Of a stretch of DNA of 64,000 nt, positions 1 to 64,000 are shown piece by piece. The notes below the pieces were generated by a model. That model ran no database searches, was not told where the DNA came from, and saw only the letters and a program-made list of their open reading frames with translations. How positions within the stretch are numbered: position 1 is the stretch's first letter; every line of letters starts with the position of its first letter. The stretch lies in the NCBI GenBank assembly GCA_031763025.1, contig JASSKH010000002.1, positions 11,897,468 through 11,961,467 on the forward strand, read 5' to 3'. A program made the translations under genes and the position numbers. The stretch comes from Macrocystis pyrifera (Eukaryota > Sar > Phaeophyceae > Laminariales > Laminariaceae).

Positions 1-834
1 GCATGCTCTAGGTGGCAAGAGTTGCCGGCGGTACTTCTATTTTCAGTACGAATTAGTTCAATTGAAATTCAGGTCAATTTTTTTGCTGCTGCTGCTGTAG
101 TCTACGAGTACGTATTCACCGAGCTTCTCTTGGTCTCTAGGCCCAAACCCGCGCCAGCCGACTGTAGTCTCGACACGGAGAGATGCGCCGCCCGCTGACC
201 GCGCGTCGGGCGCGAAGCAACGACGCTATATAGTTGTGTCACCATCCTACTCATCGATCGTTCTGCTGCTGTTTGTTGTCGTGGACAAACTTGAATTCAG
301 AGAGCTTGCCATTTTTCGACACGAAAAGCTGATCACCCAAGTCGTCAGATTCTGTGTCTAGGATAAGGCATGTACACTGGACGTCCTCTAACGTCAGATA
401 TCCCGCCAGCAGGACCGGAACAGGTGACAACTGCTGCCAGGCGGCAGACTCCTGGCACACAACAAACTAGGGACGACCCCGGGGACACAGGAACAACACG
501 TCCGTTTCAATTGAGGTGCTAACAGTCGCAGGGCACCACAGCGGCACGAGCACCTGCACCACCAGTACGACAGGATTGGGATCGATTCCATCGGTTTTCG
601 CAGTTCTAAATACGTCACAGCGCAGAAACCGTCTGTACAGACAACTTACCGGTAGTAAATAAGACCTACGGTACACACAAATACCTATATGCTTCCCTAT
701 TTTGACTAGCAATATTTGGTCCTACTACTATGGTCCCCCGTCATAGTAGTTTGCTGATATCAGATGCTGTCGCTGTTGTTGCCTACCAGGCTACCAGGTA
801 CCAGGTATTTGATAATTATACGGCTCAGCGACAA
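1..834. other. Intergenic, no gene recognised
   Basis: No convincing coding region. It contains short CTG runs near 85-105 and 250-270. Around 705-750 there is a motif (ATTTGGTC followed by ACTATGGTCCCCCGT) that recurs at 12350-12390, so at least part of it belongs to a dispersed repeat. Small ORFs on the minus strand have no recognisable motif. Confidence 0.5.
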
Positions 835-1728
835 TAGGTAGGGGTCCAGATTTATATATAGATTTTTCGCGCGAAGCGCGAAAAAAATATAAAAAGCGCG
901 AAAAAAAATATAAAGGCGTTTTTTTTCTCGGGAGTGTTCAGCGCAGAACACTCATAGCCCCCAAGAAAAAATAAGAAACAAGAATGCCGGCCCAGGTTGG
1001 ATTTCTTATTATTTAAAATGTATTCCACAGATAATAACAGTACAAAGGATCTCGAAGTTTCTTATTGTCGTATAATATCTCTTTTTTACTCCTCCTGTAT
1101 ATAATGTGTAAAAATACCTATCTGTACAGTACAAGTACTCTGTTTCCAACGTGTGTTCATCATGGTATCATGACAGAAGAGCAGAAAAACTTTCACAGCG
1201 ATATAAGTCGATTTCAAGTAATGGATTTAGCTCTTCGAGATAAGGTCCGATGACAAGCGGTTTTTTACGTTTCAATCTTTGGCACTATTCGGATGAAGTG
1301 GTTGGGTGGGTGTTTTGTTGAAGGTAAGGTGTTGTAGAGGCGGTGCGGTCAAAGTAGGCAACTTCAAAGAAATAAACGTAATAAGTGCGACATCAGCGAC
1401 CTACTGACAATTCTATAGAATGAAAGGATGTCGTGATAAGTAACGACCAAACGCGATTCACCGAACTCTTGTGTACCGGGATTCTAATTTTATTCGACTC
1501 GTTTACAACACAAATCTTGTATTTATCAAAACTCACAGCTTTTAACGACACTACGCACACAAATGCACCATCTACGATTTACAGCCATCTGGACCTCTCC
1601 AAGCCTCGCCCTAAGAAACGAACCCTTCAAGCCTGAGCGATGTTAGCCCCCCCCCTGACAAAATAAAAAAGTAATTTCTAGGTAGGTTCAGCGATATTTG
1701 CACAAAATCTTTATAACAGGCGTTTTTG
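835..1728. repeat. Long direct repeat unit A, copy 1
   Basis: This segment of about 890 bp matches 57532-58418 in the same orientation at high identity. It runs from the AGGTAGGGGTCCA stretch through the 'agaagagcagaaaaac' stretch to a shared end at CAGGCGTTTTTGG, after which the two copies diverge sharply. Both copies lie just before the exonuclease/transposase-like block, so they are probably one end of a single duplicated unit. No long ORF is conserved between the copies, which suggests non-coding element sequence. Confidence 0.8.
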
Positions 1729-1789
1729 GCTATGTACACGTTTTTCTTGGGCGAAGTACACTACAAAACACTTGATAATAGCGAGGAAA

Positions 1790-2345
1790 AAAAAAGAAGC
1801 AGGAATGCTGGTCTCCCCCGAATTTCTTATTCGGGAAAGTTACGTTCTATACTGACTTCAGTACAACCGCTGTCAAACTCCTTATTTTCCTGTCATTTAC
1901 TTTTACAGTGGGCTCCTTTACCTGTGTACTCGTATGTAGAGGGCAAGATTCTGTTGTTTAACGTCAAAAGTCGACTTCAAGTAATAGTGCATATCCGCTC
2001 GAGATAAAATCCGATTGCAAAACGGTTTTTTCACGTTGGATTACCTGGTACTTTCCGAATAGACTGGCAGTGCCGATATATTTGATGCAGGTGAAGGGTT
2101 GTGGGGGTGTCGTCACAAAGATAGGCAACGAAAAACAAGAAAAAACATTATGTACGACTGCAGCTAGCTGCTCTAGAATTTTATCTCGGACGACACAGAA
2201 CGATCACACGTACATGAGATACTCACCGCAACGTGTCCGAAGGAAGTGGTATCTTGTAAAATATACCACTATGTTAAACACGGATACACGGAGAGTTGTC
2301 TGGTGATATACTGACGAAGTTCACTGCATTTTGGACAACACATAC
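1790..2345. repeat. Diverged tandem relative of repeat unit A
   Basis: This stretch repeats the order of features seen at 960-1400: an A-rich start with 'aggaatgc', 'atttcttatt', 'cgacttcaagtaat', 'gagataa', a T-rich 'cggtttttt' and then a G-rich 'ggttgtggggg'. Identity is clearly lower than between 835-1728 and 57532-58418, so this is an older duplication. It is absent at the equivalent place after 58418. Confidence 0.55.
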
Positions 2346-2599
2346 AACGCAGATCTACGTCGCCCTCGGCCTTCTCCAAGAAAACATATTGCAATACACG
2401 GAAAACGCCGAGACGTTCCTTAAGAAGTAGACGATTTCGATCGAAAAACGTATTTTCAGCGGCAACCAGGGCTACACTAAATCCTGCACGTTAGTCCATG
2501 TTTAACGTCAGTGGCAACTAAAGACAATCGCCTCTGCGACCACGACAGCCGTATTTAAATTCCTCGTACGACCCACGGACCAATGGGAACTTGCAAGGA

Positions 2600-5590
2600 G
2601 GAAACTCAATTTTCCTCTGCGTTCGTTTTCCTTCCCTGGGCGAGGGTCAGCAGGCACGATACGTCCTTGCTCGTCCAAAAATGGGTCCTGGGTCGATCTG
2701 AGACCATCCACCCTTGCGTTGTGCGCATTCCTGGCAACTTCCGGAATTCTCTATCGGTGTACGACCGCCATTCCCTCCGCCCACCCCCCCCTTGGCGATA
2801 TCTACCCACAAGGCGAGGATTCACTTCTCCGCCCCTGCCCCCACCGTCCCGGCCGCGACGATGGGTGCCGCCAACGAATCCCGCATTGAGGGGTTGGGAG
2901 CAAACATTCGAGGCGTGGCCACGGCAGTGCTTAAACTCTTGGGCGGTGTTTGCTGCATCATCCTCCTGACGACCCCGCGGCGATTTTCATGATCGGGAGT
3001 CATGCGCGTTTCGCAGACACCGAAGCATAGCTTTGTAGTTGGCCGGCTATCTTCCTGTTGGTGGAAAAGACGAAGAGGGTGCAAAGATACCGACGGTAGC
3101 TAAGAATATATGACGCAACCAGAAGGCAAGAATAGTGTTGCCGCGACAGCGGTGATTGGTTGTGGCCCCGAAAACGACTTCGAAGCGTTCCCGCCGATTT
3201 TAGTGAGCAGCCAATCTTGTACATCCAAAAAGTACGCGCATTTGACCCAGTTTACATATCACATTATAGAAGTTATATTACTACATTAGTACCGCTATCT
3301 ATTTTTCAAGAAAACTAGCTAGCCATCTCCCTGCCAACAAGAGTACTCCCCTTGCCTTAGCACGATTCGTAACCGCGAGCAGGCTGCCAACACACGCACC
3401 GAAGTGAACAAGCCTCTACATGTCGTTTCGATAGTTATACAAGCATCTACACCCGCCGCTCACCTGTATATCCCTGTCGTCTGGTCGCATTAGACCCGCG
3501 ACTCTGTCGTCCAGACCAAGGGCGAGACCGATCCACTCGGTGCCTGCTCTGGCTCCACTTGCAGCGTCGCCACCTCCGGCATCAGAATTATCTGGCAATT
3601 GGTTAAAAAAGTATGCGGTCCACGCCAGATGAGCGTATAGGACAGTGAAACCGAAGTCTCAATCACACGCAAGGGCTACACAATATCGTTCGCTAGCATC
3701 AGAAGTATCAGACTCCACCAAACGCAAAAAAGTAGAATGTTTACACGCATGCCATCCTCACGTTAGAGCCCCAGCAAACAACCAATGACTCACCTGCTCC
3801 TTTCGCGGTGTTCCCGGTAGGAAGGTCCTCGTTGTTGAAGTCGCCACTGCCTCCGCACCATTGTCCAGCGGTGGCGTATAAGATTCCGCCTGCGGATGAT
3901 ATATACGTCCCGCAACGCTAAATCATCGAAAGAGGCAGGTTGAGCGGACTCTGGCCGTGTTTTGTCATGGCGTACCCCCCCCCCCCCCCCCCCCCCCCCC
4001 TCAAGAAACCCTCCTCCTTCCTGAGCAGCACGCTCGCCTCTACGGCTGCATCAAACCCCTCGTCACCGTCTGCTGCGATTTCCTGGTTGGGCGCCGGTTC
4101 GGGGCGCTGCACCCTGGCCTGCGGCAGTGGATACCACGTGTCGTTCCGTGCAACGCTTGCTCGTCGCTTGCCCGGCCTTTCATCACACAGGTATTGGCGG
4201 CGACCTGGCGTAACGGGCGAAAGCACCTAGTAATGTTTCCCTCATGATCGTGACCCCTCCCCACAGCCCGACCAGCTGCGTCCGAGCTTCCCCGAGACAG
4301 AGAGCTCCACTCGCGGAGAGTAACAGATGCTGTACAGACACACCTGTTTCGCCGATAGGGCGTAGACGAGATCTATTTCGCGGAGAGGGGCGTGGACGAG
4401 GGCGGGGAGGACGAGGGTACTTCTGTGTGTAGCACTCGAGGGGCGCTGGGCGTTGCGGTTACGTATTGCAGTACCGACATATTCGATGATAGAGCTTTGA
4501 CCGGCCACCGTTTTTTCAATTTTCCTCGATATATTTCAAACCAGGCGCCAGGTCCTCAGGTTCAGGGAACGCAGAGGCGAGGAGATGGCACACTTCGAGT
4601 CGACCATCGCTTTGCACAGAACGACCGAGGTGGAGGTATCATACAACCTTAGTCCTGTTTTGTGTCGTTGAGACGAGCGCTCGTGCAGCGGGAGAACGGA
4701 ATGGCGCTGTTCGGCAATTGCTTCTCCAGCAGGCATGCCGTCATAGCGGCGTGCTATCGAGACGAGTATGCTACTAACTTGGCGAGCGGGTGCAAGTACA
4801 AGGTATTCGCCGCTTCTACGCCGCAGTTGTTGAAAACCTGCGCAGCATCCGCTATGATGGTGGTACTAGTCAGCGCAGGGGGGGCATCGAGCAGAAAGGC
4901 GGTCGCCGTGCAAGTTGGTGCAAAGACAAAAAAAGAGTGCAGGTACTCCTGCCAAAAAAAAAGGGACACAGGAAAACACGTACCAAGATGTTATTTGTCG
5001 TGGTTGGCTACGCTCACCTTGGTCGACCCTCGAGAGCAGTAGGGAACGTCTCCTTTGTGAACCCAGAAGGGACCCTCTGCAAGTGGGAGAGGAAGGCCGT
5101 GCCGTGCTAGGAGTGTGCATTAATGGCCGCCCCTTTTTACTCCCCGAATCGACCGTCTCCCACCCGCGTCTACACCTAGAACCTCCTCCTTTTCCACACG
5201 GCTGGTCGCTCTTACGAAGGGCCTGAACAACATCGGCGGCGGCGGGGGGGCGAACACGATACTCGGCAGGGACTCCATCTCTAGCTTTTGGAGAAGACGG
5301 GCCGGCTGGATCACGACGATCAGCTCGTTCTCCATGTACTAGCTGATCCCCGTTGCCTCCGTTGCCTCCTGAAGCATTGGGCGGTCAGTACAGGAGTCAT
5401 CTGGGGATGGGTTCAACACGCGAGACGGACGACGGACGACCGACCGGTACAGGCGATGTCGAGTTGTAGAAAGACAAACTGCATCACTGGTTCTGACGAA
5501 ACAGGCAAGTCTGCTCTTGACCACCGTCATAACATTGCTAGGTTGTTAGTTGTTTTGCTGTTCTCTGGGTCAAAGCGTGCAACATAATAA
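2600..5590 (-). pseudogene. Decayed copy of the exonuclease/transposase-like gene
   Basis: It is colinear, in the same orientation, with 58600-63900. Recognisable pieces on the minus strand, from 5' to 3', are: the N-terminal block with SIVFAPPPPP and VLGVD (5335-5120); the exonuclease block with ADAAQVFNNCGVE (4969-4754); the segment after 'cgaaacag' (about 4340-4244); the acidic linker exon ending RDIQ before a GTGAGC donor (3598-3460); and the C-terminal block with RRGVVRRMMQQ (3010-2821). The material equivalent to 59065-59680 and 59975-60890 is missing, so two exon blocks are deleted. The splice acceptor equivalent to 63091 reads TG instead of AG. Premature stops and frame changes occur throughout. 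Dead copy; the homology is clear by eye. Confidence 0.75.
3975..4000 (+). repeat. Poly(C) tract, 26 bp
   Basis: Uninterrupted run of C inside the duplicated block, at the place where the right copy has only a short C-rich stretch (about 61530-61545). Long C/G homopolymers recur at 11456-11472, 40167-40190 and 49966-49986. Confidence 0.9.
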
Positions 5591-5963
5591 CAGAGTAATA
5601 CAACCTGCAGTTCACCTGTGAATACAACCGAATGGGCGGCTTCAAGCCGTTGCCCCCGTAGATCTTGAGCCTGGTCTCGTAGGAGAGCTCGAGCTGTCTG
5701 ATAGGTTGCTCCCTGCTGCTACTCTGCTGCTACTGCTGCCTGGTCTGCTGATGTGGTTGTTGCTGTTGTTGTTGCTGCTGCTGATGCCGCCGCTGCTTGC
5801 TGTCGTTGGTGCAGGCACTGGTGCTTCTCTCCACTGCTGTAGTATAGCACGGCCTTCCCCTTGAAGTCGACTGCTTTGAGAGTGCTGCTGCTGGCGGCTG
5901 TTGGTACTCCTCCTGACACTGCTTCTCCTCTACGGCGTCTGAAGCCTGACACGGAGAGCGCTG

Positions 5964-6007
<44 letters not shown>

Positions 6008-6149
6008 GCTGCTGCTACTGCTCTTGTGCTGATGATGTGCTGGCGCCGCGAGGAAAGTGCCGCTCGTACACGAAACGTGACAGTCCAGTGATTTCGGGAT
6101 GATTTCGGACGCCTGGCCAATGACGTGCGCCGACTTTAAAACCCGTACT
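5591..6149. other. CTG-rich spacer
   Basis: Low-complexity sequence rich in CTG and TGTTG triplets. Overlapping ORFs read as poly-Q, poly-A or poly-C in different frames and directions, so these ORFs are repeat artefacts rather than genes. No other feature was recognised. Confidence 0.6.
5965..6006 (+). repeat. (CTG)14 microsatellite
   Basis: Fourteen perfect CTG triplets. It lies outside the large inverted duplication that carries the other long CTG/CAG arrays. Confidence 0.95.
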
Positions 6150-6635
6150 TTAATCTCGCTCGGTAAATCGTAAATATATATAGGGTTTGACCAAGGAGAG
6201 TGCGCCGACTTTAAGATTCCCACCCGACCTATAGGCCCAGTGCCGCTCACCCGATTTACTGTAGGGAAGGAAGCGACCCTGCCGAAAAACGTCACCGAAT
6301 ATATTGCAAACCCCATGGGTCAAGACAATGCAGCCAGAAGCGACCTTGCACGGCCGTTTGCGCGCGGCGGACAACGACCTCAAAAACGCCGTTAGCCAAC
6401 CACGTTGAGCGAGCCATTCTTCTGCAAGGTGATCCCACTTTTGTTGCGAGCGATGCGCTGTAGCCAATTTGCGAAATATTTCGTTGCTCGTACCAACTCT
6501 GGCACCAGTGTCTACAAGCGACTGTCCCCCCGGTGAGGCTGAGTTGCGTAGCTCAAGGCGCAGGGCTCCGTTGAACCTGAAAGTTGGCCCAGGCTGCTTG
6601 CAAGTGTGTCCGCTATCGATTTGCGCGGTATACAC
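6150..6635 (-). CDS. Hypothetical ORF, about 160 codons
   Basis: Open frame on the minus strand with fairly normal amino-acid composition, including a segment WDHLAEEWLAQRGW. No family is recognised. There is no obvious start context, no neighbouring gene and no second copy in the window. It may be a chance ORF or a relic exon. Low confidence that it is expressed. Confidence 0.2.
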   Translation of the reverse strand: MYTAQIDSGHTCKQPGPTFRFNGALRLELRNSASPGGQSLVDTGARVGTSNEIFRKLATAHRSQQKWDHLAEEWLAQRGWLTAFLRSLSAARKRPCKVASGCIVLTHGVCNIFGDVFRQGRFLPYSKSGERHWAYRSGGNLKVGALSLVKPYIYLRFTERD

Positions 6636-6693
6636 GTCGGGAGCGGTTTGGGACCAGATTTTGCGAAGATTGGAGTTTCCTTGTGGCTGCAGT

Positions 6694-6714
6694 CAGACAG
6701 ACAGACAGACAGAC
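6694..6714 (+). repeat. (CAGA)n microsatellite
   Basis: About five perfect CAGA units, followed by low-complexity sequence. Confidence 0.9.
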
Positions 6715-6759
6715 AAGATTGCAATTACCGCAGCTGAGACTCAGTTTTACAAACTGAGA

Positions 6760-7300
6760 ATTGTACAGTAGTACCAGTATGTACGTGATGTACCGTGCTC
6801 AGCCGGAGAACCCCGAGATACTTGAAGCACAACAGGCGGTATGCATGCCAGCAGCAGTAGCGAACCCCGCATCAGTGCGAGCCCGAAAGTATACGCAGCA
6901 GTATCTACAGAACCTCAAAATACTGCGAGTACTTGCAGTATCTCGAGTACAAAACCCCCGAAATACTGCGAGTGTACGAAGTACCTACGGTAATAGCAGC
7001 AGTATTTTCTCGAACATACTTTGCTCTACTCCCAAGTATTCGGAATAGCTGTGAAATGTTGAGGTATGAACGCACACGCCACACGCAAGCGCGCCCAAAC
7101 TCTTTAATTTGGGCTAAACACACACAAGTAACATATACTGCATCATATTATACGTTCAGAAAAGCAAGGTGGATGAATGTACTGCCACAACAAAAGTCAC
7201 AAGTGGAAAATAAACACACACAACTTATGCTACAGCAGTATATCATGGGCAAGTCTAAAATAACACGGGGCAGTTGACGCCAGCTATCTTCCAATCAAAT
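6760..7300. repeat. AGTACT/CGAGTAC-rich degenerate repeat region
   Basis: At 6800-7040 short words such as AATACTGCGAGT and CGAAGTACC recur with drift, suggesting an old minisatellite. The stretch at 7141-7190, with 'acgttcagaaaagcaaggt', recurs at about 8210-8245. No gene is recognised. Confidence 0.5.
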
Positions 7301-7627
7301 GGCTGAAATAACGCGAACGACGGGAGCTATCTTCCAATAAAATCGCTGTATTAACGGGAACCACGGGAACCACGTGAAATCACGCCGCACCAAACTAGAA
7401 GAAGAAACACACAGCTCGGAGCTCGCACGCCAGCAGTCACGCGACGATTGACCTTCGATCTCGACATATACTCCACCCATGGTCAACGAACTTGGTACCG
7501 GGCAAGGCCAATGAGTGCAAATTATGGCCTGGGAGGTATAATTGGAGTCCGTCGTCTAGGGGGCGAGAGGTTGGCCGCGGCGTCCTATGCTCTTCGTCAG
7601 AGCTTTCAAAAAGTTCTGTTTAGTGCC

Positions 7628-8062
7628 AACGGAGAGGAATCGAGAGTTTTTGTCGTCTGTTTTCTACATACCAGCTGCCAAATATGTCTTTAGTAGACGC
7701 CTGGCCCACCCACGCCACATATCACCGACCGAGGTGTGAGAACTGTGATACTAGTGTGGGTCGGAGCCTCTAACCAGCGCACTTCATTCAGAGTTCGTGA
7801 CGTAATCGTTGGGTTTGTCGATCGATGTCAAACCTGAGAAATTGTCTATTTTTTGCCATCGGTGAGGGGTAGAGATTTTTTGTCGTCTGTCTTCTACAGA
7901 CCAGTGCCAAAATGTTTTTTTATCAGACGCCTGGTCAGCCCATGCCACATATCACCGACCGAGGTGTGAGCACTGTGACACTAGGCTGGGTCGGAGACCT
8001 TAACCAGCGCATTCCGTTCAGATTTCATGACGGTGTTGTTGGTTTTGTCGATCGATGTCTGC
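7628..8062. repeat. Tandem duplication, about 230-bp period
   Basis: Positions 7628-7838 and 7862-8062 are direct copies. Both contain 'tttttgtcgtctgt', 'cacatatcaccgaccgaggt', 'gggtcggag', 'aaccagcgca' and end in 'tttgtcgatcgatgtc'. Differences are mostly substitutions. No conserved reading frame was seen. Confidence 0.8.
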
Positions 8063-8689
8063 CGAGGATTCTCATAAAGGTTGGCTCTAGTCACTGGGAA
8101 TGACTATACATCGTTCCAGTATCTGCCAAAACAGGGGTTTTACATACATTGCGCGGCGCGCAATTAAAGTCCGCGTAAGCTGTCCCGTGACGTATAAAAT
8201 TTGCCTATATCATGCTACACGTTCAGAAAAGCAAGGTGTGGACGAATGTATCATTACTACTGTTTTACGGGGGTCCATAGTTAATTGGACCTACCGTACA
8301 AATAAAAAAACCTACATAAATACAACTATAATTACGATTTTTGAGGTCGTTGTCACTTGCTAGCTCTTGGCAGACAGACCGACTGATAGACAGCTCTTCG
8401 CAAACAGCCCTTCTTCTTTGAAACAGCCGAACAGCCAAACAGCCCAACAACCTTTCTTCCTTCTTCTTCGCAAACTGCAACCAATAGACAGCTCTTCGCA
8501 CAACGCCTAGAAGAGGCGTCTCGCCTTCGACGAACGGCATCTAGATGCAGCTGTAGGCGGCCAAGCTGCTTGCTGCTGTCGGTGGCGAACCTGCTGGTGC
8601 TGCAACCCCTGCCTCTCCCTTCTCCACGCCCCCTAAGCTCACCTCCCCCTCGTCGAGAGGCGCGTGGTCCTCGCCCTCTGGCAAGAGAG

Positions 8690-8927
8690 CGGCAACGACA
8701 AAGACCGACCTGGTGCCGACTGTTGTTTGCGACCGGTGCACGGACCAGCACTTACTTACTTGCCCAAGAACTCCGCGCCTGGTGGCAAAACGTGGCCTTC
8801 GCCACCTGCGAGGATCTCATGTGCGATGGTGGCGGGATCATCCTGTAATGGGAAACCAACTGCGAGTTCTGTGCTCGCCCGATCAAGGCAGGGACTGTCT
8901 CGTACGCCCTCGAGACTGCTGACAGTG
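8690..8927 (+). pseudogene. Cysteine-rich exon 1 (left arm), broken
   Basis: Two coding-like blocks lie in different frames. The first has CDRCTDQH; the second has NCEFCARPIKAGTVSY and ends at a good donor (agtg|GTGAGT) after 8927. In the inverted copy the corresponding blocks are CDQCTDQH with a further C-rich stretch, and DCEFCARPIKEGTVTY, also ending at GTGAGT. A C-x2-C pair followed by I-x-x-G resembles the start of a PARP-type zinc finger, but the His/Cys half is not contiguous, so the family is uncertain. The left copy has an in-frame stop before NCEFC and a small insertion near 8752. Likely a dead gene. Confidence 0.4.
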
Positions 8928-9282
8928 GTGAGTGTCTTGGGTATATTGTTGAATGCTGTCTGTTGCCAGTACGTTTTTTTGGGGTTTTCAATTGCCTTTT
9001 TGCATACAAACCTACCTCAAAGCGTTTATTATTTTTTGGACTCATCCATGCTCGTTCTTTCCCCTTCGTGCGTTGCGTCGGCTCCTCTTACACAGTGCAC
9101 GCGAACGCGCACATGCACAACTGTTTGCGGGGGCGTGAACGAAGGAACGGAGGATTCAGCTGTCGCGGTCACCGCTGCACCGAACGATGTAAGTGCTGCT
9201 GCTACTGGGGTGCATTTTCGGCGCACACGATTTCTGTGTGTACATGTTTTGGTGACCCTACGTACCCCCTTTGCTCGTTTTT

Positions 9283-10303
9283 CTGCTGCTGCTGCTGCTG
9301 CTGTCAGCGCCACGCCATGAGTGCTGCTGCTGTGCACCTGCTACTCCTGTGCACTTGCTGCTGCTGTGCACTTGCTGCTGCTGTAGTGCTGCTGCGTTGT
9401 TGCCGTGCATCATGCTGGAAGTGTACATATTTTCGGATCGTCAATAAAATTCGAGGGTTTCGCGATGGCGGCATACTAGGGTACATCATGCTTTTTTTCT
9501 TCCATATTTTCATATCGGTGCTGTGCTATGCTGCTGTTGCTGCTGCTGCCAACGCTGCTGCTGCCAACGCTGCGGCGATTCATTGCAGCTTCTGCTAGCT
9601 GCTGCTAATGCTGTAGCTGCTTCTGCTGCTAATGCTGCCGCAATATCCACTGAATGTTCGTATGTACTCGGATTATTGTTTTTATTGGTCGTTTTTGTAC
9701 CCAAATGGTTCTTTTGATACGTGGAAAATATTTTTGTCGTTTTGCTCCTGCATTTTGCGTACGTACTGCTTTTTCTCGTTTTTGGCTTGATTTTTTTTCC
9801 TATCGTTGCTATGCTGCTGCTTGCTGCTGCTGTGGTGCTGCTACGTTTTGTTGCCGTACATCATGCTGCACTTATGTGTGTACCTATTTCTATATCGTCA
9901 CTGAATTTCCGTAGGTTTTGCGATCGCGGCATACCAGGGCACATAGTTTTCTTCTTCCTTATTTTCATATCGTTGCTATGTTGCTGCTGCCAACGCGGAT
10001 TATTGTTTTTGTTGGCCGTTTTTGTACCCAAATGTTTTTTTTTATACGTAAAAAAAATATTTTGGTCGTTTTGCTCCTGCATTTTGCCTACGAACTACTT
10101 TTTCTCGTGTTTTAGCTTGGTTCTTTTCGTATTGTTGCTATGCTGCTGCTGCTGCGTTGTTGCCGTACAGCATGCGGGGGTGGGTCTATCTATAGTGAGG
10201 TACCAAAAATACTTTTCGAACGGACTCGGGGTACATACTTTTTTTCCTTCCTTCTATTCATATCGTTGCTATGCTGCTGCTGCTGCCAACGCTGTGGCGA
10301 TCC

Positions 10304-10342
<39 letters not shown>

Positions 10343-10723
10343 AGTGGTGCCGCAATATTCACTGAATGTTCGTATGTACTCGGATAATTGTGTTTCTTGG
10401 TCGTTTTGTCGTTTTGTGGCGCTGCTGCGTTGTTCCCCTACACATCATGCTGGACATGATTAGTGTGCCTATTACACTTGTGCGTGTGTACATATTTCTG
10501 TATCGTCAACGATTTTTTTTGTGGTGTTGCTGCGTTGTTGCCGTACATCATGCTGAACGTGATTTGTGTGTGTATTACACTCGTGTGTGTGTACATATTT
10601 CTGTATCGTCAATAATTACCGTACGTTTTGCGAGTGCGGCAGACCAGGGTACATAGTTTTTTTCTTCCGTCTTTTCATATCGTTGCTATGCTGCTGCTGC
10701 TGCAGCCAACGTTGAGGCGATCC

Positions 10724-10765
<42 letters not shown>

Positions 10766-11440
10766 AATGCTAATAATAATGCCGCCGCAATATTCACTGG
10801 ATGTTCGCATGTACTCGGATTATTGTTTTTCTTGATCGTTTTTGTACCTAAATGGTCGTTTGGGTACCTGGAAAAAATATTTTGGTCATTTTGCAGCTGC
10901 ATTTTGCGTACGTACTGCTTTTTCTCGTTTTGGGCTTCGTTCTTTCCATATCGCTGCTACGCTGCTGTGGTGCTGTTGCTGCGTTGTACATCATGCTGGT
11001 ATTTGTGTGTGCATATTTTTGTTTTGCCAATGAAATTCCGTAGTTTTTGCGGTCGCGGCATACCAGGGTACATACTTTGTTTCTTCTTTTTTATCATATC
11101 TTTACTACGCCGCTACTACTGCTGCCAACGCTGCGGCGATCCATTGCTGCTTCTGCTGCTGCTAATGTTGTTAATGCTGCCGCAACCACTGCTCGAAGCC
11201 GTTGCGGCTGCTGCTGCTGCTGCTGCTGCTGATACTGCTAATGCTGGCTCAATATCCACTGATTGTTCTTATGTATTCGAATTACTGTTTTTCTTGGTCG
11301 TTTTTGCACCCAAATGGTCGTTTTGGTACGTTAAAAAAATATTTTGGCCGTTTTCCTGCTGCGTTTTACACATGTACTTGCTGCTTCTGCTGCTGCTGCT
11401 GACGTCGTATAGCAAGCGATTACGTACCGCTGTAGAGCAG
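9283..11440. repeat. CTG-rich tract with several long arrays
   Basis: Contains pure CTG arrays at about 9283-9303, 10308-10342 (about 11 units), 10728-10765 (about 12 units) and 11208-11231. They are embedded in repeats of a few hundred bp that share the words CAAATGGT, AAAATATTTTGGTCGTTTTG, TTTGCGTACGTACTGC, TATTCACTGAATGTTCG and GTACATCATGCTG. The pattern looks like at least four tandem copies of a 300-450-bp unit, each with its own CTG array. The inverted counterpart lies at 50560-52060. Long ORFs here are repeat artefacts. Confidence 0.8.
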
Positions 11441-11455
11441 TACAAATAATGAACT

Positions 11456-11472
11456 CCCCCCCCCCCCCCCCC
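11456..11472 (+). repeat. Poly(C) tract (empty LINE site)
   Basis: Run of 17 C. The matching place in the right arm is a poly(G) run split by a LINE fragment (49987-50550), so this copy represents the uninterrupted site. Confidence 0.85.
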
Positions 11473-11516
11473 TTCCCCCTCCCCCGCCATTCCCTGCACG
11501 CCACTCCCGCCCCGCG

Positions 11517-12000
11517 CACCCTATGTTTACTTCGACCAGGTCGGTGGCAAGTGCTACAACCGCCGCCTGACGGACTCCACCATCAAAGACGGAGACATCA
11601 TCTTCAAGCGCAAGAAGACTCCCTTCCATTTCGCCTGCTCCAGGGCTTCGCGGAATTCCGAAGCAGTACGCCAAGCAGATTGTCTCCATCCAGGACGAAT
11701 GAGAGGCAACAAATTGTTCCCACATTTCCCAAAATCACGATTATTTCTCCCTACACATACCCAACGGGTTCAACAGCGGACAGATCCACATTCTGGGCCT
11801 CCCGCCTCGTTACTACAGCAGCCTGGAAGACTATTTACGTATCATGTCTGATCCAAACTCCTATGCTGGCTAAATCGAAATCGCGGCCGCCCAGCAACTA
11901 TGCAACATTTCCATAACCGTTGTCGTTGCCGGCACTGCTGCTTTCCCCTCTATCCCGAACCTTCCTTGAAACAACAGCCTGTGTTGTATATCATCCACAT
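11517..12000 (+). pseudogene. Coding-like block 2 (left arm), broken
   Basis: The first part reads YVYFDQVGGKCYN and DSTIKDGDII, followed by KRKKTPFHFAC. In the copies at 49915 and 53805 it reads KCYNC, giving a C-x2-C...H-x2-C arrangement; here the second Cys is Arg. The reading frame then shifts and continues with a block containing a counterpart of GFNSEQIHILGLPPRYY. A stop interrupts it (TGA near 11701). All three copies in the window share the same frame changes, so decay, or an unrecognised intron, came before the duplications. Function unknown; the zinc-finger reading is tentative. Confidence 0.4.
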
Positions 12001-12162
12001 GCCATGCACTGCTCCACTCTCTCCCCGCACTGATGAAATATGTTATCCTTATTATTATTAATAGACGAATGTCATTCTTACTCTTGCGTCACCCGATCTT
12101 ACGTTTCACATTACATTCACAAATAAACACGATTATTACATCCTTCACCGTTTCTTACACAA

Positions 12163-12290
12163 ATACATTTAGTTTGGTTGGCTTTGGGTATTGCCCCAAT
12201 TGCAACATAACTGCAATTGGCGTCAAAGCCCAAAGCCAACTAAAACTGCAATTGGCGTCATAGCCCAAAGCTAACCAAACTAAATGTATT
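12163..12290. repeat. Terminal hairpin of the duplicated unit
   Basis: AAATACATTTAGTTTGGTTG is followed after a short spacer by its near-perfect inverse, CAACCAAACTAAATGTATTT in consensus form. The spacer itself contains repeated TTGGCGTCA words. Related hairpins or half-hairpins occur at 53085-53170 and 49250-49275, always next to the 'ccttcggagtgggtattcc' end. It could be a structural terminus of a transposable unit. Confidence 0.75.
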
Positions 12291-12464
12291 TGTACAAGAA
12301 ACGACGGAATACCCACTCCGAAGGAAAGCCTTGTATTTACCTATTTTTACTGACCATATTTGGTCTTATTTACTATGGTCCCCCGTACTACCTGTAGTAC
12401 TGTTTGTTGTAGTCCCAGTACAAAAAAAGTCAAAAGCGATTTTTTTTTTTTTTATAAATTTTGA

Positions 12465-12545
12465 AATACGTCAGCTGTGAGTTCGACTGATTAAATAGTT
12501 GATACTCAACTTTGCAAGCTGCGTAATACGCCTCGTCTATGTTCC
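12465..12545. repeat. Dispersed small repeat (TACGTCAGCTGTGAG family)
   Basis: The segment has TACGTCAGCTGTGAGTTCGA, then TAGTTGATAC, then GCAAGCTGCGTAATACGCCT. Partial or complete relatives occur at 20500-20525 with 20885-20965, at 29543-29625 and at 30205-30250. This is probably a MITE-like or solo-repeat family. Confidence 0.65.
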
Positions 12546-15500
12546 ATTTTTACCTAATTTTACAATTATTGTGATAAACCGAGCGCGCGTATTCTATATG
12601 TGATTCCTTGTCAAAGATATAGGCCAGCGGCTCCCCTGGATGCTGCCCGGGTCAACAGGACAATTTTAACTAATCATTCTGCGCACTGATAACTAAAAAA
12701 AAAAAAGTGGATGGTGCGAGTCGAACCTCGGAAACGAAAATGTTATCCAGTATAAACGTATACGCTAGAACAGTGCTCGTACAATTGGCACGTCGTGTTT
12801 TTTACGCAATCTAGAACACTTTGCACGATTTCCTACAGCAGTAGAGTAGCTTGTACAGGTACGACCGCTTATTCAGCAGCACTGCTATAAAATGCCACGC
12901 GAGGAACGTACGTGTACTGATCCTCTTTCAGCTGGCTCTAGGATTTATCGGTCAGCAATGTAGGACACACCGCAATTAGAACTACTGTACTGCTGTAAGT
13001 ATGTTTTGTACGAACGCTGCTGTACGAATGAGCCGAAGTACGATCATCCATATGCGCAAGGTGTGCCCACTGATGCTGCTGCAGCAGGGTTGGTTGTGGT
13101 GCTGTAGGAAGCTGGAGGTAAGCACGCTCTGTGCGCTGCTGTGGGTATTGTTCTCTAGGAGGTGGTCCGTGCTCCGTGCAACAACACAAAAAAAATGTAG
13201 GGATATTATACGTCATCCTGGGTACATACGGATAAAAAAAAATATGGCAGACGATGGAATGCCGACGGCAGGCTCCGACAAACACAACCAACCACAGCAA
13301 CACTGCGCTGCGTGTGGGCGGCAGCGTTGGAACGATGGGATCTGTGCATGTTGTCTGTTGTGTACCTGGTATATGGCCGAGCTGTGTGCTCACAGCTCAT
13401 GAGAGCGGGGGGGGGAGAGAAAACATAGAGCATGCGTACAGATACGTACGTACGTACAAAATAAGGCATCTCGTACTGAAACCAGGGAAATCGTCTTATC
13501 CACTCCCGCCGGAAAAAAAACTTTGGGCGCCCGCCACGTGCTTCAGAGTGCACGGATCGCACCGAGACCTCGACCAATGTGTCCGGCCGGGCTTCCTGTG
13601 TCCGAGCATTTGGTCTTGTGCCGAAAAGTGCTTTGTACGAAGAGAAGAGTTGGCTAAAGTACGAAAATTTGACAAATATACGTATACATATAGGGCCGAT
13701 ACGCCGATACGGAGATTTTGCGGCGTAACTTGTGCTGTTTTGCGAATTTTTAGACGCCGTGTTTTACATCGGATTCGCGCTTATCACTGGAACTCCCAAA
13801 TCCGAGGTTTTTGAAAAACGAGGCGGCACGCCCATGGTCTTACCTGGAGTCCCATAGTACAGACCAATCAACGTTCAATTTTTATTTTCTTGACCGATAA
13901 CAGCAACACAAAAAAAAAAGCCTGTGGAGGGTGTTCCCATAGTACACCCCATAGTACCGGAGGGATGTGACCAATCGAGAGCATTACGGAGAGTATGTGG
14001 CGGTGGAACCCATCATCCCGTCCGTCGTCCACGCTCTGTTTGCACCGCATTTGTTCCAAAAGTGGTCAACTCGAGAGGACGACCGTCTCAGCTGTAGTGC
14101 TGTAGCGCCGCCAGAGGGATGTAGGAACCGAATTGCCGGTTTGCAGTTGCACAAAGGTACAGCAGGGCTGGGTAAGCTACTGGTGATCGGGTTTTTTTTT
14201 TTTTTTATCTTCCCAGGATGGGTAATCAGCTGAGATGACGATAGAGATGGCCCTTGGCGGTCGCAGTATGTGAGCCTGCCACGTACGACAGGCAGGCGGA
14301 ACTTGGTCGCCGGGCGGGGAGACTGCTCCAATGGAGCGCCATCAGCTTGCCTCCAGGACCGATACAACGGAGGAGACGTCTATACACCAGGTGCCTGTTT
14401 CTGTAGTGTCGTCTTGTTGTACATGAGTGGCGATGAATGCAGAGTATGTACGTCGAGCACTGCTGCTGCTGCTGTAGACGTTTCCTCCGACCTACCAGGT
14501 ACCAGGTAGCAGTAGGTACCTGGTACTGCTGTACGGACTCTACCTCTTGGTGCGCTACTACTTGGGCAGGATCGACCCCTATTGCCTGCACCCTACAAGC
14601 TTCGCCTATTTCTCAGGTACTCGCACCTTCCCCCACAGCAGCAGCAGCAGCTGCGTGTTGTTGTAGCCATGCCTGGTACTGATGTACAGCTAGAATTTGC
14701 CACCCGGTACCGTTCTGAGCGGATAATATAGGTAGCGTGTACACATTAATATGGGTACGAAAAATTCCTTATACTTCCGTCCAGAGTGGGATGTAGAGTT
14801 ACAGCCCTGTCGTACTACAGCAGTAGCATTAATAGGCGTGAGAACTGCCTGCGAGGCACCTCTTGGCCTCATCGCTACACGCTCCCGGCTGTGCACCGGT
14901 TTAGACTAGCGCAGCAGTCCATCCAACACATATCGTAGTTATTGAGCACCACACAGGTTATATATGTACCTACAGCAGCAGCACTGACAGGAGCAGTGAT
15001 CGGTACCATTTTCGCGCTGTGCTTTTTGGTATGATTAGTCGAACGATGAGTGGCGTTTGAAATCATGTTGAGAGCAATGCGGAGGGGTGGTGGTACTGGC
15101 AGTACTGCTGGCACTGACGATGTAACAACTTTTGTTCGTTTTTCTCTTGGCATTCGCGCCTCTCTTTCACTCTAGAAAGAGTGCAACACCAGGCGGTATG
15201 CTGACACCAGAGAAAACAACTACAGTACGCGGCAGAAGTTTATAGCTTCAGGCTCGAATTTTTGACAAAGATAAGCTTGTGGCATTATTAATACTGGAAG
15301 TTGAGTAGGACACACCCCATCTTACATGAAGAGAAATAGAGCATGACCCGAAATAAGAAAATAAGATATGCTAAAGTGGTGTCGCACACTTGCAACATAC
15401 GCGTTGTGTTTGTCGTGTGATTGTCTTGCACGCAGCCGAAAGTGGTGCCCTTGCAGCGGTGGCGACGGCGGAGAGAGACCAGGAAGAACAACACAGGCGT

Positions 15501-18450
15501 TGCTTGCTGAGGGAGTCAATTCACTGACGGAAGACTACAAACCAATCAGTAGTAAGCAATAGTCGTGCATGAGAGTCGGCGCAAGGACAGGCCCGCCGGG
15601 TGAGGGTGGTGAGGGTTGTACACTCAACCCCATGGCAAGACCCAAGTCCGGAACCGCACGCCGTGGTGAAAACGCCAACTGCGAAGGTGCTCGTCTTGCC
15701 GGACAGGAAAGGACACTACACCTGCCCGGCGCGGCGAGTGAGCTACGAGCGACGGAGATGGGGCAGAGGGAACTCGCCTCGCCGCCGGATTCACTTCCTG
15801 GGCGAAACACTCCACGGTGCCGTAGCTCTCAGCGCTGAACCCACACTAGTCGTCGCAGGTGTGGAGGTGGGGCGAGGGGGGGGGGGGGCAGGCGTGCACG
15901 ATGGGTGAATCCCGAACGGCGACGGAGAGCAAGGGCCCATTGTGTTAACGCGAACGCCGGCGTTTTCCATGGAGAGGGTAGGGAGGAAATCTCGATTCAG
16001 GTGAGCAGCACTGGGACTAAGTAGTAGTCACCGGTACTTCTCTTCGTCGCCGTTTTTGCGCACTTGTACCAAGCTTTGAGGGTAAATTAGCAGTTTGATT
16101 TTACCCCAACGTCCACCTACTTGTTCGTGGTGACTGACGCTGCACACGACCTCTGTGAGCTATAAGCCTACCGTTGTGTCTTTTCGTGCAGTGCCAAAGC
16201 AGTAGGTAGGGTACGGCAGGTCGTGCCGTTTATGAATCAGCAGTACCGGCGATATGAGTGTAGTTTTTGTTGTACTGAGTGCCGTGTTATATGTACCGTG
16301 ACTCTTGTTTCCCCTGCCACCGCCGTCGGCCGGAATGTGCATGCGCCTAGAGGTTTCCATGCGATTCAGTATCCTACTTTGCCACGGCGCCGGCAGTAGT
16401 TTGCATGTTTTAGGATTGGCGAACACCAGGTAACTGTTTTGTAAACTTCCTTGCAGAAGACTTCGCGGAAGAGACCTTTTGCCATAACCCTTCGCGGTAA
16501 TGAAACAGCCCCTCCACCAGTAGGGCGGGCGCCAAGACGATGTAGACATAACACTGGAATGGGACGGGTGTCGCTATGTTCACACGTGCCGGAGGATAGC
16601 TGCACTGGTGCGAAACTGAAGGAGAACGATGTCGTCGCGGATATGGAAGCGGTTAAGAACGTCGTTGTCCCCAGTTTGGGCAACAGGGCCGGCCACCTCC
16701 AGGCGTACTGTTAAAACAGCAAGTGAATCCCAGCCCGTTTTCGTGTTTTAAAGTTTCGGATGCTCGAGTGAGGGCCTGTACAATTCCAGTAATTTTCTTG
16801 CGGCATTTGGGCTAAATGACACGTCCTTCCCGCGTTCGACGTCTCACGGGTGGTAACGCAGGCATCACGGTCACATTAACGCTAGGGAACCGCCAAGGGC
16901 TGTTTGCGCAAAAGGTGCACCCCTCAAGACCAATTGCCGCGCTTTCGTCGGTGGTGAAGGCCCCGCAAGTACCACTCGTGGCAAAGGCTTTGCTTGAATC
17001 GCTGATGTCCTTCAGGTGGAGCAGATAGTATGCAGAACATCAAACTGGCCGAGATCATTGGGGTGCAGAGGGTAGCTGTGCTGTCGTCAATGCCATCCAG
17101 ATTTTCGGGGGTTTGCCGGGGGGTATGATATGGTAGTAGGAGCATAGAAAGTTCATCATAATCACTTTTGGCAGCAGCACGAAGGTGGAAGGTGCATGAA
17201 GTGCTGTGCATCCGACGAGCTTTCCCGAGGCTTTCAAGCATCCGAAGACGAACGAAAATTGGAAATTCAGTGGGGAGTGCGAGTTGTATGCGCCCGAGAC
17301 GAAATGTGTCTGGCGGGCTGCAATTCTAGCCCACGATGATGGCGCACGTGGAGTGCGGGCGGCCAGAATAATACTGTGCAGATTAAGCCTTGTGGCGTAC
17401 GATGCGTGCAGCGTGTGCACTGTTTTTTTGTCTCGATATGCTTCAGGAATAGATTCTGCCACCGCCTGTAGGCGACGTTTTTACGCCGTTGATATTACGA
17501 GGATGGTTGTATTCTTGTGTTGGGGGGCATTCTTTTCATTACGTATGCTTCACGTGTCTTGATTATTCCGCAAGAAATGTAGCATGCTGTCCTTGCAAAC
17601 TACATCCGACACTTACGGGCGGAGCACAGCTTCTGAGAGCGGAATGCGTTTGAGATATACGCGAACAAGTTATTGGGTTCATATATTTCGGGGGGCTGTA
17701 GGAGCAGTGAGCGACGAAGAATGTTTCTGCGTGTTGCCCCCAACGAGGACTCACGAGCGTAATGGAAATACGTTTTGTTTGAGAACCTACTCGATTTAGG
17801 TGCAAGAAAAGATACGATGCGCACACCTGTAAACCCGGTGATGACTTCCCATGGGCACGTGCTTCCACCTGCACGCACTTAATAATTATTGACTTCACCC
17901 GGCCAGGCTAGCTGCTTACTCACGGTAAGTAAGTGCTCGTGGAATTATCATAGGCAAACTGAACCAGTCGCTGCAGAAAAACATCATCTGATCTATTGAA
18001 AACATCCAGAGGAAAGGCGAAAAGAAAGAAGTGTATCTAATAGATGGAGAACATCAATGTAAACGTACCCAGCATTTGTGTTGTGGACAAGTGTAAACAG
18101 ACCCAAAAGCTGTAGTACTCGTCTTGTCGGCCAGTACCACCAGTAGATAGATAGAGAAAGCGAGTTTGTCTGTTACATGCCGTAGGCCGTGTGCGTTCAC
18201 AGAAAACGAAGTCAAACTACAAACGAAATAGTCCCGCCCCCAAAACACCACCAAGACCATAGCAGCACTCCGACAGTGACCAACTCGAGACAATTTGTCC
18301 TGCGAAACAAGTTCCACGCGTTAGCCTACGACCGTCCGCTTCTGTAGATGTCGAGTGTGTGGAAGTCGGTCAGGCACAGCTCTCGCAATCAGTAATACAA
18401 AAACACAACTTTTTTAGTTACAGGCAGACGAAGCCTGTACCCACCGCTAT
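12546..18450. other. Long stretch with no recognised gene
   Basis: Many overlapping ORFs up to 186 codons are present (for example plus-strand 13254-13814 and minus-strand 17055-17462), but none shows a known motif or good coding signature. Notable sequence includes poly(A)/(T) runs (12420-12460, 13900, 14190-14206), GGTACCAGGTAC-type words near 14490-14530, and a minus-strand B-box-like GGTTCGACTC near 12725. Positions 16800-17460 show moderately gene-like composition on the minus strand. No function can be assigned. Confidence 0.4.
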
Positions 18451-18689
18451 AAGAAAAGAAAAAAATCGCCTATCGGCGAACAAAATCTTTTGTCGGTTTG
18501 CTCCCTCGTTTTTGGCGCTTCGCGCCAATTTAATTTAATTGCTGGCTCCAGGTAAGACCATGGGCGTGCGGCCAAACACGAAGCACACACCCTCGTCCTC
18601 GTCGCTCCACCAACCAGCAAACAGAGCTCCGCGCGCGCGACCACCGGCAAAGCCCCTTCCCCTACTGTGTTGGCGATGCCAGTTTCTGG

Positions 18690-19985
18690 AGATGCTAGCA
18701 ACAAGGTGCCACGCACGAATCTGACCGAAAAAACAGAGGCATCGTGTCATCGAACACCTCCTCAAGGGCAGCAACCACGGGGCCCTGCAGAAGGGGGACC
18801 TTGCCCAAACAGCGGAGATGTGGAGCTGTGGTGTGAAGCAGATCTCCCGCCTGTGGAAGCGCTACCAGCTGCAGGTGTCTGATGGTGTCTCGAACGTCGA
18901 CCTGCGCAACAAGCGCTTCGGAACCTCTGGGCGGAAAACTCGTCGATTTTGCGAAGCTAGACGAGGCTCTTCGCAAAGTTCCGCTGAAGAATCGCACAAC
19001 GCAGAGGGCTGTTGCTGCTGAGTTGGGCATCTCTCAGCAAGTTCTCCAGAGGAACTTCGACAAGATTGGTATTCGTGCGTCAAAGAGGTTCCTGAGGCTG
19101 TTGCTCACAGATGCAGCCAAGACCCGGAGGCTGCAGTGGGCGCTGTCCTGGATCCGCTCGAGCCCTGGTGGCTCCCGCAGGTTTGCTACTATGGACAACA
19201 TATACATGGTACGACGAAAAATGGTTTTATGTGAAGAAGCAGGGCCAGGTGTACTACCTCGCAGATGGCGAAGAAGCACCCATGCACAAGGTCCAACACA
19301 AATCTCACCTAAAGAAGGTGATGTTCCTTGCTGCTGTTGCGCGCCCACGCAGAAACACGGCAGAAAACCAGGCCTTCGACGGCAAAATCGCTATCGTTCT
19401 ATTCACCACGCAGGTGGCAGCCCGCCGAAACTGCAGGAACAGAGCTGCGGGGACCATGGTAACGACGATGGTGGAGATAACCAAGGAAGTCTGCAAGCAG
19501 AAGCTGCTGGACGATGTCTTCCCTGCCATCAAGGCCAAGTGGCCGGGTGGTCCCGCAGAGTTTTTTTTTTCCAGCAGGACAACGCGCCGTCTCACAACAT
19601 CGGCGATGACCCCGACATTGTGGCGGCGGGTACGGAGGGAGGGTGGAATATCAAGCTACTGAACCAGCCGCCCAACAGCCCTGACACAAACAACCTGGAC
19701 TTGGGCTTCTTTAACTCCATCCAGTCTCTCCAGGATCAGACAACCATCAACACGGTGGGCGAACTGATCGAGGAGGTGAAGCGGGTGTTCGAGACGCAGA
19801 CAGCCGATACCCTTGCCAGAGTGTGGATGACCTATCATGCCGTCCTCGAGCAAATCTTGCTGGCGAAGGGCGACAACGGGTTCAAGCTGCCGCACCTGCG
19901 CAAGGCGACCGCATCCTGTCGTGGTCAGCCGATCGAACGTGCTCTCCGTGTCAGCGACGCGACGTGGGATGCGGCACACGCTTGA
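18690..19985 (+). pseudogene. Tc1/mariner-type transposase relic
   Basis: This encodes a cut-and-paste DNA transposase, recognisable in pieces across three frames. Near 18740-18940 there is a helix-turn-helix region with KQISRLWKRYQ. It continues in another frame with LKNRTTQRAVAAELGISQ (about 18980-19040). The first catalytic Asp lies in YDEKWFY (near 19210), followed by KVMFLAAVARPR and FDGKIAI. After a T-run (19560-19570) the frame changes again to QQDNAPSH (second Asp) and NSPDTNNLDLGFFNSIQS (third Asp), a D...D...D arrangement of the mariner type. At least two frameshifts make it inactive. Terminal inverted repeats were not clearly located. This variant is, from memory, common in stramenopile genomes. 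Confidence 0.85.
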
Positions 19986-20299
19986 GGGGGGGGGGGGGGG
20001 CGCGGCACCGGTAGGGGGTACCGGTACCAAGTGGTTTTACCACTGTTGTTCGTGTGTCGTGCTTAGCAGGAGGCGACTGATGTAGCGGTAGATGGTCGCC
20101 TTACTACTGTACCGGTGTTGTTGCGCCCGTGTCGCAACGTGCACGCGGATAGAGTTAGCGGGGAGCGTGTTGGCGCGGGTCGCCGGTGACGCGCGTGTTA
20201 ATAAAAAGACCAAAAAAAAAAAATGCCTCATGGCAAAATTTTTCGGAAAAAAAAAAAATAAATAAACCGGGATGGTATCCAGGAATCCCCCGGCCACCC

Positions 20300-21580
20300 C
20301 GGGGATTTTTTAAACACACCCCCCCCCCCAATATGAGTTCTTAACCGTTTTCGTCTCTTTTTCCACCTGTATCGCCTATTTCGTGTGTTTCTAATACCGG
20401 CCCTATAGTTATTGTATTACGTTTCGGCCCTATGTTAAATGTCGGACTGGTATCATATCATACGTGATGCCTGGTATGATATTTTATAATTTTATGAAAT
20501 ACGTCAGCTGTGAGTTAGTTGATACCACTATTTCTTTTTCTTTTTCGGTTTGGTTTCTTCGTTGCTTCTCTTTCTTTATGGTGTATTTTTGGTTGCTGGC
20601 GTATGCATGTATGTTGTGTCGGCCGCACCTAGTGCGAAGGCATGGTATTCTGTAGGCTATTAATGCATTACGGTGTGTTGTCTCTGTGTCGTAGTCTGTG
20701 ACCACAGAGCTCGTATCTTCCTAGGGTGAAGAATCAGCACGGCACTGGGCTTGCTGGATGTCGACGAGTAGAAGAACGGTTTAATGTGAAGAACACACAC
20801 ACACCATGACCGGAAACATGGAGAATTTCATAATATAAAATTATTCAGTCTGAACGGCCCTTATATTTTGGGTCGAAGTGGTAGTCAAATTATTATACGC
20901 AAGCTGCGTATAATGCGTCTCGTCTATTTGTCCTCCCCGAATCCGGAAAATTAATAATTGTTGTGTATATCCTACTACGTTACTTGATTGACAAAAAAAG
21001 TTGTCCCTACCTGTGTTGATATTCATGTAAGTAAAAAGTACGCCAAAGTACCACAGGTAGCTTCTTTCTTGTACGTTATGTACTAGTAATTGGTGGTAAT
21101 GAGGCGCGGCCTCAGCAATACCTGCAGTAGTAATCTCTGCGATGCATCATGCAAAACATTTGTGCTGAACCAACACGAACGAACATCTAGTGCTGCTGAA
21201 CCTACTACCTATACGCCGTCGGTGGTGAATCTCATAACCGTAAATATTCTTGGCATCATATCCTGCTCTTGAAAAACACAGACAGCACAGCAGTACGGAC
21301 ACACCTGTAACAAATACCAGATACTGGATTTTGTCGTGTGTATCCGAAATCCGGCACAATAATTTGAACACGAAAAATATGTACTGCTGTGTGACCACAT
21401 AACTTATTACTTGTATTCGTATCGTATCTCTCGTAAATTCAAGAATGGGCACGGAATCTGAGTGGTTGTGCTGGATGTCGACGGGTGGAAAGAACAAGAA
21501 GACAAATAAACACACACCTGATATACCTGGTATTTTTTTCTTTTTCTGTTTTTCCAACAGCAAGTAGTGTTTTCTGGTTG
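20300..21580. other. Spacer with dispersed repeat fragments
   Basis: Contains halves of the TACGTCAGCTG repeat at 20500-20525 and 20885-20965, as if split by a 360-bp insertion. A pair of related stretches at about 20725-20815 and 21436-21520 share 'ctggatgtcgac', 'gaagaac' and 'acacacac'. The sequence near 21340-21380 resembles the minisatellite at 26735-27420. No gene recognised. Confidence 0.5.
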
Positions 21581-21586
21581 AAATTC

Positions 21587-21830
21587 TGTTCGTAGAGTCC
21601 AAGCCTGGATGCCCTGACCACCACGTGGTCTGATGAGTTGCTTTATAGTCGCTGTATTAGAGGACAGATTAGGGGAGAGAGAGCGGAGCCTAGCTCGTAG
21701 CTCGGAGCAGAGAACGGAGTGCTCAAACTCTCCTCGTGAACACACCACATAATTCATAATAACGCCTGCGAAGATATACGCAACCCTCTACAACTTGTAA
21801 CCGTCGCTGCTGGAACGATCCAAACGAACA
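21587..21830 (-). repeat. 3' LTR of the copia element
   Basis: 244 bp, nearly identical to 26489-26732; the few visible differences include GTGGTCTGATG against GTGGCCCGATG. Low divergence suggests a fairly recent insertion, although the internal genes are damaged. Confidence 0.93.
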
Positions 21831-22144
21831 CCCTCCCTGGCTCTTCACAGCAGTGACGAGATCGAAAAGACATTCAAGACTTGCTAGGACCTAAGAACAG
21901 CCAACGACAGTCCCGCAGGTGGAAACCCGGCCACCGGGTCAAAACCCCCTGTATAACACATATACTCCAAACCATTGCAGTTGAAACAACGGCCGCATTC
22001 CAAACGATGACCATGGCCAGAAAATAAAACGCCAAGCGGTGCCCTATTCCCCCATGCCCCTCAAAGTAGCGCAGGGTTGGCGACCTGACAAATTATTCCT
22101 CGCATCACTCAAACATGGTACTCATCGAATAATGCTCATACCCC

Positions 22145-24172
22145 TCACTCACCCTCCAAAGGCAGATTCAACAAGAACCTACGAAGAGACTTAAAAGGGG
22201 TCGCAGCAAGGGATTTCGTCAAAATATCCGCGTGCTGCTCTTCCGAAGCTACGAACTGAATGTCGATCTTCTTAGCACGAAGTAGCTCTCTGACAAAATG
22301 AAAACGCACGTCGATATGCTTACTCCGAGCAGAACTAAGAGGGTTTTCAGCCAACGCTATGGCCCCCTGGTTATCCTCGAAAACCCGGACACATGATCCG
22401 CTTAGCTCTGGACAGATAAACGACAACACCGCGCCCGTAAACAAAGCTTCCTTCACCCCTTCACCCAGGGCGACATACTCTGCTTCTGCTGTCGACAACG
22501 TAACACACCTCTGCGTGCTACTTGCCCAACTGACGGCCGCACCCCCTAGGGTAATTACCGTCCCCGATACCGAGCGCCTATCGTTCGACTTATCCGCATA
22601 ATCAGCATCACTATACGCAGTCAAATCCAAACCCGAGCCCCGTACAAAAGTCAATCCCATAAACCTGGTCCCGTGGAGGTAAGCCATAATCTTCAAAACT
22701 GCCTTCGAGTGCCTCTCCGTTGGATTGTGGGAGTGGCGTGCCACAGCACGCACAGCGTTCGAGATGTCCGGCCTCGTCATGGTCGACAGCCACATCAAGC
22801 TCCCCACAGCCTCTCTGTACGGCCAGTCTCCTCCAAGTTCGCCCTCCTCTCTTGGACTTAGTTCCACACCGGGGGTCGCGGGGATCTCAGAGGATGAGTT
22901 AACACCAAAACGATTCAGCATGCTCTCAATGAACGCCTTCTGCGTAATCTCCAATATCCCCAGTTCCCAGTCGCGTTTGAAAGCACAACCAGTGTACCAA
23001 GTCAGTTCGCCGAGGTTATTCGTGGGAAATTTCATAGCTAGCGCGGCATGGAAATCTCTACATGTCTCATCCGATCCTGCGATCACGATGGCATCTGCAT
23101 GAACGGCCATGATCAGTTCTACCTTGCCGTCCACAACCATGCGAAACACACACGGGTCAGACCTACACTGCTCCATTCCGTACTCTACCACGGTCTCTAC
23201 CAATAATCCGGCCCACTGCCGTCCGTTCTGCTTTAGACCATACAGTGATCTGTTTGGGCGGACGATCTTTCCTGACATGTCACCACACCCACCGGGCAGT
23301 TTCATGTATATCTCGGCGTCGAGTTTCGCGCGAACAAAAGCTTGTGCGACGTCTAGATGAAAAATCTTTGAACCATGTTTGTTTGCAACAGCCGCCAGAA
23401 TTTTAGCTGACGCTGACGAGGGAGTTGGTGCAAACGTTTGAAAATAATCTACATCCTGCACCTGGCTAAAACCCTTAGCTACAAGTCTGGCCTTTGTCTT
23501 TACTATCAAGCCATCCTTACCCGTCTTGTAAGTAAACACCCACTTCGCACCTACAGGTTTCTGCCCTTTTGGCGGTGTCGCGACTTCGTACGTACCGGTC
23601 GTTTTGTGACCGTCCAAGTCAATTTTCATGGCCTCGTGCCACGCCGCTTTGTATTGAGAACGCACTACATCTGCTACGGACTGTGGGGGCGGTTCTACGT
23701 CTTCCGGGAAACCACTCGGGATGCACACGCTCAACTCCCCCGTGTTCTCCACAGCAGGTCCTCCGGCCATCAAAGCCACTGCGTCCTCCGTCGTCCAAGA
23801 CGTACGATCCAGCATACTCCCAGGCTTCGTGCACGACTCGTACGCTGCCGCAAGCAGCGCGTCTGCGGCTCCTTCATCCTTCCTTACCTGGTGCACTTCA
23901 GGTTCACCCTCCAGGCGTTGGCTTTGACCCCGGGTCCGGCCCCGTACTGTCGGGGAGAGCCGGCCCCAGCTGCTGAGCTCGTGTGCTGTCCTCCCCGACA
24001 GGACCGCGGGGGGATCCTCACCGTTCCCTTGGACGGGTGTCGGAGGCTGACGCTGCGTCCGGGTCGCTTCCGGCCCTCCCTGCGGGGGCCGAGGAGGCGT
24101 CCATGGCGCCCGCTTGAGACGAATCCATCGTCTCGGCTCTTTCGGCCCTCCCTGCCGGGACCGAAGAGGCAT
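22145..24172 (-). CDS. Copia reverse transcriptase and RNase H
   Basis: The long open frame of 675 codons covers a linker, a copia-type reverse transcriptase and RNase H. RT landmarks are GAKWVFTYK, KARLVAKGFSQ, FHLDVAQAFV, SLYGLKQNGRQW and LGELTWYTGC. The catalytic box, normally YVDD-like, reads VHADAIVIAG here, so the second Asp is Ala (codon GCC, one change from GAC). RNase H shows YSDADYADK, TLSTAEAEYVAL and EDNQGAIALAE, with the acidic residues in place. A polyprotein C-terminus is expected in this position. The uninterrupted frame contrasts with the broken upstream part. Unless the RT change is a sequencing error, the enzyme is probably inactive. Confidence 0.9.
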   Translation of the reverse strand: MPLRSRQGGPKEPRRWIRLKRAPWTPPRPPQGGPEATRTQRQPPTPVQGNGEDPPAVLSGRTAHELSSWGRLSPTVRGRTRGQSQRLEGEPEVHQVRKDEGAADALLAAAYESCTKPGSMLDRTSWTTEDAVALMAGGPAVENTGELSVCIPSGFPEDVEPPPQSVADVVRSQYKAAWHEAMKIDLDGHKTTGTYEVATPPKGQKPVGAKWVFTYKTGKDGLIVKTKARLVAKGFSQVQDVDYFQTFAPTPSSASAKILAAVANKHGSKIFHLDVAQAFVRAKLDAEIYMKLPGGCGDMSGKIVRPNRSLYGLKQNGRQWAGLLVETVVEYGMEQCRSDPCVFRMVVDGKVELIMAVHADAIVIAGSDETCRDFHAALAMKFPTNNLGELTWYTGCAFKRDWELGILEITQKAFIESMLNRFGVNSSSEIPATPGVELSPREEGELGGDWPYREAVGSLMWLSTMTRPDISNAVRAVARHSHNPTERHSKAVLKIMAYLHGTRFMGLTFVRGSGLDLTAYSDADYADKSNDRRSVSGTVITLGGAAVSWASSTQRCVTLSTAEAEYVALGEGVKEALFTGAVLSFICPELSGSCVRVFEDNQGAIALAENPLSSARSKHIDVRFHFVRELLRAKKIDIQFVASEEQHADILTKSLAATPFKSLRRFLLNLPLEGE

Positions 24173-24420
24173 CCACGGCGCCCCCTTGAGACGAACCCAT
24201 CGTCTCGGCTGTTTCGGCCCTCCCTGCCGGAACCGAGGAGGCGTCCACGGCGCCCCCTTGAGACGAACGCATCGTTTTGGGTGTTTCGCCGCCGGCCTCG
24301 CCGGCGGCAGGTACCTGCTGTGCGCGCTCTAGCATAAACGCGTCCCGGTCGAAACCCCACGTCACGTCGAGGTCGTTCAAGTGAGCCAGACCGTCGTCCA
24401 GCTCATCCACCACCCCCCCC
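24018..24420 (-). repeat. Polyprotein linker with three 63-bp tandem repeats
   Basis: In the frame reading SSQGGAVDASSVPAGRAE the same roughly 21-residue unit occurs three times (about 24090-24285). The run of G at 24413-24422 (minus strand; C on plus) separates this frame from the integrase frame upstream, so the homopolymer is a frameshift site. Confidence 0.7.
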
Positions 24421-24850
24421 CCCACCACCTCGATCCAACGTGCCCACGTCGTCTGCCTCTGACCCCCCCTTTTCCGTAGACAGGGAGTCATTCGCCTCGG
24501 CAGGTACAGGTGGTGTAGGCGACACGCGTTGCCAGATGACATTGCGCGTGATCAGCACAGTGCGTTTCTTTGTCAGCGCTCGTACTGAGTCTCGGGGGTT
24601 GTTTGTTGCAGGGCCAAGGTAAAAACACTCTTGTGCTTTCGCCTGTGACTTGTTTTTCCTCTTCACCTTGCAGTAGCCAGGTTTGAGGAAGGGCAGTAGT
24701 ACTACCGGGGGGGGGCTACCATGCCACATCTCATGCGGCGACTTTCTCTGCGGGTTGGCTGTTGTTGCTGTGCGGTTCAAGGCGTCACACGCCCAGTGCG
24801 ACGCTTCCGCCCACAACGACGTCGTGGCCGGTAGTTTCGCGCCAGGAAAA
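24413..24850 (-). pseudogene. Integrase C-terminal part of the copia element
   Basis: Reads LPATTSLWAEASHWACDALN, then SPHEMWHG and GYCKVKRKNKSQAKAQECFYLG. These are hallmarks of the end of a copia integrase (the LWAEA...NR and SP.E.W segments). The catalytic D,D-35-E core should precede it but is absent: the frame joins almost directly to the Gag zinc-knuckle region near 24860. This is a deletion derivative, and downstream the frame breaks at a homopolymer. Confidence 0.85.
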
Positions 24851-24864
24851 AGCTCTCTTTCGAT

Positions 24865-25034
24865 GAGGGGCAGACATCAGCAGCGTGCCCCAGCCCGTTG
24901 CATCGACTGCATCGATCCATGGACGTGGGACAGGCATCGGCAGAGTGCCCGCGTCCCTGGCATCGACTGCATAGCTTCGCCGTGCACTCGCTCCTCCAAT
25001 GGCCCTTCTTGCCACACCTATGACACTTGCCCAT
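24865..25034 (-). pseudogene. Gag zinc-knuckle segment
   Basis: Three successive C-x2-C-x4-H-x4-C knuckles (CHRCGKKGHWRSEC, CSRCQGRGHSADAC and CSRCNGLGHAADVC). Such knuckles bind RNA in retrotransposon nucleocapsid. Three in a row is more than the one or two usual in copia Gag. The segment is cut off immediately afterwards by the internal deletion. Confidence 0.9.
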
Positions 25035-25127
25035 TGAAGTACTTCCGCTGGCGGCTTTGGCGTTGCTGCCATTGCCACCAGCAGCCGCGGCCGAGCCACC
25101 ACCGTCCTCGTTGGTGCCTCTACCGCG

Positions 25128-26443
25128 TCATCCGTGACCCCGTCGTCCACCTTTTTTTCTGCCATTCCCTCCACCTTTCCCGCGACCCCCGCTACCACCG
25201 CCGCCGGCGGCGTACATCGCATGGCCTGCGTGGCCAGCGTTGGACCCCTTCTTCCTGTTTCCAGAAAATCGGTAATGCCGTTCTCGAACAGCCTTGATGA
25301 TGTCATCTCGGCCGATGCTGTCACGTGATGCCAGGTTCCGAACCTCCACTTCGTATTCGGCAGGCAGAGCGTCAATAAAGATGGTGTACAGCATGTGGTC
25401 GTCTACTGACATTCCTGCTGTTCGCATTTCCGCGGCAAGATCCTCGATCCTGCCCATCTCCTCGAGCGGGTTGCTCCCCGGCGCCATCTTAAAACTGTTA
25501 AAGCGTCGGGAGAGGTCTGATTTCGCCCCCGTCGTCTGAGGGCCGTACCATGCAAGGACAGCGTCCGACGCTTGCCTCGGCGAGGTACACCGGTGCAAAA
25601 ATGCTTTTGTCACTCTTGCTCTTGAGGGCCGTCGACAGGAAATTCCATGCCAGTGTATGCCTGTGCACACTTTCGCGGCTAAACCCCCTAGCTACAAGAA
25701 TCGAGTTATCGGTGTCTAATTCCCCTACGAGAATGTACTGTGGTGGATCCGACACGAAAGCAGACAAGAAACCAACTCCTTTGGCGTAACACCGAGTGTC
25801 TCTTGTCCAGGGGTTGAACTCATATTTTAGCCCACTAAACGATGGCACAGGAGTGTGTTTGAAGGCCAAATGGCGCGATAGAGGCAGATCAAATCCACCA
25901 CCCAACTCACCGCCAGGGTATGCACCCCATCCTCCTGTCCTCCCATGCTGGTCTGGATGACCCCTCGGTGGGCCAACCTCGACAGGCAACGCAGTTCCTC
26001 CGCGTCCAGTTGCTCCCGAATCTGGCGAGTCGCCCTCACGCAAATTTGTCTCTTGTTCTGCTGCAATCTCTCTTACAGCAGTGGGTACTGCCCCTTGTGG
26101 GCTCTCCCCTACAGCAGCGCTACCCTCAGCGCTGCCGGAGTCCGATCGACCAATGACTGCTTCAACAGCAGCAGTAGTCTTTCGTACTTCAGCAGTGGGT
26201 ACTGCCCCTCTTGGCCTTTCTCCTACAGCAGTGGTTTGCTGGACTTTCTCCTACAGCAACGCTGCCTTCAGCGCTGCCTGGCTCCGATCGACCGTTGTTC
26301 CTCGTGAACTCGGCCATCATTTCCCTCATGGCGTTCAGCATCGACGCCTCGCTGTTCTCCATCGCCAGTTCGATCTCGCGTCGCAGCATTTCAACGTCAC
26401 TTGGAGAGTCGCGCTCTTCTTGAGCCGATCCCTTCGAGGGCAT
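25128..26443 (-). pseudogene. Gag of the copia element, frameshifted
   Basis: Three consecutive pieces are in different frames: an N-terminal part starting MPSKGSAQEERDSPS (26443-26189), a middle part with PSFSGLKYEFNPWTRDTRC (26043-25498), and a C-terminal part with LLYTIFIDALPAEYEVEV-type Gag sequence (25670-25128). The last matches the copia Gag polyprotein fold in style. Between the first two parts, 26060-26290 holds a diverged tandem duplication containing CTACAGCAGTGGGTACTGCC. The Gag lies directly upstream of the zinc-knuckle segment. Not translatable as one protein. Confidence 0.75.
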
Positions 26444-26488
26444 CGTGGGCTTCTGGTGCCAGACCTCAAACGTTCAAATACACTAGTG

Positions 26489-26732
26489 TGTTCGTAGAGT
26501 CCAAGCCTGGATGCCCTGACCACCACGTGGCCCGATGAGTTGCTTTATAGTCGTTGTATTAGAGGACAGAAGAGGGGAGAGAGAGCGGAGCCTAGCTCGT
26601 AGCTCGGAGCAGAGAACGGAGTGCTCAAACTCTCCTCGTGAACACACTACATAATTCATAATAACGCCTGCGAAGATATACGCAACCCTCTACAACTTGT
26701 AACCGTGGCTGCTGGAACGATCCAAACGAACA
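26489..26732 (-). repeat. 5' LTR of the copia element
   Basis: 244 bp, TG...CA. On the minus strand it is followed by the leader, which begins CTAGTGTATTTGAACG. A convincing tRNA primer-binding site was not identified, so priming may use an internal tRNA fragment as some copia elements do. Confidence 0.93.
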
Positions 26733-26737
26733 AATTC

Positions 26738-27420
26738 GGCATAATTTGAACACGAAAAATCTGCATCTGAAATTATTTGTCCAACAGAAGGCGCTTCTTT
26801 CTCGTAGCAGGTGCCACTACTTGCTTGTACTGACGTACGACATCTGCAGCAGCAGTGTTTCTCCAGCAACAAAAACAGCAGCAGCAGTAGCAGTGGGACG
26901 CACGATGCCAGGGTCAGCGTCGCTGTACGCTCGGCGGCTCGGCTTGTCAATCTAACCCTTGAACCCTTTGTACACATCTACAGCAGCAGTGTTTCTCCAG
27001 CAACAATACAGCAGCAGCAGTAGCAGTAGGACACACGACGCCAGGATCAGCGTCGCTGTACGCTCGGCTTGTCAATCTAAACCCTTGAACCCTTTGTACA
27101 CGTACTCGATTTTGTCCTGTGTTGGTTTTGAACTCGAAATTCGGCATAATAATTTCAAGACGAAAAATCTGCACTCGACATGCTCTGTCCAAGAGAGAAC
27201 TTCTCGTAGCAGGTAGCAGGTGCCACCGCTACTACTGATGTACGACATCTACAGCAGAGCTTCTCCAGCAGCAAAACAGCAGCAGCAGTAGGACACACGA
27301 GGCCAGGTCAGCGTCGCTGTACGCTCGGCTTGTGTGTGAACCCTTCGTACATGTGTTTCCTGGTCCCGAACTCATAATTTGAAGACGAAAAATCTACATT
27401 CTGACGCGTGTCCAGCAGAG
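26738..27420. repeat. Degenerate minisatellite, about 130-250-bp units
   Basis: Recurring blocks contain ACATCTACAGCAGCAGTG, TTTCTCCAGCA, CAGCAGCAGCAGTAG, then GCGTCGCTGTACGCTCGG and AACCCTTGAACCCTTTGTAC, and 'gacgaaaaatct'. Copies start near 26755, 26970, 27150, 27240 and 27380. The copia element inserted into this array, since its left flank at 21340-21586 has related sequence. Confidence 0.75.
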
Positions 27421-27554
27421 CTTCTAGCAGTGCCACCACTACTACTACTGCTGTACAACGACTATACAGCAGATACTCTCCTTCTTCTCCGTCCCCTCAT
27501 CAGCAGGAGGGTGGGCCTGCAACATGTCTCGGGGACATGGCCCGAACGCTCGTT

Positions 27555-27838
27555 TGTTAAGATACCAGGTATTGTCTTGTATGAGATTGAAGCCCGGTAA
27601 CTACCCGGGTTCAGTCACTGGGAACGTATTTGTAGTACTTGGAAGGCGTATCTTAGATGGAAAACCAGGGGTTTTCAAGAGGAGCACGAGCTTGGTCTCA
27701 GTCTCCGCGTGCACGAAAGGAATAAAATTGCTCTTCGTCTATAGCTAAGCAAACAACACATGTGAGTACAAGGTTTACCGACTTAGAAGGCAGACCTGTT
27801 CAGGGATACGAAGTGCTCCGCAAGCGTTGACCTTAACA
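27555..27838 (+). repeat. Left LTR of the non-autonomous element
   Basis: Nearly identical to 28804-29086; visible differences are a few substitutions and a short indel (CTTCGTCTATAG against CTTAACTTCTTCTATAG). The left copy also has an extra CCAGG at its start. Confidence 0.9.
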
Positions 27839-27956
27839 AGTGGCGTCTTCGGCTTGGGACTTTCCGCTTTTTTGTCGGTTTCGGTTGTTTGTCACTGTTT
27901 TTTTTTTTGTTTGCTTTCCTATTGATGTTGAGTAAGTTTGTTCCGGCCACTGCACG

Positions 27957-28310
27957 ATGGAGACTCAAGAGGTGGAAGGGTCTGCTTCCCCTCACGGTGG
28001 CCGAGCCACTGAGGCCCAGGGCCCCTCAGTGCCCCACCGCCCAAGGCCCGTCGATGTGGATCGAGTGCCTTGTACAACAGACCAACAAGTGGAGCACGAG
28101 TCTAGGCAGGAGCTCCATCAGAACGACGTGGATCGAGTGCCTTGTACAACAGACCATGAGGAGAAAGAGCTTCGACCGGAGCCCCCTGACGGGGCCCGAG
28201 CAGCCTCCGCCAGACGGACCTCATCCAAGACCCCTTCTGTGCCTCGCTCGGCTGAGCGAGCTCTGCCGCCCAAGACAACTGGACGCTCCTTCCTGGACTT
28301 TGGGGGATGA
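27957..28310 (+). CDS. Hypothetical ORF inside the non-autonomous LTR element
   Basis: 117 codons starting METQEVEGSA. It contains an internal repeat, DVDRVPCTTD, twice. It overlaps a longer ORF (27889-28803) in another frame that is rich in aromatic residues. Composition is charged and Pro-rich in the second half. No family is recognised. The position corresponds to where Gag would be, but no zinc knuckle or Gag motif is visible. It may not be translated. Confidence 0.3.
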   Translation: METQEVEGSASPHGGRATEAQGPSVPHRPRPVDVDRVPCTTDQQVEHESRQELHQNDVDRVPCTTDHEEKELRPEPPDGARAASARRTSSKTPSVPRSAERALPPKTTGRSFLDFGG

Positions 28311-28803
28311 ATTTTTGTCTGCCCGATATGTTTCTGGTGTGTTTTCTTTTTTTTTGGACTGGGTTGGGTATGTGTTTTTGCGCATTCTGTCCTGCCTACC
28401 CCCCCCGCCCAGCGTTGGGACTGGTCTGGGCACTCGGCCGCTCAATTGCGGCCCAGGACGCGCTTTCAGAGTTGTGTACTGGGTTTTGATGGTTCTTGTC
28501 GTCTTCCGTGTTATTTTTCTTTTCGTTCCCGTACGCACTTTTCGCTTTTCCGTGCATCTTCCTCGCCCCCCCCCCGTGCGGGCGGTATGGCGATGGCTTT
28601 CATCGACGATTTCTTCCTGCCACTTAAGGCTAGGTCTTCCCTTTATTTTTTTACGTACCTTGCCGGCTTTGTTGCCTCGCAGTTCAGAGGTGTGGGAGTG
28701 GGTTTTGAGCAGCCGCATCTTCGACTCATGTTCTAGTTCGTGGAATTGGGGTTTCCACGAATTTCCCATAATTCTGCATATACGGCCCATCAGAGTGTGC
28801 TAG

Positions 28804-29086
28804 TGTTAAGGTATTGTCTTGTATGAGATTGAAAGCCCGGTAACTACCTGGGTTCAGTCACTGGGAACGTATTTATAGTACTTGGAAGGCGTATCTTAGA
28901 TGGAAAACCAGGGGTTTTCCAGAGGAGCACGAGCTTGGTCTCAGTCTCCGCGTGCACGAAAGGAATAAAACTGCTCTTAACTTCTTCTATAGCTAAGCAA
29001 ACAACACATGTGGGTACAATGTTTACCGACTTAGAAGGCAGATCTGTCCAGGGATACAAAGTGTCCCGCAACCGTTGAACTTAACA
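28804..29086 (+). repeat. Right LTR of the non-autonomous element
   Basis: Matches 27555-27838 along its whole length, with TGTTAA and TTAACA ends. Confidence 0.9.
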
Positions 29087-29829
29087 CGTCGCTGTGGACA
29101 GGCACAGTCTGCCTACGAGTACTGGGTTTCAAGCAAAAACCGTTATAATGTGTTGTTGGTTCTGTGTTTTTTCAACATGGCCCAGCACCAACATGTGCCT
29201 ACACACGTTGCCACGCCTAGCTCGAGCTACTGAGAACGACTTACCACCGCACCAGCACCAGGAGGTCTCTTTTGTGTGTGCGCGCCCACAGAGCCCGCCG
29301 GGGCTGGAATTGGTGCGGTGTGCGTCGAGGGCGGTGGTCAAACGTTGCCCAAAAAAATGTTGAATCACACACACCCGCACACTCACACACATACAGAAAA
29401 ACTTAAAACAAGGCACCCTACGCAAGCCGCTATGAAGAGGCTTTTTTATCTTGGAAGGAAAATTCCAAGAAAAAAAAGGCTCGCACGCTCTGCGCGCTTC
29501 GCGCGCCTTATTATAAGCAAGAAGATGGAAATAGGTCATCTATCTGTGAGTTCGACTGATAAATAATTGAATACCTGGTAGTTGATACCCAATTTAGCAA
29601 GCTGGGTAATACGCCTACTACTATTATATACGTATTTCATTGATAGATGGGAGTTGTGCACAATTTATTATAACACATGTCTTTATATAGGAATTACTAT
29701 TGAAGCTTGGTACAACTCGAAATTTCTTGATTAATTTCGTAATTCGTGGTGGAAATGGATGGGAACAGACGACCACGAATGTTTCTTGTAGGTTGTAGGG
29801 GAAGAGGCAAGTTAGGTCCGCCGGAAGCG
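29087..29829. other. Spacer without recognised gene
   Basis: Contains a CACACA-rich stretch (29365-29395), a short GCGCGCTTCGCGCGC palindrome near 29498, and a member of the TACGTCAGCTG repeat family at 29543-29625. No coding evidence. Confidence 0.5.
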
Positions 29830-30185
29830 GTGCCACGACGGGACGGAACGATAATTTCCTGCGGGAGAGATTTTATCGGCGGGACGGGACGGTAATTTTT
29901 CGATGTCACGGCGGGACGGGACGGTAATTTGTCGGTGTCACGGCGGGACGGGACGGTAATTTTTTGGTGCCACGGCGGGACGGGATGGTAATTGTTCGGT
30001 GTCACGGCGGGACGGGACGGTAATGTCCAACGGGAGAGATTTTATAGGCGGGACGGGACGGTAAGTGACGACGGTCAGAGATTTTGTCGGCGGGACGGGA
30101 CGGGACGGGACGGCGGCACCATTTTGACGGCGGTTTTACCGTCCCGTCCCGCCGTTACCGCCGTTACCATCCCGCCGAAATTACC
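29830..30185. repeat. GGCGGGACGGGACGGTAA minisatellite with inverted end
   Basis: At least seven copies of GGCGGGACGGGACGGTAA, separated by 20-30-bp spacers such as TTTTTCGATGTCAC or an AGAGATTTTAT version. Near 30130-30180 the motif appears inverted (TTACCGTCCCGTCCCGCC), so the array can fold back on itself. Confidence 0.9.
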
Positions 30186-30189
30186 GTGA

Positions 30190-30690
30190 TAAGCTTTGCT
30201 TTTATGTACGTCAGCTGGGAGTCTCCCCGAATTCGGAAAATAAATAATTATCTATACAACTCTCCCCGACCTTCGACCGTCGAAGTAAGGACCGCTTTGT
30301 ATCCCATAAATATGTGCTTATTATTACTGCATACCTGGTACCTGGTACGTGATTTTCAAATTTTTGAGTACGTACGTAACCGCTGTCCGGTGGGCCAGCG
30401 TTATGGTATCCCCTCTCCCCTGTTGCAGCGTTATATTCCCCTCTCCCCTGTTGCGGCGTTCTGGTTTGTAGCAGTCGTCCCCTCATCATACATGGCAGGC
30501 GTTGTCGCCTGCTTTTCTGATGAGTGCCTCGCCCCTTCGTTCAGAAGACATCTGGCGAGGCAAACCGCAACTAATACAAGAGCTTATACCATCCTCAAGC
30601 ACCTCGTGTGAGTGACCAGAGCAGAGCCAAAGGCATCAACCTGCTAGCAGTAGTCGGTCCCTATGTCCATACCGCCTTACACTTAACACT
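30190..30690. other. Spacer, possible 5' LTR region of the gypsy-like element
   Basis: Contains a partial TACGTCAGCTG repeat (30205-30250) and two similar words CCTGTTGC(A/G)GCGTT (30420, 30450). It ends in CTTAACA at 30686-30692, the same terminus as the LTRs at 27838 and 29086, followed by a TGGCGTCGTCGAC stretch that could be a primer-binding site. No matching right LTR was found by eye. Confidence 0.35.
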
Positions 30691-30806
30691 GGCGTCGTCG
30701 ACTAGACGCTTTTGGTATCTGGTCGAGGTCTGATTTTTTTTCCCCCCGGACAATCTGGCTTTTCGCTCTTGTAGTCTGTTTTTTTCGGCTTCTTGCTGTT
30801 TATTTG

Positions 30807-33547
30807 ATGTCTTCTCCTTTTGGTGATTGCGTTCGAGAGTATGATATCCGCCGCTTCCCCAGCGCGTCGGGCGGTGAGACTGATGCAACAGCCGCTATAG
30901 GTTCACGCGCTGTTGGCCCGCGCGACGCAGGGGACTTTTCGTATTCTCCCGGTCTGCCTATTTTCTTGCTTGTTGACAACTCGAGCACCTGTGTCACTGC
31001 TACTAATTTTTGCCGTGCCACAGCCCCTCTGTCACTGCTTGCAACAGGTAGACCCTCGTTCCTTTCGTCCATGCTTGTCGCTGATTCGACCCTGCAGCCT
31101 GCTGCCAGGCCGGACGCAGCGACAAGCGCGCTGGCCCCAGAACGGTACTCCGGGCAGCCGGTTCCGTTCTGGGCGCAGCAGTATAGTCGGCCGAGCCTCT
31201 CTCGGGTATATGATGTCCGTCACGCCAAAAATCCGAGTAATGTTTTTCGTGATCGGCTCGCCCCCCCCCCTTCTTTCCATGCCCTGCATACAGCGCCTTT
31301 TATTTTAGTACGAACACGGATAGTTTCGATGCGCGTTTATCTGTTAGTGAGGTGGGACCCGAGGACATTCGGTCCTCGTGCTTACCTCTTCCTCTGCTCA
31401 TGGCACCCGAGCCCGGCACAGTTGTTCCCCCTGTACCCACGCTTGGCCCTCGTACCCGCTCACAGACAAGACGCGCTGCCGCGCTTTTGCAGTCACACAA
31501 CACGCACCCCTCAGGCGACTGCTTGCCGCCTGACTCGTCTCACATCGACCGTTCCGTTCGTTGTGAGGCTGATGCGAGTCTCCCTGAACCTTCGTCCGCG
31601 CGAGATGTACGACGTGCCCGACGCGCAGCTCGTGCGTCAGCACCAGCTCCGCCTACTAACAGATTATTTTTTGTTGTGCCTGAAGAACAACTTGATTTCA
31701 CTATGCCCTCGTATGGCGATCTTTCCGTTGCGCCTATTAGCAGTTATAATAGTGGAGTTGTTGATCCTGCTCTAGACGTCCTAGACGTTCAGCCAGCAAC
31801 CGTTGTGCCGCCGTATAGCAGTGATCATCTTCATGCCACAGCAGACAGCGACATTTTTGATGCAACAGCAGGACTTTCAGCTTTTATTCCTGGCCCTTCG
31901 TGTAGTCATTTTCATATTGCACCAAGTATCGATTTGTTTGGCACCGTTTCCCCTGCACGACACGTCCATCAAACCGCAGACGTGTCGTCGTACAGCAGTG
32001 CTTTTTTTCATTCCACAGCGGACAGCAATACTTTTGATACGGCAGCAGGTCTCTCAGCTTTTACCCCTGACCCACCGTCCAGCCATTTTCGTGTTGCACC
32101 GGATATCGATTTTTTTAGTGCAGTTTTCCCTGCGTCACACGTCCATCAAACCGAAGACGTGCCGTCGTACAGCAGTGATTTTTTTCATGTTTCCCCTGCA
32201 CGACACGTCCATCAAACCGCAGACGTGCCGTCGTACAGCAGCGATTTTTTTCGTGCCACAGCAAATCGCGATAATTTTGATACGGCAACAGGACTCTCAG
32301 CTTTTCCTCCTGACCCACCGTTCAGCCATTTTCGTGTTGCGACGGATATCGATTTTTTGAGTGCAGTTCCACCTGCATTACACGTCAATCAAATCGCAGA
32401 CGTGCCGCCCTACAGCAGTGATTATTTTCATACCACAGCAGACAGCGACATTTTTGGTACGACAGCGGGACTCTCAGCTTTTATTCCTGACCTGCCGTGC
32501 AGTCATTTTCATGTTGCACTGAGTACCGATTTTTTTGCTGCCAATTGTTTTGTTACTACCGGCGGTCGAAGGGAGCGTAGAAACCGGTCGGGCTCCTTGT
32601 TTGTGCCTAGCGCCGGGTCCTGGCCTTACGTGCCGATAGCAGCGGACAGCGAGAATGTTCGATTCGAGGTAGCAACTACGTACGAGTCTGTAGATCCTCG
32701 TTTTTCGCCTCCCGAGCTTTTGCCAGTGCCCAGCGAGCACGGCCTCTTGATATCCCTCGCTGACGTACGCGCGCATTTTATCCCCCTGCGTTCTATCCGT
32801 GACGCTTGGGATCTGCCCTACGTACCCCTGCTCGACCGGGAGCACGACAATCTGGGGAATTCCAGTGTGCCGACCATATTATTTTCACCCGCACAAGTGG
32901 CTTCGTCATCCATTGCGACCTTAGATTTATCGAGTGACATGGGTTATATTTCGACGCGCGGCGATTTTCCTACGGTTGATTGGTTGGTTTCAGCTACACG
33001 TATTCCCCTGTTTCACGCCTCGGGGCCGGCCCCCCCGACTGTCGTTCGCATATTCCCTGCTCACCGGGTATTTACGACCACAGTACTGGCGTGCCCTTTT
33101 TCCGACGACGGTATATCCGTTTTCGGTTTGCCACCCACTGTTTACGACTTGAACGCAGCTACGCCCTCGGCGCCAAAATGCGCCCCTTCTTACCCAGACG
33201 AGATACGACGAGGTGATCTGAGAGAACAGATCCCGCGTGCCGCCCGGGCCGTGCTGACAACACCATTTGCTGTGGACGCACTTCAAATGCCTCCCGCCTA
33301 CATGACGGATGTCTCGCCCCCCGGTCAAGGTGGACCGGTCGGGAGCCCCCCACCCCTCCCCGAAATGTCTCGGGGACGACAGACACGACCGGTCCAGGCG
33401 AATGCGCCTCCCACCCCGGCCTCGATAACGAGGCCCTGGCAAGGCAAGAAGCAGGATGGGACCAGTCCCCCAAAGAAAGAGAGACCCCCAACTACTTTGC
33501 AGGGGATGTGTCTGACACACCCCCCGCTCCTTCTCGCGCGACAGTGA
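30807..33547 (+). pseudogene. ORF1 of the gypsy-like element, tandem-repeat protein
   Basis: Two frames join at a C-run (31261-31270): an N-terminal part beginning MSSPFGDCVREYD and ending near VFRDRLAPPP, then a 731-codon frame (31352-33547). The second carries a 59-residue repeat (177 bp) spanning about 31780-32530, with landmarks HVHQTADV, YSSDFFH, FDTAAGLSAF and SHFRVAPDIDF; one unit is truncated. The C-terminal part is Pro-rich and basic. No Gag zinc knuckle is visible, so calling this Gag rests only on its place before the pol-like frame. The next frame begins inside its end (40-nt overlap), which could reflect a frameshift expression strategy. Confidence 0.6.
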
Positions 33548-34100
33548 ATACCGCCGCGTTCGATCCTACCCAAGAGTACTGCACGCGCGACATAGTGTTC
33601 TTCTGGCAGCCCCCCTCATGCTTCTCGCAATGGACGCCTTCCCGTTTTACGGTCGAAGGCATCTCTTATTCCTGCGGCGAACAGTTCTTCGCCGCCGAAA
33701 AGAGCCGCCTCTTCGGAGACCACCAGACCCTACAACACATCATGCGCGTGTCTGACCCCTGCCTGCACAAGTAATACGGACGCAAAGTCCGTAACTTCGA
33801 TCTCGCCGTGTGGGAACGCGAGCGAGAAAATATCGTGCTTGTCGGCTCTTACGCCAAGTTCGCTCAAAACCCAGCCATGCGAACCCACCTCTTGGACACA
33901 GGCGACAGACTTCTCGCGGAAGCTAGCCCTTACGACCTCATATGGGGCATCGGATACAGGGCTGACGCTATTCCGGCACGCCAGCCGCCCCTGTGGCGCG
34001 GCTTAAATTTGCTGGGCAAGACCCTGCAAACCGTGCGACGTCTCTTCCGTGACCGCGCGCCGCCACCGAAGCGCCCCCAACAATTGCCTCCTCAAGACAC
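33508..34100 (+). pseudogene. NADAR (YbiA-like) domain in the retroelement polyprotein
   Basis: About 150 residues resemble the NADAR fold. Landmarks are DIVFFWQPPSCFSQWTPS and FTVEGISYSCGEQFFAAEKS, in place of the usual LSN(F/W)-P and Y-x-x-(A/G)E-x-x-(F/Y)-x-x-x-K. YGRKVRNFD follows, then W-x-x-x-R, KFAQNP, IWGIGY and WRGLNLLGKTLQTVR. Known NADAR proteins cleave N-glycosidic bonds in riboflavin intermediates or remove ADP-ribose from guanine. One in-frame TAA (33772-33774) stands just before YGRKV; otherwise the domain reads through. The frame continues to the protease. The domain identification is from memory of the family; its role in a retroelement is unknown. Confidence 0.75.
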
Positions 34101-34325
34101 TTCGCCCTCGAGTAGAGACCGCATCTTCGAAGTCGACCCTTCGACGCGGCAGCAACTGTGCCCAAGAGACACACCTGCAGCCGTCTCCCCGTCGGGGTAC
34201 CCCGACTCCCCCACAACCGTGCCATCAGACCACGGCGGCGATGTTCTCGAAGTAATGTCCGCCGCCCGATCCGGTCAGCATCCCCCCTTGCTCGCTGAGC
34301 AAGGGCCTTGTCTTGTTGCTGGTGT

Positions 34326-34560
34326 CGTAGCCATGGACGACTCTTCCTTTACCACCAAAATCAAGATCCACAGTGGCCTAGCTGCTCTGCGGCTTGGATG
34401 TGTCGCCCTTTAGGATACAGGCTCGCCGCAGACTTTCCTTAACACCCGCGCGTTCGATAGCATGAAACACGTGGGTGCTGCCTCTGCCACTTGCGAACGA
34501 CACACTCCTCCCAGGTCATGGGGCGGCTTGGGTAAGTCTCCGCCTCTTGAGACCACGTGA
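34326..34560 (+). pseudogene. Retropepsin-like protease fragment
   Basis: The segment CVAL-stop-DTGSPQTFLN holds the aspartic protease active-site DTGS in the usual context, preceded by a hydrophobic strand. A TAG replaces the residue before Asp. It continues with ERHTPPRSWGGLG, a sequence typical after the first half of gypsy proteases. The fragment is cut about 50 codons later where the integrase region begins, which marks the deletion of the rest of protease, RT and RNase H. Confidence 0.8.
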
Positions 34561-34579
34561 CACGCAGTCACTGAAAGGG

Positions 34580-35890
34580 ACGGCGAACTACGTTCTTGAC
34601 GACAACGACTTATTGTGGAGCGCGCCTCGGGGGGAGGCACCGAAGTTGGCCATTCCGAGAGCATTAGTGCCAGGGGTGCTGGCACTCGTACACAGTACCT
34701 ACGGCCACCCGGGAGTTGCGCGGACCCTGCTGCTGATTAAGGGCAAGTACGGATGGCCGACAGTAGCCCAGGACGTCAGGGAGTACGTACTGTCGTGCGG
34801 TTGCAGGAGGAGAAAAAGGGCCCGGAGCCAACACGTGGCCGTGATGCCTGCTCGGTTATTGTGGCCTTGGGAAGTGGACCTCCAGGACATGAAGCAGGTA
34901 TCCAGCGCAGGGAATAGGTACCTGCTGGTAGTGGTCGATCGGGCCAGCCGGTTCCTGTTTGCGTACCCGCTGGAATCTAAGGATTCGGTGGGAGTGGCGA
35001 GGAAACTCCTGGAGCTGTTGCTCACGTTTGGCGTGCCGCTGTCGATTAGGAGCGATGCCGGGGGGGAGTTCACCGCTAAGGTGGTCGCCCACCTGTGCCA
35101 GTGGCTCAGGGTGGAGCTGGATCATGGTCCTGCTGACCACCCTCGTAGTCAAAGAGCCATGGAAACGATGGGGGGGGTGGCTTCAGGAGGTCTTGGCGGA
35201 GCTTTGCAAATGTTGGCCGGCAAGGTGGGACGATTATGTAAGCGCGGCTTGCTGGATTCAAAGGACTACGCCGGACCCGCGTCTCCCGTCAGGTGGGACG
35301 CCCTCCAAGATTCTGTTTGGTCGTGGTGCCCGCACAAACTTGGATGCTCTTACTCCTGCGCTGGACGGTGAAACTTTCCGCACTGGGCTCGACAATTTCG
35401 TAGCGGAGAGACACCAGACGTTCATGGAACTGCGGGCAATGTTCAAGAAGCGTCAGGAGGACAAGAACAAGCGACGCGTACGCCACAATGCGGCCAGTAG
35501 GCGACACTCTCCAGGCGTAGGGGCGCGAGTGGGAGACCTGATGCTAACAGCAAGATGGCGCGGGAGGGCACTCACGTCAAGCTAGCACATCAACACTGGA
35601 CGGGGCCGTGGCGGGTGACGGCTATTGCACAGCCGGGTATCAGCTACCAGGCGACAATGAGCGGCCGCCGGACCCGGAGGAGAACGGTTTCGGCTGCCAA
35701 CATTAAGGAATTTCACGTGCGGCCGGAGCATCTGCGCCATGCCTTCGAGGACGAATTCGCGCATCTGGCATGGGGCGCGGACTTGGGGTTGGCAGACACC
35801 TCGACGGTGGCGGTGCCGCTCTATACCCTGACCGACCGGCGAGCCATGGAGAGCACGGGGACCGGGTGGGAATGGCAGTACCGAGGTTGA
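34580..35890 (+). pseudogene. Integrase of the gypsy-like element
   Basis: The zinc-binding HHCC module reads HSTYGHPGVARTLLLIKG, then LSCGCRRRK. The catalytic core follows: WEVDLQDMK (first Asp), LVVVDRASRFLFAYPL, SIRSDAGGEFT (second Asp), then QRAMETMGG holding the third acidic residue. Near 35130 the frame changes and continues as WLQEVLAELCKCW, FGRGARTNLDALTP and ELRAMFKKRQEDKNKRRV. A second shift leads to a C-terminal part with HVKLAHQHWTGPWRVT (35580-35890), typical of the integrase tail. The frameshifts rule out a functional enzyme. Confidence 0.88.
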
Positions 35891-35902
35891 TACCAAAGTG
35901 GG

Positions 35903-36274
35903 GTGGCGTCAGAGTGGCTACCTGAACAGGAAGTAAGGGACAGCTTCACCCCTCTGCAACTCGACGTCTTCCATGCCCTCTGGGAAGTGTACAAGGGAAA
36001 GGATTGCCGCCCCCGGCCGCCGGAACCACTACCGAAAGAAGAGCGTGACCAGGGGCTGCGAACGAGAGCGCTGCAGGACTTTCCGACGGGGACGCAGGTC
36101 AGGCGGTCGTTTCCTGCAGTTGATGGGGTGAGTCGAACGGCGGTAGGAAAGGTGTACGACTTTGGGGAGCCGTATTGGCGAGCGAGATGCCCTGACGGAG
36201 ATTGGGAGGAGCTTAACCGCAGCGAAGTGACTCGCGGGGTCGAGGAACACCGGAGCGCCGCGGGCCAGAGATGA
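35903..36274 (+). CDS. ORF after integrase, retroelement C-terminus
   Basis: Starts within the VASEWLPEQEVRDSFTP segment and contains FPTGTQVRRSFPAVDGVSR, VYDFGEPYWRARCPDGDWEEL and REVTRG-like sequence. The pattern 'x-V-x-K-x-F-x-G-V-x-G-x-V-x-x-(F/Y)-x-x-x-x-Y-x-V-x-Y-x-D-G-D-x-E-x-(L/M)' is known from polyprotein ends of algal and oomycete retroelements, where a Tudor-like module is suspected. It lies just downstream of the integrase in the same orientation, separated by a stop at 35888. Confidence 0.55.
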   Translation: MASEWLPEQEVRDSFTPLQLDVFHALWEVYKGKDCRPRPPEPLPKEERDQGLRTRALQDFPTGTQVRRSFPAVDGVSRTAVGKVYDFGEPYWRARCPDGDWEELNRSEVTRGVEEHRSAAGQR

Positions 36275-36400
36275 CCCCCGTCAGTAACAGGCGGGGAACG
36301 GAAGCGGTGAGCCGATTAGCATGGGGGGGAGAAGAAGCATTCGGCTGCTGGGGGGGCCCGTTTTGCTCCGGCGCATGCCGCGTTGGGCAGGGGGGATGTT

Positions 36401-37780
36401 TCAGCGCCGACAGTGCTTCGAGGAGGATAATACAACGCGAGACAGCTGTTCTGATCAGTGTCACGCGTCGGGTCTATTCGATAGGCAGAGGGCAAGCTTT
36501 GGTTAGCATCCTCTGGGCGGATCTTGTAGGGGCAAGGAAGATCCCCGGTGTGGGAATGTCTTCGGTCTCGGGTACAGAGCCAGTAACGAGGTTCCGGGAC
36601 CACCCGGTGTTTACTCGACACCACTAAGTGAAGAAAGAAAGTCAAAGCCAAGTGATCTGTGATACTTGTCCTTTCGACCCCCAGCCCCTTGGGCCCTGCC
36701 TTGCCCGTCGTGCCCGTCATCGTGTCTGTGGTGCTTCGTTTATTGTTCACGCTGGCTGCTTGCATCTACCGCTTTGCATCGATCCACGTTCTGCATGACC
36801 TGATCATTACTGCTTGAAGGCACTTCCTCGAACTCCCAAACAACAGGTGAGCCGGCCTCAGAGATCTAACGAGCGCAGGTCCTTTTTAGGGCCTGAGAGC
36901 TGTACCCCGCTGCAACAGGTCAACCGATGGTACCGCGTGCATGTAGTAGTGTAGTGTCCACCACAAAAACGAGTAGTACTCAGTTCCCGCCGACTACTAT
37001 CCATATTACTCTTTCCTTCGAGCAATACGCTAATAACCCGTGGCTCCCGTTTCCGCCAAGAACAGCTACGCGGGTATAACCTGTGACTCCCATTTCACTT
37101 TGCGACGCCCCCGGGATTTCACGTTACCCACATCCCGAAGGGCAACCTTGTATATATATATATTGTAGAGCAGGGCAAGGGTTGCCCTGCTGTTCCCTAG
37201 GTGTAACCATATAATAAAAGGTTGGACGGAGGTATGGAAATTCTCTCGCGACGTAGATACTTACTACGTAGAATATTACTTGTTTGAAAATGCTGCTGTT
37301 GCCGCTATTTCGAAGCAAAAAGCCAAAACATAATATCACAGTCGCATCGCGCAGATTGCGATGACCTCGACGTGTCGCGAACACACCCGTATCAAATAAA
37401 ACGCCGCAGTAAAGTCCAAGATGACAAAAGGTATACAAGTAGACTTTTCGCCGATGATAGTTACGTACATGCACCCCGTGAACAACACTCTGTCGACCAA
37501 ACAGATAATATAAATGTAGCTGCACAGAACTCGAAGGGCTGGATGCGCCGTGCAGCATTTCTGCCAAATGCGTTCTAGCAAAAAGAGGGAAAGAAGAAGG
37601 CAGGCAGTCCTAATCGAGAAGCAATATCACACGAAAAATGAAAACGTTTCAACACACATGTGAAGAACACGTGAGACGCACAAGGCGGCGGTACGTCGGA
37701 CTCGAGTCGGCAGGGCACAGCTGCGCTCCCCACAGCGTAGTGTCCAGGACTTCGGTAAGGCGGAGGCATGATCGGCCCTT
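36401..37780. other. Spacer, no gene recognised
   Basis: Begins at the possible 3' LTR of the gypsy-like element. A 147-codon minus-strand ORF (37124-37567) and smaller ORFs show no known motif. An inverted pair TTGCCCTGC / GCAGGGCAA is present at 37170-37190. Nothing further is supported. Confidence 0.45.
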
Positions 37781-37782
37781 GT

Positions 37783-38880
37783 CTAGTTGCCTCGATTATC
37801 TCCGAGTTCTTGGCTTGCGCGCTCATGGTAGCTAGCACTACTGTATGCTGTCGTTTGTGCCTGGGGAACAGGCAAGGTCATAGACTTTCGGAGGTAGACA
37901 TACATATGCTGGCAGCCATGATACCAGTCATTGTCGACCCCGAGTATACAATCGTCCTTCAACCACCGCCCTCTGGAACGCAACTGGGTCACGATTTGGT
38001 TTGGAATGGAGTAGATGACAGCTACGAAGCAGTGCTCATCGCCTATCATCAAAATGGGTGACGGTGCCGGCGGCTCTCCGGCACCCTCGTAGATGTCTAC
38101 ACGTGCAGACGCGAAGAAAACACGATCTGGGGCGTTGTCCGCATCCCAAGGAAGAATCGACCATGCGGATGTGCTGACGTGCCGGGCGCAGCTCTCGTCG
38201 CAGAGGGGGCACGGAGCAGGTCCAGGAAATGAGAAGTCGGAGGCGGCTCCGGTCAGGAACAAGGCATTGACTGCATCCTGGAGTGACTGGGGTGGTCCGT
38301 GCGGAATCAAGACTGGTGCGGGATATCGCCATCGTGCACATTGGGATGCGGTTACCTCGATATGGCCATGGTCCTCGATATGGCAATCGATAGTGTTGTA
38401 GTGCCAGTTGAAGCCGAGAGCCGTCCGAGTGTACATGATACGAACATGCCGTTCCACGACGTCACCTGGCCATCCGTTGTTAGGGTGGAGTTGATTATCA
38501 GATCGAAGAGTGATCGCTTCGTATATGGAGCCCGGCGTTCCCATTACGGATCCTGCGCCCGGTAGGCCGCTACTACCAAGGATCTTGTCACGTGCTTGAG
38601 CCAAAGAAACCTGCATTCCGCAAGAGAATGCGACGCATACCGCACGAAATGATACAGTAAAACGTTTAGGAGACATATGAAAGCACAACGTAGTATGTAT
38701 ATGTCGGTTGTACTCAGAAACACGACATATAAGATCCATGGGAGATTGGGGAGCATGCTGGAAAGGGATCCTGGCAGTAGCGTATTGGGATATCGGGGTA
38801 ATGTGTGCCCACCAATGCCACTCGTCAGGTGTAACTCTATACTGCATATGAGGCGAGTCAACTCGACAGCGAGGATGCAA
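37783..38880 (-). CDS. Orphan 365-codon ORF, unknown function
   Basis: The longest open frame in its part of the window that is not a low-complexity artefact. The N-terminal part has MQYRVTPDEWHWWAHITPIS, a segment that recurs in diverged copies at 39335-39057 and 45293-45111, so the protein sequence has been conserved through duplication. Later landmarks are CPLCDESCARH (possible metal-binding cysteines), ILMIGDEHCFVAVIYS and GRWLKDDCILG. The His plus W...DD pattern faintly recalls the C-terminus of ubiquitin-type cysteine proteases, but no catalytic Cys box was found. The start is uncertain: the frame opens at a TTG and no good upstream ATG is present. Probably part of an unrecognised mobile element. 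Confidence 0.45.
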   Translation of the reverse strand: MHPRCRVDSPHMQYRVTPDEWHWWAHITPISQYATARIPFQHAPQSPMDLICRVSEYNRHIHTTLCFHMSPKRFTVSFRAVCVAFSCGMQVSLAQARDKILGSSGLPGAGSVMGTPGSIYEAITLRSDNQLHPNNGWPGDVVERHVRIMYTRTALGFNWHYNTIDCHIEDHGHIEVTASQCARWRYPAPVLIPHGPPQSLQDAVNALFLTGAASDFSFPGPAPCPLCDESCARHVSTSAWSILPWDADNAPDRVFFASARVDIYEGAGEPPAPSPILMIGDEHCFVAVIYSIPNQIVTQLRSRGRWLKDDCILGVDNDWYHGCQHMYVYLRKSMTLPVPQAQTTAYSSASYHERASQELGDNRGN

Positions 38881-38957
38881 TATAAGAGGAGTTCCGTTTC
38901 ATGTCTGGAGTCAGCCACGCGTTCCCGTGCCAGCTGCGCCTATACCTTTGAGATCAT

Positions 38958-39447
38958 CCGCTGTTAGGGTCGAGTTGATCATCAGGTCGAAGGGTGATCG
39001 CTTCGTGTATGGAGCCCGGCGTTTCCATTACAGATCCTGCGCCCGGTAGGCCGCTACTACCTATAATCTTGTCCCGTGCTTGAGCCAAAGAAACCTGCAT
39101 TCCGCAAGAGAATGCAACGCATACCGCACGAAATGATACAAAAAACGTTTAGAAGACGCATGAAAGCACAACGTAGTATATATATATGTCGATTGTACTC
39201 AGAAACACGACATGTAAGATCCATGGTAGATTGGGGAGCTTCATGCTGGAAAGGGATCCTGGCAGTAGGGTATTGGGATATCGGGGTAATGCGTGCATAC
39301 CAATGACACTCGTCAGGTGTAACTCTATACTGCATATGAGGCGAGTCAACTCGTCAGCGAGGATGTAATATAAGAGGAGTTCCGTTTCATGTCTGGAATC
39401 AGCCACGCGTTCCCGTGCCAGCTGCGCTTATACCTTTAGAGATCAAT
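38958..39447 (-). repeat. Truncated tandem copy of the orphan ORF 5' region
   Basis: Repeats 38470-38957 in the same orientation, including CCGGTAGGCCGCTACTACC, 'gcttgagccaaagaaacctg' and 'gcatatgaggcgagtcaact'. It ends at GAGATCAATCAAC (39430-39447), the same end as the third copy at 45146-45415. The frame is disrupted here. Confidence 0.85.
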
Positions 39448-40166
39448 CAACACACTAGTGTATGCCGGTGGTCTTCTATTGGCAAGCGTAGCCCAGGCCA
39501 ACCTAGAGAGGTGGGAACCTGCTTCCAGCATGTCTATTCTTTTCAGATGATGTCTATTCTATTTGGATAATGTGCTTCGTCAGGGAGTCAGCGTGTGTAT
39601 TTTGAAAATGAGATCGAGGTCCTGGAGGAGAGGACGTGTGTGTGAGAAGGAGAGGCAGGGGATGCCGCACCAGAAGCAGCAGCGATCCCAGCAGGGCTAA
39701 GTTTTAGCCAGACCTGGTAGATTCGCTTGGCACTGGTGGCGAAGGCGCTAGAGAGTAGCAGTTGCAGGGGCAGCAGCAGCCCCAGCAGCACCGTCAGCAA
39801 CGTCAGCAGTCAGAGGATTGCTGCACTTTGAAGCGACAATGAAGCGCATGCAGTAACCACCGTTACCGCCGCCGCAGTGACCACCGCCGCCGCAACCGCC
39901 GTCTTCGCTACCGCCGCTGCCGCCGCCGTCGTCTCGACCGCCGCGTAACCGTCGTTGCTGCAACACCCTGGGATAGCCAGGCATCTGCCTGAGTCTGTGG
40001 GTTCGCTGCGCGCTGGCGACGTAGATGCACGGAATATTGTATGAAAGAGGGAGTTCGGCCGGCAGGAGCCGGAAGGGAAGGTGGAGACCGCGGGAGCGAC
40101 GCTGAACGTGTTCTGGCAGAATCGTCTGCCTGGACTGCTGAAGCACCACGCCCGCAGGTGGCCGAT
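39448..40166. other. GCCGCC/GCAGCAG-rich spacer
   Basis: Low-complexity region with CAGCAG (39670-39800) and CCGCCGC (39855-39950) tracts. ORFs here read as poly-A, poly-G or poly-P. No gene recognised. Confidence 0.5.
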
Positions 40167-40190
40167 GGGGGGGGGGGGGGGGGGGGGGGG
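40167..40190 (+). repeat. Poly(G) tract at LINE 3' end
   Basis: 24 G, immediately next to the 3' end of the minus-strand LINE. The second LINE copy abuts a 21-bp G run in the same way. Confidence 0.9.
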
Positions 40191-42614
40191 CGTACTCATT
40201 TGTTGCTTGCATTAGTCATTTGACCATTGACCACGCATCCCTTTCGAGACGGAGCACCGTTCCTACTCCTAATCGAGACACCTCCAACAATTGGGCGCTC
40301 CTTACGTTGTTTCCATACATTACATAGAAACGTTTTGCTAATCTTCTCCCCTTCCTGTTTGGCCTCCTGTGGCCATCATCTATCTCCTAGGATAGCGATC
40401 GTTTTCTCGCTGCTATTCATTGTATCAAACTCCTCCATGTCACATTCGTCTATTTTCCTCATCTCCTCTTCCAACACATCCCGTTCCTCCTGGTATATTT
40501 CACATTCTCCTACTATGTGAGTTCTACTCTCTATTGCTTTGTCACACGGGCACATCTGTGCGCCTACTTCCTCCTCCTCCCGGCTACTGGTGTACCTCTT
40601 TCTTCTTTCTGGCTGGTTCAGGTCCCCTACACGAAAGCGCAGTTTCAGCGTTTTCGTGAAGTCCATTGGGCCATGCAAATACGTTTTCATTCCTATTCCT
40701 TCCCTCAATCCCCCGTATATCTCCAAGTGTTTTTCCGATTCCACCTTGTTTCTTAGCGCTAGCCTTTCTCTTCTTTCTATCCTTTCTTCTACTTCTGCCT
40801 TGTACCTCCCAAATTTCCCGGCGGACATCATCTCTACTTGGTTCCCCCTAGATCCTTCCATACTTTCTCAACTACGCCATCCCACCTTATTCCAGCTCGC
40901 CCTTTTGTTACTTTCTCCCATACGGCTCTATCAACTATGGCTGGCAACCTCTTTTTTGGCATGTTCCTTACTTTATATTGCCAGTTCAACTTTCTCATGT
41001 CTCTATTTGTCTTGAGTGGGCGCATTCCCAGTTCTGCTCTTGATACTGTAATACTAGTCGTACTTGAGCATCTTAGGATTTTTTTAGCTGCTGTCGTTTG
41101 TTCTGTTTCCAACTGTTTTACGAGTTTCGCGTTCCCTTCCCATACTTCTCCTGCATATTCTAGCTTTGGTACTTTCACATTCATCAAGATACATCTCTTA
41201 ATCCTAGTATCAAGGTTCGGGCCTGATAGGATCGCATCCATCTTGCCTACTTGTGTCTTACCCTTTCCGAATACTTTTGCTATATGCGTATCCCAAGAGC
41301 AGTCTTTTGAGATCTCTACGCCAAGGTATGTATACTGGTCTACGATCGGCAATTCATCTTGTCCCCACTTCCAACTGAAATTTACCGGGTTTACCTTATC
41401 TTCGTTGCAAACAACTACTGCGCATTTCTTGACGTTCGCCGTCACCCTCCATTTCCTGGTGTATTATAGCGCCTTCTCTATTTGTTTCTGCAATCCTTCG
41501 GGTGTTTCTGATATCCCCACGAAGTCATCCGCAAACATCAATCCCGACACCGTATCTCCCCCTACCGTGACTCCCCGCCTTACTCCCTCGACTGCTACTA
41601 TCAGGTCGTTAATATATATCTTGAATAAGTTAGGTGACAACGTACATCCCTGTGCAACTCCTTGTAAAATATCAACATACTTCGATATTTCCCCGTCCAG
41701 CATCACAGCACTTACCGTACATTTCGTCATCTTTTTCATCATTCTCCACATCTTTCCTCTGATTCCTATTTCCCACAGTTTTTTCCACAATCCATTTCTC
41801 CATACTGTGTCGTAGGCTTTCTGCACATCTAGAAAGAAACAGTACGTTGTTAGTCCCGCGTCTTTCCTACCTTGAATAATCTTACCTAAGGTGTACACAT
41901 GGTCTACGCAGCTACGGTTTGGCCTAAACCCTGCGTGCCCTTCGCTAATTGTGTCTTCCTTCTCCAACATCGTTCCCATTCCATCGTTCAAAATCTTACA
42001 AAATGTTTTGCCTACTGTGCTTAGTAGCGTTATCCCTCTACAGTTCCCCGGGTCAGCCTTATCTCCTTTCTTGAATAAATTTACTACTACTCCTTCTCTC
42101 CACCTCCTAGGTGCGTACTCGTTTTTCCATATCCAGTTATACAACATGACCATCATGGTAAGCATTCCTTCTCCCCGTATTTCATAAATTCATTCACTAT
42201 TTGGTCTGCCCCTGCTGCCTTTCTATTCTTAAGTTTAGCTACACACTTCTTTACTTCTTCCCTTGTGAACTCTCTCTGTAACCCTCCCGAACCACTGTCT
42301 TCCCTTTCTGATGTATCTACGTTCGCCTCTGCCCACGCGTTGATTTCCTTCTCGAATTCTGCATCGAACGTTTCGTTGGCTGTGGGTGTTCCTAGCTTTC
42401 GGTAATGCTCTACTAGTACCTCCCTTTTCCCCTTCGAACTACTAACCATTTTACCGTTCTGTGCTCTTAGAGTAGCTATTCCCGTGTCTGCCTCTCCTGC
42501 TTGTTTGCCAAGTATCCCATATATCCCTACCCACATCTGCTTCATCCCGCCCTCAAAGTCTTCATTCGTTTTATTTACTACGTCTTTCCATATCCCTTTC
42601 TTCTTCTCTACCAT
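40191..42614 (-). pseudogene. LINE retrotransposon, 5'-truncated
   Basis: A non-LTR reverse transcriptase read in pieces on the minus strand. The upstream part has REFTREEVKKCVAKLKNRKA and AAGADQIVNEF. The RT proper (42165-41464) has VVVNLFKKGDKADPGNCRGI, GHAGFRPNRSC, FFLDVQKAYDTVW, GVAQGCTLSPNLF and the catalytic FADD. After one in-frame TAA (41464-41466) it continues NVKKCAVVVCN to KVWKDLGG. A further frame ends with CPCDKAIESRTHIVGECEIY, a Cys-His motif usual at LINE C-termini. Damage comprises frameshifts near 42165 and 40850, plus stops at 41464 and 40376 (a Trp codon changed to TGA, by comparison with the second copy). No endonuclease domain was found. The 3' end lies on a poly(G) tract. 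Confidence 0.9.
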
Positions 42615-42979
42615 CTCTTTTACTTTCTAGCTATAGCATATTCCTCCCACCCTGTCGAAGTTTTGCTCGATGTATACCTTGCGTGTGGTGGTTGATGGGG
42701 GCGGACGTTGCCCCCGAGGAAGGAGACGAGGGAGAGAGTGAAGACGGGCGCAGGGGGAGGAGTCTGCATCATATGTTCGGGATGCGCTGCCCCAAAAGAG
42801 AGAGGGTGAAAGAGAAGAGACCGAGGCGCCACCACCAAGGACTTATGTCCGCACCAGGCACGTTTGACTTTGTTGATTGATTGCTTTGGTGATTTTCGTT
42901 TTTAGATTGATTGTGTATCGATTTAAGAATAGTAGACAATATCCAAACATTGGAGATTGAGTTTTGGGAAGGTTGGAAA
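42615..42979. other. Spacer with G-rich purine stretch
   Basis: GA-rich sequence at 42700-42760 and TTGATTGATTG-type repeats at 42865-42915. No gene recognised. Confidence 0.5.
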
Positions 42980-44095
42980 TAGAATGAGATGCACAGACGT
43001 ATACGTATATAACTTCCCTCACTGAAGTTTTCCTGTAGACGCGCTGCAGGACTATGACGTCTGTTTGTTTTATGAGTGACTGGTGGAGGGCTCTGGTTGG
43101 GCATCGATACGAGTAAGAGTATGAAATGAAAAGGCTAGAATTGAGTTGGGATACGTGCGAATGCTGTGAGCTCAATAACCGCACGAAGACCTTTCGCCCA
43201 TGTGCAGCTTTTTGGAGTCATTACGTATCATTTACAGTAAGAGAATTGATGTGCCCACCCTATTGCTGAGTTTGGTATTGCGTTGGTCTGATGCTGGCAG
43301 AACCGCGCAAGAACAGCAGAAAAGGGTGTACGTGTTGAACCCTTGTGTCCAACTACAGCAACATCTGTTTGCGGCATTTCACATATTTACATCTTTGTAT
43401 GCGGGTATCTCATTTTTGAGTTGTTGGGCTGACGTGTAGCTGTGTAGCACGACCCGCGCCAACTGTCACGTGCCGAAAGGCAAGATATTTGTGGACGGAG
43501 TAATATACTATACGAGTACAGCAGCAGCAGAAGTAGTATGGTACTGAGAGCGAGACATCAGAGTGTACATTGCATAGATTTGAGTAAAATACTGACTGAA
43601 CTGAGAGTAGAGGAACACCCCTTCGTCCAGCGTCTGTTGCCCCGGCACTACTGATGATGATGGTAAAGTTATGGGTATGAGCTGAGACGAAAGCAGTTTG
43701 CTTGGCACTGCTGTATATGTTCATCAAGTACGTACTGCAGTATATAGTGGTCGTGGAATACATGGGCTTAATGTGGGATCAAGGATTCTCGTCGACAGGT
43801 AACTGTTTAGTTTCAGTAGTATTTGAGAAGTTGAACTACACCAAAGAGGTGTTTGCAAGCAGTGAATGCATGAAAAGAGTGAAACAGTCAATGCAGACCT
43901 AATCGCTCGAATGCACGTCCCATCCTTTGTGTATGCCGGGTCAATGCGGCGGAGGCGACGTTTGATTTCACCCGGGAGGATAAGCTGGATGACCCGAGCT
44001 GCGGTGACGACATGAGACCGGACGGAGAGGCAGCCGTGGTGGAGGCAACAGCAGTAGTGTTCGGGGCATCGGGGGGATTCTTATTGAAATGTGGT
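42980..44095 (+). repeat. Inverted duplication B, left copy
   Basis: Matches 55487-56635 in reverse orientation, including 'gacgtctgtttgttttatga', 'gcacgtatccca' (reverse), 'ttggcactgctgtatatgtt' and 'cctgtcgacgag' (reverse). Moderately diverged with indels. Confidence 0.85.
43888..44090 (-). CDS. Conserved short ORF in inverted duplication B (left)
   Basis: Encodes a Ser/Ala-rich peptide with SPSGLMSSPQLGSSSLSS, RVKSNVASAALTRHTQ and RAFERLGLH. The counterpart at 55513-55705 reads the same frame with conservative changes (ASPQLGSSSLSS, WVKSNVTSAVLTRYTH), so protein-level constraint once acted on it. Probably an exon or the N-terminal part of an element protein. No family recognised. Confidence 0.4.
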
Positions 44096-44420
44096 TGCCT
44101 GTGAATCTGGATGAATATTTTCATTGCTTGTGTTTTTGAATTGTTTTTCTGGTCGATTTGGATTCCGCGAGAGTTATTGGAGTTTTCGAGTAGTTTCAAA
44201 GTCAAATAAAATTCGAGTGAAGGAATGTACGCTATCTCGCATTACCATCGCGATCTGTGTATACATGGCGGGAGTAGGGGACAAGGGGAGACTCTCGTCC
44301 GGGGGAACGGGGTTCCTTGACATCTCTAGCCTTTAATTTCTTGGCTAATTTTGCTTTTTTTATGAGCATGACTACTGTTTGTGATTTTTTCCATGATTTG
44401 CATTAATTTCTTAAAAAATT
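44096..44420 (+). repeat. Direct repeat C, copy 1
   Basis: Matches 53803-54122 in the same orientation, from GTGAATCTGGATGAATATTT through 'cattaccatcgcgatctgtg' and 'gacaaggggagactct' to 'tttaatttcttggct'. In both places it follows a different sequence, so it is probably one end of an element. Confidence 0.85.
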
Positions 44421-45140
44421 AGAGGGAGAGGTTTTTGACGAGGCTGAAGTGAGACTATGAAGCGCCTGGGGGCGTGTGCGATCCATATTCAATGTTTTCT
44501 GACTTGGAAGGTTTGGGTAGTACTTCGGAAATTGAGAGTTTGATTTTTTTTGGTTCTTCAAAATTTGAGCTTTTATTCAGAGTCAATACTGACTGAGTGG
44601 TCTAGCAGGTAGTGCTATATAATTCCCTAGGGTGGGTCGAGGGTTCAAGTTTCGCCGAATTCGTAAGTTGTTCTTTTCGAGCGTGCGCGCTGGAGACAAT
44701 TCGAATGATTATGATAGTGTGCCTGTAGACACCAGTAGCGTTTGGCGAGGGAAGGGCCCCGGAGATCACTGTACTAAGTCGACGAGATTCCACTGAATAT
44801 CTTTGGACAAATTCCGCGGAAAATGCCGTTTTACCTTACTGAATCCGACAAGAATGCCGTTTTACCTGGCATTGGATTTCGAGAGTTTTACGTGTTTGCG
44901 ACAGAGAGGCTGTGGATTTGAGCATTTGAATACTGATTTGAAGATTTGAGTGTTAATTCAAGAATCTGATTTTTGACAGATTGGATTTTTGACTTTCTGA
45001 GTTTGATTCGAGTTGACAATAATATTAAGATATATCAGCCCTTCGATGTCGTACATTTTCATGTACAGAGCTGGGGGGAATATTGATCATGCACAAGAGC
45101 AGGGGGGATATTAGTATGGTCGTGTATATTGAGTAGGGGG
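44421..45140. other. Spacer with a tRNA-like A/B-box pair
   Basis: Near 44600-44670 the words GAGTGGTCTAGCAGG and GGGTTCAAGTTTCGCC have the order and spacing of the internal promoter boxes of tRNA genes. The acceptor and anticodon stems do not pair, so it is more likely a tRNA-derived SINE head or tRNA relic. The remainder is AT-rich without genes. Confidence 0.4.
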
Positions 45141-45145
45141 GATGT

Positions 45146-45415
45146 TAATTGTACTCAGAAACACGACATATAAGATCCATGGTAGAGATTGGGTAGTTCC
45201 ATGCTGGAAAGGGATTCTGGCAGTAGGGTATTGGGATATCGGGGTAATGTGTGCCCACCAATGCCACTCGTCAGGTGTAACTCTATGTTGCATATGAGGC
45301 GAGTCAACTCGACAGCGAGGATGTAATATAGGAAGAGTTCCGTTTCATGTCTGGAATCAGCCACGCGTTTCCGGTGCCAGCGGAGCCTGTACCCTTAGAG
45401 ATCAATCAACAATAT
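45146..45415 (-). repeat. Third copy of the orphan-ORF 5' repeat
   Basis: Resembles 39180-39447 and 38700-38945, with 'cagaaacacgacatataaga', 'ggtattgggatatcgg' and the common end GAGATCAATCAAC. The frame VTPDEWHWWAHITPIS is retained for a short distance. Confidence 0.85.
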
Positions 45416-45749
45416 ATGGGTACTGCAGACGTCGGTAAGCATTGGGGGGTATTTTTATGACGAGATGTAGATAACAAAACAAGCAAGAGGTTGCCAAGAG
45501 GGTGCGTTGGAAGGCTTGCCGTCGAACATGCAGGCACGCGCAGCCGCAACAGTGGAGAAGAAGATGGCTCCAGCTGGTGTTGCCATGGTTGGGTTGGGGA
45601 GAGGGTGTCCTTCCCAAGCAGCTATAGCGGGGGCGATGGCGGCGTTGAAGAAAAAATGTTGTTCTCATTGGGCAGCAAAAAAGGTAAAGGGCGGATGGAG
45701 CCGGTGTCTGTTTGTCCGTCGTTGGTGTGAGATGTATAACTAGCCGGAG

Positions 45750-46380
45750 GACTTGTCGTGGCCGGTCGGAATGTGGAGGGATCATCCAAGAACAAGGCTA
45801 GTGTAGCCTCGTCGAGGCGTTCGAGGCAGTCGATCATAGCCGCTACATGGTCGTCGAGAGTAGCCGGCGACAGCAAGAACAGCTTGCTGGCATCGGTCTC
45901 TGGGGACAGAGCGACGTAGACAGCCGCGATGTCTATTTAGCCGTCTACTGGCTTACGAATGTCGAGCACAAGTTTAGGGTGGTTTCGCCTTGCGCTCGAT
46001 AGACTGAGGAAAGAACACCAAGAGACAGAGGCACCTGCATTCTGTTGATGATGGCGAATTTCCGCCTTCCTTTACCAAAGATGGAGAACTTCCTGTTAAC
46101 CGGACAGCAGCCGATGACACATCGAGGGAGCCCGTCCAGCTTCAGCCCAGCTCTGCCGGCGGTGTCGATGTAGATGAGCACTCGCGTAGGTGGATACTAT
46201 AGTTCGACGACATGATATCCGGTGACGTTGTTACGAAGGTATGGTTCTCGCGGGTCAAACTCGATGTCCGCGACTACCGCGTCGGCGTTGTTCGTCACGC
46301 TGAGAAGGAGGTATTGGGGCTGTTTGCTGAGTACGACAGGGGTGCCATTCGCCAGGCACAGGATCTGCGATAAATTACTC
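45750..46380 (-). pseudogene. PIF1-like helicase C-terminal relic
   Basis: Minus-strand pieces match the C-terminal half of PIF1/RRM3-family DNA helicases, the type found in Helitron proteins and as stand-alone genes. The order is ILCLANGTPVVLS (usual L-x-N-G-x-x-x-x-V), an IEFDPREP stretch, one in-frame stop (46197-46199), RKFSIFGKGRRKFAIINRMQ, and VPLSLGVLSSVYRAQGETTL, corresponding to the conserved P-L-x-x-(A/S)-x-(A/S)-x-T-(V/I)-H-K-(A/S)-Q-G-x-T motif. After a frameshift comes AAVYVALSPETDASKLFLL, corresponding to Y-V-A-L-S-R. The invariant Arg is Pro and the HKxQG His is Tyr. Walker A is absent. Dead fragment. Confidence 0.75.
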
Positions 46381-46394
46381 GTCTTGGACTCGTC

Positions 46395-46690
46395 TAGTTG
46401 ACGAACGCCGTCGCGCGAGCCGCATGGCCATTGGTCTTGGGGATCATTTTTATGAGCGATAGATGACGAAACTCTTCCTTCAAGCCGCACATTGTCGGAT
46501 ATCGTCTCGACACAAGTGACAGCACTGCACGTACAAAACAAACACACACACTGTAGTACAGGTACTTGTGCACGTTTCCCTCTGTCCTGCCGGGAATTTT
46601 TATGAGCGATGGACGACGAAAGTCTTCCTTCATGCCGCACATTGTCGGATATCGTCTGCACAAAAGACAGCACTGCACGTATAGATATAC
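46395..46690. repeat. Imperfect tandem duplication, about 155 bp
   Basis: Two copies of TTTTTATGAGCGAT(A/G)GA, CGACGAAA(C/G)TCTTCCTTCA, GCACATTGTCGGATATCGTC and CAGCACTGCACGTA, beginning near 46447 and 46598. Confidence 0.85.
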
Positions 46691-47164
46691 TTACTTAGAT
46701 CTCGATCTCTGAGCGTGCTCGGTTGGTACATCCCTGGCTTCTCAGAGCTCCCACTTGGGAATCGCATCCTTTCATTACTTGCCGGACCGCAGACGGCGTC
46801 CCCGGTGGCTTGGTAGGTGGTCCGCGTGCCTGTCAAGGTCAACTTCGTGGGTTCAAGTCCCACCGAGTGCATGCTCATAGGGACTTTTTCTTGCATAAAA
46901 AATTGATAAGCGGAAAGCGCGAAAGCGTGAGTTGGCTACATTCGATGAAAATCGACGAGCAGTGGGAATGCTGAACCCTATGCGCGACAAAAAATAAAGG
47001 CACGTACCGGGGGGGAGAAGGGACGAAACCTGTGACCACGGCTTGTCCAGAAGATCGCCGAGGGTAAAAACTCCTACGAGTGGGCTGGGGAAAAAGTGAT
47101 GGACCGTTCCGGCGAGTCTTTCTTTTCTCCATTTCTCGTCGTACTTTCAGTCCTTCTTTCCTTT
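46691..47164. other. Spacer with a tRNA-like sequence at 46800-46862
   Basis: GGTGGCTTGGTAGGTGG (A-box-like) and GGGTTCAAGTCCCAC (a perfect TψC stem-loop) stand about 45 bp apart on the plus strand. The acceptor stem does not pair and the anticodon arm is poor, so it is a tRNA relic or SINE head rather than a working tRNA. No other gene recognised. Confidence 0.45.
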
Positions 47165-48865
47165 TTTCTTCTTTCGTTTCGTGTGCGTGCGTGTACTCCG
47201 AGCACGGTTGCGCGGGCGAACCCGGCACCGTCGCGGGTGTCAGCGGATGCTGGCGAGTAGAGGGAGAGTTGCAAGGAGCGCGGTCGCCGCTTTCGTGCCT
47301 AGGCGTCGCGTGTGCCTCGAGACACGAGGGATGCATCAATAGGCTCTGTCTGGCCTCCATTTATGATTTTGGATAGAGTACGTACGAGTATTTAAGGGTC
47401 GTTCGGGATTGTAAGATAATATTCAAGCGGTGCTTATTTTCGCGACCGGGCTGAGAGTCACAAGAGGGAGGCACCCCGAATGAGCACCAACATTGTCGAG
47501 CTTGCGTCGAGGTCCACGGTGAGCACCGGGCTTCACGCGAGGCGGGCGACGGGGCTCACTGTGGAAGAGAGGGAGCGAAGCTTTACCCGGACTGAATCGG
47601 TGGCGAGATGGTCGCAAGAGGGGCGGGCGGCGTACGAGGCTGAGAGAGAAGTTCTGCTGTAAGATTTCTTCTTTTTTTCAGTTTTTTCTTTTTTTGACTG
47701 GTGTATGGTGTTCCACTCAGGTAGTAAATTATTACACAAAAGGGGACGGGGATTTTATTTCTTTTAGAAATTTTCGGTTTCATTTTCATTGTTTTTGCTG
47801 TGTTGTTGTGCCGTTCTGTGCTTTATCTTTCGTACATACGACGAGTACACAGACACAGAGCATATCGAAAGAAGAAAATAAGTACCCTACCTGGGGTATG
47901 TACGTATGTGCGGCGTGTGAGCGAGCGTTGCGGAAAACCGCCCGCGACGCGAAGCATAGGTGGCGTCCGAGCTGTTTTCTCCTGAAGCATGGCGGCAAGA
48001 CTCTTGGCATTATCAAGTCGCCAGTTTGCAGCTAACTCCAGGGGCCATAAAAAAACAATATTCAATCATGGACCTCTGTCCGCTTCGCATAGTTTGATGT
48101 TTCCTTCCTGAGCGAGCGTAGCGGGCGGCGTAGGCCGCCCGCGGAGCGAAGCGCCTTGTAATACTTACACACATACTGCTGTAATACAGGTACTTGTGCA
48201 CGTGGACCATTCGGAGAGTTCACGATGTTTATTACGGGCTATTCGTATGAACATGTACGATGCGAAAAAGCACGGAGAGGGAAAAAAAACCCTGTCTCCT
48301 CTCATGTAATAATAATTTTCTGCCTGATTGGAACACGTTCCACCGGTCGAAAAGAAAAAAAAAAAACGAACAGCAGAGCTTTCCTCTTAGTCTTGTACGC
48401 CGCCCGCCCGTCTCGCGATCACCTCACCACCGATTCGGTCCGGGTAAAGTTTTCCTCCCTCTCTGCCACAGTGAACCCCGTCGCCCGCCTTGCGTGAAGC
48501 CCGGTGCTCACCGTGGCCCTTTCTCGCCACTTCGACAAAGTTGGTGCTCAATCTGCGTTGAAGTCTCTTTGAACTTTATCTTGGTCGCAAAAATAAGCGC
48601 CGCTTGAATATTATTTCGCATATCAAAACGGCCCTTATATCTCGTATATGGTACAAGCGGAGCCTAACAAGGACGCCAGACAGAGCCCATTCGTGCTTCC
48701 TACGTTTCTCGAGGCACACGCGACGCCTAGCCATGAAAACGGCCACCGCGTTCCTTGCAACACCCCCTCTACCTGCTAGCACCCGCTGACACCCGCGGAG
48801 ATGCCGGGCTCGCCCGCGGTGCCGTGTTCTGAGTGTACGCACGCGCACAAAACGCAATAAAATGT
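47165..48865. repeat. Large near-palindrome with 580-bp arms
   Basis: 47165-47750 is the inverse of about 48270-48865, with an internal segment of about 520 bp. Examples are CCTAGGCGTCGCGTGTGCCT on the left against its inverse near 48710-48730, GGGTGTCAGCGG against CCGCTGACACCC, and the 'attcaagcggtgcttatttt' region against 'aaaataagcgccgcttgaat'. Arms are diverged by substitutions and small indels. The centre contains a smaller inverted GC-rich stretch (48110-48155). It could be a MITE-like element or a folded duplication. No transposase was seen inside. Confidence 0.85.
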
Positions 48866-49396
48866 AAAAAGCAACGCTTGACTCGTACCTGATATGAAAA
48901 AGAACACAAGAAAGCGCTTCTATTACCGAACGCGGTTTCTGTTCGAAAATATAAGCTGTACCGGTACATCCCTTTTTTGCCATAAAACGGTATACCTTGA
49001 CATAAAACGTCATATAACTTGATTTTGGTGTGCCTTGATCACCTTGTTTTACTTTTTCGTACCGTAGACTGGAAAAAAAGCGCAGGTGTACCGTTTTTTT
49101 TTGGTATTTTCTCGTTAGGACAGGGAATTCAAGTTGCTTTTAGATAACCCTACGCAAACCTAGGGAATATATATATACAAAGCTTTCCTTCGGAGTGGGT
49201 ATTCCGTCGTTTCGTGTACGTATAACTGCAATAAATTGGCGACATAGCCCAAAGCCAACCAAACTAAATGTATTTGTGTAAGAAACGGTGAAGGATGTAA
49301 TAATCGCGTTTATTTATGAATGTAATGTGAAACGTAAGATCGGGTGACGCAAGAGTAAGCATGACATTCGTTTAATAATAAGAATAACATATTTCA

Positions 49397-49915
49397 TCAG
49401 TGTGGGGAGAGAGTGGAGTAGTGCTTGGCATGTGGATGATATACAACATACAAACTGCTGTTGTTTAAAGGAAGGTTTGGGACAGGAGAGAAAGCAGCAG
49501 TGCCGGCAACGACAACGCTTATGGAAATGCTGTATAGTTGCTGGGCGGCCGCGATTTCGATGTAGCCAACATAGGAGTTTGGATGAGACATGATATGTAA
49601 ATAGCCTTCCAGGATGCTGTAGTAACGAGGCGGGAGGCCCAGAATGTGGATCTGTTCGCTGTTGAACCCGTTGGATATGTGTAGGAAGAAATAATCGTGA
49701 TTTTGGGAAATGTGGGAAACAATTTGTTTCCTTTCGTTCGTCCTGGATGGCGACAATCTGCTTGGCGTACTGCTTCGGAATTCCGCGAAGCCCTGGAGCA
49801 GGCGAAATGGAAGGGAGTCTTCTTGCGCTTGATGATGATGTCTCCGTCTTTGATGGTGGAGTCCGTCAGGCGGCAGTTGTAGCACTTGCCACGGACCTGG
49901 TCGAAGTAAACATAT
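49397..49915 (-). pseudogene. Coding-like block 2 (right arm)
   Basis: Minus-strand frame pieces: YVYFDQVRGKCYNC, DSTIKDGDIIIKRKKTPF, HFAC, then after a frame change a stretch of 160 codons with SHISQNHDYFFLHISNGFNS, GLPPRYYSILEGYLHIMS and VGYIEIAAAQQLY. The Cys pair and the H-x2-C are intact in this copy, unlike the left arm. No known family is firm; a treble-clef or PARP-type zinc finger is possible for the first part. Stop-free length in the second part is better than in the left copy. Confidence 0.45.
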
Positions 49916-49965
49916 AGGGTGCGCGGGGCGGGAGTGGCGTGCAGGGAATGGCGGGGGAGGGGGAA

Positions 49966-49986
49966 GGGGGGGGGGGGGGGGGGGGG
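49966..49986 (+). repeat. Poly(G) tract, LINE junction
   Basis: 21 G on the left side of the LINE fragment; 7 G remain on the right side (50551-50557). In the left arm and in the copy near 54550 the homopolymer is continuous. Confidence 0.9.
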
Positions 49987-50550
49987 TACTTATTTGTCGC
50001 TTGCCTTAGTCATTTGACCATTGACCACGCACCCCTTTCGAGACGGAGCACCGTTCCTACTCCTAATAGAGACACCTCTAACAATTGGGCGCTCATTACG
50101 TTGTTTCCATAAATTGCATAGAAACGTTTTGCTAATCTTATCCCCTTCCTGTTTGGCCTCCTGTGGCCACCATCTATCTCCCAGGATAGCGATCGTTTTC
50201 TCGCTGCTATTCATTGCATCAAACTCCTCCATGTCACATTCGTCTATTTTCCTCATCTCCTCTTCCAACACATCCCGTTCCTCCTTGTATATTTCACATT
50301 CTCCTACTATGTGAGTTCTACTCTCTATTGCTTTGCCACACGGGCACATCTGTGCGTCTACTTCCTCCTCTTCCCGGCTACTGGTGTACCTCTTTCTTCT
50401 TTCTGGCTGGTTCAGGTCCCCTACACGAAAGCGCAGTTCAGCGTTTTCGCGAAGTCCATTGGGCCATGCAAATACGTGTTTCCTATTCCCTCCCTCAATC
50501 CCCCGTATATCTCTAAGTGTTTTTCCGATTCCACCTTGCTTCTTAGCTCT
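49987..50550 (-). pseudogene. LINE 3' fragment, second copy
   Basis: Corresponds to 40191-40770 of the first LINE, with CPCGKAIESRTHIVGECEIY retained and a longer C-terminus (WWPQEAKQEGDKISKTFLCN onward). It is 5'-truncated near KHLEIYGGLREG, as expected from incomplete target-primed reverse transcription. It is inserted in a G-run inside the right arm, and is therefore younger than the inverted duplication. Confidence 0.92.
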
Positions 50551-50559
50551 GGGGGGGCA

Positions 50560-51740
50560 GAGTTCATTCTTTGTACTGCTCTACAGCGGCGCAACAGCAG
50601 TACGTAATCGCTTGCTATACGACGGCAGCAGCAGCAGCAGCAGAAGCAGCAAGTACGTAATTTCATTGACGATACAGAAATATGTACACACAAAGTGTAG
50701 TACAGTACACACACAAATCACGTCCAGCATGATGTACGGCAACAACGCGGCAGCACCACACAAAAAATCATTGACAATACAGAAATATGTACGCACGCAC
50801 AAGTTTAAGTGTAACAGACACACAAATCATGTCCAGCATGATGTACGGCAACAACGCGGCAGCGCCACAAAACGACCAGGAAACTTAATTATCCGAATAC
50901 ATACAAACATTCAGTGAATATTGCGGCAGCACTAAAAGCAGAGCAGCAGCAGCAGCAGCAGAAGCAGCAACAGATCGCCACAGTGTTGGCAGCAGCAGCA
51001 TAGCAACGATATGAAAAGAAGGGAGAAAAAAGTATGTACCCCGAGGCCGTCCGAAAAGTATTTTTGGTACCTCACCATAGACCCACCTCCGCATGCTGTA
51101 CGGCAACAACGCAGGAGCAGCAGCATAGCAACAACACGAAATACGAGAAAAAGTAGTACGTACGCAAAATGCAGGAGCAAAACGACCAAAATGTTTTTTT
51201 AACGTTTCAAAAAAACCATTTGGGTACAAAAATGGCCAATAAAAAACAATAATCCGCGTTGGCAGCAGCAGGATAGCAACGATATGAAAATAAGGAAGAA
51301 AAAAGTATGTACCCTGGTATGCCGCAATCGCAAAACCTACGGAATTTCATTGACGATACCGAAATATGTACACACACAAGTGCAGCATGATGTACGGCAA
51401 CAACGCAGCAGCACCACAGCAGCAGCATAGCAACGATATATACCAGGTATGAAAATATCCAAGCCAAAAACGAGAAATTGCAGTACATACGCAAAAGGCA
51501 GGAGCGAAACGACAAAAATATTTTTTCACGTATCAAAAGGAACCATTTGGGTACAAAAACGACCAAGAAAAACAGTAATCCGAGTACATACGAACATTCA
51601 GTGGATATTGCGGCAACATTAGCAGCAGCAGCAGCAGAAGCAGCTACAGCATTAGCAGCACCAGCACCAGAAGCAGCTACAACATTAGCAGCAGCAGAAG
51701 CTGCAACGAATCGCCGCAGCGTTGGCAGCGTTGGCAGCGT

Positions 51741-51787
<47 letters not shown>

Positions 51788-52060
51788 CAACGATATGAAA
51801 ATAAGGAAGAAAAAAAGCATGTACCCTGGTATGCCGCCATCGCAAAACCTACGGAATTGACGATCCGAAAATATGTACGCTTCCAGCATGATGCACGGCA
51901 ACAACGCAGCAGCACTACATACAGCAGCAGCAAGTGCACAGGAGCAGCAGGTGTACAGCACGGCAACAACGCAGCAGCACTACAGCAGCAGCGAGTGCAC
52001 AGGAGAAGCAGGTGCACAGCAGCAGCAGCAGCACTCATGGCGTGGCCCTGACAGCAGCAG
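50560..52060. repeat. CAG-rich tract (inverse of 9283-11440)
   Basis: Contains CAG arrays such as 51744-51784 (about 13 units) and 50620-50650, among copies of the CATGATGTACGGCAACAACG word and AATATTTTT. Long ORFs are repeat artefacts. Confidence 0.85.
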
Positions 52061-52432
52061 CAGCAGCGGCAGCCGAAAACGTGCAAAATGAGTACGTGGG
52101 GTCACCAAAACATGTACACACAGAAATCGTGTGCATGCACCGCAAATGCACCACAGTAGCAGCAGCACTCACGTCGTTCGGTGCAGCGGTGACGGCGACA
52201 GCTGAATCCTCCGTTCCTTCGTTCACGTCCCGCAAACAGTTGTGCATGTGCGCGTTCGCGTGCACTGTGTGTAAGAGGAGCCGACGCAACGCACGAAGGG
52301 GAAAGAACGAGCATGGATGAGTAAAAAAAAATAAACGCTTTGACGTAGGTTTGTATGCAAAAAGGCAATTGAAAACCTCCGATAATACTGGCAACAGACA
52401 GCATGCACAATAGACATAAGACACTCACCACC

Positions 52433-52690
52433 GTCAGCAGTCTCGAGGAAGTACGTGACAGTCCCTTCCTTGATCGGGCGAGCACAGAACTCGCAGTCGG
52501 TTGCCCTGTCAGGATGATCCCGCCACCAGCGCACGTGAGATCCTTGCAGGTGGCGAAGGCCACGTTTTTGCCACCAGGCGCGGAGTTCTTGACCAAGTGC
52601 TGGTCCGTGCACTGGTCGCAAACAACAGCCGGCACCAGGTCGGTCTTTGTCGTTGCCGCTCTCTTGCCAAAGGGCGAGGACCACGCGCCT
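52433..52690 (-). pseudogene. Cysteine-rich exon 1 (right arm)
   Basis: Minus-strand counterpart of 8690-8927. The first block reads VVCDQCTDQH through GGKNVAFATCKDLTCAGGG with four paired cysteines. The second, in another frame, is DCEFCARPIKEGTVTYFLET, ending at a GTGAGT donor. The single frame change lies between IIL and DCEFC. No close family named; the double C-x2-C pattern suggests a zinc-binding protein. Confidence 0.4.
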
Positions 52691-53035
52691 CTCGACGAGG
52701 GGGAGGTGAGCTTAGGGGGCGTGGAGAAGAGAGAGGCGGGGGTTGCAGCACCAGCAGGTTCGCCACCGACAGCAGCAGCTTGGCCGCCGACAGCTGCACC
52801 TATCTATGCCGTTCGTCGAAGGCGAGACGCCTCTTTTAGGCGCCGTGCGAAGAGCTGCCTATTGATTGGCAGTTTGCGGAAGAAGAAAGAAGAAAGGTTG
52901 TTTGGCTGATTGGCTGTTCGGCTGTTTCAAAGAAGAAGGGCTGTTTGCGAAGAGCTGTCTATCATTTGGTCTGTTTGCCAAGAGCTAGCAAGTGACACCG
53001 ACCCCAAAAATCGTAAAAATAGTTGTATTTATATT

Positions 53036-53804
53036 TACAAGGCTTTCCTTCGGAGTGGGTATTCCGTCGTTTCTTGTGCAAATACATTTAGTTTGGTTGG
53101 CTTTGGGCTATGACGCCATTGTGCAATTGGGGTAATAGCCCCAAGCCAACCAAACTAAATAAATGTATTTTTGTAAGAAACGGTGAAGGATGTAATAATC
53201 GCGTTTATTAATGAATGTAATGTGAAACGTAAGATCGGGTGACGCAAGAGAATGACATTCGTCCAATAATAATAAGAATAACATATTGCATCAGTGCGGG
53301 GAGAGCGTGGAGTAGTGCTTGGCATGTGGATGATTTACAACATACAGGCAAAGTCTGGGACAGGAGGGAAAGCAGCAGTGCCGGCAACGACAACGGTTGT
53401 GGAAATGTTGTATAGTTGCTGGGCGGCCGCGATTTTGATGTAGCCAGCATAGCAGTTTGGATGAGACAAGATGTGTACATAGTCTTCCAGGCTGCTGCAG
53501 TAACGAGGCGGGAGGCCCAGAATGTGGATCTGTTCGCTGTTGAACCCGTTGGATATGTGTAGGAAGAAATAATCGTGATTTTGGGAAATGTGGGAAACAA
53601 GTTGTTGCCTTTCGTTCGTCCTGGATGGCGACAATCTGCTTGGCGTACTGCTTCGGAATTCCGCGAAGTCCTGGAGCAGGCGAAATGGAAGGGAGTCTTC
53701 TTGCGCTTGATGATGATGTCTCCGTCTTTGATGGTGGAGTCCGTCAGGCGGCAGTTGTAGCACTTGCCACGGACCTGGTCGAAGTAAACGTAGGGTGCGC
53801 AGAC
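53036..53804 (-). repeat. Third copy of block 2 with terminal hairpin
   Basis: Directly repeats 49171-49915 next to the right arm, in the same orientation. It has the TTCCTTCGGAGTGGGTATTC end (53045), the hairpin (53085-53170) and block 2 with SHISQNHDYFFLHISNGF. Its YVYFDQVRGKCYNC part is preceded by CAP, and at 53805 it joins direct repeat C rather than the GC-rich C-run seen in the other two copies. Confidence 0.85.
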
Positions 53805-54122
53805 TGTGAATCTGGATGAATATTTTCATTGTTTGTGTTTTTGAAATGTTTTTCTTGGTCGATTTGGATTCCGCGAGAGTTATTGTTTTCGAGTAATTTC
53901 AACGTCAATAAAATTTCAGTGAAAAGGAATGTATGTTATCTCGCATTACCGTCGCGATCTGTGTATCTATGGCGGGAGTAGGGGACAAGGGGAGACTCTT
54001 GTCCGGAGGAACGGGGTTCCTTGCGATCTCTGGCATTTAATTTCTTGGCTTAATTTTTATTTTCGATGAGTATGGCTACTGCTGTGATATTTTCTATGAT
54101 TGCGTTGATTTCTCATGAAATA
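53803..54122 (+). repeat. Direct repeat C, copy 2
   Basis: Matches 44096-44420 in the same orientation. It is followed directly by a copia RT fragment, which does not follow copy 1. Confidence 0.85.
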
Positions 54123-54500
54123 GAAGGAGATATACGAACAGTTTTGCAGGGATCTGGGGGAGATGGTGCCTGTTAAAGATGGGCCCGCTCAGCTGGTATT
54201 CGGGTTGTGTTTATGAGAGAGATTGGGAGTCGGGGCGTTTGACTATTTCCCAGGAGAACTACGCGTTGGAGCTAGCGGAGGAGTATAATATTGAGTGGGG
54301 AAAGAGTGTGCCGCTTGGTATTGGAGTTGGAGTGAGACTTGGAGAGTTTGATGTTGATGATGAGGATACGTGTGAGCCTTTTCGTGAACTGATTGGATCG
54401 CTGATGTGGCTGGCGACGACGACGAGGCCAGACATAGCAAATGCAGTGCGCGCGATAGCGAGGTACTGTGCCCACCCAGCTGAGGCATTGGGAAGCAGCG
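54123..54500 (+). pseudogene. Copia reverse transcriptase fragment
   Basis: Plus-strand relic with DLGEMVPVKD, then after a frame change GPLSWYSGCVYERDWES, LTISQENYALELAEEYN and ELIGSLMWLATTTRPDIANA. These align with LGELTWYTGCAFKRDWE...GSLMWLSTMTRPDISNA of the complete copia RT at 22145-24172, but identity is only moderate, so it is a different copia lineage. No LTRs were found around it. It is cut off at about 54500 by a partial copy of the inverted-duplication junction. Confidence 0.88.
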
Positions 54501-54950
54501 CGAGCGGGGCGGGAGTGGCGTGCAGGGAAATGCGGGGGAGGGGGAAGAGGAGGGGGGGGAGGGGCAGAGTTCATTATTTGTACTGATCTACAGCGGCACA
54601 ACAGCAGTACGTAATCGCTTTCTGTACGGCGGCAGCAGCAGCAGCGGAAGCAGCAAGGACGTGCGTAAAACGCAGCAGGAAAACAACCAAAATATTTTTT
54701 TAACGTACCAAAACGACCAGTTGGGTGCAAAAACGACCCAAGAAAACAGTAATCCGAATACATACGAACAATCAGTGGATACTGAGGCAGCATTTGCAGT
54801 AGTAGCAGCAGCAGCAGCAACGGCTTCGAGCAGTGGTTGCGGCAGCATTAGCAACATTAGCAGCAGCAGAATCAACAATGGATCGCCGCAGCGTTGGCAG
54901 CAGTAGCGGCATAGCAACGATACAAAAATAAGAAGAAAAAAAAGTATGCA
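54500..54950 (-). repeat. Partial copy of the arm junction and CAG tract
   Basis: Resembles the inverse of 11060-11500: GGGGCGGGAGTGGCGTGCAG, a G-rich run, CAGAGTTCATTATTTGTACT and then CAGCAGCAGCGGAAGCAGCA-type sequence. The G-run here has no LINE, so it is another empty site. Confidence 0.8.
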
Positions 54951-54954
54951 CCCT

Positions 54955-55155
54955 GGTAATAGGTAAATCATGAATGGTGCTGTCAACCCAGATGACGGGG
55001 CTCTCAGAATAAAGGCAGTCGGCCAAGACTGACCGGTTCGTTCATGTATATTATAGTGCACCTTGAAGGGAAGATCAAGGGCAAGGTGGAGTGGGCACGG
55101 CGCGTGCCCACCCCAACACGAAAAGGGGCCCACTTCGGTCAGCAGGCTGTGTACA
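54955..55155 (-). repeat. 3' LTR-like direct repeat
   Basis: 201 bp, matching 57329-57529 with very few differences (for example ATAAAGGCAG against ATAAAAGCAG). The outer end reads GG instead of TG. Confidence 0.85.
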
Positions 55156-55486
55156 GAACTCAAACCCAATTCCCACACGTATCCTGCAATGCAATGTCCC
55201 GCCATATCTCCGTACCAAACCCAGATCTCCGTACCATTTCTCCGAATAACTATTATTGCTGTCACAAAGAGAGTGATGTCATGAGTACATATTTCACTCC
55301 CCCTGCTCGTGCCATCACTTTCCTTTATCTCAATGCAATAACATGAAAAAACCCATAGTATATCCTCCGTACTATACTCCAGATAAAATCATGCCTTCTC
55401 AAAACTATAGTCAACAGGCAAGACACTCCACAAAGTACAATATTCCGTAGACTAGATAATTGTAAACTCAAACTGTAGCCTCAGCT

Positions 55487-56635
55487 AGATCACATTTCAA
55501 TAAGAATCACCCCAATGCCCCGAACACTACTGCTGTTGCCTCCGCCGCGGCTGCCTCTCCGTCCGGTCTCATGGCGTCACCGCAGCTCGGGTCATCCAGC
55601 TTATCCTCCTGGGTGAAATCAAACGTCACCTCCGCAGTATTGACCCGGTACACACACGGGATGAGACGTGCATTCGAGCGACTAGGTCTGCATTGGGTGT
55701 TTTTCTCTTTTTTTACGCATTCACAGCTTGCAAACTACTCTTTACCACTAAGATTCAACTTCTCAAATGCTACTGCAAATAACAGTTACCTGTCGACGAG
55801 AATACCTGGTCCCACATCAAACCCATGTATTCCACGACCACTGTATACTGCAGTAAGTACTTCATGAACATATACAGCAGTGCCAAGCAAACTGTTTTCG
55901 TCTCAGCTCATACCCATAACTCTACCGTCATCAGCAGTAGTACCGGAGCAACAGACGCTGGACGAGGGGGTGTTGCTCTCTGCATTCCAGTCAGTATTTT
56001 ACTCAAGTCTGTGTCATGTATACTCTGATGTTTCGCTCTCAGTACCATACCACTTCTGCTGCTGTACTCGTATAATTTATATTACTCCGTCCGCAATATC
56101 TTGCCGTTTGGGACGTAACAAGTGACGCGGGTCGTGCTACACAGCAGCTGGCACTCATCAACCCAACAACTCAAAAACGAGTTACCCGTATGCAAAGATG
56201 TAAATATGTGAAACGCCGCAAACAGACGTGTTGCTGTAGTCGGGCACAAGGGTTCAACACATACACATCTTTCTGCTGTACTTGTACTTGCTCGGTTCTG
56301 CCAGCTTCAGACCAACGCAATGCCAAACTCAGCAATAGGGTGGGATTATCACTCCTCTTACTGTATATATAACGAAATGACGGTCCAAACGGTGCACATG
56401 GGCGAAGGATCTTCGTGCAGTCATTGAGCTCACATCATTCGCACGTATCCCAACCTAATTCTAGAGTACCTTCGCCCTTTTTATTTCATACTCGTACTCG
56501 TATCGATGCCCAACTAGATCCCTCGACCAGCCAATCATAAAACAAACAGACGTCATAGTCCTGCAGTGCGTCTACAGGTTAACTTCAGTGAGGGAAATAA
56601 TTTACGTACACGTCTGATGTGCATCTCATTTCATG
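55487..56635 (-). repeat. Inverted duplication B, right copy
   Basis: Inverse of 42980-44095. It lies inside the 201-bp direct repeats of the LTR element. Confidence 0.85.
55513..55705 (+). CDS. Conserved short ORF in inverted duplication B (right)
   Basis: The frame starting HPNAPNTTAVAS and ending RRAFERLGLHW parallels 44090-43888 with mostly conservative replacements. Unrecognised. Confidence 0.4.
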
Positions 56636-56773
56636 TTTCGTACAATTACAAAACAACACAGACAAGGTCCCGTTTTGGCCACACACAGCAATCATCATGC
56701 CAGAAAACCCCTGTACCCTAGTCTGTTCGTCATCCCCTGCCCCTATTTTACCGTCCCATGGCTTCATGGAATA

Positions 56774-57262
56774 TTATGTTAACGTGCCTGCGTTAGCCCC
56801 GAGCGTCATTGCTCGGGCCAGCTGGTGTGCCAGATCTCGTCCACCGGATGTCAGGCGTGTTTCGTCTAGTGCAGGTGCTGCCGAGGACTCTGCTCGCGTG
56901 TCCGCCCCGTGTGGTAAGCCTGGCGCAGGAATGTCGGACCGCGCTGACGCGGCTGCCTCCTGCTGCTCTTGTTCTTGTTTTGCTTGTGGTAAGCCTGTTG
57001 CAGGAATGTCGGACCGCGCTGACGCGGCTGCCTCCTGTTGTTCTTGTTTTTGTCTTGCTTGTGGTAAGCCTGGTGCAGGAATATCGGACCGGGCTGACGC
57101 GGCTGCCTCCTGCTGTTCTTGTTCTTTTTGTTGCTGTACATGGAGAAGCCCCGCCTCCGCTGCTTCTCTGGCGTGGTGCGCCTCCCTGATCTTCTGCAGG
57201 GCCGAGGAGGAAATGGCGTCCCATCCCTCATATTCGGCGGAGAAGTCGAATGTCGAAGACAT
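56774..57262 (-). CDS. Gag-like N-terminal ORF with tandem repeats
   Basis: The 162-codon frame starts MSSTFDFSAEYEGWDAISSS and continues with an Ala/Glu-rich helical region (REAHHAREAAEAG). A unit of about 23 residues, EQEQQEAAASARSDIPAPGL, then occurs three times (69-bp repeats, about 56900-57120). It lies just inside the 5' LTR, where Gag is expected. No zinc knuckle; the C-terminal part is missing because unrelated sequence follows. Coiled-coil composition fits a structural protein. Confidence 0.5.
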   Translation of the reverse strand: MSSTFDFSAEYEGWDAISSSALQKIREAHHAREAAEAGLLHVQQQKEQEQQEAAASARSDIPAPGLPQARQKQEQQEAAASARSDIPATGLPQAKQEQEQQEAAASARSDIPAPGLPHGADTRAESSAAPALDETRLTSGGRDLAHQLARAMTLGANAGTLT

Positions 57263-57328
57263 GTATGTATCCTGCCAACCACAGGCTGTGGTTTCTCACA
57301 GCACTCACCCACGATCACGAGACACTAG

Positions 57329-57529
57329 TGTAATAGGTAAATCATGAATGGTGCTGTCAACCCAGATGACGGGGCTCTCAGAATAAAAGCAGTCGGCCAA
57401 GACTGACCGGTTCGTTCATGTATATTATAGTGCACCTTGAAGGGAAGATCAAGGGCAAGGTGGAGTGGGCACGGCGCGTGCCCACCCCAACACGAAAAGG
57501 GGCCCACTTCGGTCAGCAGGCTGTGTACA
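57329..57529 (-). repeat. 5' LTR-like direct repeat
   Basis: 201 bp, TG...CA on the minus strand; see 54955-55155. Confidence 0.85.
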
Positions 57530-57531
57530 GG

Positions 57532-58418
57532 GCTCAGCGACCATAGGTAGGGGTCCAAATATATATATATAGATTTTTCGAAGCGCGAAAAAAATATAAA
57601 GGCGTTTTTTTCTCGGCAGTGTTCAGCGCAGAACACTTATTAGTACCAAGTAAAAATAAGAAACAAGAATGCCGGCCCAGGTTAGATTTCTTATTATTGA
57701 AAATGTATTCCACACGTAATAACAGTACAAATGATCTCGAATTTCTTTTTGTCGTATAATATCTTATTTATACTCCTCATGTATATAATGTGTAAAAATA
57801 CCTATCAGTACAGTACAAGTACTCTGTTTCCCTTGTGTTCATCATGGTATCATGACAGAAGAGCAGAAAAACTTTCACAGCGATATAAGTCGATTTCAAG
57901 TAATGGTAGGTAGCTCTTCGAGATAAGGTCCGATTGACAAGCGGTTTTTTACGTTTCAATCTTTGGTACTATTCGGATGAAGTGGTTGGGTCGGTGTTTT
58001 GTTGGAGGTAAGGGGTTGTAGAGGCGGCGCGGTCAAAGTGGGCAACCTCAAAGAAATAAACGTAATAAGTGCGACATCAGCGACCTACTGACAGCTCTAT
58101 AGAATGAAAAGATGTCGTGATAAGTAACGACCTAACACGATTCACCGAACTCTTGTGTACCGGGTTTCTCATTTTATTCGACTCGTTTACAACGCAAATC
58201 TTGTATTTACACAAAACTCACAGCATTTAACGACACGACGCACACAAATGCACCATCTACGATTTACAGCCATCTGGCCCTCTCCAAGCAAAACCTCGCC
58301 CTAATAAACGAACCCTCCAAGCCTGAGCGATGTTAACCCCCCCCTGACAAAATTAAAAAATAAACTCTAGGTAGGTTCAGCGATATTTGCACAAAATCTT
58401 TATAACAGGCGTTTTTGG
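57532..58418. repeat. Long direct repeat unit A, copy 2
   Basis: Matches 835-1728. It begins right beside the LTR at 57529 and ends at GGCGTTTTTGG. Confidence 0.8.
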
Positions 58419-58769
58419 ATAAACGTTGGTATCAACAAAAGGTATTCAGCCTCCGCCTGGTTCGCTCGATTTACGTACTTAACACACAGCCCGCGACCAC
58501 GCTTGGTCTCTTCAAGTTACTTCATACGAGCCAAGGCACACACAGCACTCGCAGGGCGAAAAAGCCTTTTTCTTGCACGCTTTGACGTACGCCTTATCCG
58601 TCTGTGGGCGCAACTGGTCAGCAGGCACGGTACAACGGAACCGTCCAGAGCGGGGTCCAGGGTGGTGTTGAGGCCATGCACCCTTGTGGTGTCCGCAGAT
58701 TCGGCAACCCCTGAAGTTATTGACGGGTAAACGACCACCATTCCCCCGCCCGCCCCTCCATGGTGACAC

Positions 58770-59014
58770 CCACTCTCAATAGGCTCCCCACCCCCCCCCC
58801 CCCGCCCCCGCCCCCGCCCCCGCCCCGCCCCCCCGTCCCCCGCCGCCTCGGCCGCAACCACTGATGACCTGAACGAGATCCGAGCGGAGGGTTCGGGCGC
58901 TGGCATTTGTGGCGTGGCGATGGAATTGTGGAAACTCTCCGCCGACGCTTGCTGCCTCATCTCCCTCACGAGCCCACGGCGGCGTTCCTGAACGGGAGCC
59001 ATGGTGTTGACCAA
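58770..59014 (-). CDS. C-terminal block conserved in both duplicates
   Basis: Reads VQERRRGLVREMRQQ, then IATPQMPAPEPSARIS and VVAAEAAGDGGAGRG, ending in Gly/Arg repeats from the C-rich run at 58790-58840. The left duplicate has RRGVVRRMMQQ and VATPRMFAPNPSMRD in the same order, so this was coding in the ancestor. It lies in a different frame from the preceding exon (stop at 59024), so a small intron, frameshift or reassignment must separate them. Confidence 0.45.
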
Positions 59015-59026
59015 GTTCGTATGTTA

Positions 59027-59713
59027 TGCAAACGTCGAGGCGTAGCTCTGAAGTTGGCCGGCTGTCTTCCTGCTGATCCCGAAGAACTTCCCACTTTTCT
59101 CGGAGAGCGCACACCCCGCGTTCCAGTCCGCTGCCCACCTCTGGCAGTCTAACTTCTGGTGATCGCGCGCCGATGCCCCTCCTTGCGGTCGAACATACTG
59201 AAAGTACTCCTGCCTGAATTTCGCCTTCTCAGCCACCGTGGTTATCGGCGTCAATGGCAGTGTGTGGTTCATGAGAGAAGCATAGTGCCTGGCGGAGGGT
59301 AGAAGCTGCCGGACAGGCGGGCGCTGGTCAATGCGGTCCGTGCCGTTGCTGGCAGTACAGTCATCGGCGTCCACGTCGGGCGGCAAGCAGTCTTGAATCG
59401 CGGCCTCCACCGGCTTGCCATCGAAGGTCAAAACACTAGCCGCCAAGCCCGTCCTCTCACCGCTGTCCTCGAAATCCACCGGTGCACCCCATTCCGAGTA
59501 GAGTGGACGCTCAGGATACCACGGCGTCGTGATACGCTGGATTAGGTCAATCATGTACTGGTGGCTAAAGCCCCCAATATCTGCTGACATTCCACGGTTG
59601 GCGACCGCCATGTTGACGTTCCACCGGTGGTTGAACTCCACTAACACCGAGTGCGCTACCCACGGGGACGCGCAGAAGTTCGCGAAGAGGGTGCGAAGAT
59701 ACCGGTGGTAGCC
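59027..59713 (-). CDS. Exon 6: C-terminal region of the transposase-like part
   Basis: Begins after a GTTTAG acceptor (59714-59715) as GYHRYLRTLFANFCASPW. It continues VEFNHRWNVNMAVANRG, HQYMIDLIQRITTPWYPERP and PVDFEDSGERTGLA, and ends RKTAGQLQSYASTFA-stop. In my memory of related eukaryotic proteins, a 'L-E-F-N-x-R-W-N-x' segment follows the transposase-like core and the 'Y-R-K-T-(A/P)-x-x-L' segment comes near the end. No name can be given safely. Most of this exon is missing from the left duplicate. Confidence 0.6.
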
Positions 59714-62700
59714 CTAAACATTAGTGATGCAACGAAAAGATAGGAACGGTTTTGGGCCAGGTCGTTGATTGTTCGTGGGCCGAAAACAACTGCGGAATGC
59801 TTCGACCGATTTAAGTGAGCAGTAACTAACTGTTGTGCAAACGAGTACAGCGCGCATTTTACCATTACCACGTTTACACAACAAATCACATAAATGTGGT
59901 GTTACCACTACAGTAGCTTATGCACTCAAGAAACGCTAGCCACCCATTCCCGGCCAAGCAAGTGCCACTTACCTCCGTGCTGTTGGTGCCACGGACGCAA
60001 CGGAAGTACGGAAGCCCGGACGATGACTTGCCCCGTTCGAAGTACAGCGGTATCCCGTCTGGGTCGCTGAAGCACCCAAGCTTGATGTGCTCGCGTACCA
60101 GGCCAACGGCCTTCATCGCTGCTGGGGACAAGAGCACTTCGCCAGTCCTGGCGTCCACGATGTCCTTGTAGGCCTTGATCACAGCGTTAAACCGTCGCAA
60201 AAGGATGAGTGAGCCCGGGACTCGGCGTCTCGCGTTCCGCAAGAAGAAACCCCAGTTCGTCTCTTTCATCGCCGCGATTTGGGCATCAGTATTTCCCTCG
60301 TTCGCCAGCACACGCCCCGTTGCCCGGACGTCGGCCTTGTTGACCATGAAGAACGCATCGCGGAGGATGGCCGTGAATGGCAGACAAGCTCCGTGTGCCT
60401 TAGACACGAGCTTGGTGATACGCGTCATTCCGTGGAACGCGTCCAATCGCACAAACATAGCGCGTGCCACACGCGTAGTGCCTGAAGTTCCTGCAGGGCT
60501 TAGGTTTGAGGGAGGAGTCGCTTCGGCGCCTGATCTCGTGGAAGTATCCGAGGCCGTGGTGGAGCTCGCAGCACCCGCGGTCGACGCAACGCCCTATGTT
60601 GGGGACCAACAGAAGAGGACACAAAGTGAACATCGATGGACGCAAGTGTGGTGACACTGTCGCGCGGAACCTTGTTTATTGTTCAGGTGCGTAGCTCATG
60701 AGGATACCTTGCCCCTAAAAACTCTTTAAAACATGGTGCGCGCAACGCAATGAACAACGCCGTGAACTCTGAACAGGCATGTCACTGATGGCGGTTTGAA
60801 AAACAAATTGGATTGCCGACATATCGGGCAGTTCTTCGGTTGAGGAGCCTTTTGCGACTAAAATAATGACGTCAACAGTACCCTTCCCTATCTTAGCACG
60901 ACTCGTCAGCAGGTTGGCAATGCACGCACCGACATCACAACCCCTTACATACTGTTGTTTTACTAATACAAAAGTTCGGACCCACCACTCACCTGGATAT
61001 CGCTGTCGTTCAGTGGCGCTTGACCTACGGTGTCGTCTTCCTGGCTAAAGGATGGACCGAACCACTCGTTGTTTTCTTCGGCTCCGCCTGCAGCGTCGTT
61101 GCCTCCGACATCAGTTTCATCTGGCGGTAGAACGGGTCATGACGCGGTCCACGTCAGAGGATCGTATAGAGCAGCAAACACGAAATACCAATCACATGCA
61201 AACGCTACAAAATACCGTTTGTTTGCATCAGCAGTGTTATATCCCATGAAAAACAACAGAGGTATCTGTAGAAAAATGACGTTCATAAAGCCATCCGTAA
61301 CTCGGGACGTCCGTAAACGATCAACGACTTACCTACTCCCAGCACGATTTTCTCCGTAGGAAGCTCCTCGTAGTTGAAGTCGTCCGTGTACTCCACACCA
61401 TCGTCATCCACAATGTCGTACAGCGGTGGCTTGTAGGAATCCGCCATGCGGATGTTGCACACGTCCCACAACGCTAAACCTTGGAAAGAGGCAAGCTCAG
61501 GAGACTGCGGCCGCTCGCTCTCGGGTCCCCCCTCCCCCCCGCCCACCACATCCTCCTCTTGCCGGATCAGCCCGCTAGCCTGTGCGGTTGCACACCCCCC
61601 CTCATCGACCCCTGCTGTGCGCTGGTCTGTAGTGCGAGATGTAGAGCGCCCGTTCGTGGCGCCACTCCCTCGGCGTGCGGCAGTGGGTGCTGCCTGTCGT
61701 ATCGTACAACGCCTGCTCGTCCTTTGCCGGCCCCCTCCGGCCACGGGTATCGGCGGCGCCTTGGCATGCGGGACGAAGGCGGCTGGGACTATCGCCTCCG
61801 TGATCTCGACCATCACCCTAAGGCGCTCCCCACTTCGCCCGAGTAACTTGGTCCGATTTTCCCAAGAGAGGAGAACATCAGTTGCTGTGCTGTCGCTGAC
61901 CAGTCTACCGATTGCCACGCAAGAAGAGTGGCTTGAGTTGTACAGTCGCACCTGTTTCACGGATGGGGAAAATACGATGAGGGCGGGAAAGGACAAGGGC
62001 ATTTTTGTGTGTCGAGATCGAGGGGGGATGAGTGTTACGGCTACGTGTGATCCGTGCAGATATATTTTCCAAGTAAAATCCCAGCATCCAGGTCGACGTA
62101 CGTCGCGCTTGCAGGGGTTGTTTCAAAATAGAGAACCAACTCTATGTTCGTGCCCAGGCGGAGGTTCCAAAGTTTTATAACGGTATAACCTCGTTGCGCT
62201 TCTTCTGGGGGGTGCGTGTTTCAGAAGTCTTTTCTTACAATGGATGTGGACAGGTTTCCAAGTTTGCCGGCTTGGTAATGTTTCACATATTGCAAAGGAT
62301 AAACGTGACGGAGATATCGACAACACTAATAATCCGCGATCTCAGTATCATTTCAAACACGGAGAGCCTATTTTATGATTTCGAAATCGAACGCGAAAAA
62401 TAATTCCTCTCGTCTCTCTCAAGCCTGTTGTGTATTTTTATACTTCAGAGAAAAACTGTTTCGCGATAAATTCGTGTTTTTGTCCATAAAGGCTCACTTC
62501 TTAGCCGGCTTGACCAAGGCTTGGTATGAGTCACTGGATTTTAGTGCAGGGAAGAAATCGACCATAGTGCACAAAATGAAAGGCCCTCACTCAGCCTTGG
62601 TGGTCACGACTGTGGTTGTCTTGTTTTTAATTCGTTGTGTTTTAAATTTTGTCGTACAAAAAAAATTGGAGATAGCGTATTGCACGGACTGTATAGTACA

Positions 62701-63801
62701 GACTGACAGAATTGATGGAGTTTGTACCGGCCTCCGTCTTCTTCCACAAACCTTCAAACCAGGCACCAGGTCTTCAGTTGCAGGGGCCGCAGATACAATG
62801 GGGTCTTTGAACTTCAGGATCGTTTCGTACAGAACGACCGACACGTAGGGATCCATGCAAGCGTAGTCCCGTTGTGCGTCGCTGAGAGGAAAGCCCGCCC
62901 AGCGGGAGAACCGGACGGTGTCCTTCGGGAGATGCTTCGCCGGCAGGCACGCCGCCATACCGGCGAGTGACCAAGACGAGGTTGCTACCAAGTTGGACTT
63001 TGCGAGCGAGCGCAAGTCTACGGTATTCACCACCTCAACGCCATAGTCGCTGAAGATGTGCGTAGCATCCGTTTTGATGGCGACACTAGTCTGCGCAGAG
63101 GGTTCCTCGAGCCGAGACGCGGTCGCCGTGCATATTGGAAGTATATTAGGCATGAAGGTAAAAAAGTGCAGATGTTGTATGTACAAGACATGCAGCCTGC
63201 CACAAATCCTACTGACACGCACCTGGGCGTTGGTGTGACCAACGCCACCGCGCCCGGGTAGCTTTGTCCTACCAGAAATAGGGGGCAGACAGTTAACGTA
63301 CGAATGGATATTGCTGTGACATCTTAGTTTAGTATGCTCACCTTGATGATGTTTGGGTCCCCGAGTAGATCCTTGAGAGGAGCAGGGAACGTCTCCTTTG
63401 TGAACCCAGAAGGACCTCGCTGCAGGTGGAAGAGGAAGGGCGTGCCGTGCAGGGGGGCTATCTGGATGGTCGCCACTTTTTTCCTCCCCGAAATGGCCGT
63501 CTCCCACTTCACGTCTACACCAAGAACCTGCTTTCCTTCTACCCGACTCTTGCTCTCCCGAAGAAGACTGACAGCAAGGGCGATGGCGGGGGGGGTCGAA
63601 CACGATGCTCGGCGGGTACGCCATCTCCATCTTTTGAAGGTTGGCTGGTTTGATGCCAGTGGTAATCTCGTCCTCCAAGTACAAGCCGATCCCTGTTGCC
63701 TCCTCGAGCTCGCGACCTGCCCACTGAAGCATTGGGCGGTCAGCACAGCAGTCGTCTGATGGTGCAGAAAGTGAGACGTGCGGCGGTGGAGGCGGCGTCA
63801 A
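59027..63801 (-). CDS. WRN-like exonuclease/transposase-like gene, multi-exon
   Basis: Proposed minus-strand gene with exons at about 63801-63342, 63090-62752, 61951-61333, 61120-60993, 60490-59973 and 59713-59027. Introns have GT-AG borders, several with consensus GTAAGT or GTGAGC donors. The N-terminal part is a DEDDy-type 3'-5' exonuclease of the WRN family. A low-complexity and acidic middle follows. The C-terminal part has a D-x2-H motif and a later conserved Glu context, as in DDE transposases. Problems are one frameshift at a homopolymer in exon 1 (63588-63595), no exon found for the first transposase catalytic Asp, and a lost Glu in exonuclease motif I. It may be a mobile-element gene or a recent pseudogene. 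Confidence 0.6.
59973..60490 (-). CDS. Exon 5: D(2)H transposase-like core
   Basis: Acceptor CTGCAG|G (60491-60492) and perfect donor GAG|GTAAGT (59972-59971). The frame has VRLDAFHGMTRITKLVS (Asp-x2-His, the C/D(2)H motif reported for catalytic domains of many eukaryotic DDE transposases), AILRDAFFMVNKAD, NWGFFLRNARRRVPG, GEVLLSPAAMKAVGLVREHI, LGCFSDPDGIPLYFE and GLPYFRCVRGTNSTEVSG. The Glu in RGTNSTE is a candidate last catalytic residue. It is well conserved in style and free of stops. Absent from the left duplicate. Confidence 0.7.
60491..60992. other. Intron or undetected exon region of the transposase-like gene
   Basis: About 500 bp between exons 4 and 5. Related proteins should carry a zinc-binding region and the first catalytic Asp here, but no clear exon was found. 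A minus-strand ORF (60657-60400) crosses the acceptor and gives no known motif. A deletion is likely. Confidence 0.4.
60993..61120 (-). CDS. Exon 4: acidic linker
   Basis: 128 bp between an acceptor CCGCCAG (61121-61122) and a donor CCAG|GTGAGT (60992-60991). Encodes an acidic, Gly/Asn-rich linker (DETDVGGNDAAGGAEENNEW, then SQEDDTVGQ and DSDIQ). The left duplicate keeps it as PDNSDAGGGDAASGA... and DDRDIQ with the donor intact, which supports the exon model. Confidence 0.65.
61333..61951 (-). CDS. Exon 3: middle region
   Basis: Acceptor GAAACAG (61952-61953) and donor GTAG|GTAAGT (61332-61331). Begins VRLYNSSHSSCVAIGRLVS, then DVLLSWENRTKLLGRSGERL and VMVEITEAIVPAAFVP, a plausible small β-rich domain. 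A basic low-complexity linker follows, then QGLALWDVCNIRMADSYK and an acidic end (DIVDDDGVEYTDDFNYEELP). No family recognised. The left duplicate shows the start (VCLYSICYSP) and the end region in decayed form. Confidence 0.6.
62752..63090 (-). CDS. Exon 2: WRN-like exonuclease motifs II-III
   Basis: Acceptor GCGCAG (63091-63092), donor GAAG|GTTTGT (62751-62750). Encodes TSVAIKTDATHIFSDYG (motif II Asp), VEVVNTVDLRSLAKS, SLAGMAACLPAKHLPKD, RFSRWAGFPLSDAQRDYACMD (motif III Tyr and Asp) and VSVVLYETI. This is the usual order of the second half of a WRN-type 3'-5' exonuclease. The left duplicate keeps ADAAQVFNNCGVE but has lost the splice acceptor (TG for AG) and the C-terminal half. Confidence 0.85.
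63342..63801 (-). CDS. Exon 1: N-terminus and WRN-like exonuclease motif I
   Basis: Begins near MTPPPPPHVSLSAPSDDCCA and runs to LQKMEMAYPPSIVFDPP. A C-run on the minus strand (63588-63595) shifts the frame, then AIALAVSLLRESKSRVEGKQ, VLGVDVKWETA, KVATIQIAPLHGTPFLFHLQ and GDPNIIK precede a GTGAGC donor (63341-63340). Motif I of WRN exonucleases is normally D-x-E; here it is D-V-K. The left duplicate reads straight through the equivalent proline stretch (FAPPPPP), so the frameshift here is either a real recent change or a sequencing error in a homopolymer. Confidence 0.75.
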
Positions 63802-63829
63802 CTCTTGCTAGAATATATTATTGTGTTGA

Positions 63830-63925
63830 TCATTTCGACCGAACAGGCAAGGCTGCTACAACATTTATTGTGTCAATCATTCTGACCAAACGGGTAAGGC
63901 TGCTAGAACATTTATGTGCTCTGGA
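63830..63925. repeat. 48-bp tandem duplication
   Basis: Two copies of TGTGT(T/C)(G/A)ATCATT, GACC(G/A)AAC(A/G)GG and AAGGCTGCTA, AACATTTAT, adjacent to each other just upstream of the transposase-like gene. It may be in the promoter region of that gene. Confidence 0.75.
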
Positions 63926-64000
63926 CCGAGCACGTGCAACCACAAAACATCAACACTATGCAGTCTGAATTTATACCTGAGTTCCACAAAACGGGCAGCT

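What the first reader, a model, noticed from the sequence alone, without database searches (positions are those of the whole stretch)
33508..34420. NADAR domain inside a Ty3/gypsy-like polyprotein, directly upstream of the retropepsin
A domain with EQFFAAEKS, YGRKVRNFD, IWGIGY and WRGLNLLGK is in frame with a DTGS protease and precedes a gypsy-type integrase. NADAR proteins are N-glycosidases; some remove ADP-ribose from guanine. A captured copy could protect element nucleic acid from host ADP-ribosylation or alter NAD-derived metabolites. The sequence shows the fusion; the role is inference.
Basis: partly seen in the sequence, partly recalled or inferred. Interest (0 to 1): 0.75.

Follow-up and report, generated by a model that had tools for sequence, protein, structure and literature searches.

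The report
Retrotransposon carrying an ADP-ribose enzyme domain
The window holds a broken, patchwork piece of a seaweed jumping gene whose intact relatives carry an enzyme domain that elsewhere removes ADP-ribose from guanine; this kind of fusion was already reported in another brown alga, but what the enzyme does for the element is still unknown.

Summary
A NADAR domain (33598-34047; Pfam E 8.5e-9 and 1.2e-28 for its two halves) lies in frame upstream of a DTGS motif, split by a TAA and followed by a TAG. The locus is not one element. Window 33148-34557 is 96% identical to NADAR-carrying Ty3/gypsy family "K1" (L131, L132). From 34557 to 36917 it is 95% identical to another gypsy family, "C", whose two sampled copies show no NADAR. 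Of 40 scored matches, only the window spans the join. That explains the missing reverse transcriptase and means the integrase seen is not NADAR's partner.

The fusion is real at family level: K1, A and B carry NADAR just before the protease motif, with RT and RNase H downstream. All 150 scored host-genome hits exceed Pfam's cut-off. E43, K50 and E125 equivalents are kept in 33, 31 and 33 of 33 sampled copies. The host is very probably giant kelp. The architecture is in print for Ectocarpus (PMC12477816). I read NADAR as a particle-borne N-glycosidase that cleans element nucleic acid, placed like betaretroviral dUTPase; that role is inference.

The parts
31253..33147 (+). Open frame of unknown origin (element X) with direct repeats of 243 nt; runs in frame into the gag end of K1. 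No Pfam match; no DNA or protein match (E 1e-3) in any of the 46 loci fetched from this genome
33148..34556 (+). Fragment of NADAR-carrying gypsy family K1: end of gag, NADAR, protease start; 96% DNA identity to L131 and L132, homology ends on both sides
33469..33475 (+). CCCAAAG heptamer in gag frame inside the gag/pol -1 overlap, also in L131 and L132; candidate frameshift site, not shown
33598..34047 (+). NADAR domain (YbiA type)
   Evidence: position worked out from the Pfam match ends
33772..33774 (+). In-frame TAA inside NADAR, at the position equivalent to residue 76 of the Phytophthora NADAR
34411..34413 (+). In-frame TAG directly before the protease motif
34414..34437 (+). DTGSPQTF protease motif, the same in L131 and L132 (K1) and in most family A stretches where it was found
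34557..36917 (+). 5'-truncated tail of gypsy family C (integrase to element end), about 95% identical to L129 and L130
34652..34816 (+). Integrase zinc-binding domain H2C2 (family C)
34868..35143 (+). Integrase core rve (family C); the reading continues in another frame after this

Best explanation
The NADAR in the window is a dead fragment of a large lineage of kelp Ty3/gypsy retrotransposons, many with long open frames, in which NADAR is the first domain of Pol, between gag and protease. SHOWN: family architecture, abundance, kept active-site residues, constraint between families, and that the window locus is a mosaic of at least two gypsy families whose 3' join is private among the matches scored. 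INFERRED: NADAR is made as part of Gag-Pol, packaged in the virus-like particle and cut free by the protease, and there acts as an N-glycosidase on nucleic acid or nucleotides (most likely removing ADP-ribose from guanine of the element's RNA or cDNA). In placement and logic it would work like the dUTPase that betaretroviruses carry N-terminal of protease.
For: Pfam and NCBIfam matches. Own genome: 150 scored of 1264 candidates, all over the Pfam cut-off, 126 of them without a stop inside the match; the same search rings in 3 of 14 control genomes. NADAR then protease region in 20 of 20 best-scoring loci and 19 of 20 longer stretches. L113: NADAR through RNase H in one open frame of 1696 aa. 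L132: NADAR 3.8e-43, RVT_1 6.8e-26, RNase H 2.6e-31 in one frame; rve 1.9e-6 (under cut-off) further on in another frame. L131: open frame of 2349 aa from NADAR past the integrase match. K1 gag has a CCHC knuckle upstream. Of 33 copies including the window, E43, K75, R79, W89, R93, E125, D130 and W133 are kept in 33 and K50 in 31, the residues that bind ADP-ribose or matter for hydrolysis in PMC11543638. Window against family A: pN 0.285-0.307, pS 0.711-0.738 (4 copies). Join at 34557 seen only here. dUTPase parallel: PMC1224870 passages, PMC2774666 passage on fungal elements.
Against: No activity or packaging data exist here. YbiA and phage NADARs cleave guanine-ADPr in vitro yet did not protect cells from DarT1 (PMC11125620), so activity need not mean that function. 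Within-family constraint is weak: pN/pS 0.53-0.56 in A, 0.85 in B (5 copies), as expected if many copies drift after insertion. NADAR changes faster than RT (43-60% against 72-79% aa identity between families, intact pieces). Synonymous sites between families are saturated, so ratios there are rough. D86 is not kept and Y84 is mostly F. The 33 copies come largely from the best profile scores, which favours conserved ones.
Confidence: 0.5

Rival explanations
1. NADAR acts on small molecules (ADP-ribose derivatives used as host alarm signals, or riboflavin intermediates), not on element nucleic acid.
For: YbiA-type NADARs are riboflavin-intermediate N-glycosidases (PMC9503650 and PMC11543638 passages; NCBIfam TIGR02464 bears that name). 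Phage NADARs are argued to prefer soluble ADPr derivatives (PMC9503650 passages).
Against: A low-abundance Pol domain confined to a particle would be a poor place for a cytosolic metabolite enzyme (inference); RNA-virus NADARs embedded in polyproteins are argued to target macromolecules.
Confidence: 0.25
2. NADAR is a binding module (for ADP-ribosylated nucleic acid or protein, or RNA) that tethers Pol, with catalysis irrelevant.
For: Placement as Pol's first domain next to the nucleocapsid; NADAR domains of nematode SNA-3 serve RNA processing, with the biochemical role unproven (PMC9303266 passages). Two of 33 copies have lost K50.
Against: E125, E43 and D130 equivalents kept in 33 of 33 copies.
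Confidence: 0.15
3. The window locus is itself a chimeric mobile element (X gag, K1 NADAR-protease, C integrase) made by template switching.
For: All three parts share strand and order; the upstream frame runs in frame into the K1 gag end; the C tail keeps its 3' end.
Against: The 34557 join occurs only in the window among 40 scored of 200 candidates; stops and frameshifts; RT and RNase H missing.
Confidence: 0.05
4. NADAR is a neutral passenger kept by hitch-hiking.
For: Weak within-family constraint.
Against: Three families at 43-60% aa identity keep the residue set, and 126 of the 150 scored hits have no stop inside the match.
Confidence: 0.05

Closest known systems
Gypsy-12_Ec32 and its lineage in Ectocarpus (PMC12477816, Genome Biol 2025)
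   Same: [quoted passage not shown] putative C-terminal chromodomain; brown alga; nearest non-TE relatives mostly bacterial
   Different: Here in a 537-Mb genome that fits giant kelp, which that main text does not name, and in at least three families; residue-level and selection data added. The window copy is a decayed mosaic.
Tx1 LINE ORF1 NADARs of Crassostrea gigas (same paper)
   Same: NADAR carried by a retrotransposon
   Different: Non-LTR element; NADAR in ORF1, not beside a protease
Betaretroviral dUTPase N-terminal of protease (PMC1224870)
   Same: A small hydrolase encoded between gag and protease of an LTR element; keeps nucleic acid clean
   Different: Different domain and substrate; analogy only, no membership claimed
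NADARs of RNA-virus polyproteins (PMC9503650)
   Same: NADAR embedded in a replication polyprotein
   Different: Positive-strand RNA viruses, no reverse transcription
Phytophthora nicotianae NADAR (PMC11543638)
   Same: YbiA-type residue set including E125 and R93
   Different: Not described there as part of a retroelement (section 12 and passages seen)

Membership tests
NADAR / YbiA family | Significant profile match | tested here: met
   PF08719 over cut-off in both halves; TIGR02464 over cut-off on the second half only
NADAR / YbiA family | Glutamate equivalent to E125 (YbiA type), with E43 and K50 | tested here: met
   Window keeps all three; E125 33, E43 33, K50 31 of 33 copies
NADAR / YbiA family | N-glycosidase or guanine-ADPr hydrolase activity | not testable with these tools
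   No assay
NADAR-carrying Ty3/gypsy lineage (Gypsy-12_Ec32 type) | NADAR at N-terminus of Pol, before protease | tested here: met
   20 of 20 best-scoring loci; L113, L132
NADAR-carrying Ty3/gypsy lineage (Gypsy-12_Ec32 type) | Pol order PR-RT-RH-IN | tested here: met
   Family level: L132 has protease motif, then RT and RNase H over cut-off, then rve at 28.5 bits (cut-off 32.6) in another frame; H2C2 over cut-off in L114. Not met by the window copy, whose RT is missing
NADAR-carrying Ty3/gypsy lineage (Gypsy-12_Ec32 type) | C-terminal chromodomain | tested here: inconclusive
   Chromo E 0.010 (L113) and 0.011 (L132), below cut-off
NADAR-carrying Ty3/gypsy lineage (Gypsy-12_Ec32 type) | RT clusters with the Ectocarpus lineage | not tested
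   Ectocarpus sequences not held
NADAR-carrying Ty3/gypsy lineage (Gypsy-12_Ec32 type) | Long terminal repeats | tested here: inconclusive
   None of 100 bp or more in 19 of 20 stretches of about 9.4 kb, nor of 80 bp or more at a distance in L131 and L132; these may not span whole elements. The 232-bp pair in L126 flanks an insertion after NADAR
Retropepsin (Ty3 protease) | D-T/S-G active site at the right place | tested here: met
   DTGSPQTF in window, L131, L132 and family A; Pfam itself not significant
Betaretroviral dUTPase-Pro | dUTPase homology | tested here: not met
   The domain matches NADAR and no other Pfam family at E 1; works-like comparison only

The most novel reading that the evidence does not exclude
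Kelp hosts ADP-ribosylate guanines of retroelement RNA or cDNA as a defence, and this gypsy lineage carries its own eraser inside the particle: a counter-defence domain captured from bacteria and held in the slot between gag and protease, which would predict an uncharacterised guanine ADP-ribosyltransferase in brown algae.
Probability: 0.15. Interest if true: 0.85.

Novelty: new member of a known kind. Interest (0 to 1): 0.42.

Why it matters
NADAR enzymes have known chemistry but unclear roles in eukaryotes. A lineage of retrotransposons with many copies that keeps the active site next to its protease gives a testable setting: either ADP-ribosylation of nucleic acid limits retrotransposition in brown algae, or NADAR has another substrate inside particles. 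The window also warns that a motif-level reading of one repeat-rich locus can join parts of different elements.

Tried and rejected
Rejected: that the window is a NADAR-protease-integrase element; that NADAR is a chance insertion. Found nothing: an LTR pair around the window locus (self-comparison of 24001-44000 at E 1e-3); relatives of the window's integrase in viral contigs; integrase relatives in the 86 bacterial and viral-contig NADAR loci at E 1e-2; Rfam families at gathering score and tRNA genes in the window; a solved-structure relative of the first NADAR half (only an unrelated chain at E 0.73). No promoter or terminator scan, structure prediction or fold search was run. The 5' join at 33148 was not examined in the genome: that search did not complete.

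Rows dropped: one search set exact duplicate proteins aside; one search left out six more truncated or poor NADAR frames (L016, L028, L041, L043, L045, L081), leaving 65 relatives. The tree dropped four divergent viral rows (L082-L085) that were; with them the retro rows need 2 changes, without them they are one side of a branch at 89/71, not starred. One search left four frameshifted A copies (L091, L094, L097, L120) out of the A counts, leaving 21, of which 16 have no stop in NADAR. From I quote identities of pieces without stops only: protease rows of L107 and of the window and RT rows of L110 and L116 hold stops and give lower identities (34-50% between families for protease, 41-63% for RT).
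Full report
OBSERVATION. The four quoted motifs lie in one + frame, in two open stretches (33217-33774 and 33775-34413) parted by TAA 33772-33774. Pfam PF08719 matches both: E 8.5e-9 (36.3 bits, cut-off 35.1, profile 1-67) and E 1.2e-28 (100.9 bits, profile 74-162). PHROGs family 1017 matches both halves; NCBIfam TIGR02464 passes its cut-off on the second. The one solved chain matched by the second half is a NADAR, 8bau, E 1.2e-9. A DTGS motif follows in the same frame after TAG 34411-34413. Integrase H2C2 (1.1e-11) and rve (6.4e-12) follow in another frame. No reverse transcriptase match lies between.

HOST. The window is in a 537,376,219-base assembly of 223 contigs, one of 26,510,325 bases. 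This fits the giant kelp assembly: 537 Mb, 223 contigs, largest 26 Mb (PMC10498591, passages seen). The identification is inference from these numbers.

THE LOCUS IS A MOSAIC. DNA comparison shows 33149-34555 at 96.1% identity to L131 and 33148-34557 at 95.8% to L132, both copies of a family I call K1; homology stops at both ends. From 34557 the window matches another gypsy family, C: 34557-34692 at 95.6% to L127, then 34693-36917 at 94.9% to L129 and 34643-36918 at 94.7% to L130. The family-C stretches upstream of the integrase (L127 and L128, 5.8 kb each) have no match to the window's NADAR or protease query at E 1e-3, and five Pfam pieces of L127 give RT and RNase H but no NADAR (L128 was not sent to Pfam). 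A search of the genome with 34450-34660 scored 40 of 200 candidates: the window alone spans the join, 27 stop at or near base 108 and 12 begin at base 108. So the join is private to this locus among those scored. The stretch 31253-33147 has direct repeats and matched none of the 46 loci fetched from this genome, as DNA or protein, at E 1e-3; its origin is open. The join at 33148 could not be examined genome-wide.

THE FAMILY-LEVEL FUSION. With PF08719, 150 of 1264 first-look candidates were scored and all 150 exceed the cut-off (E 1.5e-44 or better); 126 have no stop inside the match. With the window's own second half, 150 of 1120 were scored: the window itself, a K1 group from 96% identity downwards, and family A at about 54-60%. 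In the 20 best-scoring loci (L087-L106) NADAR is followed by the protease region in 20. In 20 stretches of about 9.4 kb that I picked from the list, partly for long open frames (L107-L126, eight of them at places already among the first 20), the protease region follows in 19; L126 is interrupted after NADAR by a stretch between two identical 232-bp repeats. L113 is open for 1696 aa, and its pieces match NADAR, RVT_1 and RNase H. K1 copy L132 gives NADAR 3.8e-43, RVT_1 6.8e-26 and RNase H 2.6e-31 in one frame, then in another frame rve 1.9e-6 (28.5 bits, under its cut-off of 32.6) and a weak Chromo match, 0.011. L131 is open for 2349 aa. Upstream, K1 gag shows a CCHC knuckle (motif recalled). 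The protease is called by DTGSPQ[TS]F near one position in most of the stretches (not found in L117, L122 and L126, and as DSGSAQTF in L121) and in L131 and L132, since Pfam is not significant. RT identity among K1, A and B is 72-79% for pieces without stops, against 24-28% to family C: one lineage with NADAR and another in which I saw none.

ACTIVE SITE. PMC11543638 section 12 (read) lists ligand and catalytic residues of the Phytophthora nicotianae NADAR. Chain 8bau aligns with a constant offset of 2 at G78, R79, W89, R93, E125, D130 and W133 (worked out); E43, K50 and K75 were mapped by spacing and alignment. That 8bau is the Phytophthora protein is inferred from this numbering. The window keeps E43, K50, K75, G78, R79, V81, W89, R93, E125, D130 and W133, has F for Y84 and L for D86. 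Over 33 copies including the window, E43, K75, G78, R79, W89, R93, E125, D130 and W133 are kept in 33, K50 and V81 in 31; F stands for Y84 in 31 and D86 is not kept in any. The sample leans to high profile scores. R93 is R in only 7 of 65 bacterial and viral-contig relatives. The stop in the window falls at the position equivalent to residue 76; copies without it exist.

SELECTION AND ORIGIN. Window against four family A copies: pN 0.285-0.307, pS 0.711-0.738 over 157 codons; A against B: pN about 0.35, pS about 0.75. Synonymous sites are saturated, so constraint is clear but its size is not. Within A (21 copies) pN/pS is 0.556, 0.534 for the 16 without a stop; within B (5) 0.853. NADAR changes faster (43-60% aa identity between families) than protease (56-67%) and RT (72-79%), taking pieces without stops (for the window's NADAR, skipping its stop). 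In trees with bacterial and phage NADARs, the window, and the window with L132, group with A at 100/98 and 100/96. All retro NADARs form one side of a branch at 89/71 after four divergent rows were dropped, and need two changes with them in: one capture is favoured, not shown. Next to the window and A stand NADARs of Clostridia and other bacteria (89/82). Only prokaryotic genomes and viral contigs could be compared, so eukaryotic donors are not excluded.

MECHANISM. Pol order, the gag knuckle upstream and the -1 gag/pol overlap in the window, L131 and L132, with CCCAAAG in gag frame, suggest that NADAR is the first domain made after a shift from gag; the shift site is a guess, and the frames seen in family A do not show the same -1 relation (L110, L112). 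The slot is that of dUTPase in betaretroviruses, N-terminal of protease, which limits uracil in viral DNA (PMC1224870 passages); a reference on dUTPase in fungal Metaviridae is cited in PMC2774666 (passages). By analogy NADAR may remove ADP-ribose from guanine in element RNA or cDNA. All four E. coli and phage NADAR subtypes tested in PMC11125620 hydrolyse guanine-ADPr in vitro (section 2.1). Against this, YbiA and phage NADARs did not rescue cells from DarT1 in that study, and a search for ADP-ribosylation with brown algae and retrotransposon listed 4 papers, none on this subject by title.

KNOWN OR NEW. PMC12477816 (section 5 part 1 read; [quoted passage not shown] that blastp matches outside Ectocarpus are almost exclusively bacterial; and suggests RNA processing. 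Searches for NADAR with retrotransposon (20 of 104 listed), NADAR domain (15 of 15), YbiA with retrotransposon (1 of 1), and NADAR with retroelement and ADP-ribose (6 of 6) showed no second paper whose listing describes this fusion in an LTR element. The kelp families are thus new members of a known kind. What this work adds: presence in a probable giant kelp genome, three families, the residue check, the selection estimate, and the correction that the window's integrase is not NADAR's partner.

Noticed in passing
L126 3476-9236: Two identical 232-bp direct repeats flank 5.3 kb just after NADAR: a probably young LTR element inserted there.
   Followed up: no
window 31769-32608: Four overlapping copies of a 243-nt direct repeat inside the open frame of element X; the gag side of L131 has 176-nt repeats of its own.
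   Followed up: partly
window 33469-33475; L132 2864; L131 2708: CCCAAAG in gag frame within the gag/pol -1 overlap of K1.
   Followed up: partly
window 36062-36274: Weak match to a Tudor-type model (PTM_DIR17_Tudor, E 0.079, under cut-off) at the C-terminal end of the family-C tail; Ectocarpus has a Tudor-bearing Gypsy (PMC12477816).
   Followed up: no
window 22148-24328 (-): Copia-type reverse transcriptase, RVT_2 E 8.8e-48.
   Followed up: no
window 41467-42189 (-): LINE-like reverse transcriptase, RVT_1 E 1.6e-22.
   Followed up: no
window 62590-63807 (-): 3'-5' exonuclease domain match (DNA_pol_A_exo1, E 2.3e-5), possible host gene.
   Followed up: no
window 38471-39445: Direct duplication of about 490 bp at 92% identity.
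   Followed up: no
L001 3689-6861: Phage-contig NADAR gene between genes that look like an NMN adenylyltransferase-Nudix fusion and a nicotinamide phosphoribosyltransferase (names recalled from the look of the sequences), a context described for phages in PMC9503650 passages.
   Followed up: no
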